Source of the DNA: a virus
Virus record (IMG/VR): IMGVR_UViG_3300042389_000331
Span: 1 to 36,485 of that record
Length of the DNA stretch: 36,485 nucleotides
Reading direction: 5' to 3' (one strand)
Both the position numbers and the translations under genes were made by a program. Below the pieces are notes generated by a model that had not been told where the DNA came from, did no database searches, and saw only the letters and a program-made list of their open reading frames with translations. This document shows, piece by piece, positions 1-36,485 of this stretch (the stretch's first letter is position 1; every line of letters starts with the position of its first letter).

Positions 1-195
1 CGCCGCGTGGCCGAGGCTTATCTCAAGCGATACGCGCCGAAGGCGTGGGCCGCAGGCGACGTAGAGACGCTGGCGCGCGTGCACAACGGGGGCTTGACGG
101 GACACAAAAGGGCGTCAACGCTGCCGTACCTAGAGAAATTCCGAAAGGCGTTTCAGAAGGTACAAAATGAAAAATCTAAAACTATCAACCGGTGA
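1..195 (+). CDS. Lysozyme-like (invertebrate-type/destabilase-like) protein, 3' fragment
   Basis: Frame 1 is open from the first base to a stop at 193-195, so the gene enters from outside the window; the GTG at 7 is probably an internal Val codon. The visible 64 residues include AEAYLKRYAPKAW followed by LARVHNGG, then STLPYLEKF. This resembles the C-terminal half of invertebrate-type lysozymes, where YMKRYG...YARIHNGGPNG...STLGYW is typical. The N-terminal half with the catalytic Glu/Asp is missing. It would cut peptidoglycan during lysis. The end overlaps the next gene by 29 bp. The signal-peptide start at 36420 may be the 5' end of this same gene. Family call is from remembered motifs only. 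Confidence 0.6.
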   Translation, partial: RRVAEAYLKRYAPKAWAAGDVETLARVHNGGLTGHKRASTLPYLEKFRKAFQKVQNEKSKTINR

Positions 196-625
196 ATTTG
201 TGATGCTCGATGATCACGATTACGAACGATACAAAAGCTTCCGCTGCTTTCCTGCCGTCGCAAAAAAAGGACGATACAGATACGCGCAAATTCGGCTCAA
301 TGGAAAAACGCAATACTTGCATCGAGTCATAATGAATGCGCCAAAAGGATTTCTAGTGGATCACATCGATCATAACACATTGAACAACCAGCGATCGAAT
401 CTTAGAGTCGTTAGTCCGCACGGAAATCAGATGAACAGACGCGGCCTATTCAATCCATCTGGATTTTCAAACGTGCGCTTGATGGGCAAGCGGTTCCAAG
501 GACGGGTTAGAGTGATGGGAAAAAAGATCAGCGTTGGTTGTTTCGATACAGCCGAACAAGCGTGGAATGCCGTAGTTGAATTCAAGAAGATGCGTCTGGG
601 GCTAGAAGGCGGGGTGGCTGCGTGA
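167..625 (+). CDS. HNH endonuclease with AP2-like C-terminal domain (homing type)
   Basis: 152 residues. The centre reads LHRVIMNAPKGFLVDHIDH then NTLNNQRSNLRVVS, the classic HNH_3 pattern with His of HRV, the DHID core and the N...RSNLR segment. The C-terminal part (SGFSNVRL...FQGRVRVMGKKISVGCFDTAEQAWNAV) matches the AP2-like DNA-binding domain that follows HNH in phage homing endonucleases. It probably nicks or cuts DNA at a specific site and spreads itself. The DNA is clearly more AT-rich than its neighbours, which fits recent acquisition. It starts inside the lysozyme-like gene and ends with a GTGA overlap on the next gene. Confidence 0.88.
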   Translation: MKNLKLSTGEFVMLDDHDYERYKSFRCFPAVAKKGRYRYAQIRLNGKTQYLHRVIMNAPKGFLVDHIDHNTLNNQRSNLRVVSPHGNQMNRRGLFNPSGFSNVRLMGKRFQGRVRVMGKKISVGCFDTAEQAWNAVVEFKKMRLGLEGGVAA

Positions 626-816
626 CCACCGACCTCCGTTCCGAGTTGGACACGGCGCTGCGCTCCGGCAAGTCGCCGAAGGAGTTTGCGCACGAGCAGA
701 ACATCTCCGTCTCGTGGACTTACCGTCTCTCATGGGAGCTTGGCTGGCGCGCGATGCACCTATCGGAGTGCGAGCGGCAACTCATCAAGCGACTACGCAA
801 GGAGGCGACGGCATGA
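622..816 (+). CDS. Small helix-turn-helix-like protein
   Basis: 64 residues from a GTG start that overlaps the HNH stop by 4 bp. The segment KSPKEFAHEQNISVSWTYRLSWELGWRAMHLSECERQLIKRL could form a helix-turn-helix, with SVSWTYRL as the recognition helix, as in small phage DNA-binding proteins. No named family is recognised. The next gene starts inside its stop codon (GCATGA), so the two are probably translated together. Confidence 0.6.
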   Translation: MTTDLRSELDTALRSGKSPKEFAHEQNISVSWTYRLSWELGWRAMHLSECERQLIKRLRKEATA

Positions 817-1004
817 ACCTCTCCCGCTCCGATCTCCTCCGCATGGCGCGCTGCGGAGCAGCTGACGGACACGACGACGACTGGCACGCGCAGGTCACGA
901 CTGGTCAACACCGCCTCCGCGAAATGCGCGACGTGGCGGAAGCAGAACGCGCCGATCTGCGGCGCATCGAAGAACAATTCGAACCCACAAAAAAGCATGA
1001 CTAA
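813..1004 (+). CDS. Small charged hypothetical protein
   Basis: 63 residues. ATG at 813 overlaps the previous stop by 4 bp and has GGAGG at 801-805 about 7 bases upstream, which makes this start better than the in-frame ATG at 714. The protein is hydrophilic, with a likely helix in the second half (REMRDVAEAERADLRRIEEQFE) and no cysteine pattern. Function unknown. The following gene begins 8 bp before its end. Confidence 0.6.
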   Translation: MNLSRSDLLRMARCGAADGHDDDWHAQVTTGQHRLREMRDVAEAERADLRRIEEQFEPTKKHD

Positions 1005-1401
1005 CGAACAATACAGCGAGTTGATCGCTGAGATTAAAGCGATCAGAATCGCGCTGCTGGCTAAGGCCAGCGACACTCCGCAGGCCAAGCCGCAACAGCG
1101 CGGCGAGGTGCCGATGCCGACCGAGATCATCGATGGTGCATTCGACGTGCTCGTGCATTTCGGAAAAAACAAAGGCACGCGACTGGGCGATCTCGCGCCG
1201 AAGTCGGTCGAGTGGTACGCGCAGGAACCGGAGCCGCGCCTGCGCAATGACGGCACGCCATTCCCACCGCGAGCGGAGGACGTGCTCCTGCGCAACGCTG
1301 CGCGGACGATTGTCCACCGCCGCTCTGGCAAGTTGGCCGCGCCTGCGAGCGAGAAGGTCCTGCAAAGTGCGCCGATTAACGAAGACCAAGTGCCGTTCTA
1401 A
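997..1401 (+). CDS. DUF3820-like protein with SSB-like acidic C-terminal tail
   Basis: 134 residues. The centre holds LVHFGKNKGTRLGDLAPKSVEWYAQEPEP, similar to the FGKHKGK..L..LP..YLEWL motif of DUF3820-like domains found near exonucleases and phage recombination proteins. The last residues, INEDQVPF, resemble the DDDIPF-type tail by which SSB proteins dock exonucleases, helicases and recombination factors. It sits directly before the RecT-like gene, so a role in single-strand DNA handling is an inference from context and the tail. A helical N-terminus (about residues 1-25) precedes a flexible linker. It could also be a simple accessory protein with a chance acidic end. Confidence 0.6.
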   Translation: MTNEQYSELIAEIKAIRIALLAKASDTPQAKPQQRGEVPMPTEIIDGAFDVLVHFGKNKGTRLGDLAPKSVEWYAQEPEPRLRNDGTPFPPRAEDVLLRNAARTIVHRRSGKLAAPASEKVLQSAPINEDQVPF

Positions 1402-1418
1402 ATCTGAATTTCCCACCC

Positions 1419-2048
1419 ATGAACAACGAAAACGAAATCATCGTCGCCGCGAAAGCGGCTGTATCATCGCCGATCTCATTCGGCGCGGCCGGAGTGCAAC
1501 TCACGTCGCTTGAAGACGCATTCCGGTTCGCCAAGGCAATCACTCAGTCGGGCTTCGCGCCGCGCGGCATGGAGAAACCCGAAAGCGTGCTCGTCGCACT
1601 GCAATGGGGCGCGGAGCTTGGCCTGACGCCGATGGCTGCGCTCTCGAATATCGCCGTGGTCAACGGCCGGCCGTCACTATTCGGCGACGCCGCGCTCGCG
1701 CTGATCCGCTCCAGCGGCCAGCTCGAAAGCTATTCCGAGGAGGAGATCGGAGAACAGGGCAAGGACTCGCACGGCTATAAAGTCACCGCGAAGCGACGCG
1801 GCTTCGAGCCGCAGTCGGAGACATTCACGGTCGCCGACGCGAAGACCGCGAAGCTCTGGAATAAGAGCGGGCCGTGGACTGATTATCCGCGCCGGATGCT
1901 CAAGTTTCGCGCACGCGGATTTCTCCTTCGCGATATGTTCGGCGATGTTCTGAAAGGTCTGAAGACCGCCGAAGAAGTGCGCGACGAACCAGTCAATGTC
2001 ACGCCGCTCGCCGAGAAGGTCGCCGCCGGACTCACCGCTAACCTCTAA
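1419..2048 (+). CDS. recT: RecT-like single-strand annealing recombinase
   Basis: 209 residues. The block VALQWGAELGLTPMAALSNIAVVNGRPSLFGDAALALIRSSG (about residues 50-90) and the later LWNKSGPWTDYPRRMLKFRARGFLLRDMFGDVLKGL (about 142-180) match the pattern of phage RecT-family annealing proteins: a helical region, a VNG/GD turn, and the conserved W...GPW..YP.RML..RA helix. It should coat and anneal resected DNA strands during phage recombination. A RecE-like exonuclease follows 0.5 kb downstream, the usual partner, which supports the call. No strong Shine-Dalgarno is visible before the ATG at 1419. Confidence 0.75.
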   Translation: MNNENEIIVAAKAAVSSPISFGAAGVQLTSLEDAFRFAKAITQSGFAPRGMEKPESVLVALQWGAELGLTPMAALSNIAVVNGRPSLFGDAALALIRSSGQLESYSEEEIGEQGKDSHGYKVTAKRRGFEPQSETFTVADAKTAKLWNKSGPWTDYPRRMLKFRARGFLLRDMFGDVLKGLKTAEEVRDEPVNVTPLAEKVAAGLTANL

Positions 2049-2055
2049 ACGTACC

Positions 2056-2349
2056 ATGAGCACAAACGAAATCCGAACCGCAGTCATCAATTCCGCGACC
2101 GAGCAACTGCGCGGTCTGCTTGAGACAAACTACGAGGCGATTCGAAAGGCCGCATCTGACTCGTTCGTCGATGATGACACGAAGACCGAGCCGGTCGCGA
2201 AAGTCTCCGTCGCAATCGAGTGGGATGCGCTCGCGCAGGCACCGACCGTGATCGTCAAGCTCGGCTGGTCCGCTCGCTATAAAGACGAGAGCGAACAGGA
2301 AGTCGATCCGCTCCAGTCGAAGCTCGGCATCGAGGAGGGCAAGCGATGA
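2056..2349 (+). CDS. Hypothetical protein between RecT- and RecE-like genes
   Basis: 97 residues using the ATG at 2056, 8 bases after the RecT-like stop; an upstream in-frame ATG at 1996 would overlap recT by 53 bp and is less likely. The protein starts with an amphipathic helix, followed by a beta-rich stretch (KVSVAIEWDALAQAPTVIVKLGWS). I do not recognise the family. Its place suggests a recombination accessory role, but that is only inference. The next gene overlaps by ATGA. Confidence 0.65.
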   Translation: MSTNEIRTAVINSATEQLRGLLETNYEAIRKAASDSFVDDDTKTEPVAKVSVAIEWDALAQAPTVIVKLGWSARYKDESEQEVDPLQSKLGIEEGKR

Positions 2350-2537
2350 TCATCTCACAGGTAGATTTGAACGCGAAGTTCATCGAGGCGATAGACTGCA
2401 TCGAGCGCGCGTGGACGCTAAAGCATCACGGCGAGTACTATCGCGCCTACTGCGTCGTGCATTCCGCGACGCAAATCCTGCACCGCGTGGCGTCTGAGTT
2501 GCATCGCCTCGATATAGTGCAAGGAGGTGAGTCGTGA
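2346..2537 (+). CDS. Small helical hypothetical protein
   Basis: 63 residues; the ATG at 2346 overlaps the upstream stop by 4 bp. Predicted to be almost wholly helical (LNAKFIEAIDCIERAWTLKHHG and YRAYCVVHSATQILHRVASELH), with two Cys that do not form a zinc pattern. Function unknown. Its last codons contain the strong ribosome site for the next gene. Confidence 0.6.
   Translation: MIISQVDLNAKFIEAIDCIERAWTLKHHGEYYRAYCVVHSATQILHRVASELHRLDIVQGGES
2521..2530 (+). promoter_or_regulatory. Strong Shine-Dalgarno site fixing a GTG start
   Basis: AAGGAGGTGA is a perfect anti-16S match. It ends 3 bases before the GTG at 2534, so that GTG is favoured as the start of the RecE-like gene even though it overlaps the upstream stop by 4 bp. 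It is one of few full-length Shine-Dalgarno sites in the window. Confidence 0.7.
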
Positions 2538-3376
2538 TCATCGAAACGAACCAAGCATATCACGCGAACGAAGCTGTTTCGCACTCCAAGCTGGAGGTAT
2601 TCCGCCGCCGCCCGATGCTGTATTACAAGCGTCACGTCGCGAAGATTCTTGCTCGCGAACCTGCAAGCGCAGCGTTCCGCGTTGGATCGGCAGCGCACGC
2701 TGTCATTCTGGAGCCGATGACGTGGCACGAGCAATTCGCGGTTCGGCCAGAAGGCATCGACCGGCGCACGAAGCAGGGCAAAGATGAGTTCGCAGCGTTC
2801 GAGGCCCAGCACGCCGGGAAGACGATCATCGATCAAGACGAGGCCGCGCAGATCGCCGAGATGGCAGCATCGGTTGCGTCCCATCCGCTCGCCAACGAGT
2901 TGCTTGCGCATGGCTTTCCCGAACGATCTTTCCGCTCAATCGGGAAGTCGTTCGCGATCCAATGCCGACCGGACTGGATCAATCTCGGCGGATGCGAATT
3001 GTCCGGCGGTCGTCCGTACATTGCCGACGTGAAGACGACCGAGAGCTTGGCCGACTTCGAGTTTGGCTCGTTCGAGCGCACGGTGTTTCGCTACGGCTAC
3101 CATCGGCAAGCGGGATTCTATCTGCCGCTCGTCAGCGAATCAGTCGCGCAGCCTGTCTATGACTTTTTCTTCATCGCCGTCGAAAAGGTCGAGCCGTATG
3201 GCGTTGCCGTATATCGAATGACCGACGAGGCGTGCGCGCTCGGACAGGACGAGACGGTCGCCGATCTCACGCGGCTGAAGTCGTGCATCGAGGCAGGCCA
3301 ATGGCCGAACATCGAGCCGACGCTGCGCGAACTGGGAGTGCCGTCATGGTATGCGAAAGGAGCGCGCAATGACTGA
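2534..3376 (+). CDS. RecE-like PD-(D/E)XK exonuclease (exodeoxyribonuclease VIII type)
   Basis: 280 residues. The N-terminus YHANEAVSHSKLEVFRRRPMLYY is the typical opening of the phage RecE/PDDEXK_1 family. Further motifs are FRVGSAAHAVILEP (His55, Glu60), CRPDWI (Asp147), IADVKTT (Asp165-x-Lys167) and the RQAGFYL helix with Gln192. These form the metal-binding nuclease centre. The enzyme should resect double-stranded DNA ends 5' to 3' and load the RecT-like protein. Start is GTG with the AAGGAGGTGA site just upstream. The following small gene begins 8 bp before its stop. Confidence 0.88.
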   Translation: MIIETNQAYHANEAVSHSKLEVFRRRPMLYYKRHVAKILAREPASAAFRVGSAAHAVILEPMTWHEQFAVRPEGIDRRTKQGKDEFAAFEAQHAGKTIIDQDEAAQIAEMAASVASHPLANELLAHGFPERSFRSIGKSFAIQCRPDWINLGGCELSGGRPYIADVKTTESLADFEFGSFERTVFRYGYHRQAGFYLPLVSESVAQPVYDFFFIAVEKVEPYGVAVYRMTDEACALGQDETVADLTRLKSCIEAGQWPNIEPTLRELGVPSWYAKGARND

Positions 3377-3515
3377 CGAAGAGGTATCGATCTTATGCCG
3401 CTGGTGCTGCGGACGCGGATGGTTCACGGTCGAGACGAACAGCACGCTGCGTTATCGCTGCGCGGACTGCAACGGAACAGGACTAATCGAACTCAATATA
3501 CAAGACGAACAATGA
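3369..3515 (+). CDS. 48-residue zinc-ribbon protein
   Basis: ATG at 3369 starts inside the RecE-like gene and the stop at 3513-3515 overlaps the next ATG by 4 bp, so both ends fit the operon pattern. The sequence contains ILCRWCCGRGW and, 17 residues after the first CxxC, YRCADCNGTGL. Two CxxC knuckles followed by GRG or GTG are typical of DnaJ-like or treble-clef zinc modules. It probably binds one zinc ion and nucleic acid or protein. The spacing is also close to that of the Mu Com zinc finger, but residue identity is too low to claim homology. Confidence 0.68.
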   Translation: MTDEEVSILCRWCCGRGWFTVETNSTLRYRCADCNGTGLIELNIQDEQ

Positions 3516-3685
3516 CACAAAATCTCACACGCATTTCGACCAAGTGGCAGACGTCGGCGATCAAGAGACGTCCGCGAAAGAAACGAACCGAGTGGGTGCC
3601 GCATCACCAGCTATACGCGGAGATTGAGGAGGGCTTCCAGCATTTCGTGCAGAAGCGGATGAAGGAGGCTGTATTGGGCCGATGA
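3512..3685 (+). CDS. Small basic hypothetical protein
   Basis: 57 residues from the ATG at 3512, which overlaps the zinc-ribbon stop by 4 bp. The N-terminal half is very basic (IKRRPRKKRTEW) and the second half helical (HHQLYAEIEEGFQHFVQKRM). It may bind nucleic acid. No family recognised. An upstream in-frame ATG at 3395 lies within the zinc-ribbon gene and is not preferred. Confidence 0.6.
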   Translation: MTQNLTRISTKWQTSAIKRRPRKKRTEWVPHHQLYAEIEEGFQHFVQKRMKEAVLGR

Positions 3686-4095
3686 ATACAAACACACAAC
3701 CCAGCGAGCACGCGAAATTCGCGGGGCAAGCGTGGCTTTCGCCCGACAATTACCCGTGGAGCGATTTGAAAAAGCTGATTTGGCACATCGACCAGCACGC
3801 CATCGCCCCAGCCGTGGCAGAGCGGGACAAGCGCATTGCGGAGCTGGAGGAGGAGATCCTGAATGAAATCGAAGACGCTGCACGCGGGGCCTGCCACACG
3901 GCAAAGCAGGAGCGAGAGCACAACGGCATTGCCGCCGGCAGCTTGATAACCGACAGCGGAGCGATTTCTGCTAACGCTGAAAATCTACGCCGACTCGCCG
4001 AGGCTGAACGCTTCCGCATCATTCGCGATTTCGGGCGCATGGTCATTGGCTATTGGCCCGAGAACGACCCGAATCGCAGCAAGGAGCTGACATGA
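3682..4095 (+). CDS. Hypothetical protein with helical core
   Basis: 137 residues, ATG at 3682 overlapping the previous stop. The middle (VAERDKRIAELEEEILNEIEDAARGA) has heptad-like charge pattern and could form a coiled coil of about 30 residues. Such proteins are common in phage early operons as short accessory products. No motif names a function. AAGGAGCTGAC near its end could serve the following small ORF. Confidence 0.6.
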   Translation: MNTNTQPSEHAKFAGQAWLSPDNYPWSDLKKLIWHIDQHAIAPAVAERDKRIAELEEEILNEIEDAARGACHTAKQEREHNGIAAGSLITDSGAISANAENLRRLAEAERFRIIRDFGRMVIGYWPENDPNRSKELT

Positions 4096-4181
4096 GCGAT
4101 ACAGCGATGCCATCTATCGAAACCTACGAACAATCAAACAATGAAACGACCCAAACCCGAAATGCTCCAAGCAGTCGATGA
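4092..4181 (+). CDS. Possible 29-residue leader-like ORF
   Basis: ATG at 4092 overlaps the upstream stop (ATGA) and has AAGGAG 5 bases ahead. It would encode 29 polar residues and end at 4179-4181, 38 bases inside the next gene. It may exist to couple translation to the ATG at 4141, which has no ribosome site of its own. Amino-acid composition is not convincing. Confidence 0.3.
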   Translation: MSDTAMPSIETYEQSNNETTQTRNAPSSR

Positions 4182-4353
4182 AATGATGCGTTGCTGGCAA
4201 TCGCCGCAGCGTGTCGCGCTCGCGCTGAAGACTCGAATCGGAAACGTATACAATTACGCCGACCATCTAGGCTATCGCAGAGTCTATATCACGAAGGACG
4301 AGATCGAGCTTGTCGCGAAATATAGACTCAGCCGAAACATGAATACCAAATGA
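4141..4353 (+). CDS. Small HTH-like hypothetical protein
   Basis: 70 residues. The region MRCWQSPQRVALALKTRIGNVYNYADHLGYRRVYITKDEIELVAKYR looks like a helix-turn-helix in which an LKTRIGNVYNYADHLG turn leads a recognition helix. It may be a small DNA-binding regulator. The ATG follows an AT-rich stretch (AATCAAACA) without Shine-Dalgarno; the stop overlaps the RusA-like start. Confidence 0.6.
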   Translation: MKRPKPEMLQAVDEMMRCWQSPQRVALALKTRIGNVYNYADHLGYRRVYITKDEIELVAKYRLSRNMNTK

Positions 4354-4847
4354 ACATCATCTTCGAGGCACGCGGGATTCCCAAAGGCCAGCCGCGCACA
4401 CGGGCTTTCGCCCAGCGTTTCGGAAATAAATACTCCGCGAGGATGTACGATCCCGGCACCGCAGACGCGTGGAAGGAGTGCGTTTACTACGCGCTCCGCG
4501 CCAAGCTCGATGCGCTCGCGATGACTCCGACGCTTGATTCGGTCGGCATCTCTATGCGCTTCATTCTGCCGAGGCCGAAATCGCATTTCGGGAAAAAGGG
4601 TTTGAAGTCGAACGCGCCGAAGCAACCAGTCGGCAAGCCGGACATAGACAATCTTTCCAAGCTCGTGCTCGACGTGATCACGAAAGACAATCGCGTTTGG
4701 CGTGACGACTCACAGGTCATCGGACTGCTCGCTTGGAAGTACTACGAGGACGCTGAGAACGCGCCGGGAGTCTGGGTCCGCATAGCCACAAACGGAGATG
4801 TTCCGGCGCAGGAAAAAGACTTGCGCGAAGATCCGCCGGAAGTTTGA
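4350..4847 (+). CDS. rusA: RusA-like Holliday junction resolvase
   Basis: 165 residues. The opening IIFEARGIPKGQPRTRAF and the diagnostic block GKPDIDNLSKLVLDVI (Asp98, Asp100) followed by VWRDDSQVIGL (Asp119, Asp120) are the RusA family signature; these acidic residues bind the metal that cuts four-way junctions. It would resolve recombination intermediates made by the RecE/RecT-like pair and trim branched DNA before packaging. Length is somewhat longer than the roughly 120-residue E. coli enzyme because of a C-terminal tail after residue 130. ATGA overlap with the gene before it. Confidence 0.9.
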   Translation: MNIIFEARGIPKGQPRTRAFAQRFGNKYSARMYDPGTADAWKECVYYALRAKLDALAMTPTLDSVGISMRFILPRPKSHFGKKGLKSNAPKQPVGKPDIDNLSKLVLDVITKDNRVWRDDSQVIGLLAWKYYEDAENAPGVWVRIATNGDVPAQEKDLREDPPEV

Positions 4848-4960
4848 TGCGTCGGCAGAGGCGAGGTGATAGCCGCCACTATGCAAACAAAAATCAATTT
4901 CCCCAGCCGCCTGCGTCTGTTTCGGGTTCGTCGTTGTCCCGAGATAGTCTATCACCGTAG
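4847..4960 (+). CDS. Possible 37-residue ORF after rusA
   Basis: The ATG at 4847 shares its A with the rusA stop (TGATG), an arrangement usual for coupled genes. The frame codes 37 polar residues and stops at 4958-4960. A second frame, ATG 4881 to stop 4985, codes 34 basic residues and overlaps the next gene's start as ATGA. Both frames cross a strong inverted repeat, so neither may be a real protein. Listed because the arrangement at both ends is operon-like. Confidence 0.25.
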   Translation: MRRQRRGDSRHYANKNQFPQPPASVSGSSLSRDSLSP

Positions 4961-4981
4961 GCGGGCTGGGGTTTTTTCTTT
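4865..4981 (+). promoter_or_regulatory. Interleaved stem-loops with U-tract between rusA and the replication genes
   Basis: Bases 4901-4912 (CCCCAGCCGCCT) pair with 4959-4971 (AGGCGGGCTGGGG) with one bulged G, and TTTTTTCTTT follows directly: a long-loop terminator-like hairpin ending just before the ATG at 4982. Separately 4865-4872 (GGTGATAG) can pair with 4949-4956 (CTATCACC), which lies in the first loop. The two helices interleave, so they would form a pseudoknot or compete. Position right before the replication genes suggests attenuation of replication-gene transcription. Confidence 0.45.
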
Positions 4982-5668
4982 ATGAACTGGATTAATATCG
5001 AGACCACGACTCTCGACGCTGAAGAATTCGTCGGCTCCGATCCTACGCAACGCGCAACATGGCTCTGCCTCCTGCGCTTTTGCTGCGGTCAGGAAAACGG
5101 AGGCATCATCAAAGACTGCCGGAATTGGCCTGATCGCAAGTGGCAACAGTTGGCGCGCGTGATGCGCATCGAGATTGAAAGCACTTCTGCACTCTGGACT
5201 TGGAACGGTGATGACCTGCACCTTTGGAGGTATCCCGTCGATAAGGAAACCGAAGTGCAGCATCGTCGCGAACGTGCGAGAACCAATGGACAAACCGGCG
5301 GCAGACCCAGCAAGAAACCAACGTCGGTTTCCGATATAAAACCAACGTTGGATATTTCTGCGAAAGCGGAAGGAGAAGGAGAAGGAGAAGGAGAAGGAGA
5401 AGGAGAAAGGAAAGAGAAAGGAACTGGGCGAATCGTCGCGGAGGTTTCCGCGACCAATGACGCCGATTGGTTGAAACAACTGCAAAGCAACGCCGCCTAC
5501 CAGTCGCTCGACGTGCAGCGCGAGTTCGCGAAAATGTCCGCGTGGTGCTCGATCAACCGCAAGCACCCGACGCGCCGCCGATTCGTCAACTGGCTAAATC
5601 GCGCCGAGAAACCCATCAGCAACGTGCAATCCGTTCCGCGAAATGAAAGCGTCATCGACCGCTCCTGA
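4982..5668 (+). CDS. Phage replication initiator/replisome organiser-like protein
   Basis: 228 residues. The N-terminal part (about 1-100: FVGSDPTQRATWLCLLRFCCGQENGGIIKDCRNWPDRKWQQL) resembles the winged-helix domain of phage replication proteins that sit before a DnaB-like helicase. A low-complexity linker with six Glu-Gly pairs follows (about 130-142), then a helical C-terminal domain (WLKQLQSNAAYQSLDVQREFAKMSAWCSINRKHPTRRRFVNWLNR) typical of the helicase-loader end of such proteins. It probably binds the origin and recruits the helicase encoded next, which starts 26 bp before this stop. Exact family not certain. Confidence 0.65.
   Translation: MNWINIETTTLDAEEFVGSDPTQRATWLCLLRFCCGQENGGIIKDCRNWPDRKWQQLARVMRIEIESTSALWTWNGDDLHLWRYPVDKETEVQHRRERARTNGQTGGRPSKKPTSVSDIKPTLDISAKAEGEGEGEGEGEGERKEKGTGRIVAEVSATNDADWLKQLQSNAAYQSLDVQREFAKMSAWCSINRKHPTRRRFVNWLNRAEKPISNVQSVPRNESVIDRS
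5368..5423 (+). repeat. Homopurine tract with six tandem AGGAGA units
   Basis: Every base from 5368 to 5423 is a purine. Within it, 5371-5406 is six perfect copies of AGGAGA, in frame, coding (Glu-Gly)6 in the linker of the replication protein. Copy-number change alters linker length without frameshift. The RNA also presents repeated GGAG motifs, i.e. internal Shine-Dalgarno-like sites. Confidence 0.9.
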
Positions 5669-6968
5669 CTCGGCGCAAACTGAACGCCGCTTGATCTCGG
5701 CGTGCATGACCGGAGGCCCGATATGCGTTGCCGGTGCCGTTGGAATCGGCGTCGCAGTCGATGCCTTCACCGATCCGATGCTCGGCGCGCTCTGGCAGTC
5801 GCTCGTTGCCTGCGCGACTGAACACAAATCCACGCAGGCGTTTCTCGTCGCGCGCCAGACATTCGGCGCGAGTCTGAGCGAGACGAACCTCGCAATCGTC
5901 ACCGAGATTTCCGCTCTAGAGCCGACCTCGATTTACGCGAAGACACTCGCGCTCGAAGTCGTCAATGACTCGAAGCGGCGCAAGGCATCCGCGAAGCTCC
6001 AGCAGGCGTGCGACGCGCTCGCAAAGACTGCGGAGCGCAACTGGGACAACGACTGGTCGCTCGCGCGTGCAGCAATTCGTGAAGCCGAGCAAGCGGCATC
6101 TGCGCACGCGATCACGAAGGGCTTGGCCGCGCTCTGCGACGAATACATCGCCGAGGAACGCAACGGAAAGGCCGCTGGCAAGGTCGGCACCGGAATCGCC
6201 GAGTGCGATGACTATTTCGGCAAGCTCGGCGCGGGCGAAGTGCTCGTGATGGCAGGACGACCGGCAGTTGGAAAAACCGCGCTCGCGATTCAAATGGCGG
6301 ACTCCGTCGTACGAGCTGGAGGCCGCGCGATGATCGTCTCGCTTGAAATGAACGGCAAAGACCTCGTCGGTCGCATTGCCAAGCAGCGTGCCGGACGCGG
6401 ATCAGCGATCACGCGCGGATGCTCGAAGGAAGAATACGACGCGGCGAAGGAGTCGCGCATCCGAAGCGCGGAGAAGCTCAAGGAAGACGCGCAACGCCTC
6501 AACATTTTCGAAGTCGCCGAGACGAATAGCGTCTCGCGCATCGAGGATCGCGTGGCGATGCTCGCGAGTGCGGATGCGCTCCCAGACGTTGTCGTCATCG
6601 ACTACCTGCAACTCATACAGCCGGACGACGCACGCGCCGCGCGCGAGCAGCAAGTCGCGGCAATGTCGCGTCGGCTCAAGCTCATGGCACTCGCGTTCCG
6701 CGTGCCGGTGATCCTGCTCTCGCAGCTCAACCGCGACGCCGAGAAAAACGACCGCAGGCCGCGCCTGTCCGACTTGCGCGAGTCAGGTTCCATCGAGCAG
6801 GACGCCGACCGTGTTTGGCTTTTGTATCCCGATCCCGAGGTGCCGCTCGTCGCCGACTCGCCGACAGTTCAAGTCGTCATCGACCAAGCTAAAAACCGCA
6901 ATGGAGCGGGCGGGATCGCGAAGGCAGTTCGTTTCTTCAAACCAGCTTTCGCCTTTGAAAAACTATGA
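5643..6968 (+). CDS. dnaB: DnaB-like replicative DNA helicase
   Basis: 441 residues, two-domain DnaB layout. Residues about 10-150 are the helical N-terminal domain. The RecA-like domain has Walker A GRPAVGKT (205-212), the SLEM motif (233-236), Walker B VVVIDYLQLI (316-325), the LLSQLNRD sensor (358-365), the RPRLSDLRESGSIEQDAD block (372-389) and the conserved AKNRNG near the end. It should unwind DNA ahead of the phage replication fork as a hexamer, using host primase and polymerase since neither is seen here. The ATG overlaps the initiator-like gene. Confidence 0.93.
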   Translation: MKASSTAPDSAQTERRLISACMTGGPICVAGAVGIGVAVDAFTDPMLGALWQSLVACATEHKSTQAFLVARQTFGASLSETNLAIVTEISALEPTSIYAKTLALEVVNDSKRRKASAKLQQACDALAKTAERNWDNDWSLARAAIREAEQAASAHAITKGLAALCDEYIAEERNGKAAGKVGTGIAECDDYFGKLGAGEVLVMAGRPAVGKTALAIQMADSVVRAGGRAMIVSLEMNGKDLVGRIAKQRAGRGSAITRGCSKEEYDAAKESRIRSAEKLKEDAQRLNIFEVAETNSVSRIEDRVAMLASADALPDVVVIDYLQLIQPDDARAAREQQVAAMSRRLKLMALAFRVPVILLSQLNRDAEKNDRRPRLSDLRESGSIEQDADRVWLLYPDPEVPLVADSPTVQVVIDQAKNRNGAGGIAKAVRFFKPAFAFEKL

Positions 6969-7156
6969 GCAGCAAAACAGACAACGAGGGCAGATTGCAT
7001 AGCGACGACGGTCCAGCGGTGACGCACGACGACGGATCGTGCGTTTACTACAAGCACGGCGTCATTCACCGCGCAGACGGGCCAGCGGTGCGGCTCGTGT
7101 TCGCGGACGGCAGCATCGAGGAGCAATACTGGTTCAACGGTCGCGAAATCAAATGA
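6965..7156 (+). CDS. Small DGPAV-repeat protein
   Basis: 63 residues with two copies of an H(S/R)xDGPAV unit (LHSDDGPAVTHDDGSCVYYKHG and IHRADGPAVRLVFADGS), ending YWFNGREI. This repeat, with paired aromatic strands, is found in many short phage and bacterial proteins and resembles MORN-like beta hairpins. Function is unknown. ATGA overlap with the helicase gene. Confidence 0.7.
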   Translation: MSSKTDNEGRLHSDDGPAVTHDDGSCVYYKHGVIHRADGPAVRLVFADGSIEEQYWFNGREIK

Positions 7157-7157
7157 G

Positions 7158-7316
7158 TTGACGTACGAGAAACAATTTCCGGCGATTGTATACGTGGCGA
7201 GGAAACCCAAAAAAATCAGCGCGCACGCATGGGCGAAACATCAGCGGCTAACCGCTAAGATGTTCGCTGGCGGCGCAAGGAGGTCGTCGTGGAAAATGCA
7301 GCGATACGTGAGCTAG
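7158..7316 (+). CDS. Possible 52-residue protein from a TTG start
   Basis: TTG at 7158, one base after the upstream stop, opens a frame of 52 residues to a stop at 7314-7316. The product is basic (ARKPKKISAHAWAKHQRLTAKMFAGGARRSSW). Otherwise 7157-7288 would be an odd 132-base gap in a tightly packed operon, which is the main argument for it. Against it: no Shine-Dalgarno, rare start codon, and 28 bp overlap with the next gene. Confidence 0.4.
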   Translation: MTYEKQFPAIVYVARKPKKISAHAWAKHQRLTAKMFAGGARRSSWKMQRYVS

Positions 7317-7543
7317 AGGCATTGCGGCTAGCGGCAAAAGCGAGCCGATCAATCGCGACGCTTGAGTTGCGACAGAAGGCACTAGTCGGAGAAATCAACG
7401 AGCGCAAAAAGCGGTTGCGCCGACTTATAGCGGGCATCGAGTCGCAGGAGCAGATGGGTACGCTCCCGCTGCATGGTCTGGAGTCTATATCAATAGCCGA
7501 GGAGGACATGGCACTCGTGCTCGATCCTCTGCGGAGACTATAG
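7289..7543 (+). CDS. Coiled-coil hypothetical protein
   Basis: 84 residues from GTG at 7289, chosen because AAGGAGG lies at 7278-7284, 4 bases upstream. Residues 5-55 (IRELEALRLAAKASRSIATLELRQKALVGEINERKKRLRRLIAGIES) are one long charged helix that probably forms a coiled coil. No family recognised. The next gene follows after 2 bases. Confidence 0.68.
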   Translation: MENAAIRELEALRLAAKASRSIATLELRQKALVGEINERKKRLRRLIAGIESQEQMGTLPLHGLESISIAEEDMALVLDPLRRL

Positions 7544-7545
7544 TC

Positions 7546-7986
7546 GTGGTCACGTATACACTCGCGCAGACTCCAGTTGCTCCGGTGCGTCGCGTCGATG
7601 GCGCATCGGAGGAGGCGCGAATCCTCGCGGAGATTTGCGAGCGGTTGCTCGAAATTGAGGCCGAGAAGTTAGGCGAGGCGAAGGCACTTGTGCGGCGGCT
7701 GGCGTCGCTGGGCGATCTCTCCGAGCGCGCGTTTGTCATGGTGCTCAGGTTCGCGTCGGGCGACACGGGCGCGTTGCTCGCTAGCTATGAGGAGCAGGTC
7801 AAGGCGCGCGTGCTGACGCGGCAGGCCGCGCATTGGCAATTTCAACAGGACGTACAGGCGATCCGGTTGGTGTTTCCGGCCATCGCGGCGTTGTTGACCG
7901 ACTACCGCGAGACGATCCGGCACCACGAGGACGCGATGAGCAGCGCGGACGGACTGCGGCAGGCCATGGAGGATCGAGAGGCATGA
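7546..7986 (+). CDS. Helical hypothetical protein
   Basis: 146 residues from GTG at 7546, 2 bases after the upstream stop. Nearly all helix, with LAEICERLLEIEAEKLGEAKALVRRLASLGDLSERAFVMVLRFASGDTGALLASY and a second helical half. The middle could include a helix-turn-helix (DTGALLASYEEQVKARVLTRQAAHWQFQQDVQAI). I do not recognise it; a small regulator is possible because it directly precedes a non-operonic stretch and the modification genes. Confidence 0.65.
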   Translation: MVTYTLAQTPVAPVRRVDGASEEARILAEICERLLEIEAEKLGEAKALVRRLASLGDLSERAFVMVLRFASGDTGALLASYEEQVKARVLTRQAAHWQFQQDVQAIRLVFPAIAALLTDYRETIRHHEDAMSSADGLRQAMEDREA

Positions 7987-8240
7987 GGCGGTCCAGCGGC
8001 AACAAGTTAGGCACGGTCAAATGCTATGGGTCAGGAAATGCTGGACCGCATCGCTTGCATTCTAAGGGCATTTGGCGGCAATGGGTATGCAGGTATAGGC
8101 CAGACAACCGAATCGCCTTAAAACGCAAGGAATGGCCGTTTGCGGGCATTCTGGCGGCTGGAGCAGGGCCGGTCAGGGTGGGTGGGGGGGGGCAAGGAAT
8201 CTTTTTACAATTGGGCGGCGGCGCGGGTTGCAAGACCTAG
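7983..8240 (+). CDS. Doubtful 85-residue ORF with Gly-rich tail
   Basis: ATG at 7983 overlaps the upstream stop (ATGA). The first 50 residues (RRSSGNKLGTVKCYGSGNAGPHRL...KGIWRQWVCRYRP) look like a possible small basic protein; the tail is translated G-run (VGGGGQGIFLQLGGGAG). Codon use after about 8030 does not look like its neighbours. The stretch also holds an inverted repeat and a G9 tract, so it may be regulatory DNA instead of a gene. Confidence 0.35.
   Translation: MRRSSGNKLGTVKCYGSGNAGPHRLHSKGIWRQWVCRYRPDNRIALKRKEWPFAGILAAGAGPVRVGGGGQGIFLQLGGGAGCKT
7988..8049. repeat. 10-bp perfect inverted repeat, 42-base spacer
   Basis: GCGGTCCAGC at 7988-7997 is the exact reverse complement of GCTGGACCGC at 8040-8049. 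The left arm starts 5 bases after the ATG at 7983. It could be an operator with two half-sites, or a stem-loop in RNA. AAATGCT also occurs twice in the spacer and right flank (8018 and 8036 region). Confidence 0.55.
8176..8192 (+). other. G-quadruplex-capable G tract with G9 homopolymer
   Basis: GGG, T, GGG, T, then nine consecutive G (8184-8192). Four runs of at least three G with 1-base loops can be chosen, the shape of a very stable parallel quadruplex. The G9 run is also prone to slippage. It lies about 100 bases before the ParB-like start, in non-coding or weakly coding sequence. Confidence 0.6.
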
Positions 8241-8292
8241 CGCAAAAAAACTGAGCTAGCCCTTTTGCAAATCTTGACGCGCAATTTTACAA
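8241..8292 (+). promoter_or_regulatory. Leader of the ParB-like/Mom-like pair
   Basis: AT-rich stretch with no Shine-Dalgarno before the ATG at 8293. It holds TTGACG at 8274-8279 and ATTTTACAA directly before the ATG. Nearly the same arrangement (TTGACG, then GCATTTTACA and ATG) precedes the protease gene at 22700. Function of the shared leader is unknown. Confidence 0.35.
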
Positions 8293-8880
8293 ATGAAGCT
8301 CGAAACCGTCCCGCTTGGCTCAATCTCGTTCGATCCGGCCAACACGCGAAAACATTCCCGTCGAAACCTCGACGCGATCAAGGCGAGCTTGCGCCGGTTC
8401 GGCCAGCAGAAGCCGATCGTCGTTGACGCGAAGGGAATCGTCCTCGCGGGCAACGGCACGCTGGCCGCAGCGACCGAGCTTGGCTGGACCGAGATCCAGA
8501 TCGTCCGCACCGCGCTCGCTGGCGTGGATGCGACCGCGTTCGGCATCGCGGACAACCGGACCGCTGAGCTCGCGGAGTGGGACGACAAGCTCGCCGAGGT
8601 TTTGGCGTCGCTCGAAGCCGAGGACTTTCCGCTCGAGGAGATCGGCTTTAGCAATGAAGACCTCGAAAAGTTCGACGTCGCGGAAGCGTCCATGCCGGAA
8701 CTTCCAAACGGCGACCGCGCACCGTTTCGTCAGATGACGTTCACGGTTCACGACGACCAGTTCGATACGATTGAAAAGGCGTTGCAGAAGGCAAAGTCCG
8801 AGGGCGGCGGCGAATCATCAAGCAACGAAAATTCTAACGGGAACGCGCTGGCATTTATTGCCGCACGCTTTATCGCATAA
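8293..8880 (+). CDS. ParB-like nuclease-domain protein
   Basis: 195 residues. Residues 1-75 match the ParB/Srx N-terminal domain: IDxxN-like FDPANTRKHS, IKASLRRFGQQKPIVVD, GIVLAGNGTLAAATELGWTEIQIV. The GNGT loop corresponds to the GNGR/GEGR nucleotide-binding site. The C-terminal half is acidic (AEVLASLEAEDFPLEEIGFSNEDLEKFD) and ends in a Ser/Asn-rich tail. Phage ParB-like proteins of this kind often lie beside DNA methylases or modification genes and may act as regulators or nucleases. Here the Mom-like gene starts one base after its stop, so a shared job in DNA modification or protection is inferred, not shown. Confidence 0.82.
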   Translation: MKLETVPLGSISFDPANTRKHSRRNLDAIKASLRRFGQQKPIVVDAKGIVLAGNGTLAAATELGWTEIQIVRTALAGVDATAFGIADNRTAELAEWDDKLAEVLASLEAEDFPLEEIGFSNEDLEKFDVAEASMPELPNGDRAPFRQMTFTVHDDQFDTIEKALQKAKSEGGGESSSNENSNGNALAFIAARFIA

Positions 8881-8881
8881 A

Positions 8882-9706
8882 ATGGAAAGCGCGAAAGACA
8901 TCCTGCTGAAGCCGATTTCGCGCAACGATGCCGACCGGATCGTGCGGTCATGTCATTACTCCGGAAAGGTCGTGCAGAACTCTCAACTGCACTTCGGCGT
9001 TTTCCTTAACGGGAAATGCGGTGGCGCGATGCAGTTCGGTCCAAGTCTCGACAAACGGAAAATCCAAGGGCTCGTGCGCGCTACCGGATGGAATGACTTC
9101 ATCGAACTGAACCGGATGGCATTTGCCGATTGGCTCCCGCGAAATTCCGAAAGCCGAGCGATTGCTATTGCGATGCGTCTTTTGAGAAAGCACTACGCGA
9201 ACATCGAGTGGGTGATTTCCTTCGCGGACGCCACGCAATGCGGCGACGGAACGATCTACAGGGCGAGTGGATTTGTTCTGACTGGAATCAAGGAGAACAA
9301 TCAAATCTGGGCCGCACCCAGCGGAGAAAAGTTTTCGCGAACATCACTCACCGATGGAAGGAGCAAGCAGCAACAGAACCAAGCGCGGATCGTAGCCTCG
9401 CGAACTACCTTAACCAAAGGTAAACACGTTTTGGAAAACGGGGCTGCATCTATGAAGCAGTTTGAGGCCGCGGGATGGAAGCCGCTGGACGGTTTTCAGC
9501 TTCGCTATATCTATTTCCTCAATCCTGAAGCTCGCTCGCGTTTGACGGTTCCCGAAATACCGTTCAGCGAGATCGAACGCCGCGGTGCGTCAATGTATCG
9601 CGGCCAAGCAATTTCACGCGCCGGAAGTGACACCAAGGACACGGCAGGCCTCCAGCCTGCAAAGGGCGGTTCAACCCCGACCCCGGCGCTCCAATCTGAA
9701 GGATGA
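8882..9706 (+). CDS. Mom-like adenine-modification protein
   Basis: 274 residues from ATG 8882; the in-frame ATG at 8771 lies inside the ParB-like gene and is rejected. Key blocks: CHYSGKVVQNSQLHFGVFL (24-42), GAMQFGPSLDKRK (48-60), ELNRMAFADWLPRNSESRAIAIAMRLL (75-101), VISFADATQCGDGTIYRASGFVLTGIK (111-137) and LPGF-type FQLRYIYFL. This pattern matches phage Mu Mom-type proteins with a GNAT-like fold, which convert adenine to a methylcarbamoylated form that blocks restriction enzymes. No Shine-Dalgarno precedes the ATG, so translation may be coupled or controlled. The last 25 codons coincide with a tRNA-like fold. Confidence 0.8.
   Translation: MESAKDILLKPISRNDADRIVRSCHYSGKVVQNSQLHFGVFLNGKCGGAMQFGPSLDKRKIQGLVRATGWNDFIELNRMAFADWLPRNSESRAIAIAMRLLRKHYANIEWVISFADATQCGDGTIYRASGFVLTGIKENNQIWAAPSGEKFSRTSLTDGRSKQQQNQARIVASRTTLTKGKHVLENGAASMKQFEAAGWKPLDGFQLRYIYFLNPEARSRLTVPEIPFSEIERRGASMYRGQAISRAGSDTKDTAGLQPAKGGSTPTPALQSEG
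9618..9693 (+). other. tRNA-Gly(UCC)-like cloverleaf within the mom-like 3' end
   Basis: Folded by eye: acceptor GCGCCGG (9618-9624) pairs fully with CCGGCGC (9683-9689), then T and CCA (9690-9693), as in bacterial tRNA-Gly. D-arm GTG/CAC (9627-9629, 9640-9642). Anticodon stem GCAGG/CCTGC (9644-9648, 9656-9660) with a 7-base loop and TCC at 9651-9653. The T arm holds GGTTCAACCCC (9668-9678). Total 76 nt. Faults: C instead of T at position 33, A at position 8, a mismatch and one extra base in the T arm. It lies wholly inside an open frame, so it may be a relic, a mimic or a coincidence of protein conservation. Confidence 0.35.
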
Positions 9707-10338
9707 GCGACGACGCACCAAACCCAGCCGAGCTTCTGGCAAAGGCGAATGTCGCCAACATCACGAAGAAGCTGAAGGCGGGCAAAACGCTCACCGCCTC
9801 CGAGCGCAAGGCGTTGTCTGAGTTTGAGGCTGATCGTTCCGGCGGCGAATGGGTCAGCGGCCCGAAGCAGCTTGCCGAGGAACTGGGACTCTCGCGGCAG
9901 GCGATCTACGACGCGCGCAAGCGATACCCTGACGAGGCTCCGAAGCCAGACGGCAAACGCGAGAACGTTCCCGCGTGGCGCGCCTTTTGCGCGGAGAAAC
10001 TGATCGGCAAGGACACGGCGACGAAGACGCTTGCCGAGCTGAAGGCGGATTTGATGCGTGAGCAAATCCTGCTGGCGCGATCGAAGAACAAGCGGGAGGA
10101 GCAGGAAGTCGTCGAGCGCGAAACCGTCCGCGAGATGCTGCGCCTGCTCGGCACGAAGCTCGATCTGCTCCTGCGGCTCAAGCTCGAGGTCGAGCTTGGT
10201 CCGCGTGTCGCTGGCAAGTCAGCAGCGGAGGCGAACGTCGAAGGCGCGCTCATCCTCGACGAGATCCGAGAGGTCGTGAATGCGAATCTGGCGCGGTTCG
10301 AAACGGACGCGATCAAGGCGACGGTGGCCGAGGAATGA
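9703..10338 (+). CDS. terS: Terminase small subunit-like protein
   Basis: 211 residues. A helix-turn-helix region (GPKQLAEELGLSRQAIYDARKRYPDEAPKPDGKRENVPAWRAFC, about 50-93) is like the DNA-binding domain of Nu1-type small terminases, followed by a long helical stretch (LAELKADLMREQILLARSKNKREEQEVVERETVREMLRLLGTKLDLLLRLKLEVELG) that could make the oligomer. It should recognise the packaging start site and present DNA to the large subunit. It overlaps the mom-like stop by 4 bp. The large subunit lies 2 kb downstream because other genes intervene. Confidence 0.75.
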   Translation: MSDDAPNPAELLAKANVANITKKLKAGKTLTASERKALSEFEADRSGGEWVSGPKQLAEELGLSRQAIYDARKRYPDEAPKPDGKRENVPAWRAFCAEKLIGKDTATKTLAELKADLMREQILLARSKNKREEQEVVERETVREMLRLLGTKLDLLLRLKLEVELGPRVAGKSAAEANVEGALILDEIREVVNANLARFETDAIKATVAEE

Positions 10339-10841
10339 TCGTCGTCTTAACACCCGCGCAGGAAGCCGTGGCCGTCGAGGCCGGACGCGCGCGACAACTC
10401 AGCGCGGAGGCCAAGCGGAGCCGTCCCGCTTTCCCCGAGGCGTGGCCGGGCCAGTTGCTCGACAACCACATCAATGCCGCGTGCGCCGAGGCGGCGGTTG
10501 CGCTGGCGCTCGGGCTAGAGCCGTCGCTCGGCGTCGATGTGTATTCGGTGCCGGATCTCGACGGCACGCGCATCGAAGTGCGCTGGGCGCGGAATCCGCG
10601 CTTCTGCAAGGTCACGCCGCGCGATATTGCGCAGGGGCGGATCGTCGTCGGCACTTGCGGCGCGAGACCGAGGTTCGAGATCCTCGGCTGGCTCGAGGCT
10701 GGCGACGCTCCAGCTCGAGGACGCCGCGCGACTTCGCCGCCGCCGTGCTGGTTCATCGATGATTTAGGCTGGGAGCGATGGGAGCGGCTGACGCCCGAGA
10801 TTTACCGCGTGGAAACCGAGGCACGCTTTTCTAGAAAATAG
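10335..10841 (+). CDS. Conserved phage protein, possible nuclease-like fold
   Basis: 168 residues, ATGA overlap with the small terminase. NHINAACAEAAVALALGLEPSLGVDVYSVPDLDGTRIEVRWARNP...GRIVVGTCGARPRFEILGWLEAGDA resembles a widespread uncharacterised phage protein whose pattern is AEYAVAKALN...V...D..G.QVRTR...D..VLVTG..P.F.V.GW. The order E, D, xVRxR after a helix recalls PD-(D/E)XK nucleases, with Arg in place of Lys. Function therefore open; a role near packaging is suggested only by position. Confidence 0.6.
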   Translation: MIVVLTPAQEAVAVEAGRARQLSAEAKRSRPAFPEAWPGQLLDNHINAACAEAAVALALGLEPSLGVDVYSVPDLDGTRIEVRWARNPRFCKVTPRDIAQGRIVVGTCGARPRFEILGWLEAGDAPARGRRATSPPPCWFIDDLGWERWERLTPEIYRVETEARFSRK

Positions 10842-10913
10842 TTCTTGCAATACCGATCCGCTTGGGTTTTGCTCTGTCTCGTTAAGTTAATCCAACAACA
10901 AAAAACAACGACC
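10842..10913 (+). promoter_or_regulatory. Leader A: promoter-like repeat and AACAACGACC start context
   Basis: The stretch has GAAAATAG, TTCTTGC, CCGATCCGCTTGGGTTT and ends AACAACGACC before the ATG at 10914. Leader B at 11770-11835 has the same elements in the same order (GAAAATAA, TCTTGC, AGACCGCTTCGGTTT, CAACAACGACCA). The shared order points to a common promoter and translation-start signal, used by genes that are not in the overlapping operon. Box identity is not assigned. Confidence 0.45.
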
Positions 10914-11348
10914 ATGACCTCCTCGATCAAAACCCGCACCGTCCGCTTCACCTACGGAACCGCTAAGGACGCCGCTCTCGAAATCCCGGCTGAGCCGACC
11001 AACCTCATCACCATCGCTAAACTGATCCACCAGTCATTCCTGCGCCATATGTTCAGCCGTTCAGCTCTGATGGCTGACGAGGTGCTCGTCTCGTCCATCG
11101 GACGAGACAACTTCGAGGCTGGCGCGCTGCTCGGATGGAAGGAGCGGCTCGACGAGAAGAGCTTCGGGCTACTTGAAAGTCAGGTGAAGTCGGATGTTGC
11201 TATGGCACTCGCGGTCGTACGCTACCGCAACCCGTCAATCAGCAATCGCGATGCCTACCTCGTCGCGGCGAAGAACGAGGCTCTCAACGACGACACGCGG
11301 AAGTTCCTCCGCGCCGCTGCCGACCTCGACGTTGCCGTCGCGAGTTGA
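10914..11348 (+). CDS. Hypothetical protein with its own leader
   Basis: 144 residues from ATG 10914; the in-frame ATG at 10845 lies in the leader and would add residues read from promoter-like DNA. The protein is mostly helical (ITIAKLIHQSFLRHMFSRSALMADEVLVSSIGRD... and KSDVAMALAVVRYRNPSISNRDAYLVAAKNEAL). No family recognised. It is flanked by leader A and the triple hairpin, so it is probably a separately expressed accessory gene inserted between packaging genes. Confidence 0.65.
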   Translation: MTSSIKTRTVRFTYGTAKDAALEIPAEPTNLITIAKLIHQSFLRHMFSRSALMADEVLVSSIGRDNFEAGALLGWKERLDEKSFGLLESQVKSDVAMALAVVRYRNPSISNRDAYLVAAKNEALNDDTRKFLRAAADLDVAVAS

Positions 11349-11359
11349 TCAAGGCCGAA

Positions 11360-11410
11360 ACGCCCGCAAGGGCGTCGCGGCGTTACGCGCCGCCTGACGA
11401 TGGCCGTCAG
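11360..11410 (+). ncRNA. Three abutting stem-loops (structured RNA element)
   Basis: Three perfect hairpins stand almost without spacer: ACGCCC-GCAA-GGGCGT (11360-11375), GCGGCG-TTACG-CGCCGC (11377-11393) and CTGACG-ATGGC-CGTCAG (11394-11410). Each stem is 6 bp and the first loop is a GNRA tetraloop. No U-run follows, so it is not a simple terminator. It lies between two separately expressed small genes and 20 bases before an ATG at 11431. Possible roles: RNA stabiliser, protein-binding site or small RNA. Confidence 0.45.
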
Positions 11411-11430
11411 CAAAGAAAACCAAAACAACG

Positions 11431-11727
11431 ATGACAACCTACCAACACAACGACGGCGGTCGCCGCCTCAAGCTCGACGAAATCACCCTCGGGAAAACCT
11501 ATCGCGGAACGATGGCCGAAACGGTTCTCGCGAAACGCGCTGGAGGTTATTACACCGGCTACACTCGCAAGGCGACCGGACGCATCTGCGACGTCGAGTT
11601 CCGAGTCGATCAAGTCCAGTATCAAACGCTTTGGGGAAGCTGGGTCGAGGTCTGCGGGAAGCGCAGATCGGTGACTAATTGCTTCAGCGTCCAGAAGCTC
11701 GGCGAGGTGGAACTCGCGACGGGCTGA
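11431..11727 (+). CDS. Hypothetical beta-rich small protein
   Basis: 98 residues, ATG 11431 preceded by AAAACAACG, the same kind of leader as two neighbours. Likely beta structure (GKTYRGTMAETVLAKRAGGYYTGYTRKATGRICDVEFRVDQVQYQTLWGSWVEVCG). Three Cys without zinc spacing. Function unknown. A terminator follows 13 bases after its stop. A longer overlapping frame from 11400 is rejected because of its Arg/Ser-rich composition. Confidence 0.65.
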   Translation: MTTYQHNDGGRRLKLDEITLGKTYRGTMAETVLAKRAGGYYTGYTRKATGRICDVEFRVDQVQYQTLWGSWVEVCGKRRSVTNCFSVQKLGEVELATG

Positions 11728-11732
11728 ACGGG

Positions 11733-11767
11733 CACGCCGACAGGCGTGAAAAACGCGCCTGCTTTTT
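11733..11767 (+). terminator. Rho-independent terminator with competing hairpin
   Basis: CAGGCGTG (11741-11748), loop AAAAA, CGCGCCTG (11754-11761), then CTTTTT: an 8-bp GC-rich stem (one G-U) with a U-tract. An alternative hairpin CACGCC-GACA-GGCGTG (11733-11748) uses the same GGCGTG strand, so only one can form at a time. Confidence 0.72.
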
Positions 11768-11835
11768 CCTCGAAAATAAATCTTGCGCAACCAGACCGCT
11801 TCGGTTTCTCTCTTCGACGTAATCAACAACGACCA
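11768..11835 (+). promoter_or_regulatory. Leader B, similar to leader A
   Basis: After the terminator come CGAAAATAAATCTTGC, an AGACCGCTTCGGTTT stretch and AATCAACAACGACCA directly before the ATG at 11836. Order and wording match leader A at 10842-10913. A terminator followed by this element implies a new transcription start for the next gene. Exact promoter boxes are not assigned. Confidence 0.45.
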
Positions 11836-12354
11836 ATGAAAACTGAAATCACCGCTCACGTTGGAAAGCACGCTTTCGAGATCGCTGGACTCGGCGAGGG
11901 ACCGTTCCGCTACATCGGAATGTCCGAGAACGTCATCACCTACCCAGACGGCACCCAGAAGGCTGGCGGTTCCTGCGATTACTGCGGGACCGGAATCCGC
12001 TTCGAGTGCGTCATCGTCAGCAAGGACGGCAAGCGGTCGAAGGTCGGCTGCGAGTGCATCCGCAAGGTCGGCGATGCCGGTCTTCTCAAGGCTTATAAGT
12101 CATCACCGCAGTTTCGCGCTCACCAGCGCAAACTGCGCATCCATAAGGCTGCTGCGGTATGCGCGCAGATCAAATCCATTCTTGAGGCGAACCGCGCAAC
12201 GCTTGAGTCGCAGCCTCATCCACTCGGGTTCATCGATCGCCAGACCGGACTTGCGCTGACCGCGTGGGATGACGCGCAATGGCTTCTCTCCCGCTGCGGC
12301 GACGCGGGACGGGCTAGGCTATTGCGGAGCCTCAAGGCGAAGTTCGCCACCTAA
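11836..12354 (+). CDS. Zinc-ribbon hypothetical protein
   Basis: 172 residues from ATG 11836. Residues about 45-78 read GGSCDYCGTGIRFECVIVSKDGKRSKVGCECIRKVGD: CxxC then CxC spaced by a beta hairpin, a pattern seen in several uncharacterised phage and bacterial proteins of the CxxCGTxI...DGKxxxVGxDCV type. The C-terminal half is helical. It probably binds zinc; the role is unknown. Own leader and upstream terminator suggest separate expression from the packaging genes around it. Confidence 0.7.
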   Translation: MKTEITAHVGKHAFEIAGLGEGPFRYIGMSENVITYPDGTQKAGGSCDYCGTGIRFECVIVSKDGKRSKVGCECIRKVGDAGLLKAYKSSPQFRAHQRKLRIHKAAAVCAQIKSILEANRATLESQPHPLGFIDRQTGLALTAWDDAQWLLSRCGDAGRARLLRSLKAKFAT

Positions 12355-12357
12355 CTT

Positions 12358-12501
12358 ATGATCGATCAACCCTCAAAAAATCCCGCCGCAGTCGCGCTCG
12401 GTCGCCTTGGCGGGCGCGTGCGCAGCGCGGCGAAAGCGGAGGCCGCGCGGCTGAATGGACGCAAGGGAGGACGGCCGAAGAAGGCGAAGACCGATGCCTG
12501 A
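12358..12501 (+). CDS. Small basic Gly/Ala-rich protein before terminase
   Basis: 47 residues: NPAAVALGRLGGRVRS, AAKAEAARLNGRKGGRPKK and a short tail. The pattern NPAAVALGRLGG...GRKGGRPKK occurs in short phage and bacterial proteins with two AT-hook-like GRP or GGRP ends, likely binding DNA. It starts 3 bases after the upstream stop and overlaps the terminase start by 8 bp. Too short for the usual gene-length limits but well formed. Confidence 0.65.
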   Translation: MIDQPSKNPAAVALGRLGGRVRSAAKAEAARLNGRKGGRPKKAKTDA

Positions 12502-14278
12502 CGCCGCCGATCTCCTTGCGGACTTGCGTCTGCCTCGGCCGGACCGCGCGCCGATTTACGACTGGGCGCGGCGGCACGTACAGTTGCCAGAGAGCTACGC
12601 GACGCCGGGACCGTTCAATGTGCGGCTGTCGCCTTGGCTCGTTCCGATCTTCGACGCGCTGCAAGACCCGCTTGTGCGGCGCGTGCATTTTCGCAAAGCG
12701 GTTCAGATCGGCGGCACGCTCGTCGCGGACGTGTGGCTCCCGTGGATCATCGCGAACGATCCCGGCCCAATCTCGTGGACGATGCAGACCGACGACATGG
12801 TCGAGCGACACGCGAAGACTCGGCTCTGGCCGCTGCTGGAGCGGTGCCGTCCGGTCGCCGCGATGTTGCCGAAGCCGGGACCGCACCGGACGACGACGGA
12901 GATCTACTTCGGCGGGTTCTTCCTGACGCTCAACGCGGCGAACCTCTCGACGCAGCAGAGCCAGTCGATCCGGTACAAAATCAACGACGAATTGTGGCTG
13001 CCGCGCTGGCAGGAGATTTACGGTCACGCGGTCGCGCGCGTGTCAAAGTTCGAGGAGGTCGGTCGCTCGAAAATATACAATGCGTCGCAGGCTCCTGTCA
13101 TGGACGCGGAGACCGGCAACGTCGAGGATACGAGCTTTCGCAGCGGCGACCAAGGTGAGTGGCACGCCGAATGTCCGGCCTGCCGGAAGCTGCATCCAGT
13201 TGCCTTCGAGCAGATCGTCGAGGGCAATCAGCGGGCGGGCCTCGTTTGGGACCGCTCGGCGAAGCGCGACGACGACACTTGGGACGTTGCGCGTGTCGTC
13301 GAGACGGTGCGGTTTCGCTGTATTAACTGCGGACACGAATCGCCGGACAACGATACGACCCGCGCAAGCTGGGCGAAGACTGGCCGCTTCGTGCCGCAAA
13401 ATCCGAAGGCATCGCGCGAGGTGCGCTCGTTCCGCATCGAGGCGATTGTAAGCCGTCCGATGCGCTTGCTCGCGGAGGAGTGGGCGCATGCGGAGAACGC
13501 ACTCGTGCGAACTGGCGACGAGTCCGCGAAAATCGAGTTTCGCACGAAGCGCGAGGCGCGACCGTGGGTCGTAGAGAAAAAGGTCGTAAATCTGTTTGCG
13601 GCAAAGAGTGGGTATACTGTCTCAACCTATGCGGACGGAGCGCCGATAGAAAACGAACGTCTGCGCGTGATGACAATCGACCGCCAGCTCGATCACTTTT
13701 GGGTCGAGGTCGGCGCGTTTCTCGACGGTCCAATATACCGGCAACTCTGGTTCGGTCGCGTTGAGACGCGCACCATGCTGCGCGAGATTCAGAGCCGCTA
13801 TCGCGTGCCGTCGTTTACGGTCGTTCAGGATCGCGGCTATAAACCTGCGGAGGTTGACCGCGACTGCGTCGAGTTTGGCTGGCGCGGAATGCGCGGCTTC
13901 GCGCGGAAGACGTGGACAATGCGGGACGAGGCCAGCGGCACGCTGCTCAACTATCCGTTCTCCGAGCCGCAGATCAGCGACTACGCTGGCGGCGACGCGC
14001 ATTTCTACAACTGGTCCGGCGACTATTTCAAAGACCTTCTCGCACTCGCACTAGAGGGAAAAGGCGAGTTGAAGTGGGAAATGCCCGACGACGTCAACCC
14101 GTTGTATATTGAGCATCTGAAGGGTGAGGTGAAAACCGAGATCCGTTCCGGCGTCTGGGAGTGGCGCGAGGTTCGCAGCAATGCGCCGAATCACGGCCTC
14201 GACACTTCGGCCATGATGCTTTGCGTAGCGACCATCGCTGGCGTGCTGCGGTACGTGCCCAAACAAGCCGAGGCATGA
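12494..14278 (+). CDS. terL: Terminase large subunit, GpA (lambda) family
   Basis: 594 residues from ATG 12494. Features of the GpA family: an early motif HFRKAVQIGGT (66-75) that resembles lambda's deviant P-loop, where the ATP-contacting Lys sits at the front instead of in GK[ST]; a NDELWLP Walker-B-like segment; a zinc-like pair CPAC and CINCG; the nuclease block MTIDRQLDHFWVEVGAF, TVVQDRGYK, and a final HGLDTSAMM. It pumps DNA into the prohead and cuts it at genome ends. An HNH gene follows by ATGA overlap. Confidence 0.9.
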   Translation: MPDAADLLADLRLPRPDRAPIYDWARRHVQLPESYATPGPFNVRLSPWLVPIFDALQDPLVRRVHFRKAVQIGGTLVADVWLPWIIANDPGPISWTMQTDDMVERHAKTRLWPLLERCRPVAAMLPKPGPHRTTTEIYFGGFFLTLNAANLSTQQSQSIRYKINDELWLPRWQEIYGHAVARVSKFEEVGRSKIYNASQAPVMDAETGNVEDTSFRSGDQGEWHAECPACRKLHPVAFEQIVEGNQRAGLVWDRSAKRDDDTWDVARVVETVRFRCINCGHESPDNDTTRASWAKTGRFVPQNPKASREVRSFRIEAIVSRPMRLLAEEWAHAENALVRTGDESAKIEFRTKREARPWVVEKKVVNLFAAKSGYTVSTYADGAPIENERLRVMTIDRQLDHFWVEVGAFLDGPIYRQLWFGRVETRTMLREIQSRYRVPSFTVVQDRGYKPAEVDRDCVEFGWRGMRGFARKTWTMRDEASGTLLNYPFSEPQISDYAGGDAHFYNWSGDYFKDLLALALEGKGELKWEMPDDVNPLYIEHLKGEVKTEIRSGVWEWREVRSNAPNHGLDTSAMMLCVATIAGVLRYVPKQAEA

Positions 14279-14877
14279 ATCCGAGACGCAAACGCGGAGA
14301 GGTAAGGGAAGACGGGAAAGTTTTCTGGTGCTACAATTACGGAGAAGAATATTGGATCAGCGCCGAGAGGTTCGCTGTTAGAGTTGGAAAGGCACGCGAA
14401 GATGCGCGGCGCTGGAACCGATCAAATCCAGAAAAGCGCACGATTCAGAAGGCTCGGTGGCAAAAGAAGTATGCCGACCGCATGAGCTTATACTTCAAAC
14501 AATGGCGCAACCGCAATCGAGACAAGGTAAGAGAGTTGAATCGCGAATGGCGCGAAAGGAATCAAGAACGTGTCACCGAACTGCAAGCACGCAAAAGAGC
14601 GCGGAAGCGCGATGCCGCTTCAACGGATTCTTGGGTCAAAGCTGTTCGTCAAATATTCGAGATAGCTAGACGCGTCTCAAAGTGCCTGCAAATACCGCAC
14701 GCGGTTGATCATATCTACCCGCTTTCACGCGGAGGCTCGCATTGCCATAGGAATTTGCAGGTGCTCCCTCACTCGTTGAATCAAAGCAAGCACGCAAGGA
14801 CGCACGTTGTTCTGCCATCGTGCTATCGTAACGATGGCTGGTCAATGAATGGACCGGCTTCGCTTGGGCCGAAATAG
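14275..14877 (+). CDS. HNH endonuclease next to terminase
   Basis: 200 residues from ATG 14275 (ATGA overlap). A basic helical middle (KARWQKKYADRMSLYFKQWRNRNRDKVRELNREWRERNQ) is followed by VDHIYPLSRGGSHCHRNLQVLPHSLNQSKH, a clear HNH motif with the LSRGG loop and N...K end. DNA is AT-richer than the flanking terminase and portal genes. It may be a homing endonuclease, or an HNH helper of the terminase as known in HK97-like cos phages. The RNA-binding-like basic helix favours homing; not decided. Confidence 0.82.
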   Translation: MNPRRKRGEVREDGKVFWCYNYGEEYWISAERFAVRVGKAREDARRWNRSNPEKRTIQKARWQKKYADRMSLYFKQWRNRNRDKVRELNREWRERNQERVTELQARKRARKRDAASTDSWVKAVRQIFEIARRVSKCLQIPHAVDHIYPLSRGGSHCHRNLQVLPHSLNQSKHARTHVVLPSCYRNDGWSMNGPASLGPK

Positions 14878-14912
14878 AGTGAAGTGACAAGTTTGACGAT
14901 GTAGCCTAAAAT

Positions 14913-15152
14913 ATGGGCTACGATAATCCGTTCCTAAATCTTGATGCTGGGACTTTAGCCACGCTCAAGACAGAGACGATTGCAGCGATCCGAGCGTGCT
15001 TGCTGAATACAAGCTATTCGCTGAACGGAAAGAGCGTGACCCGCGCTGACCTCGGCCGACTCAACGAGATGCTCGGCCAGATTCAGGCCGCGATTGACGA
15101 TGCCAATGGAGTCACCGACACGGTGACTTTTGTCAGCTTCAACGGCAATTGA
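14913..15152 (+). CDS. gpW-like head-tail joining protein
   Basis: 79 residues. Length, position between large terminase and portal (as in lambda A-W-B), and the pattern LATLKTETIAAIRACLLNTSYSLNGKSVTRADLGRLNEMLGQIQAAIDDA fit the gpW family, which closes the portal after packaging. TTGACG lies 20 bases before the ATG; no clear Shine-Dalgarno. The tail TDTVTFVSFNGN is probably a short strand. Confidence 0.72.
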   Translation: MGYDNPFLNLDAGTLATLKTETIAAIRACLLNTSYSLNGKSVTRADLGRLNEMLGQIQAAIDDANGVTDTVTFVSFNGN

Positions 15153-15159
15153 TACTATC

Positions 15160-17520
15160 ATGGACGCTACGTCTTTCGACTTTCAAAAGGTCATCCAGAA
15201 TCGTCCTTGGTTCGAGCGCGCAATCGAGACTGTCGCGCCTGCCTATGCGCTGAAGCGTCTGGAAGCGCGCATCCAGCGCGAGATGTTTTCGTATAACGCG
15301 GCGATGACGGATCGCCTATACGCTCCGCGCCAATACGGACAGCCGAGCGAATCGACGCAGACGGTGCGCGACCGGATCGTGATGATGTGGGAGGCGCGCG
15401 ACCTCGTGGAGAATTTCCCGCAAGCGCGCGAGATCACGCGCAAGTTCTCGCTCTATTGCACGCCGCAGGAATTCTCGGCGATGACTGGCGACCGCGCGTA
15501 CAATAACATCGTCAACGAATACTTCCACGACTGGTGCAAGCGCGCCGACGTGACCGGGCGGCACTCGTTCCGAAAGCTCGTGCAGATCGGGTGCGAGGAG
15601 CGTCCGGTTGACGGCGATTTCGGTTTTGTCCTTCGTCGTCTCGACAAGGAACTGAAGATCCAGATCGTTCCGGCGACTCGCATCGGAAATCCCAATGCGC
15701 TCACGGCGCAGCCTGCGAATTACTATCAAGGCGTCATCGTCGATGAGTTCGGTCGTCCGGTTGCGTATCAAATATATCGCGTGACGCGGGACGGTGTATA
15801 TTTCGATCCCGAGGAAATTCCGGCGGCGAATTTCTGTCACTTCTTCGATCCGTTCCGCAGCGATCAGTTTCGCGGCGTGTCCGATTTCCACGCCTGCGCG
15901 CGGTCGGCTCGGATGCTGTATGGCATTCTTGAGGCCGAGAAGACCGGCGTGCGCTTCGCTGCGCAGCAGGCGGCACTTGTATTCTCGGACAAGGCGGCGG
16001 CGAATCCGCGCAATCTGTTCACGCCGAATCCGTCGATCCAGTTGCCGAGCGGACAGGCGCAGAAAAACGAATTGTCCGAGATCGGAATGATTCGGTATTT
16101 CGGCACCGCTGATCGCATCGAGGTCATGCCCTCGCGGCCGTCGCAGGCGTTCGCCGGATTCGTGCAACACTTGATGCACGAGATCGCAATCGGCATAGGC
16201 ATCCCGCAAGGCGTTCTGTTCGGCACGCAGGACTTCAAAGGTCCGAGCGTCCGCGCCGAGTTCGCAGCGGCGGATCGCGTGTTCGTGCGGCACCAAGGCG
16301 TCCTCGTGGACAAGGTTCTCGATCCGATTAAGAACGCGGTCATCCTCGACGCCATCGCGCGCGAGGAAATTCCGCCGCCTCCGCTACAGACTGGCGAGAC
16401 GATGGTGCAAGCTATCCGTCGTGCTACGCGCGGCGAATGGCGATTCCCGCCGAAGATCACCATCGATGTTGGCCGCGAGAGCGCGGCGAACATGAACGAG
16501 AACCGGCAAGGCGCGAAGTCATTGCAGGAGATCGCCGCCGAGCAAGGCACCGACGCTTTCGGTCGTCTTGAGCAGATCGCGATGGAGGCGGCATACGTCA
16601 AGGAGCTGGCGCAAAAGTACGAGATTCCCGAAACGGCAATCCGGCTGGTGACCAATTCGCTTCCGAGCACTCCAGCCGCTGCCGCTGCTGCTGGCGATCA
16701 GGTCGCAACGTCTGCCGCGCAAGCGCAACAAGCCGCATCTCCCGGTCAGTCTGTCTCCACCGAGAACATCGCCGAAGGCGCAACACCGGACGCTCCGGTC
16801 GAACAGGTCAACGCCTCGGCCGATCTCATCACGGTCAACTTCGCGGAGGATTCCTATGTTCCGAATGACCGCATGGCCGCGAACGCTCGCCGCGCGCTTG
16901 AAGTTCGCGCCAGTAAGCCGCCGTCTCAGCGCGGCATGACTTCAGTCGGCCTCGCTCGCGCTCGTGATATACAAAACAAGAAGCCGCTCTCAGCCGATAC
17001 TGTGCGCCGGATGAAGGCATATTTCGACCGGCACGAGATCGACAAGCAGGGTTCGACGTGGGACGAGCAGGGCAAAGGCTGGCAGGCGTGGCAGGGTTGG
17101 GGAGGCGACGCTGGGAGAACTTGGGCGAACGCAATCGTCGAGCGGCTCAATAAAGCCGAGCGCAAGGAAGCCGCGTCAACCGAGCAGCAGCGCAGACTCG
17201 AATCCGCAGACGTCGTTGCGATCACGCTCGAACAGCGGCCAGCCGATCCGCACGCATGGCTGAATGCCGTCGAGCAATACCGCAAGGAGCTTTCGGTCAA
17301 GGCAGCGACCGCGACCAATCCGATTATCGACAAGCCGCTCGTGCAATTCGCCGAGCCGAAGAAGTTTGATCTGCCGACGCCATCCGCAGGCGAGACGCAC
17401 GATGACTTCATGGCTCGCTGCATGGCCGATCCTATAGCAACCGCAGAGTTTCCAGATGCCGCGCAACGGAGCGCGGTCTGCATGAAACAGCATGAGGGAA
17501 AACTTCAGAAAAAGAACTGA
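15160..17520 (+). CDS. Portal protein (lambda gpB type) with two extra C-terminal modules
   Basis: 786 residues; ATG 15160 is used because the alternative TTG at 15130 lies inside the gpW-like gene. Residues about 1-480 match the lambda-type portal: WGG-like N-terminus, REITRKFSLYCTP, GDFGFVLRRL, GVIVDEFGRPVAYQIYR, FCHFFDPFRSDQFRGVSDFH, MHEIAIGIGIPQGVLFG. After an Ala/Gln linker come ANARRALEVRASKP...VGLARARDI...VRRMKAYFDRHEIDKQGSTW...WGGDAGRTW (about 570-670) and ETHDDFMARCM...AEFPDAAQRSAVC (about 755-780). Such modules are usually seen with phage head protease or structural genes. It forms the DNA entry ring. Confidence 0.9.
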   Translation: MDATSFDFQKVIQNRPWFERAIETVAPAYALKRLEARIQREMFSYNAAMTDRLYAPRQYGQPSESTQTVRDRIVMMWEARDLVENFPQAREITRKFSLYCTPQEFSAMTGDRAYNNIVNEYFHDWCKRADVTGRHSFRKLVQIGCEERPVDGDFGFVLRRLDKELKIQIVPATRIGNPNALTAQPANYYQGVIVDEFGRPVAYQIYRVTRDGVYFDPEEIPAANFCHFFDPFRSDQFRGVSDFHACARSARMLYGILEAEKTGVRFAAQQAALVFSDKAAANPRNLFTPNPSIQLPSGQAQKNELSEIGMIRYFGTADRIEVMPSRPSQAFAGFVQHLMHEIAIGIGIPQGVLFGTQDFKGPSVRAEFAAADRVFVRHQGVLVDKVLDPIKNAVILDAIAREEIPPPPLQTGETMVQAIRRATRGEWRFPPKITIDVGRESAANMNENRQGAKSLQEIAAEQGTDAFGRLEQIAMEAAYVKELAQKYEIPETAIRLVTNSLPSTPAAAAAAGDQVATSAAQAQQAASPGQSVSTENIAEGATPDAPVEQVNASADLITVNFAEDSYVPNDRMAANARRALEVRASKPPSQRGMTSVGLARARDIQNKKPLSADTVRRMKAYFDRHEIDKQGSTWDEQGKGWQAWQGWGGDAGRTWANAIVERLNKAERKEAASTEQQRRLESADVVAITLEQRPADPHAWLNAVEQYRKELSVKAATATNPIIDKPLVQFAEPKKFDLPTPSAGETHDDFMARCMADPIATAEFPDAAQRSAVCMKQHEGKLQKKN

Positions 17521-17522
17521 CG

Positions 17523-20500
17523 ATGGACACGCTCACTCAAGTCGAACGGCTAATTGAACTAGCTATCATTCAGCGGTCGGAATTGCGCCGACTCGTGGAG
17601 GAGTTGCCGCAACTAAAGACGCATCTCAGCGAGGAGATCGAGCGCACGTTCGAGGAAACGGAACCGCAACTGCGCGCCGAGCTGGAGGAATGGACGACGA
17701 AGCAGACTGCTGACAAGACTGCGGCACTCGGTGCTGCCCTCGAAGCGAAGATCGTGGAGCTTGCAAACAGCCTCGAACGCAGCACGCAGGCGCGATACAA
17801 CGCGATCATCGCCGAGCGCGACGAGAACGCACGCCTTGCGTCTGCGGCAGAGGAGAAGATCGCCGAGCACGCGGCCAGTCTTCCCGGCGCGGTGAAGGAA
17901 ATCGTCACGGCGGAACTGGCTCGCTTTCCGCGCGCTGGTGAAATCGACAAGCTGCGCAAGGAATTCGCGGAACCGAAGACGCTGAATCCGCGCGGCAAGT
18001 GGCGTCCTGATGTTGTCTATAACAAGCTGGATTTCGTCACGATCAACGGCGATTCCTACGTGTCCGCGAAGGACGACAATCGTACGCGACCGACGCGCAG
18101 TTCGTCGGACTGGACTCTCGTCGCCGCGCGAGGAACCGGCGGCGGCGGCGGACCGACCTCGATCACCGACTTTCTGCCGACTCCTTCCGATGGCGAGCTT
18201 CTGATCGGCAACAACGGATCATACTCCGCTGCGCCGCTGACCGCTGGCGTCGGCATCAACATCACGAGCGCGCCGGGATCAATCACCATTGACGCTTCTG
18301 GCGCGCAGGAAACGCTGACCGCAACGATCACGAACGCCGAATCCGTTGCGATCACTCGCGGTCAAGTCGTGTATGCGTTTGGCGCAACCGGCGATCGAAT
18401 GTCCGTCAAGCTGGCGTCGAATCTGAGCGATGCGACGTCCGCGAAAACCATCGGCGTCGTGAGCGATGATTCCATCTCTGCCGGTGGAGTCGGTCAAATC
18501 ACGTGCGTCGGCGTTGTAGACAAGCTGATGCTCGGCAGCTATAACGAAGGCGACACGCTCTATCTCGGCGCAACTGCTGGAGCGTTTACGAATGTTAAGC
18601 CGTATGCTCCAAATCATCTCGTGTATGTTGGCATCGTAGAGCGCGCCAACAACGGAAACGGCGAACTGTATGTTCGTATTCAGAATGGCTACGAACTAGA
18701 CGAGATTCACGACGTACAAATCAACGCGCCTAAGTTGGCCGGTCAGGTCATCGTATATGATGCGACTGATGATCTCTGGAAGAATGCGCGGCTGAATGCT
18801 GGCGCAGGCATCTCGATCACAAACGGCGATGCGTCGATCACGGTTGCTGCAAATGTTGTCAGCGTCTTCGGGAGGACTGGCTCAGTTACCGCATCGAGCG
18901 GCGACTATTCCGCTGGGCAAGTCACGAACACGCCAGCAGGGAGCATCACCGCTACAACGGTGCAGGCGGCGATTGACGAACTCGATTCGGAGAAGCTTGC
19001 GAAAGCATCGAACTTGAGCGATCTCGCGAATGTATCGACGGCGCGAAACAATCTCGGACTCGGCTCGGCTGCGCTGGAAAGTACTACCTACTTCATCCAG
19101 ACGGGCGAAGCCGCAGGAGGCGATCTTACGGGCAACTATCCCAACCCTTCGCTGACGATCAGCGGAGTGATTGCTGGCAATTACGGTTCGGCATCGAGCG
19201 TGCCGTCGATCACGATTGATGCTAAGGGCCGCATCACTTCCGTCACCGCGCCGAACATTCAGATCATCGAGTCGCAGGTCACCGGCCTGACGAGCGCGCT
19301 GGCCGGGAAGATTCCCACGACGGAAAAAGGCGCAGCCAATGGCGTCGCGACGCTCGATGCTGGCGGCAAGGTTCCGACAACGCAGTTGCCCGATTCCGTT
19401 CTCGGTCAGCTTTACTACGAGGGAACATGGGATGCCTCGACGAATACGCCGACGCTCGTCAATCCTCCGAGTGCATCGACTCGCGGTGATTATTACATCA
19501 CGAGCGCGGCTGGCTCATTCGCCAGCATCACCTTCGACGTCGGCGACTGGATTGTGTCCAGCGGCTCCGACTGGCAGAAGGTGGATAATACCGACGCGGT
19601 CGCCTCCGTATTCGGTCGCAATGGGAACATCGTTGCAGCGAGCGGTGACTATACTGCCTCGCAAGTCACGAATGTTCCGGCTGGAGGCATCGTCGCGACG
19701 ACGGTGCAGGCGGCGATTGACGAACTCGATACCGAGAAGCTGGCGAAGGCGAGCAACCTGTCGGATGTATTGTCGGCCTCGACTGCGCGTTTGAATCTTG
19801 GAATCGGCACGATGGGCGTGCAGGACGCGAACAGCGTCGCGATCACGGGCGGCTCGATCAACGGCACGACGGTGGGCGCATCGTCGCCAAATACCGGAGC
19901 CTTCACGAGTCTGTCGAGCAGCAGCACGACGACGCTGAACGGCACGACGATTCCGGCGTCCTCGACTCTGCTCGTCAGCGGCGGCGCTCTCGGCACTCCG
20001 AGCAGCGGCACGGTCACGAACCTCACCGGCACGGCCTCGATCAACATCAACGGCACGGTTGGCGCATCGTCGCCGAGCACGGGCGCGTTCACGACGCTGT
20101 CGGCAAGCACCTCTGTCACGACTCCGAGTCTGACGAATGCAGGGACGCTCGCTCTTTCGGCGACCGGAGCAAATGTTCTGACTGCGTCCACGAACGGCAC
20201 GGAGCGATTCAGGGTTACATCCAGCGGCAACGTCGGCGTCGGTTCCTCAAGTCCAGCAACTCTGTTCGATGTTACTGGTGGATCTAGCACACAAGCCGAT
20301 CCGCCTTCATCTGGCACTACATCTGGCGGCGTAGCTCGTATTCGCTCCTATAACAATTCCCTCGATATAGGGTCGACGGCGGCAAACATTCTATGGATGC
20401 AAGCGGCTAACGCCACAGCCCTTGGCGTAGTTTATCCGATCTCGATCAACCCTGTAGGCGGAAACATTCTTATCGGCACCACCACCGACTCCGCAAACGG

Positions 20501-20720
20501 TCGCCTGCAACTCACCAGCCACACTACCAGCGCAGGCGGTATCGGGTTCGGCGCGGATGTTTCGTTGTATCGGAGTGCTGCTGACGTGCTCGCGCTGGCG
20601 TCCGGTGATGCACTGCAACTCGGCAACGCATACGTTGCAGGCGCGCCAACCGCGACAGGTTACATCACAATCAAAGACTCGACGGGAACGACGTACAAGA
20701 TTCCGGCGGTCGCTGCATAA
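17523..20720 (+). CDS. Large fibre-like protein in the head module
   Basis: 1065 residues. Residues 1-150 are an unbroken charged coiled coil; 157-200 (PRGKWRPDVVYNKLDFVTINGDSYVSAKDD...SDWTLVA) resemble a carbohydrate-binding-like fibre adaptor; then a Gly run and long Ser/Thr/Gly-rich beta repeats. Two 68-residue copies of a VFGR.G...SGDY...QVTN.PAG unit, and two GASSP.TGAF..L units, are typical of tail fibres. No chaperone peptidase domain is visible at the C-terminus. Its place between portal and protease is unusual: it could be a receptor-binding tail fibre or a head fibre attached near capsid or portal. Confidence 0.78.
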   Translation: MDTLTQVERLIELAIIQRSELRRLVEELPQLKTHLSEEIERTFEETEPQLRAELEEWTTKQTADKTAALGAALEAKIVELANSLERSTQARYNAIIAERDENARLASAAEEKIAEHAASLPGAVKEIVTAELARFPRAGEIDKLRKEFAEPKTLNPRGKWRPDVVYNKLDFVTINGDSYVSAKDDNRTRPTRSSSDWTLVAARGTGGGGGPTSITDFLPTPSDGELLIGNNGSYSAAPLTAGVGINITSAPGSITIDASGAQETLTATITNAESVAITRGQVVYAFGATGDRMSVKLASNLSDATSAKTIGVVSDDSISAGGVGQITCVGVVDKLMLGSYNEGDTLYLGATAGAFTNVKPYAPNHLVYVGIVERANNGNGELYVRIQNGYELDEIHDVQINAPKLAGQVIVYDATDDLWKNARLNAGAGISITNGDASITVAANVVSVFGRTGSVTASSGDYSAGQVTNTPAGSITATTVQAAIDELDSEKLAKASNLSDLANVSTARNNLGLGSAALESTTYFIQTGEAAGGDLTGNYPNPSLTISGVIAGNYGSASSVPSITIDAKGRITSVTAPNIQIIESQVTGLTSALAGKIPTTEKGAANGVATLDAGGKVPTTQLPDSVLGQLYYEGTWDASTNTPTLVNPPSASTRGDYYITSAAGSFASITFDVGDWIVSSGSDWQKVDNTDAVASVFGRNGNIVAASGDYTASQVTNVPAGGIVATTVQAAIDELDTEKLAKASNLSDVLSASTARLNLGIGTMGVQDANSVAITGGSINGTTVGASSPNTGAFTSLSSSSTTTLNGTTIPASSTLLVSGGALGTPSSGTVTNLTGTASININGTVGASSPSTGAFTTLSASTSVTTPSLTNAGTLALSATGANVLTASTNGTERFRVTSSGNVGVGSSSPATLFDVTGGSSTQADPPSSGTTSGGVARIRSYNNSLDIGSTAANILWMQAANATALGVVYPISINPVGGNILIGTTTDSANGRLQLTSHTTSAGGIGFGADVSLYRSAADVLALASGDALQLGNAYVAGAPTATGYITIKDSTGTTYKIPAVAA
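18861..19064 (+). repeat. Fibre repeat, copy 1 (68 codons)
   Basis: Starts SVFGRTG and ends NNLGLG. By my count 51 of 68 residues equal those of copy 2 at 19605-19808, with no gap. The two lie 744 bases apart in frame. Confidence 0.85.
19605..19808 (+). repeat. Fibre repeat, copy 2 (68 codons)
   Basis: Starts SVFGRNG and ends LNLGIG. The central part, ATTVQAAIDELD, is identical in both copies, as is EKLAKASNLSD. The VFGR.G motif is widespread in phage fibres, so this may be domain duplication instead of recent DNA copying. Confidence 0.85.
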
Positions 20721-20726
20721 CCTCCC

Positions 20727-20888
20727 ATGACCCAACCCGAAATCACACCAGTTCAAGCTCTCGAAAATCTCGCGCAAGCCGCCGCCCAGTTTCGCGGCAC
20801 CCGCGCCGATCACGAAATCCTCGAACGTTGCGTGCGCGTTCTCGCCGCGCTTGTGCAGCCGCCGCAGATTGAGAAGAAAGCCGAATGA
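20727..20888 (+). CDS. Small hypothetical protein before the holin candidate
   Basis: 53 residues; ATG 20727 six bases after the fibre stop, end overlapping the next ATG by 4 bp. Helical: PVQALENLAQAAAQFRGTRADHEILERCVRVLAALVQPP. No signal or membrane segment. Both ends fit the operon, which is the main support. Function unknown. Confidence 0.62.
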   Translation: MTQPEITPVQALENLAQAAAQFRGTRADHEILERCVRVLAALVQPPQIEKKAE

Positions 20889-21319
20889 GTCTGCTTTCCT
20901 TCCTCGCCTCTGCCGCTGGCGGGACATTGCTCGGCGGCGCAACTCAGTTCCTCGGCTCGCTCGTTGGCGAGGCGAAGGAGTGGAGCGCAAGCAAGCGACG
21001 CATCGCCGAGATCGCCGCGCTGAAGGAAAAGCAGATCGCGGTCGCCGAAGTCGAGGCATTCGCTAAAGCGGTCGAGGGCACGAACAGCACGACATATTCG
21101 CTGCCGCCCAACGCCGCGTCGTGGATGCACGGCTTGATGACCATCGCCGCCTTTTGCACGCAGATGGTGCGACCATGCATGGTGGCTGGCGCGTGCTTGT
21201 ATATATGGACGCGACCGAATGAGGAGCTAGCCGGACTGCATGGCGAGATTCTGACTGTATCCTTCGCGTGCATATATTTCTGGCTCGGCGTCCGCCATCA
21301 ACTTTCCAAGAGCAAATGA
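20885..21319 (+). CDS. Membrane protein, GTA-type three-TM holin candidate
   Basis: 144 residues. A Gly/Ala-rich amphipathic N-terminus (LLSFLASAAGGTLLGGATQFLGSLVGEA), a charged helix (residues 30-60), then two hydrophobic segments: WMHGLMTIAAFCTQMVRPCMVAGACLYIW (about 79-107) and EILTVSFACIYFWLGVRH (about 119-136). The central RP and the final FWLGVR are typical of the holin family first described in gene-transfer agents. It would make membrane lesions that let the endolysin out. It is far from the endolysin-like fragment, so the call rests on topology. Confidence 0.6.
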   Translation: MSLLSFLASAAGGTLLGGATQFLGSLVGEAKEWSASKRRIAEIAALKEKQIAVAEVEAFAKAVEGTNSTTYSLPPNAASWMHGLMTIAAFCTQMVRPCMVAGACLYIWTRPNEELAGLHGEILTVSFACIYFWLGVRHQLSKSK

Positions 21320-21483
21320 ACAGCCCTCGACCAATGGATTTTCTCGTAGCGTCATTGCCTACGGTATCGGCAACAATCATCGCGCAGGCAAATCAGGTCA
21401 TCGGCCTGATCGGATCGCTGCTCGGCATCGCCTATCTGCTCTGGCGGTGGAAGCGCGAGTGGAGCGGAAAAAAGCATGACTGA
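21316..21483 (+). CDS. Small single-pass membrane protein
   Basis: 55 residues from ATG 21316 (ATGA overlap). One hydrophobic span (VSATIIAQANQVIGLIGSLLGIAYLLW, about 18-44) followed by a strongly basic tail RWKREWSGKKHD, so the C-terminus is probably cytoplasmic. Next to a holin candidate it might be an antiholin or helper, but this is inference. The in-frame ATG at 21268 lies in the upstream gene. Confidence 0.65.
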   Translation: MNSPRPMDFLVASLPTVSATIIAQANQVIGLIGSLLGIAYLLWRWKREWSGKKHD

Positions 21484-22426
21484 CTGGAACACCTTACACC
21501 GCGACGAGACGCGGAAGATATACGAGTCGGAGATTGCCGGTCTGAAGAAGGAGCTTCAGGTCGCGAGAACTGCTCTCGATAACGCGACCAAGGCACGCAA
21601 GACGAAGTTGCCTGCGCCCGCCGCAACACGCCGAAGGATCGGCGGCGACATTGTGCGCGTCGTGATTCCCGACACGCATGGATGCCTGATAGACAAGTCC
21701 GCGATCTCGGCGATGCTGTCTGATATAAAGCTACTCGATCCGCAGGAAATTATTCTGCTGGGCGATCACGTAGACTGCGGCGGATTCCTCGCGCAGCATC
21801 ACGTCATGGGCTATGTCGCCGAAACAGACTATACGTACGAGGAAGACCTTGCCGCAGCTAAGACGTTCCTCGATGCGCTCCAAGCAGCAGCACCGAGGGC
21901 AAAAGTCGAATACCTTGAAGGCAATCACGAGAGGCGCGTCGAGACGTGGTGCGTGACACAGGTTCTGCGCCACAAGAAGGACGCCGAAGGCTTGCGACGA
22001 TTGCTTGCACCGGAGTTTCGTCTCGGCCTCAAGGAGCGCGGCATCTCGTATTATCGACAAGGCGAATTCTATGACGAGCTTCCGGTTCCCGGCGTCATCA
22101 AGCGTGGCAAGTGTTTTTTCTTTCACGGTGTTTCAACCGCGAAAAACGCAGTCGGCGCAACGGTGGACAAAATCGGCGGCAACTGTGTATTCGGTCACAC
22201 GCATCGAGCGCAGAGCAATATCGTGCGGCGCATTTCGAGCGGTATCGTCGGCGCGTGGAATCCCGGTTGCCTCTGTCAGCTTCAACCGCTCTGGCAGCAT
22301 ACGGCACCGACTGACTGGTCGCATGGCTATGCAGTGCAGCTCGTGGCTGCGAGCGGAGCATTCCTGCACCTGAATATACCGATCATCGACGGCGAATCGC
22401 ATTTCGCCGCATTGCTCAAGCTATGA
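21476..22426 (+). CDS. Calcineurin-like metallophosphoesterase
   Basis: 316 residues. All family motifs are visible: PDTHGC (Asp66, His68), GDHVDCG (96-102), EGNHERR (148-154), a FFFHG histidine (217) and GHTHR (240-244). These bind two metal ions and cleave phosphoesters. A helical N-terminal 55 residues precede the domain. Substrate unknown: DNA ends, nucleotides or a protein phosphate are all possible. It lies in an unusual place, between membrane proteins and the prohead protease, in an overlapping operon. Confidence 0.85.
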   Translation: MTDWNTLHRDETRKIYESEIAGLKKELQVARTALDNATKARKTKLPAPAATRRRIGGDIVRVVIPDTHGCLIDKSAISAMLSDIKLLDPQEIILLGDHVDCGGFLAQHHVMGYVAETDYTYEEDLAAAKTFLDALQAAAPRAKVEYLEGNHERRVETWCVTQVLRHKKDAEGLRRLLAPEFRLGLKERGISYYRQGEFYDELPVPGVIKRGKCFFFHGVSTAKNAVGATVDKIGGNCVFGHTHRAQSNIVRRISSGIVGAWNPGCLCQLQPLWQHTAPTDWSHGYAVQLVAASGAFLHLNIPIIDGESHFAALLKL

Positions 22427-22677
22427 ACTGGAAACAGCTAGTCGAAGCGCAGAACCGCAAGACATATATACTGCCTCCCGGCTGGGATTCGCGCGACAAA
22501 ATTGCGGAGCAACTCGATTGCAGCGTGGACAACGTGCGCGTGCTTCTTGGTCCTGCATTGCGAGCGAAGACAATCGAGGTCGGACAATTTCCGGTATGGG
22601 ACGATGTAACAAAAAAGGTTGTCCGCATTACTGCTTACAGAAGGCGTCCGACTATAGAGTCGGGAAAGGCAAAGTGA
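22423..22677 (+). CDS. Small winged-helix-like protein
   Basis: 84 residues, ATGA overlap. LPPGWDSRDKIAEQLDCSVDNVRVLLGPALRAKTIEVGQFPVWDDVTKKVVRITAYRRR has the helix-turn-helix plus beta-wing layout (SRDKIAEQL / SVDNVRVLLGPAL / wing), as in small DeoR-like or phage HTH proteins. It may bind DNA or act as an adaptor. No family name assigned. Confidence 0.65.
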   Translation: MNWKQLVEAQNRKTYILPPGWDSRDKIAEQLDCSVDNVRVLLGPALRAKTIEVGQFPVWDDVTKKVVRITAYRRRPTIESGKAK

Positions 22678-22699
22678 TTTGACGAATCCGCATTTTACA

Positions 22700-23638
22700 A
22701 TGGCTGCTCCGACTATTACTTTTGCCGTCTCGTCCGGTCGCGTTGACCGCGAGGCTGGCATCATTCGTGGCGTCTCTCTGATCTCCGAGGGACCGGCACT
22801 AGGTCATGGCGTGCAGATTGATTCCAGAACGCTTGAACAGGTGAAGGAAGCCGCGTCTCAATATGAAGGCGGACTCAAGGTGAAGCTCGATCATTCTGGT
22901 GGTGCCGGTGATATCATCGGCTTCGTCGAGAATCTGCGTATTGAGGGCAGCAAATTACTCGGCGACCTCAACCTGTTGGAGAAGTCGCCGCATCGCGACT
23001 ATGTGCTGGAGATTGCGGAAAAGATTCCAGACACGTTCGGACTCTCTATTGCGTTCTCGGGTCCGACCGAACTAGCGAGCGACAAGCGCACGGTGCTTCA
23101 ACGCTGTTCGGAGATATATTCCGTCGATCTGGTTTCCGAACCTGCGGCGAATCGTGACGGACTGTTCTCGCGTATACTCTCCAAGTTTAACGACGCCAAT
23201 GGCGTCTCAATCGAAATCGAACCCAATGCCGAAATGAACGATGACATGAAACAGGCCATCGAGCAGATGATTCAGTCTGCGATGATGGCTTATGGTGAGC
23301 GTCTCTCGAAGCTCGAGTCGATGCTGCCGAAGGAAGATGAAAAGGAAGTCGCGATGAGCGCGCAGACCGATGCCGTCAAGCTCGCCGCCAACGAAGCCGC
23401 CATCGCTGCGGTGAAGGAGTTCTCGAAGACTATCGGCGCGCCTGCCGCTCCGGTTGTTTCGTCCGAGGCCGCTGCGCCGAAGACCGAGACGAAGACCTTC
23501 GAGGCCGTCGTTGCCGAAAAGACCGCCGAGCTGAAAGGCGACAAGGCGGCGGCGATCACGTTCTGCATCAAGAACAATTCCGAACTTTACGTCGCCTACC
23601 GCTCGCGCGTGCAGGCTGGCGAGAAGATCAAACTCTAA
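22700..23638 (+). CDS. Prohead protease with C-terminal scaffold-like region
   Basis: 312 residues from ATG 22700; a TTG at 22679 is an in-frame alternative. The N-terminal two thirds read GIIRGVSLISEGPALGHGVQID...LKVKLDHSGGAGDIIGFVENLRIEGSKLLGDLNLL...IPDTFGLSIAFSG...YSVDLVSEPAANRDGLFS, the layout of phage capsid-maturation serine proteases (His in LDHSG, Ser in GLSIAF). The last third (KQAIEQMIQSAMMAYGERLSKLESMLP... Ala-rich) is helical and charged like a fused scaffold. It would guide and then digest scaffold during capsid assembly; the capsid gene lies 0.4 kb on. Confidence 0.83.
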   Translation: MAAPTITFAVSSGRVDREAGIIRGVSLISEGPALGHGVQIDSRTLEQVKEAASQYEGGLKVKLDHSGGAGDIIGFVENLRIEGSKLLGDLNLLEKSPHRDYVLEIAEKIPDTFGLSIAFSGPTELASDKRTVLQRCSEIYSVDLVSEPAANRDGLFSRILSKFNDANGVSIEIEPNAEMNDDMKQAIEQMIQSAMMAYGERLSKLESMLPKEDEKEVAMSAQTDAVKLAANEAAIAAVKEFSKTIGAPAAPVVSSEAAAPKTETKTFEAVVAEKTAELKGDKAAAITFCIKNNSELYVAYRSRVQAGEKIKL

Positions 23639-23650
23639 AACCAACTCAAC

Positions 23651-24001
23651 ATGGCCACCAACTATATCGGCACGGGAACCCTCCTTGCCAACACTACCAT
23701 CACCGCCTTCTACGGCGTTGTGCTTTCCAGCAATCGCGGCGTCGGGCTTTCCAGCGCGACCAACTGTGATGGCTTCGCGCAGATCGACGCGGCTTCTGGT
23801 GACTACGTCACGGTCGCGTTCCTGACCAACTTCGGCACGCAGAAGGGTGTTGTCACCGCTGCTCCGGTGACGGTCGGTGACACGCTGTATCTCGGCGCGT
23901 CCGGCCTCGTTTCCACGACCGGGACGATCACCATCGGCAAGTCGCTCACGACGACTTCCAGCAACGGTGCCGTCATCGAGTTCGTTCCTAAGAATCTCTA
24001 A
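23651..24001 (+). CDS. Capsid decoration protein (DUF2190-like)
   Basis: 116 residues, ATG 23651 after ACTCAAC. All-beta composition; the segment VTAAPVTVGDTLYLGASGLVSTTGTITIGKSLTTTSSNGAVIEFVP matches the repeated pattern of DUF2190 capsid cement proteins (AV..G..LY....G..T......IG.AL......G..V.V). Position directly before the major capsid gene supports it. It would bind outside the expanded capsid and stabilise it. Confidence 0.75.
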   Translation: MATNYIGTGTLLANTTITAFYGVVLSSNRGVGLSSATNCDGFAQIDAASGDYVTVAFLTNFGTQKGVVTAAPVTVGDTLYLGASGLVSTTGTITIGKSLTTTSSNGAVIEFVPKNL

Positions 24002-24024
24002 CAATTAACTAAAGGACTTCTACC

Positions 24025-24990
24025 ATGTATACGAATGCAGCCGCAGTCTTTCGCGGCGATATCGCTGGTGTGCTTGAGCAGGCTAAAGACTGGGAATCCG
24101 GTCTGGTTGCCACTCGCGTGATGCCTGTTCTTCCTGTGCCGGTTCGCGCCGGTCAGTATCCTTCGTTTCTCTTGAAGGAGGGCCAGCTCCTGAAGAACGA
24201 AATCAAGCAGCGTGCGCCGAACTCCGCGTATCCTCGCGCGACGCAGGCCTATAATCAAGAGACCTATATCGCGCAGGAATACGGCGTGGAAATGGGCGTT
24301 GACGATACCGTTGCGCTCGATGTTTCGCGCTTCTTCGACGCTGAAGTCGTCGCCGCCAAGCTCGCGCAGCGGAAGCTCCTGCTCGGTCACGAAATCCGCG
24401 TCGCTGGGAAACTCTTCGATTCCGGCACGTTCACCAGCACGAACTCCGGCACGGCCTACACGACGGGCAATCTCGCCTCGTTCGACGTTGGTGCCGACGT
24501 GCAGGAAGCGATTGATCGCCTGCTCGCGAAGGGTGAGAGCGTCAGCAATCTGCGCGTTGTCATGAGCGCGCCGGTCTGGACTCGCATCCGCGCCAGCACG
24601 AAATTCCAGAACCGCCTTCGCGGTGCCGGTCTTTCGAGCGACACGATCCTCAACGCGAGCACGCAGGCCGCTGCCGAAGTCTTCGGCGTCGCCGAGGTGC
24701 TCATCGGTCGCGCCAGCTACGACACCGCGCCGGAAGGCGTGGCGTTCTCCAGCTCGCAGGTCTGGTCGAACACGTACATTTGGGTCGGCAATGTCACCGA
24801 GGCCTCTTCCGGCTTCTTCGGTGGCGGCGCGGGCTTCACGCTCAACTGGAGCGAGTACGGTCCTGCGGTCGGCGTGTTCACCTATCGCGACGAGAGCGTG
24901 AAGTCGAACATCGTTCGCGCTTCGCAGTTCGTCGCCGAGAAGGTTGTGAACAGCAACGCGGGTCAGCTCATCGCGACGCAGTACTCCTAA
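24025..24990 (+). CDS. Major capsid protein
   Basis: 321 residues, ATG 24025 with AAAGGA 7-12 bases upstream. Opening MYTNAAAVFRGDIAGVLEQAKDWESGLVATRVMPVLPV, then ATQAYNQETYIAQEYGVEMGVDDTVALDVSRFFDAEVVAAKLAQRKLLLGHEIRVA and a late VWSNTYIWVGNV...FTLNWSEYGP...VKSNIVRASQF fit HK97-fold major capsid proteins of the kind in lambda-like siphophages. Location after protease and decoration genes and before a strong terminator (high expression) agrees. It forms the icosahedral shell. Confidence 0.88.
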   Translation: MYTNAAAVFRGDIAGVLEQAKDWESGLVATRVMPVLPVPVRAGQYPSFLLKEGQLLKNEIKQRAPNSAYPRATQAYNQETYIAQEYGVEMGVDDTVALDVSRFFDAEVVAAKLAQRKLLLGHEIRVAGKLFDSGTFTSTNSGTAYTTGNLASFDVGADVQEAIDRLLAKGESVSNLRVVMSAPVWTRIRASTKFQNRLRGAGLSSDTILNASTQAAAEVFGVAEVLIGRASYDTAPEGVAFSSSQVWSNTYIWVGNVTEASSGFFGGGAGFTLNWSEYGPAVGVFTYRDESVKSNIVRASQFVAEKVVNSNAGQLIATQYS

Positions 24991-25013
24991 GCTCTTTTTT
25001 AGGGTTCATGGGG

Positions 25014-25045
25014 AAGCCGCTCTCGTAACTGGGAGCGGCTTTTTT
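25014..25045 (+). terminator. Strong rho-independent terminator after the capsid gene
   Basis: AAGCCGCTCTC (25014-25024) pairs with GGGAGCGGCTT (25031-25041) over 11 bp (one T-G), loop GTAACT, and the T run continues to 25045. It ends the head operon 23 bases after the capsid stop and isolates the glycosyltransferase cassette. Confidence 0.85.
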
Positions 25046-25063
25046 GACGCCTAGTGCAGGGCC

Positions 25064-26764
25064 ATGCGCTTTTCGCTTTGCGTGATATGCGGCAACGAGT
25101 CGCACCACATAGGCCAGATGCTCGCAGCATTTGCTCCTGCGTTCGACGAGCTTTCGCTCGTGCGCGCAATCGGCAAGCGTGTGCCTGACGCGACAAAGGA
25201 GATCGCCGAGGAGTGGTGCCGGTCGAACGGCAAGGCGTTTGTTTTCTCCGAGTATATCAACGAGCCGACCGCACGCGATTGGGATCACGTCGATTCATTC
25301 GCTCGCGCTCGCAATGCTGCATTCAAGCAGGCCAAAGGCGAATGGCTTTTCTGGGCCGACTGCGACGACGTGGTGCGCGGTGCCGAGAATCTACGCCGGA
25401 CGCTGGAGCAAGTCCCGGCAGACGTGCACATGGTGCGCTTTTCCTATGACGTCAAAGGATCGAACAAGTGCTTGTTCCGCGAGCGAGCAATTCGCCGAGA
25501 CGCTTTCCACTCAGGTCGAGTCTGGCATCACGACGTACACGAGAACCTGCTGATTCTCGCTGGCGACAAGCATCTCGATCTCGGCGACGTTGTCTGGGTT
25601 CACGCACCAAAAGAAATCAAGCAGGAGAACCGGAGGCGCAATCTCCGCATCCTCGCAAACTCGGTTCGCGAATGCGCGACGCAGTATTTTTACATTCATC
25701 AGGAGCACTACTGTAACCAGAACCGCGAAGCCGCGCTGGAGTTTGGTCGTCTCGCGTTGCAGTTCCCGAACCTTCAACCGGCGTTCCGATACGAGGCGTT
25801 GCTGAATTGCGCTCGTCTGACTAATTCCAGCCGCGAAGCGAAGTCTCTTTTGCTCGAAGCGCACGGCGTTTTCCCGTGGTGCCGAGAGGCATTCGCCGGT
25901 CTTGTGCTGCACGCCTTCGAGCAGAAGGACTATTCAATGGCTGTATACTGGGCGCAGCGCATGACGGAATTGCGCGAGCCATTGAGCGACAAGCGACCGT
26001 GGACGCACGAAGCGAAGTGGTACGGCTGGGCCGGATACGATCTTGCCGCTCGCGCATTCCGAGCCGAAGGAAACAAGGCGATGGCGGCGGTTCTTCAGGC
26101 TCAATACTATCTCGGCAAGACTCCGAAGATTTCGCTTTTGCACGCAACGCGAGGTCGATCTTCAATGGCGGTTTCAACTCGGGATATGTGGCTGAATGCG
26201 GCCAGCGATCCGACGCGCGTTGAGCATATCTTCGCGGTCGATGAGGACGATGCAATCAGCGTCGAGATGGCGAAGCAGTTTATCTCCGTCACTTCGTCGG
26301 ACAAGTCGTGCGTCGCCGCGTGGAATCTTGCTGCGGCATCTGCTCGCGGAGAAATCTTCGTCCAGCTCTCGGACGATTGGGTGCCATGCTCCGGATGGGA
26401 CGAGAAGCTGCTCGATCTCGTGAGGGATCGCGACGCTCACTCCGAGCCATTCGTGATCGCGCCTAGCGATGGAAGCCGGAAGGACGACTTGCTTTGCATG
26501 GCGATCTTGTCGCGTGCGCGTTACGAGCAGCAAGGGCACCTGTTCTTTCCTGAGTATGAGTCTGTATTCAGTGACAACGAATTCTCTCACCGAGCATGGC
26601 GCGACGGCATCGTGATCGACGCGAGAGATCGCCTGCGCTTCGATCACCGGCATCCGGCTTTCGGCAAGGCGAACATGGACAAGACATATTCGCATACGAA
26701 TTCCCGCGAGCGATACGTGCGCGGCGAGGCGCTCTTCAAGTCACGCAACCCAGACGCGAAATGA
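25064..26764 (+). CDS. Double glycosyltransferase (GT2 - helical repeats - GT2)
   Basis: 566 residues. Residues 1-200 form a GT-A family 2 domain: FSLCVICGNESHHIGQML, DEL..VRAIGKRVPDATKEIAEEW, SFARARNAAFKQAKGEWLFWADCDD with the DxD at 99-101, and WHHDVHENLL. Residues about 205-345 are helical with TPR-like pairs (EAALEFGRLALQFPNLQPAFRYEALLNCAR). Residues about 355-560 are a second GT-A-like domain (ISLLHATRGRSSMA, IFAVDEDD, AAWNLAAASARGEIFVQLSDDWVP). It would add sugars to a capsid, tail or host glycan. TTGACG and GCAGG precede the ATG. Confidence 0.85.
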   Translation: MRFSLCVICGNESHHIGQMLAAFAPAFDELSLVRAIGKRVPDATKEIAEEWCRSNGKAFVFSEYINEPTARDWDHVDSFARARNAAFKQAKGEWLFWADCDDVVRGAENLRRTLEQVPADVHMVRFSYDVKGSNKCLFRERAIRRDAFHSGRVWHHDVHENLLILAGDKHLDLGDVVWVHAPKEIKQENRRRNLRILANSVRECATQYFYIHQEHYCNQNREAALEFGRLALQFPNLQPAFRYEALLNCARLTNSSREAKSLLLEAHGVFPWCREAFAGLVLHAFEQKDYSMAVYWAQRMTELREPLSDKRPWTHEAKWYGWAGYDLAARAFRAEGNKAMAAVLQAQYYLGKTPKISLLHATRGRSSMAVSTRDMWLNAASDPTRVEHIFAVDEDDAISVEMAKQFISVTSSDKSCVAAWNLAAASARGEIFVQLSDDWVPCSGWDEKLLDLVRDRDAHSEPFVIAPSDGSRKDDLLCMAILSRARYEQQGHLFFPEYESVFSDNEFSHRAWRDGIVIDARDRLRFDHRHPAFGKANMDKTYSHTNSRERYVRGEALFKSRNPDAK

Positions 26765-27399
26765 ACGTTCCCGAGCATTATCAAATCGACGCGAAGACAG
26801 GCGCGCTCCGGTCGAGGGATCGTCGCGTGACTGCGGTTTACGATCACGCCTACGTAGCACGATATGAAAACTATCCACAGCGTGAATTGTCGGCGATCAG
26901 AGCGAAGCTAGTGCATCGCTTTTCCGAATTTGCGATCAATGTTTGCGACGTAGGCTGCGGCACAGGTGCTTTCCTCGAAGAGATGAAACGCACGCAGCCG
27001 GGAATCGTTTGCTGCGGTCACGACGTTTCTCCTTATCCGCTTCCGTCTTTCATCAATCGAGTCGGCGCAGACTGGCACGAGTTGCAATGGGACACGGTAA
27101 CGTTCTTCGACAGTCTTGAGCACTTCGATTCGCTCGACTTCGTTGAGCATCTGCGCGCTCGTGCGGTGATCGTATCGCTGCCGTGGTATCATCCTTACAT
27201 GGGAGCGGAATGGTTCGCTCGATGGAAACATCGCAGGCCGGGAGAACATCTCTGGCATTTCACGCCGGATAGTCTGGCGCGGCTTTTCGCGCAGGCTGGA
27301 TTTCATCCGGTATACGTCGGCAATCCAGAGGATGAAGTTCGCAAGCCAGATGCCGATTCCTGCGCTCCAAACATTCTGACGATGGCATTTCGCCGATGA
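26761..27399 (+). CDS. SAM-dependent methyltransferase
   Basis: 212 residues from ATG 26761 (ATGA overlap). Motif I VCDVGCGTGAFLEEM (61-75), an acidic GHDVSPY end of strand 2 (86-92), and motif IV TFFDSLEHF (114-122) are class I methyltransferase signatures of the Methyltransf_23 type often found in glycan-synthesis clusters. The end reads WHFTPDSLARLFAQAGFHPVYVG, typical for this group. Substrate probably a sugar or glycan made by the flanking transferases; a small-molecule or protein target is not excluded. Confidence 0.87.
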   Translation: MNVPEHYQIDAKTGALRSRDRRVTAVYDHAYVARYENYPQRELSAIRAKLVHRFSEFAINVCDVGCGTGAFLEEMKRTQPGIVCCGHDVSPYPLPSFINRVGADWHELQWDTVTFFDSLEHFDSLDFVEHLRARAVIVSLPWYHPYMGAEWFARWKHRRPGEHLWHFTPDSLARLFAQAGFHPVYVGNPEDEVRKPDADSCAPNILTMAFRR

Positions 27400-28109
27400 A
27401 AATCTGTCTCGTATACAGCCAGCGACTCGGAGACATCATCCGCATCCTGCCGATTGCGCGTCATCTCGCTGCTCAAGGTCACGAGGTCTACATCGAGTGC
27501 TTGCCTCAATATGTCGGAGTTTTCGGTGCCGTTTCCTACGTGCGACCGTCGCTCAGGGAATTGCGTGAATCGGAAGGCTTCGGCAGAGTCATCGACCTCG
27601 AAATCTGGCCGCATCGCTATGACGAGTTCAGACGCAGCGGGAAATCGTGGGAGGATTTCGTGTTCGGAATTCATTCTGAGTTCTCGAACATCCATCGCAA
27701 ACCGCACTTCGATTTGATCGACGAAAACGACGGCCTCGAAAGCTACGGATTTTCCCGCGAGGTATGCATTTTTTCTCCATTCGGCTACTCTCAGGCGAGG
27801 CACTATAGGTTCTCCGATCTGCTCGCCGAATGCCGCAGGCTCGCTTCCAAGCCAATCGTAACGCTTGCCGATCCGGCGCAGGCAAAGCATCTCATCGAAA
27901 TTGGTTTTCCGAAAAACGAAATCCTGCGCGCTCGATCTCAGGCAGACTTGCCGCGCCTGCTGCGTGATGCTGCGGAGGTCTTCACGATAAATTCCGCGCC
28001 ATGCATCATCGCTGGTGCCGTCCGTCCTTGGTTCTGGCACGTTCTCTCCGGTTGCGCGCAGGATGATCACTACAGCGCAGCGTCGCGCGTTGTGACAATC
28101 GGCACTTAG
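27396..28109 (+). CDS. GT9-like (heptosyltransferase-type) glycosyltransferase
   Basis: 237 residues, ATGA overlap. The opening MKICLVYSQRLGDIIRILPIARHLAAQGHEVYIECLP equals the GT-B start of family 9 enzymes (RLGDxxxxxPxxxxL). Late FSPFGYSQARHYRFSDLLAEC, KPIVTLADPAQAKHLIEIG and LPRLLRDAAEVFTINSAPCIIAGAVRPWFW give the donor half with the xTINSAPxxIA site. It is shorter than the usual 320-350 residues, so one domain is trimmed. Target may be LPS core or virion glycan. The next gene starts 2 bases after its stop. Confidence 0.75.
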   Translation: MKICLVYSQRLGDIIRILPIARHLAAQGHEVYIECLPQYVGVFGAVSYVRPSLRELRESEGFGRVIDLEIWPHRYDEFRRSGKSWEDFVFGIHSEFSNIHRKPHFDLIDENDGLESYGFSREVCIFSPFGYSQARHYRFSDLLAECRRLASKPIVTLADPAQAKHLIEIGFPKNEILRARSQADLPRLLRDAAEVFTINSAPCIIAGAVRPWFWHVLSGCAQDDHYSAASRVVTIGT

Positions 28110-28111
28110 GT

Positions 28112-28432
28112 ATGGCAACTGTCAGAGACTTCGATCCGGTGCAGCTCGCGATAGATCAAGGCGCGATCCTCGATCAAGCTGGCGTCACGTTCGCATATCT
28201 CGGCAGTACGGTCACGGGCGTCTGGTCTTCGAGCCGCACGATGTTTTCGGACTTTGAGGATCAGCGAAGAGACGACGTGCGCTTCACGGTATTCTTCACG
28301 ACTTCACAGGTGAGCGGCACGCCTGCGCAGACTACGACTTGCGTGCGTGCTGGCGTGACCTACTTCGTCGAGCAAGTGCGCTTTGACGTCGAGGGAACTG
28401 GCTGCGAGATGGATGTAATCAAAGCGATATGA
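28112..28432 (+). CDS. Head-tail connector/attachment-like protein
   Basis: 106 residues, 2 bases after the GT9-like stop. Beta-rich, DFDPVQLAIDQGAILDQAGVTFAYLGSTVTGVWSSSRTMF...RRDDVRFTVFFTT...VRAGVTYFVEQVRFDVEGTGCEMDV. Small beta-barrel proteins with a LG...V.G.W...S.. pattern sit at this place in lambda-like phages as head-tail joiner (gpFII-like). The call depends on position and pattern only. Confidence 0.55.
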   Translation: MATVRDFDPVQLAIDQGAILDQAGVTFAYLGSTVTGVWSSSRTMFSDFEDQRRDDVRFTVFFTTSQVSGTPAQTTTCVRAGVTYFVEQVRFDVEGTGCEMDVIKAI

Positions 28433-29226
28433 TCGCGATCACGCTGGAGAATGAGAAGCTGTCAGCCGCTCTCACCGAGCTGGCTAAGGCATCTAATTTC
28501 GGATTAGGCAGCATCATCAAGGAGGAAGGTAGATACCTCATTCAACTTTTCATCAAATTCACGCCGCCGAAAAGCAAGAAGCAGGGAGCGAATGCTGTTC
28601 GGAAGGACATTGGCAAGATGAGTGCGGTTCTGGATTACAATGCTCTTAAGGCAAAGGCAACGCCGGGAAGCCTATACGAATCAATGGCGCGAATGGTACG
28701 CCGTCGTGAAACCGAAAAGCTCAACAATCTTCTGCGCAATCCTGCGATCTCGTATTGGGGAGGCCGTCGCGTGCTTGCCGATATAACACAAGTCGCCGAA
28801 TTGCATCTGCGCGCTCGTAACAAATACGGCAGGATCACAAAGGATCAACACGTCGCAGCATACAAGGCGGATCTCCTGCGCTATCGCAAAGCAATCGAGG
28901 GCCGCGTCGGTTGGACCGTTGCAGGTTGGATTTCTGCCGCTCGCGTTACGCGCGCGAAATACAAGAAGTTTGCTGAACCTCTTTCTGAGAAATCGGGCGT
29001 CGTTTCCTATTGGTTCGGCAAGGCAAATCAAAAGCCTCCATTCATTTCAGCGATGAATCGGAATGTGAAAATCCCGAACTACCAACGCATGATTGATGGT
29101 GCATTTCGTTCTCGTATTTCGACAACTGAAAAGAAAATCAAACGCCTTCTTGCCGGAAAGGCCGTCAACTTAGGATTTACCAAGGTGCAAGGAGCGCAAC
29201 CTGTACCAGAACCAATCGCCGCGTGA
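28429..29226 (+). CDS. Tail completion / minor tail protein (gpZ- or gp10-like)
   Basis: 265 residues, ATGA overlap. Begins LENEKLSAALTELAKASNFGLGSIIKEEGRYLIQLFIKFTPPKSKKQGANAVRKDIGKM, then a basic, helical region and ISAMNRNVKIPNYQRMIDGAFRSRI. The opening with FTPP...G..A...DI is like minor tail proteins that cap the tail before joining. DNA is AT-richer than the head genes, as for the next two tail genes and the tape measure. Confidence 0.6.
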   Translation: MIAITLENEKLSAALTELAKASNFGLGSIIKEEGRYLIQLFIKFTPPKSKKQGANAVRKDIGKMSAVLDYNALKAKATPGSLYESMARMVRRRETEKLNNLLRNPAISYWGGRRVLADITQVAELHLRARNKYGRITKDQHVAAYKADLLRYRKAIEGRVGWTVAGWISAARVTRAKYKKFAEPLSEKSGVVSYWFGKANQKPPFISAMNRNVKIPNYQRMIDGAFRSRISTTEKKIKRLLAGKAVNLGFTKVQGAQPVPEPIAA

Positions 29227-29660
29227 GCACTCGAACAGATATACGCAATGCCATCGGTCTGAAATTGACTCAGACTGCCGTCGTACCGACCGCAAATCTT
29301 ATCAACGGTCGGAACAATACTATTGCATCAATCAGCTTCCCGTCGGCAGCAGTGTATGCCGTTCGAGAAGACATTGAGGTACGTACATTGGCTCCTTCCA
29401 ATCGAACGCAGTACAGGCAACTGCAAGTGACCGTTGATTATTTCACGTCCGAAGTCGCCGGTTCTCCGACTATCATCGACGACTTGTTTGATACTGGATC
29501 AGCTGCGGTTGAAGCCGCAGTTTTGTCAGACGTAACACTTGGCGGAGTTTGCGAGGATTTACATTTGACGAGTGTCGAATATGTGATCGAACCCGACGAA
29601 GATCGTCATTGGGGCGTGGCTCGTCATAACTTCAACTGCATATATTTAACTACCGACTAA
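29223..29660 (+). CDS. Tail terminator-like protein (gpU-like)
   Basis: 145 residues from GTG 29223 overlapping the previous stop by 4 bp. STRTDIRNAIGLKLTQTAVVPTANLINGRNNTIASISFPSAAVYAVREDIE...QYRQLQVTVDYFTS...IDDLFDTGSAAVEAAVL has the helix-strand pattern and length of tail terminators, and it sits immediately before the tube gene as gpU does. It would stop tail growth and bind the head. Family match inferred. Confidence 0.6.
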   Translation: MSTRTDIRNAIGLKLTQTAVVPTANLINGRNNTIASISFPSAAVYAVREDIEVRTLAPSNRTQYRQLQVTVDYFTSEVAGSPTIIDDLFDTGSAAVEAAVLSDVTLGGVCEDLHLTSVEYVIEPDEDRHWGVARHNFNCIYLTTD

Positions 29661-29661
29661 C

Positions 29662-30048
29662 ATGGCAAACCATCTCGGCCGCGAAGGCACCGTCAAAATC
29701 TCCTCGACCACGATTGGAGAACTGCGCAACTACGCACTCGCTCACTCCTCCGACGTTGTCGAGGACTCGGTGCTCGGCGATACGTACCGCTCGCGCAAGG
29801 CGACGATGAAAACGTGGAGCGTCAATGGCGATCTCTACTGGGACGAAACCGACGCCGGCCAAATCGCGCTGACTATCGGCTCGACCGTGACTGTGAACCT
29901 GTATCCAGAGGGCATCGCCTCGACCTCGACATACTACAGCGGCAGCGGCATCGTGACGAAGTTCGACATTTCGGCCTCGTTCGACGGCATGGTCGAAGGC
30001 TCGATCAGCATCGAGGGCAACGGCGTTCTCTCGACTTTGACAGTCTGA
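29662..30048 (+). CDS. Major tail tube protein
   Basis: 128 residues, one base after the upstream stop. GREGTVKISSTTIGELRNYALAHSSDVVEDSVLGDTYRSRKATMKTWSVNGDLYWDETDAGQIALTIGSTVTVNLYPEG...VTKFDISASFDGMVEGSISIEGNGVLS: alternating short strands with the W.V.G..YWD and late V.A..DG.....IS..GNG pattern usual for siphophage tube proteins. Followed directly by the chaperone pair, as expected. It stacks as hexamers around the tape measure. Confidence 0.82.
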   Translation: MANHLGREGTVKISSTTIGELRNYALAHSSDVVEDSVLGDTYRSRKATMKTWSVNGDLYWDETDAGQIALTIGSTVTVNLYPEGIASTSTYYSGSGIVTKFDISASFDGMVEGSISIEGNGVLSTLTV

Positions 30049-30056
30049 GGTGACGC

Positions 30057-30380
30057 ATGGATGCAATCGAATTAGTCCGCGAACACTTCGCCTCACTCGG
30101 CACTCGCAAGATCGAGGTTCCCGAATGGAAGCTCACCGTTCATGCCGCGCCTGTAACTCTCGCCGAAAAAAACCGGCTCTATAAAAAAAGCCGCGAGAGT
30201 GACATGGAACTGCTGGTTGATCTGCTGATCATGAAGGCAAGCGACGCGAACGGGAAAAAGCTCTTCACGATTGACGACAAGCCGACGCTGATGAATCGAG
30301 CTGATTCCAATGTCGTGGGCCGCGTCGCAAATGCGATTCTCGCGGATGACGCGCCGAAGGTTGACGAGTTAAAAAACTAA
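30057..30380 (+). CDS. Tail assembly chaperone, zero-frame product (G-like)
   Basis: 107 residues. LTVHAAPVTLAEKNRLYKKSRESDMELLVDLLIMKASDANGKKLFTIDDKPTLMNRADSNVVGRVANAIL resembles siphophage G-type chaperones, which bind the tape measure during tail building. It lies between tube and tape-measure genes, and its stop directly follows a slippery heptamer. Most ribosomes are expected to stop here. Confidence 0.83.
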   Translation: MDAIELVREHFASLGTRKIEVPEWKLTVHAAPVTLAEKNRLYKKSRESDMELLVDLLIMKASDANGKKLFTIDDKPTLMNRADSNVVGRVANAILADDAPKVDELKN

Positions 30381-30538
30381 CGGACGGCGAGGCAGGAGCC
30401 GACCTCCTCGCCGTCTACGCACTAGCGGAAAAGCTCGGCAAGTTCGCACACGAAGTTCTCGAAATGCCAGCAAACGAAATGCAAGGCTGGCTCGCCTTTT
30501 ACCATCACCAAAATCGCCTGAGAAAATCCAATGGCTAG
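30057..30538 (+). CDS. Tail assembly chaperone, -1 frameshift product (GT-like)
   Basis: After AAA AAC (30372-30377) a -1 slip puts the ribosome into a frame open from CTA at 30377 to TAG at 30536-30538, giving about 160 residues. The added 53 residues (LTDGEAGADLLAVYALAEKLGKFAHEVLEMPANEMQGWLAFYHHQNRL) have the ending typical of T-type chaperone parts (helix, MPxxEMxxWLAFY). The frame lacks its own start near the beginning and fills the otherwise unexplained 150-base gap before the tape measure. Confidence 0.82.
30371..30377 (+). promoter_or_regulatory. Slippery heptamer A AAA AAC for -1 programmed frameshift
   Basis: In the zero frame the bases read TTA AAA AAC TAA, so A AAA AAC is positioned exactly as X XXY YYZ, with the stop codon straight after. 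A GC-rich stretch follows (30381-30412, with GGCGAGG and CCTCGCC as possible stem arms 6-7 bp), which could stimulate slippage. Confidence 0.85.
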
Positions 30539-31733
30539 TGCATCCTTTACACTTCGGGCGGTTGATCAGACGCGGGCGGCATTTGATAGCGTGCGAAACA
30601 ATCTTTCGCGGTTGAATAATACGGCTCAAGTCGCTGGGAAGTCTCTCACAAAGTCGCTTGATCTACGTGGTGCAATGAATGCCGTGGCGATAGCGGTCGG
30701 ATTGAGTGTTGATAACATCGCAGACAAAGTAGCTCGACTCGTTAGCGGAACATCCGCGGAGCAAGAATTGCTCGCAAGTGAAGCCATTTCACTTCAACAA
30801 AAGCTGGCACAATTACGCAACAAAAACGCCGAGGACAGATTGTCTGACGAGCAGCTCTTGCTAAAATTAGAACGCGATCGAGAAAGGTTGGTAACTAAAG
30901 TAAGTGCAAAGGGAGAAGGGAGCGGAACAAAGGAATTCAATGAAGCCCTTGAAAACCAAATCGCACTCGAAGAGGTAATTGCCAGAATTGGTTCTGAAAG
31001 AATCAGGATTCAAAATGAATCGAAGACTACTACTGAAGCATATCAGAAATCTCTGAATGATTTGTCGAAAGCACAATCCGCAGTTTATTCTGGCAAGACA
31101 GTATCTATCGAAGAGCGCATTCTTGGATTGAGAGCGCAGGAAGCTGCAATCATGCGAAAGATTGCTGGCGTCGATATAAATGATACCGAAAGGCGCATCG
31201 AATTGAATAATGAACTGACCGCAGTTCTCATGCAAATGGCTCCGCTTCTGGCGGAACAAAGTCGCCTTGCTAGAGAGGCAGGCGATATAATCGCTAGTTC
31301 ATTCGAGGATGCGATTCTGTCCGGTGAAAAACTCCGCGACACGATGCGCGCACTTGCGCAGGATTTGATCCGACTGCTTTTCCGGCAGCAGATCACCGAG
31401 CCGCTGGCGAAAAATGTCGGTTCCTTCTTCACGGGATTATTCGCTGGGCGCGCAACTGGAGGTCCGGTGACTGGAAACACTCCGTATATTGTCGGCGAGC
31501 GTGGACCGGAATTGTTCGTGCCGACTTCATCCGGCAACATCATCTCCAATGCCGCAATGCGTTCCGGTAATGGCGCACCAGCAATGGGAGGCGTGACGGT
31601 CAATTATAACATCGCCGCAGGCGTGACGCGCGGCGAATTGCTGCCGATTCTGGAAGCCGAGCGCAAGCGGCTCAAGGCCGAGATTCCCGACATGGTGCGA
31701 CGCGGAGGATCGTATCGCGCTGCGTTCGCCTGA
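30531..31733 (+). CDS. Tail tape measure protein (short)
   Basis: 400 residues from ATG 30531, overlapping the chaperone T frame. Long helices rich in Lys/Glu/Gln (about 75-270: EQELLASEAISLQQKLAQLRNKNAEDRLSDEQLLLK...), then LRDTMRALAQDLIRLLFRQQITEPLAKNVGSFFTGLFAGRATGGPVTGNTPYIVGERGPELFVPTSSGNIISN, the Gly-rich tape-measure C-terminus. It sets tail length; at about 0.15 nm per residue this predicts roughly 60 nm. The region 30590-31300 is AT-richer than the flanks, a sign of mosaic exchange. Confidence 0.85.
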   Translation: MASASFTLRAVDQTRAAFDSVRNNLSRLNNTAQVAGKSLTKSLDLRGAMNAVAIAVGLSVDNIADKVARLVSGTSAEQELLASEAISLQQKLAQLRNKNAEDRLSDEQLLLKLERDRERLVTKVSAKGEGSGTKEFNEALENQIALEEVIARIGSERIRIQNESKTTTEAYQKSLNDLSKAQSAVYSGKTVSIEERILGLRAQEAAIMRKIAGVDINDTERRIELNNELTAVLMQMAPLLAEQSRLAREAGDIIASSFEDAILSGEKLRDTMRALAQDLIRLLFRQQITEPLAKNVGSFFTGLFAGRATGGPVTGNTPYIVGERGPELFVPTSSGNIISNAAMRSGNGAPAMGGVTVNYNIAAGVTRGELLPILEAERKRLKAEIPDMVRRGGSYRAAFA

Positions 31734-31738
31734 CGATC

Positions 31739-32320
31739 ATGGCTATCACATATCCACTCACGCCGCCTTCGCCATTTCGCGTTTCGCGCTTGTCGCTGAC
31801 GGGAATGAGTGCGACCTCGCGCAACGTCTCGCCGTTCACGTTTCAGACGCAGCAATACAACTGGCCGGGACAAGCGTGGATGGGTCAGGTCGAGTGTCCT
31901 CCGATGGTGCGCGCCGATGCCGAGGCCGTCATTGCGTTCCTGCTCGCGGCGCAGCGCGGCACGTTTTATTTCCAAGACTACGCCAACCCGACGAATCGAG
32001 GAGGCGTGACTGGCACGCTGACCGTCTCCAGCGCGACGGCCAATACATCGACGCTCACGTTCAGCGGCGCGAGCGGTTCATTTGCTCTTGGCGACTGGAT
32101 GCAAATCTCGACCTCGCTCTACAAGGTCATTCAAGTCAACTCATCGAGCAGCGTGGAGCTTTTCCCTGCGCTTCGCTCAAGCTACGCAGGCGGGACCGCG
32201 ATCACCTACTCGAACGCAAAGGGAATCTTCCGGCTGGCCGAGCCGAAGACCGACTGGTCGATTGATCTGGCGAACATCTACGGCGTCTCGTTTTCCATCG
32301 TCGAGGAAGTCGCGACATGA
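31739..32320 (+). CDS. Distal tail / minor tail protein
   Basis: 193 residues. SPFTFQTQQYNWPGQAWMGQVECPPMVRADAEAVIAFLLAAQRGTFYFQDYAN... is the opening of a common siphophage minor tail protein in which W.A...P.M....A....F...L.G....F.. builds the ring at the tail end; the second half (GTLTVSSATANTSTLTFSGASGSFALGDWMQI...LYKVI) is a small beta domain. Sits directly after the tape measure, as distal tail proteins do. Confidence 0.72.
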   Translation: MAITYPLTPPSPFRVSRLSLTGMSATSRNVSPFTFQTQQYNWPGQAWMGQVECPPMVRADAEAVIAFLLAAQRGTFYFQDYANPTNRGGVTGTLTVSSATANTSTLTFSGASGSFALGDWMQISTSLYKVIQVNSSSSVELFPALRSSYAGGTAITYSNAKGIFRLAEPKTDWSIDLANIYGVSFSIVEEVAT

Positions 32321-32973
32321 GCATAACAACGCCGGGACGCTCCCTGTCTGCCGATATGGTCACCGAGGTGACGACGGCGCAGCTTGCTCCGATTCTGCTC
32401 GCTTCATTGAGCTTCTCGACTCCGGTGCATCTCTGGACCGGATACGGCAACCTCGTATACAATTCGACGACGTACCTTGGACTCGGTACGTTTGGCACGA
32501 TCTCTCCGATACAAGAGACGACCGATCTGGCCGCGCGCGGATTGACCATGCGACTCTCTGGCGTGCCGACTGCGAACGTCGCTCTGGCGTTGACCGAGAG
32601 TTATCAAGGCCGCGAGTGCGCGATCATGTTCGGTGCGCTCTCGCCGACGTCCGGCACGCTGATCTCGTCGCCGGTCACGATCTTTTCCGGTCGCATGGAC
32701 GTGATGCAAGTGACGGATGACGGTCAGTCAGCCGAGATCACGATGAGCGCAGAATCGAAGCTGATGGACTTTCGCCGTCCGCGCGAGACTCGATATACAC
32801 ACGAAGATCAGCAGACTCTCTTTCCGACGAATGGAGCTATTACGGCACCCGATCTCGGACTTGAATTCGTGAATGACATTCAGGAGAAGCCTATATACTG
32901 GGGAAATTCCAACGCAACACAGGCGACGAACTGGGATTCTGGAGACGAGACGAGTGCTCAGACATACGAATGA
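32317..32973 (+). CDS. Tail hub-like protein (DUF2163-type)
   Basis: 218 residues, ATGA overlap. LLASLSFSTPVHLWTGYGNLVYNSTTYLGLGTFGTISPIQETTDLAARGLTMRLSGVP...YQGRECAIMFGAL...IFSGRMDVMQVTDDGQSAEITMSAESKLMDFRRPRETRYTHEDQQTLFPTNGAI...IYWG. The RP...RYT..DQ and IYWG ends and the ring of beta strands fit the hub or gpL-like minor tail group. It likely joins the distal ring to the tip protein. Confidence 0.72.
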   Translation: MSITTPGRSLSADMVTEVTTAQLAPILLASLSFSTPVHLWTGYGNLVYNSTTYLGLGTFGTISPIQETTDLAARGLTMRLSGVPTANVALALTESYQGRECAIMFGALSPTSGTLISSPVTIFSGRMDVMQVTDDGQSAEITMSAESKLMDFRRPRETRYTHEDQQTLFPTNGAITAPDLGLEFVNDIQEKPIYWGNSNATQATNWDSGDETSAQTYE

Positions 32974-33374
32974 CACGAACCGACAACTGGCCGAGTCTGC
33001 TTGCTGCGTTCATCGAAGAGCGCAGACACTTGCCCTTTGCTTGGGGATCGAATGATTGCTGTCTGTTCGCTGCTGACTGGATTCGGTGCGTTTGCGGAAT
33101 CGACTTCGCCGAGGACTTGCGCGGCACATATTCAACCGCGCTTTCCGCTGCGCGTGTATTGCGTAAGCATCGCGGCGTGATCGCTCTCGCAGAGGTAAAG
33201 GCGGGTCTTGACCGCAAGCCAATCGAGCTTGTCCAGCGCGGCGATCTCATGGCTTTCGAGGTTCCCGGCGGCGTCGCACTCGGCATCTGCATTGGCTCAG
33301 TCGGTGCCGTCGTTGGAGCGCGAGGATTAGAGTTCCCAACAATCAATCGCGCCTGCGCCGCGTGGAAAGTATAG
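32970..33374 (+). CDS. NlpC/P60-like cysteine peptidase tail protein (gpK-like)
   Basis: 134 residues, ATGA overlap. LPFAWGSNDCCLFAADWIRCVCGIDF gives the W/GxxDC-L-F-ADW pattern of the tail-associated NlpC-like or DUF6950 group, with Cys in DCC as nucleophile, and later VQRGDLMAFEVPGGVALGICIG with GD and the G.ALGIC turn where the catalytic His normally sits. In lambda-like tails this protein lies between hub and tip and is thought to open peptidoglycan during DNA entry. The expected His is not obvious, so activity is uncertain. Confidence 0.72.
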   Translation: MTRTDNWPSLLAAFIEERRHLPFAWGSNDCCLFAADWIRCVCGIDFAEDLRGTYSTALSAARVLRKHRGVIALAEVKAGLDRKPIELVQRGDLMAFEVPGGVALGICIGSVGAVVGARGLEFPTINRACAAWKV

Positions 33375-33375
33375 T

Positions 33376-35943
33376 ATGCCGCAAAGTGCTTTCATTCCGA
33401 TAGCGACAAAGATCGTCGGATTGTTCGTCGGTGGAGCCGGTGCTGCGGCAACTGCATACACCTATGCCGTTGCGCAAGTGGCAGCGGTGCTTCAGTTCGT
33501 CGCGCTCACCGCCGCTTCGATGGCGACGAATAAACTACTGGCACCGAAAATGCCGGGTTTTTCGGATTCGTCTCTCGCCGACCGGACGCAGATGGTGCGG
33601 TCGCCGATTGCTGCGCGCCAAGTCGTCTATGGCGAAACGCGAGTGTCCGGCGTTCTCGTCTATATCTCCACGACCGGAACGAAGAATGAGTATCTCAACA
33701 TGGTCATCGCGCTCGCCGCGCATGAGGTCGAGGAGATTGGCGACGTATATTTCAACGACGAGCTGGCGCATACCGGACTGGGACCGTCTGCGACAGGACG
33801 CTTCGCAGGATATGCCGAGGTATACAAGAAGCTCGGCGGCGATAGTCAGACGGCCGACACGAATCTGATCTCGGCGACGGCCAGCTTGACGAACGGCAAA
33901 TGGACGAGCGCGCATCGTCTGCGCGGGATTGCTTACATCTACGTTCAGTTGAAGTGGAGCGATCAGGTCTGGCTCGGCGGCATACCGAACATCTCGGCGA
34001 ACATCAAAGGCAAGAAGGTATTCGATCCGCGCACGTCAACGACTGTATACTCGGCCAACGCTGCGCTCTGTCTGCGCGATTATCTGACCGACTCGACCTA
34101 CGGACTCGGACTATCGACGAACGAGATCGACGACACGGCATTTACCGCAGCGGCCAACATCTGCGACGAACAGGTGCAAGTGCTTCCGGCATCGCCGACC
34201 GTTTACGAGAACCGATACGAGGCGAATGGCGTGCTCTATTCGAGCGCATCGCCGGATGATAACATCGGCAAATTGCTTTCTGCAATGGGCGGTTTGATCG
34301 CCTATTCTGGAGGCCGCATCATACCGTATGCGGCAGGCTATCGCATTCCGACCGTTACGCTCACCGACACGGATTTCGTCGGTCCAATTTCGGTCATCAC
34401 AAAGACCAGTTCCCGCGACCGAGTGAACGCGGTCAAAGGCGTGTTCGTCTCCGAGAAAAGCGAGTGGCAACCGACTGACTTTCCGCCGCAAATCTCGCCG
34501 ACATATTACGCGCAGGACAATTCGATCCGCTACTGGCGCGACGTTGTGCTGCCGATGACGACTTCGAGCAGCGCGGCGCAGCGAATCTCACGCATTGAGC
34601 TTCAACGCGCGCGACAAGAGGTGACGCTCACCGGACGCTTCCGCCTCGATGCCATGCAAGTGCGCGCGGGCGATACGGTGATGGTCACGCTGGCGAAGTT
34701 CGGCTGGACGAACAAAGTGTTCGAGGTTCTCGATTGGCACTTCGCGTCTGACGGATCGCCTCCGCAACTCGGCATCGAGATGACGCTGCGCGAGACTGCA
34801 TCGTCTGTATATAATTGGAACGTGTCCGACGAAATCGAAGTCGATCAGACGCCGACGACGACGCTTCCGAATCCGTTCAGCATCACGGCTCCAACGAACT
34901 TGACCTTGCTGGCCGATGGCACGACGCAACTGCTGCAAGCCGATGGAACATTGTTGCCGAGAATCCGCGTCTCGTGGTCTGCGCCGAATGAAGAGTTCGT
35001 GCAATCTGGAGGAACGATTGGCATCGAATACAAGGAAGGTACTTCGACTACATATCTGAACTGGGCTACCGTTCCCGGCGATCAGTTCATCGACTATATT
35101 TCGTCCGATGTGAAAGTAGGTATCTCGTATGACGTGCGAATTTACGCACAAAGCTACTTTAAGGTTTCGAGCACGTATGTCATGGACTCTGTGACGGTGT
35201 TCGCCGGAACGACTCCTCCTGACGCTCCGTCCGCGTCCTACATCTCCGGTCAGAATGGCGAGCCAGTCGCGCAAGGCGCTATCCCGATGTATGCCATCGG
35301 CGTTTCGATTACCGCTCCTTCGTCGTCCGACGTTACGCGGGTCGAGGTAAAGATTGTTACGACGAACAGTTCATCAAGTACGGCTGCGGCGTGGTATGCG
35401 AAGGGCAGCGCATCGCTCTATTCGGAGTCCATCGCTCCATCTCAACCGCTTATCGTCTTTTTTCACCAAGCGATACAGACGACCGCAGGCTTCGGATTCG
35501 CTCGCGTGATATCGCGATCAGGCACGGCCTCAAGCTGGACAAGCATCGGCAGCGTGCAGGATTCGCCGTCGCTGATCGTTCGACCGCTCGGTACCGTCTC
35601 GCAATACAACAAGGAGGATGTCACCGTCACCGGCATCAAGACCGGCGGCGGATCGGCGACTCGACAAGTCAACGTCCGCTACGAAATCTCCGACGTTGTC
35701 TCGCTGACTGGCGGAAGCCCGACCGAAACCATCGCCATCGACACGACGAATCGCGGCTTCAACACGAAGCCAGACGCGGGATGGATACAATGCGCGAGCG
35801 ACTCGAACATCAGCGGCGTGTATGATTTCGACAACGCGAGCAACTCTTCGACGACTTCATACTTCAACTTGCAATCGGTGGACGGCACGAATCTGCCTGC
35901 GGGCAATCAGCGGTTCTCCGTCCAGCTCGTAGACTACACCTGA
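33376..35943 (+). CDS. Tail tip attachment protein (lambda J-like)
   Basis: 855 residues. N-terminal hydrophobic stretch (ATKIVGLFVGGAGAAATAYTYAVAQVAAVLQFVALTAASMATNKLLAP), then APIAARQVVYGETRVSGVLVYISTTG, VIALAAHEVEEIGDVYFND, ALCLRDYLTDSTYGLG, YRYEANGVLYSSASPDDNIGKLLSAMGGLIAYSGGRIIPYAAGY, typical of J/phage-tail tip proteins. After residue about 490 come beta domains (fibronectin III-like: FSITAPTNLTLL, PRIRVSWSAPNEEFVQSGG) and a C-terminal domain with LSLTGGSPTETIAI. It binds the host receptor. Confidence 0.85.
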   Translation: MPQSAFIPIATKIVGLFVGGAGAAATAYTYAVAQVAAVLQFVALTAASMATNKLLAPKMPGFSDSSLADRTQMVRSPIAARQVVYGETRVSGVLVYISTTGTKNEYLNMVIALAAHEVEEIGDVYFNDELAHTGLGPSATGRFAGYAEVYKKLGGDSQTADTNLISATASLTNGKWTSAHRLRGIAYIYVQLKWSDQVWLGGIPNISANIKGKKVFDPRTSTTVYSANAALCLRDYLTDSTYGLGLSTNEIDDTAFTAAANICDEQVQVLPASPTVYENRYEANGVLYSSASPDDNIGKLLSAMGGLIAYSGGRIIPYAAGYRIPTVTLTDTDFVGPISVITKTSSRDRVNAVKGVFVSEKSEWQPTDFPPQISPTYYAQDNSIRYWRDVVLPMTTSSSAAQRISRIELQRARQEVTLTGRFRLDAMQVRAGDTVMVTLAKFGWTNKVFEVLDWHFASDGSPPQLGIEMTLRETASSVYNWNVSDEIEVDQTPTTTLPNPFSITAPTNLTLLADGTTQLLQADGTLLPRIRVSWSAPNEEFVQSGGTIGIEYKEGTSTTYLNWATVPGDQFIDYISSDVKVGISYDVRIYAQSYFKVSSTYVMDSVTVFAGTTPPDAPSASYISGQNGEPVAQGAIPMYAIGVSITAPSSSDVTRVEVKIVTTNSSSSTAAAWYAKGSASLYSESIAPSQPLIVFFHQAIQTTAGFGFARVISRSGTASSWTSIGSVQDSPSLIVRPLGTVSQYNKEDVTVTGIKTGGGSATRQVNVRYEISDVVSLTGGSPTETIAIDTTNRGFNTKPDAGWIQCASDSNISGVYDFDNASNSSTTSYFNLQSVDGTNLPAGNQRFSVQLVDYT

Positions 35944-35945
35944 CT

Positions 35946-36272
35946 ATGGCTCTCCAGAAAACCTTTACCCTCCCGAGCGGCGTTTCGGGCAACTACGTCC
36001 GCCTGACCGCGCATCGCTGGGATCGGCAGACGCGCGAGGCGGTCGCATGGTTCGCGCTCTATGTTGACGCCACTGCGGCGAGCGCGGGCAAGGCATCGCT
36101 GACGCCGTGGATTGCAAAGCTCGTGCTGACCGGCCCGAAATTCGACGCCTACCTCGCGCCGAGCGCGCTGCACGCGAGCGACGTGCTCGCTCAATTTTAC
36201 GTTGCGGCTAAGGCCGAGCCGCTGAGTTGCGACTTCGGTTCCGGCGCATTCGCCGACGCGCAGGACGTCTGA
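35946..36272 (+). CDS. Small tail-associated hypothetical protein
   Basis: 108 residues, two bases after the tip gene stop. TFTLPSGVSGNYVRLTAHRWDRQTREAVAWFALYVDATAASAGKASLTPWIAKLVLTGPKFDAYLAPSALHASDVLAQFYVAAK has beta strands and a helix; a similar small product follows J-like genes in related phages. Role unknown, perhaps tip assembly. It is the last gene of the structural operon. Confidence 0.62.
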   Translation: MALQKTFTLPSGVSGNYVRLTAHRWDRQTREAVAWFALYVDATAASAGKASLTPWIAKLVLTGPKFDAYLAPSALHASDVLAQFYVAAKAEPLSCDFGSGAFADAQDV

Positions 36273-36419
36273 CCGCGCACTTTTCTCTCCGCGCAATCTG
36301 CGCGATTCCAAGCACTTACAAAAGTGCAGGATAACTTTTGCGCTTTTTGCTTTCCACTGGCGGGCGGATCGTGTTGAGTGAGTGCGTCGAGGCAATGAGG
36401 CCTTCGGCAAACAACGACC
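36273..36419 (+). promoter_or_regulatory. Intergenic hairpins and AACAACGACC leader
   Basis: 147 bases without a gene. CGCGCA/TGCGCG hairpin at 36290-36304. GCACTT-ACAA-AAGTGC (36312-36327) overlaps CAAAAGT/ACTTTTG (36319-36325 with 36334-36340) followed by CGCTTTTTG, so a terminator-like and a competing stem share bases. Before the ATG at 36420 stands CAAACAACGACC, the same context as 10914 and 11836. This seems to end the tail operon and start the next gene. Confidence 0.5.
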
Positions 36420-36485
36420 ATGAAACGCATAACACTCCTCCTCGCGCTCGCCGCGACCGCGCACGCCGCGCCGCCGGAAGCATTC
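36420..36485 (+). CDS. Secreted protein, 5' fragment with signal peptide
   Basis: 22 codons run to the window edge in an open frame: MKRITLLLALAATAHAAPPEAF. Two basic residues, a Leu/Ala core and AHA as the likely cleavage site make a standard Sec signal peptide. The window starts in frame with an invertebrate-type lysozyme C-terminus. A signal-peptide endolysin at this place, after the tail genes, would be sensible. That the two are one gene is inference. Confidence 0.6.
   Translation, partial: MKRITLLLALAATAHAAPPEAF

Follow-up and report, generated by a model that had tools for sequence, protein, structure and literature searches.

The window analysed here, the whole 36,485-nt stretch of the viral record IMGVR_UViG_3300042389_000331, carries a block of genes that includes a large fibre gene between its portal and head maturation protease genes. 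Portal, fibre-bearing block and protease is the usual gene order of a large clade of uncultivated tailed phages, since all 56 relatives that could be compared carry the block with the fibre. In this clade the arrangement is genuine and of long standing, and it departs only modestly from the genome plans of phages already known. The explanation that we favour, and consider likely, is that an adsorption cassette, a slot for lysis-type membrane proteins and optional cargo became established at this site, between the portal and protease genes, in the clade's ancestor.

Layout of the block and neighbouring head genes

The end of the portal gene (17520) and the start of the protease gene (22679) are separated by 5158 bp, in which six ORFs lie on the same strand (Table 1). 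The initial annotation had described a fibre block splitting portal from protease, as was found, and its length for the fibre was exact. It had also described all the frames as overlapping, which is slightly overstated because three of the junctions are gaps: the 53-aa ORF and m1, m1 and m2, and the phosphoesterase gene and the 84-aa ORF overlap by 4 bases each, and m2 and the phosphoesterase gene by 8, whereas 2 bases separate portal and fibre, 6 separate fibre and 53-aa ORF and 1 separates the 84-aa ORF from the protease. The 53-aa ORF was missing from the earlier description. A longer GTG frame of m2 begins at 21268. The same-strand packing and short overlaps suggest that the genes of the block would be expressed together with the late structural genes.

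Table 1. Features of the block and of related structural genes in the window. Counts are of the 57 contigs, window included; those for the short ORFs are lower bounds, because the greedy tiling used may lose small genes. Clusters are single-linkage.
Feature	Position	Strand	Evidence
Portal protein, lambda family, with C-terminal extension	15130..17520	+	PF05136 E 8.3e-40; phrog_21, phrog_2859
Fibre, 1065 aa	17523..20720	+	phrog_13892, phrog_31460 (tail proteins)
53-aa ORF, cluster c2	20727..20888	+	cluster in at least 24/57 contigs
m1, 144 aa, holin-like by architecture and slot	20885..21319	+	three moderately hydrophobic stretches; family c1
m2, 55 aa, cluster c3	21316..21483	+	hydrophobic stretch at residues 21-39, peak 1.63; cluster in at least 22/57 contigs
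Calcineurin-like metallophosphoesterase, 316 aa, cluster c6	21476..22426	+	PF00149 28.9 bits; phrog_221 E 2.3e-20
84-aa ORF (s84), cluster c15	22423..22677	+	tblastn in relatives; cluster in at least 6/57 contigs
Head maturation protease, T4 gp21/assemblin-like fold	22679..23638	+	VIA Z 10.6 to 5jbl; invariant H72, S123
Cement/decoration protein	23651..24001	+	PF09956 29.9 bits, cut-off 24
Major capsid protein	24025..24990	+	phrog_1005 E 4.1e-32
J-like tail-tip protein	33376..35943		phrog_31 (central tail fibre J) E 1.6e-51; phrog_5616 (tail fibre)

The portal was well above the curated PF05136 cut-off (137.5 bits vs 32.9), and its residues 571-682 correspond to the phrog_2859 domain. No match to the major capsid protein (MCP) was found in the phage collection, nor any near DNA match to positions 10001-25000 of the window.

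The protease gave a weak profile match (phrog_976, E 6.6e-4) and no match in the PDB sequence search; two of 16 relatives matched phrog_15531, with a best E of 1.7e-7. Single relatives of the protease also match a portal PHROG and a tail-fibre PHROG, hits that were disregarded for their weakness. For the structure model (mean pLDDT 61.6, higher across the fold) Foldseek ranked 5jbl fourth, at E 0.012 and probability 0.99. Its first rows were Mce proteins, which were rejected for their very poor fit: VIA-align, which merely re-ranks Foldseek matches, put gp21 clearly on top, aligning 130 residues of 5jbl at rmsd 3.8, with herpesvirus proteases next (Z of at most 6.4). The putative catalytic residues H72 and S123 are invariant in all 16 protease sequences compared. 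The modelled protease thus resembles the T4 gp21/assemblin type and not the ClpP type. The lambda protease gpC is ClpP-like.

Gene order in relatives and contents of the block

At least 597 relatives of the portal were confirmed in IMG/VR, and the best 80 of these were used, along with 58 from a first protease scan and the best 80 of 231 from a protease profile scan. Contigs were judged when both genes were matched at E < 1e-20 inside the fetched stretch; a block longer than the flank would escape this count, and adjacent portal and protease genes would not. Six of the 62 spanning loci (L084, L085, L088, L090, L169 and L180) were removed because each was a further slice of a contig present in the count. 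The counts also exclude L001, L143 and the named records L140-L142, and they retain near-identical contigs from separate samples.

In all 56 distinct contigs with both genes among the matches listed, a block of 2740-8709 bp lies between portal and protease; the lambda-like order, with the protease directly after the portal, is absent there as it is in the window. The block is not a chance feature, since every spanning contig has it. By blastp the window fibre directly matches a protein in the block of each of the 56 other contigs, and the match starts within the first 200 residues in 56 of 57 loci (the window's self-match included); an ORF other than the fibre comes first in seven of the 57 blocks. 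The gene set had been thought uncommon. The gene-order comparison showed instead that it is the normal order among the spanning relatives listed, all of them uncultivated and assigned to no named genus that we found.

Behind the fibre, the slot taken by m1 in the window is filled in 51/57 contigs, by c1 proteins in 38 and by c4 proteins in 13. The hydropathy peaks of m1 (1.45, 1.44 and 1.38) all lie below the threshold of 1.5, and its structure model (pLDDT 45) was not good enough to be used in fold comparison. A profile search with m1 returned no Pfam family, GTA_holin_3TM (PF11351) included, whereas the one c4 member scanned, which occupies the same slot in L158, matched GTA_holin_3TM at 40.7 bits (cut-off 24.8). 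One of 22 c1 members reached this family, only at E 0.026, and HHalign gave a probability of just 65% for c1 against c4. No endolysin was recognised among the window proteins scanned, which were part of its ORFs, which leaves the lysis reading without the partner that is usually present. The slot is one for a membrane protein, probably a holin, and m1 itself is a plausible candidate holin. Hydrophobic proteins of the kind initially annotated as lysis-type are present; their lysis role is interpretive and only partly supported, the holin profile match being that of the scanned relative and not of m1.

The phosphoesterase, also listed in the initial annotation, exceeded the curated PF00149 cut-off (28.9 vs 21.5 bits), with no match in the PDB sequence search. 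It is optional cargo rather than a fixed component, its cluster being found in 12/57 contigs, window included. A PF00149 family search found the domain in 5 of 18 records yet missed the window's own gene; that search being non-exhaustive, presence was counted with protein queries. Among the 18 records these placed a phosphoesterase in the block in five, one of another kind behind the tail tip in four, and both in none. The in-block proteins are 22.6-29.0% identical to the four tail-end ones, and identity within each group is at least 58%; a single gene simply moving between two sites was rejected on these values, and the two types appear to have been acquired separately. By tblastn, the 84-aa ORF is found together with the phosphoesterase in several relatives. 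Further cargo clusters, each named from one scanned member, were a sulfotransferase (6 of the 57 blocks), RCC1 (5) and a sub-threshold LamG match (5).

Cargo this diverse would suit a generic insertion hotspot in which the fibre is one tenant of many and no adsorption or lysis theme exists, and other phages have extra genes, such as a HipA-like kinase, between portal and MCP ('Gratiaviridae'; PMC8008677). We consider such a hotspot possible but unlikely: with the fibre in 57/57 blocks and the membrane-protein slot filled in 51/57, these two elements form a fixed core, and variation is confined to the remainder. Under the explanation that we favour, the fibre would be followed by the membrane-protein slot, with its probable holin, and then by variable cargo, such as a phosphoesterase, a sulfotransferase, an RCC1 propeller or a fibre chaperone.

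The fibre and its exchangeable tip

The window fibre was compared with those of two close relatives. Against L018, whose portal is 98% identical, identity per 75-aa block is 81-100% over residues 1-825 and falls to 54, 32 and 49% in the three blocks that follow. Against L002 (portal 99% identical) the corresponding values are 92-98% and then 50, 12 and 0%. Past the stop codon of the L002 fibre, in another frame, 42 residues of a window-type tip remain, 83% identical; an assembly or frameshift error could be the alternative source of this remnant. The per-block identities show a conserved N-terminal part and an exchangeable tip, as is expected of receptor-binding tail fibres. Residues 492-529 match the short tail fibre gp92 of 9zd7 in the PDB search, and the N-terminus had no match in the phage collection.

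Because the tip is swapped between near-identical phages, the fibre most likely participates in setting host range. It need not be the sole receptor binder, since a J-like tail-tip protein is encoded in the same genome. The conserved N-terminal part would presumably anchor the fibre to the virion, and the exchangeable tip would help to set host range alongside the J-like protein; both receptor binding and attachment to the tail are putative roles.

A fibre among head genes in all 56 contigs listed could instead be a head or neck fibre, carried on the capsid or collar, made with portal and protease and giving the first reversible contact with the host. Capsid fibres that touch the host are described for phage 7-7-1 (PMC12796354), and the J-like central tail fibre already provides a receptor binder in the tail module. 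We judge this reading unlikely. In database searches the fibre matched tail proteins, and PF16778, a tail assembly chaperone domain, occurs in the one scanned member of a cluster, c12, that is found in 7/57 blocks. It is common for tailed phages to have side tail fibres alongside a J protein, and gene position alone does not fix a position in the virion. Rather improbable, in our estimate, is the broader proposal that the whole clade has a second fibre for host range, carried on the head or neck, encoded beside the portal and incorporated along with the connector, the slot behind the fibre being a docking site for exchangeable cargo.

Age of the arrangement and counterparts in named phages

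Distances between fibre N-termini correlate with those between portals (Mantel r 0.65) and between proteases (r 0.69), values reached in none of 2000 permutations. The portal-protease correlation is higher than the portal-fibre one (r 0.88 vs 0.65), so some exchange happens. The Mantel tests used the sequences with long enough matches (47, 48, 56 and 37). The G+C content of the block (0.586) is level with that of its flanks (0.602 and 0.585). These results agree with the initial view of the block as settled and not fresh. A recent insertion or assembly chimera limited to the window contig, for which nothing speaks beyond the unusual order, was rejected as extremely improbable, given the same order in 56/56 other contigs among the matches listed, the 22 single-linkage groups at 95% identity (41 at 99%) into which the 57 proteases fall, the co-variation of flanks and block, and the level G+C.

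Thirteen named records with distantly related portals were opened, hand-picked and not random: ten of the 64 distant portal matches in the phage collection, together with P8625, CRP-406 and CRP-811. In all 13 the gene after the portal is a protease gene, a capsid gene or, in a single record, one that lacks annotation; as several of these neighbours are annotated merely as capsid and one not at all, "protease or protease-capsid fusion" is there a length-based reading. One of the records, Dulem virus 34, was obtained from faeces and is possibly uncultured. No named phage with the window's gene order was found among the 13, and the titles and abstract openings of the open-licence literature searched held no description of a fibre between portal and protease.

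By coverage times identity, the closest portals are those of the CRP-822-type roseophages CRP-406 and CRP-811 (29.8 and 31.3% identical), some other records of the phage collection having lower E-values. Weak matches extend to the tail terminator, major tail and tape measure proteins, and their capsid-annotated protein opens with the domain that ends the window portal. In contrast to the window, the capsid-annotated gene directly follows the portal, and fibre and lysins lie beyond the tail genes. Core genes of the CRP-822-type family include capsid, portal, helicase and TerL (PMC12629253); the window's portal and TerL weakly match their CRP-822-type counterparts, and its MCP had no match in the phage collection.

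Verrucomicrobia phage P8625 (NC_029047) resembles the window in that its fibre genes, a pair of small hydrophobic proteins and a phosphoesterase (25% identical to that of the window) come in succession. However, this set sits behind the tail genes, with the hydrophobic pair in reverse order and other ORFs interspersed, and the portal adjoins a Clp-like protease. Homology of P8625 gp28 to m1 was not supported (HHalign probability 3%), their likeness being architectural. Synechococcus phages S-CBS1 and S-CBS3 likewise have a receptor-binding gene, annotated as major tropism determinant, close to the head genes, but it lies shortly after the capsid gene, and portal and capsid gene are adjacent. 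All five described members of 'Gratiaviridae' have extra genes between portal and MCP; these are a HipA-like kinase, an AAA ATPase and a glycosyltransferase, and not a fibre (PMC8008677).

These findings make "portal adjoins protease" an unsafe anchor rule for annotating phage head operons. They point out the location of a probable host-range gene in a widespread group of which we found no cultured member, and the portal-protease interval provides an address at which fibre tips and lysis-type genes can be collected from metagenomic data. The fixed position of the fibre, the co-inheritance of its N-terminal part and the replacement of its tip make fibre evolution traceable within the clade.

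Gene order between portal and protease

The window, a virus record from IMG/VR with a length of 36,485 bases, carries many phage genes: replication and recombination genes in its left part, the large terminase gene and, after the portal gene, capsid and tail genes. Six ORFs, all on the plus strand and either separated by no more than 6 bases or overlapping by 4 to 8 bases, are located between the portal stop codon and the protease start codon. The initial annotation had described this block as settled and uncommon; its coordinates and the length given for the fibre were correct, and the observation itself was confirmed.

Features of the window and of related contigs
Feature	Coordinates	Remarks
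First gene	1-195	
Large terminase	from 12455	
HNH/endonuclease VII-like gene	14161-14877	between terminase and small connector gene; phrog_1035, E 7e-10; Pfam HNH under cut-off
Portal	15130-17520	plus strand
phrog_2859 domain	16840-17175	portal C-terminus, residues 571-682
Block	17523-22677	plus strand; 1065-aa fibre, 53-aa ORF, two small hydrophobic proteins (m1, m2), calcineurin-like phosphoesterase, 84-aa ORF
m1	20885-21319	144 aa
m2	21316-21483	55 aa
Protease	22679-23638	plus strand
Second non-structural block of head operon	25064-28109	between MCP and tail connectors; family 2 glycosyltransferase, methyltransferase, unassigned 237-aa protein
J-like central tail fibre	33376-35943	phrog_31, E 1.6e-51; 855 aa (open frame 870)
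Last gene	35946-36485	
Tip remnant	L002:9970-10196	other frame, downstream of fibre stop
Portal region of MAG contig	L144:9989-14298	portal 35% identical, then 764-aa protein
Sulfotransferase-domain protein	L060:15220-17025	in block
RCC1-repeat protein	L124:5098-7326	in block; 742 aa

Thirteen named phages whose portals are distantly related to that of the window were examined; in their records the portal gene is followed by a protease, capsid or protease-capsid gene, except for one unannotated gene of similar size right after one portal; the window's gene order differs from that of these phages. Searches of IMG/VR with portal and protease yielded at least 62 loci with both genes, on 56 distinct contigs. 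Among the matches listed, the two genes were apart in all 56 contigs, with 2740 to 8709 bases (median 5302) between them, and each block held a direct match to the window fibre, starting within its first 200 residues at 56 of 57 loci (the window's self-match counted). An extra ORF preceded the fibre in seven of the 57 blocks. The 57 proteases formed 41, 22 and 6 single-linkage groups at 99%, 95% and 80% identity, respectively, so the recurrence of the block does not reflect one strain seen repeatedly. As far as the listed matches show, separated portal and protease genes are the usual order of a broad, large uncultivated clade, and the arrangement can no longer be called uncommon. No named genus was found for this clade, and neither the MCP nor the fibre N-terminus of the window had a match in the phage collection.

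Homologues of the last and first genes of the window lie 69 and 53 bases apart in two relatives (L205 and L212), and wider apart, with other ORFs in between, in L206 and L208. The window is therefore likely to be a circularly permuted genome that is almost complete, short by a few hundred bases or more. The HNH/endonuclease VII-like gene had a match at that site in few relatives. The second non-structural block was common to many mapped relatives, with variation, and its products could modify virion glycans or proteins.

The flanking portal and protease

The lambda protease is of ClpP type. PHROG support for the window protease was weak; its predicted fold matched T4 gp21 (Z 10.6 over 130 residues), herpesvirus proteases ranked next, and the enzyme is therefore not ClpP-type. 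The phrog_2859 domain, at the portal C-terminus in the window, is found near the start of a capsid-annotated protein in roseophages CRP-406 and CRP-811 and has thus changed partners. The 764-aa protein that follows the more distant portal of the MAG contig shows repeated short motifs and a P-loop-like stretch; it is not a recognised protease.

Membrane proteins and optional cargo

The protein m1 has three moderately hydrophobic stretches, all below 1.5 on the scale used, and m2 has one reaching 1.5. Of 57 contigs, 51 had a protein in the m1 slot, either from cluster c1, to which m1 belongs (38), or from cluster c4 (13). One c4 member matched GTA_holin_3TM well above the cut-off; m1 itself did not match, only one of 22 c1 members reached that family (E 0.026), and the c1-c4 profile match was weak. 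By slot and architecture m1 appears holin-like, not a GTA_holin_3TM member. Neither Pfam nor PHROGs recognised an endolysin among the window proteins scanned, a subset of the ORFs, which weakens the lysis reading, although a holin-like slot is present.

Twelve of 57 blocks include the phosphoesterase, which is optional cargo found at one or the other of two sites: of 18 longer records, five had the window type in the block, four a distant type elsewhere (just after the tail-tip gene or a small gene behind it), nine neither and none both. The four distant-type proteins were 22.6-29.0% identical to the window's, and the two types were probably acquired separately. Phage P8625 likewise carries, in succession, genes for fibres, for small hydrophobic proteins and for a related phosphoesterase, but after the tail genes; the likeness of m1 there was without statistical support. 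The sulfotransferase-domain and RCC1-repeat proteins in relatives' blocks are unusual phage cargo. Seven of 57 blocks contain a cluster whose only scanned member has a tail assembly chaperone domain. Within the clade, the block is probably a cassette for adsorption, with a slot for a membrane protein and with cargo genes that are optional.

Inheritance and placement of the fibre

Pairwise distances of portal and protease correlated with r 0.88; those of the first 225 fibre residues correlated at 0.65 with portal and 0.69 with protease, values reached in none of 2000 permutations. The G+C content was 0.586 for the block, 0.602 for the portal and 0.585 from protease to MCP. These correlations and the G+C level show that the fibre N-terminus has mostly been inherited together with the head genes, although some exchange has occurred, in line with a settled block.

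The position at which the fibre changes is seen in two relatives, L018 and L002, whose portals share 98-99% identity with that of the window. In blocks of 75 residues, fibre residues 1-825 were 81-100% (L018) and 92-98% (L002) identical to the window, and residues 826-1050 were 54, 32 and 49% and 50, 12 and 0% identical, respectively. The final 15 residues were 86% identical in L018. In L002 the fibre ORF closes with another tip; the remnant downstream of its stop holds 42 residues of window-type tip (83% identical), which may be left over from replacement of the tip or may result from a frameshift or an error in assembly. Receptor-binding fibres typically combine a conserved shaft with a tip that is replaced, and the matches of the block fibre to tail-protein PHROGs and to a PDB entry for a short tail fibre agree with this role.

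Because the genome also encodes a J-like central tail fibre, the block fibre may not be the sole receptor binder but a second one, or a side fibre. For the J-like tail-tip protein itself, the open frame ranged from 1052 to 1334 aa in 13 of 14 other records with a match, against 870 aa in the window, so its middle or end varies too. Of real interest is the mounting site of the portal-adjacent block fibre, tail or head region, since the genome encodes a J-like tail tip as well. Mounting of the block fibre at the head or neck seems to us rather unlikely.
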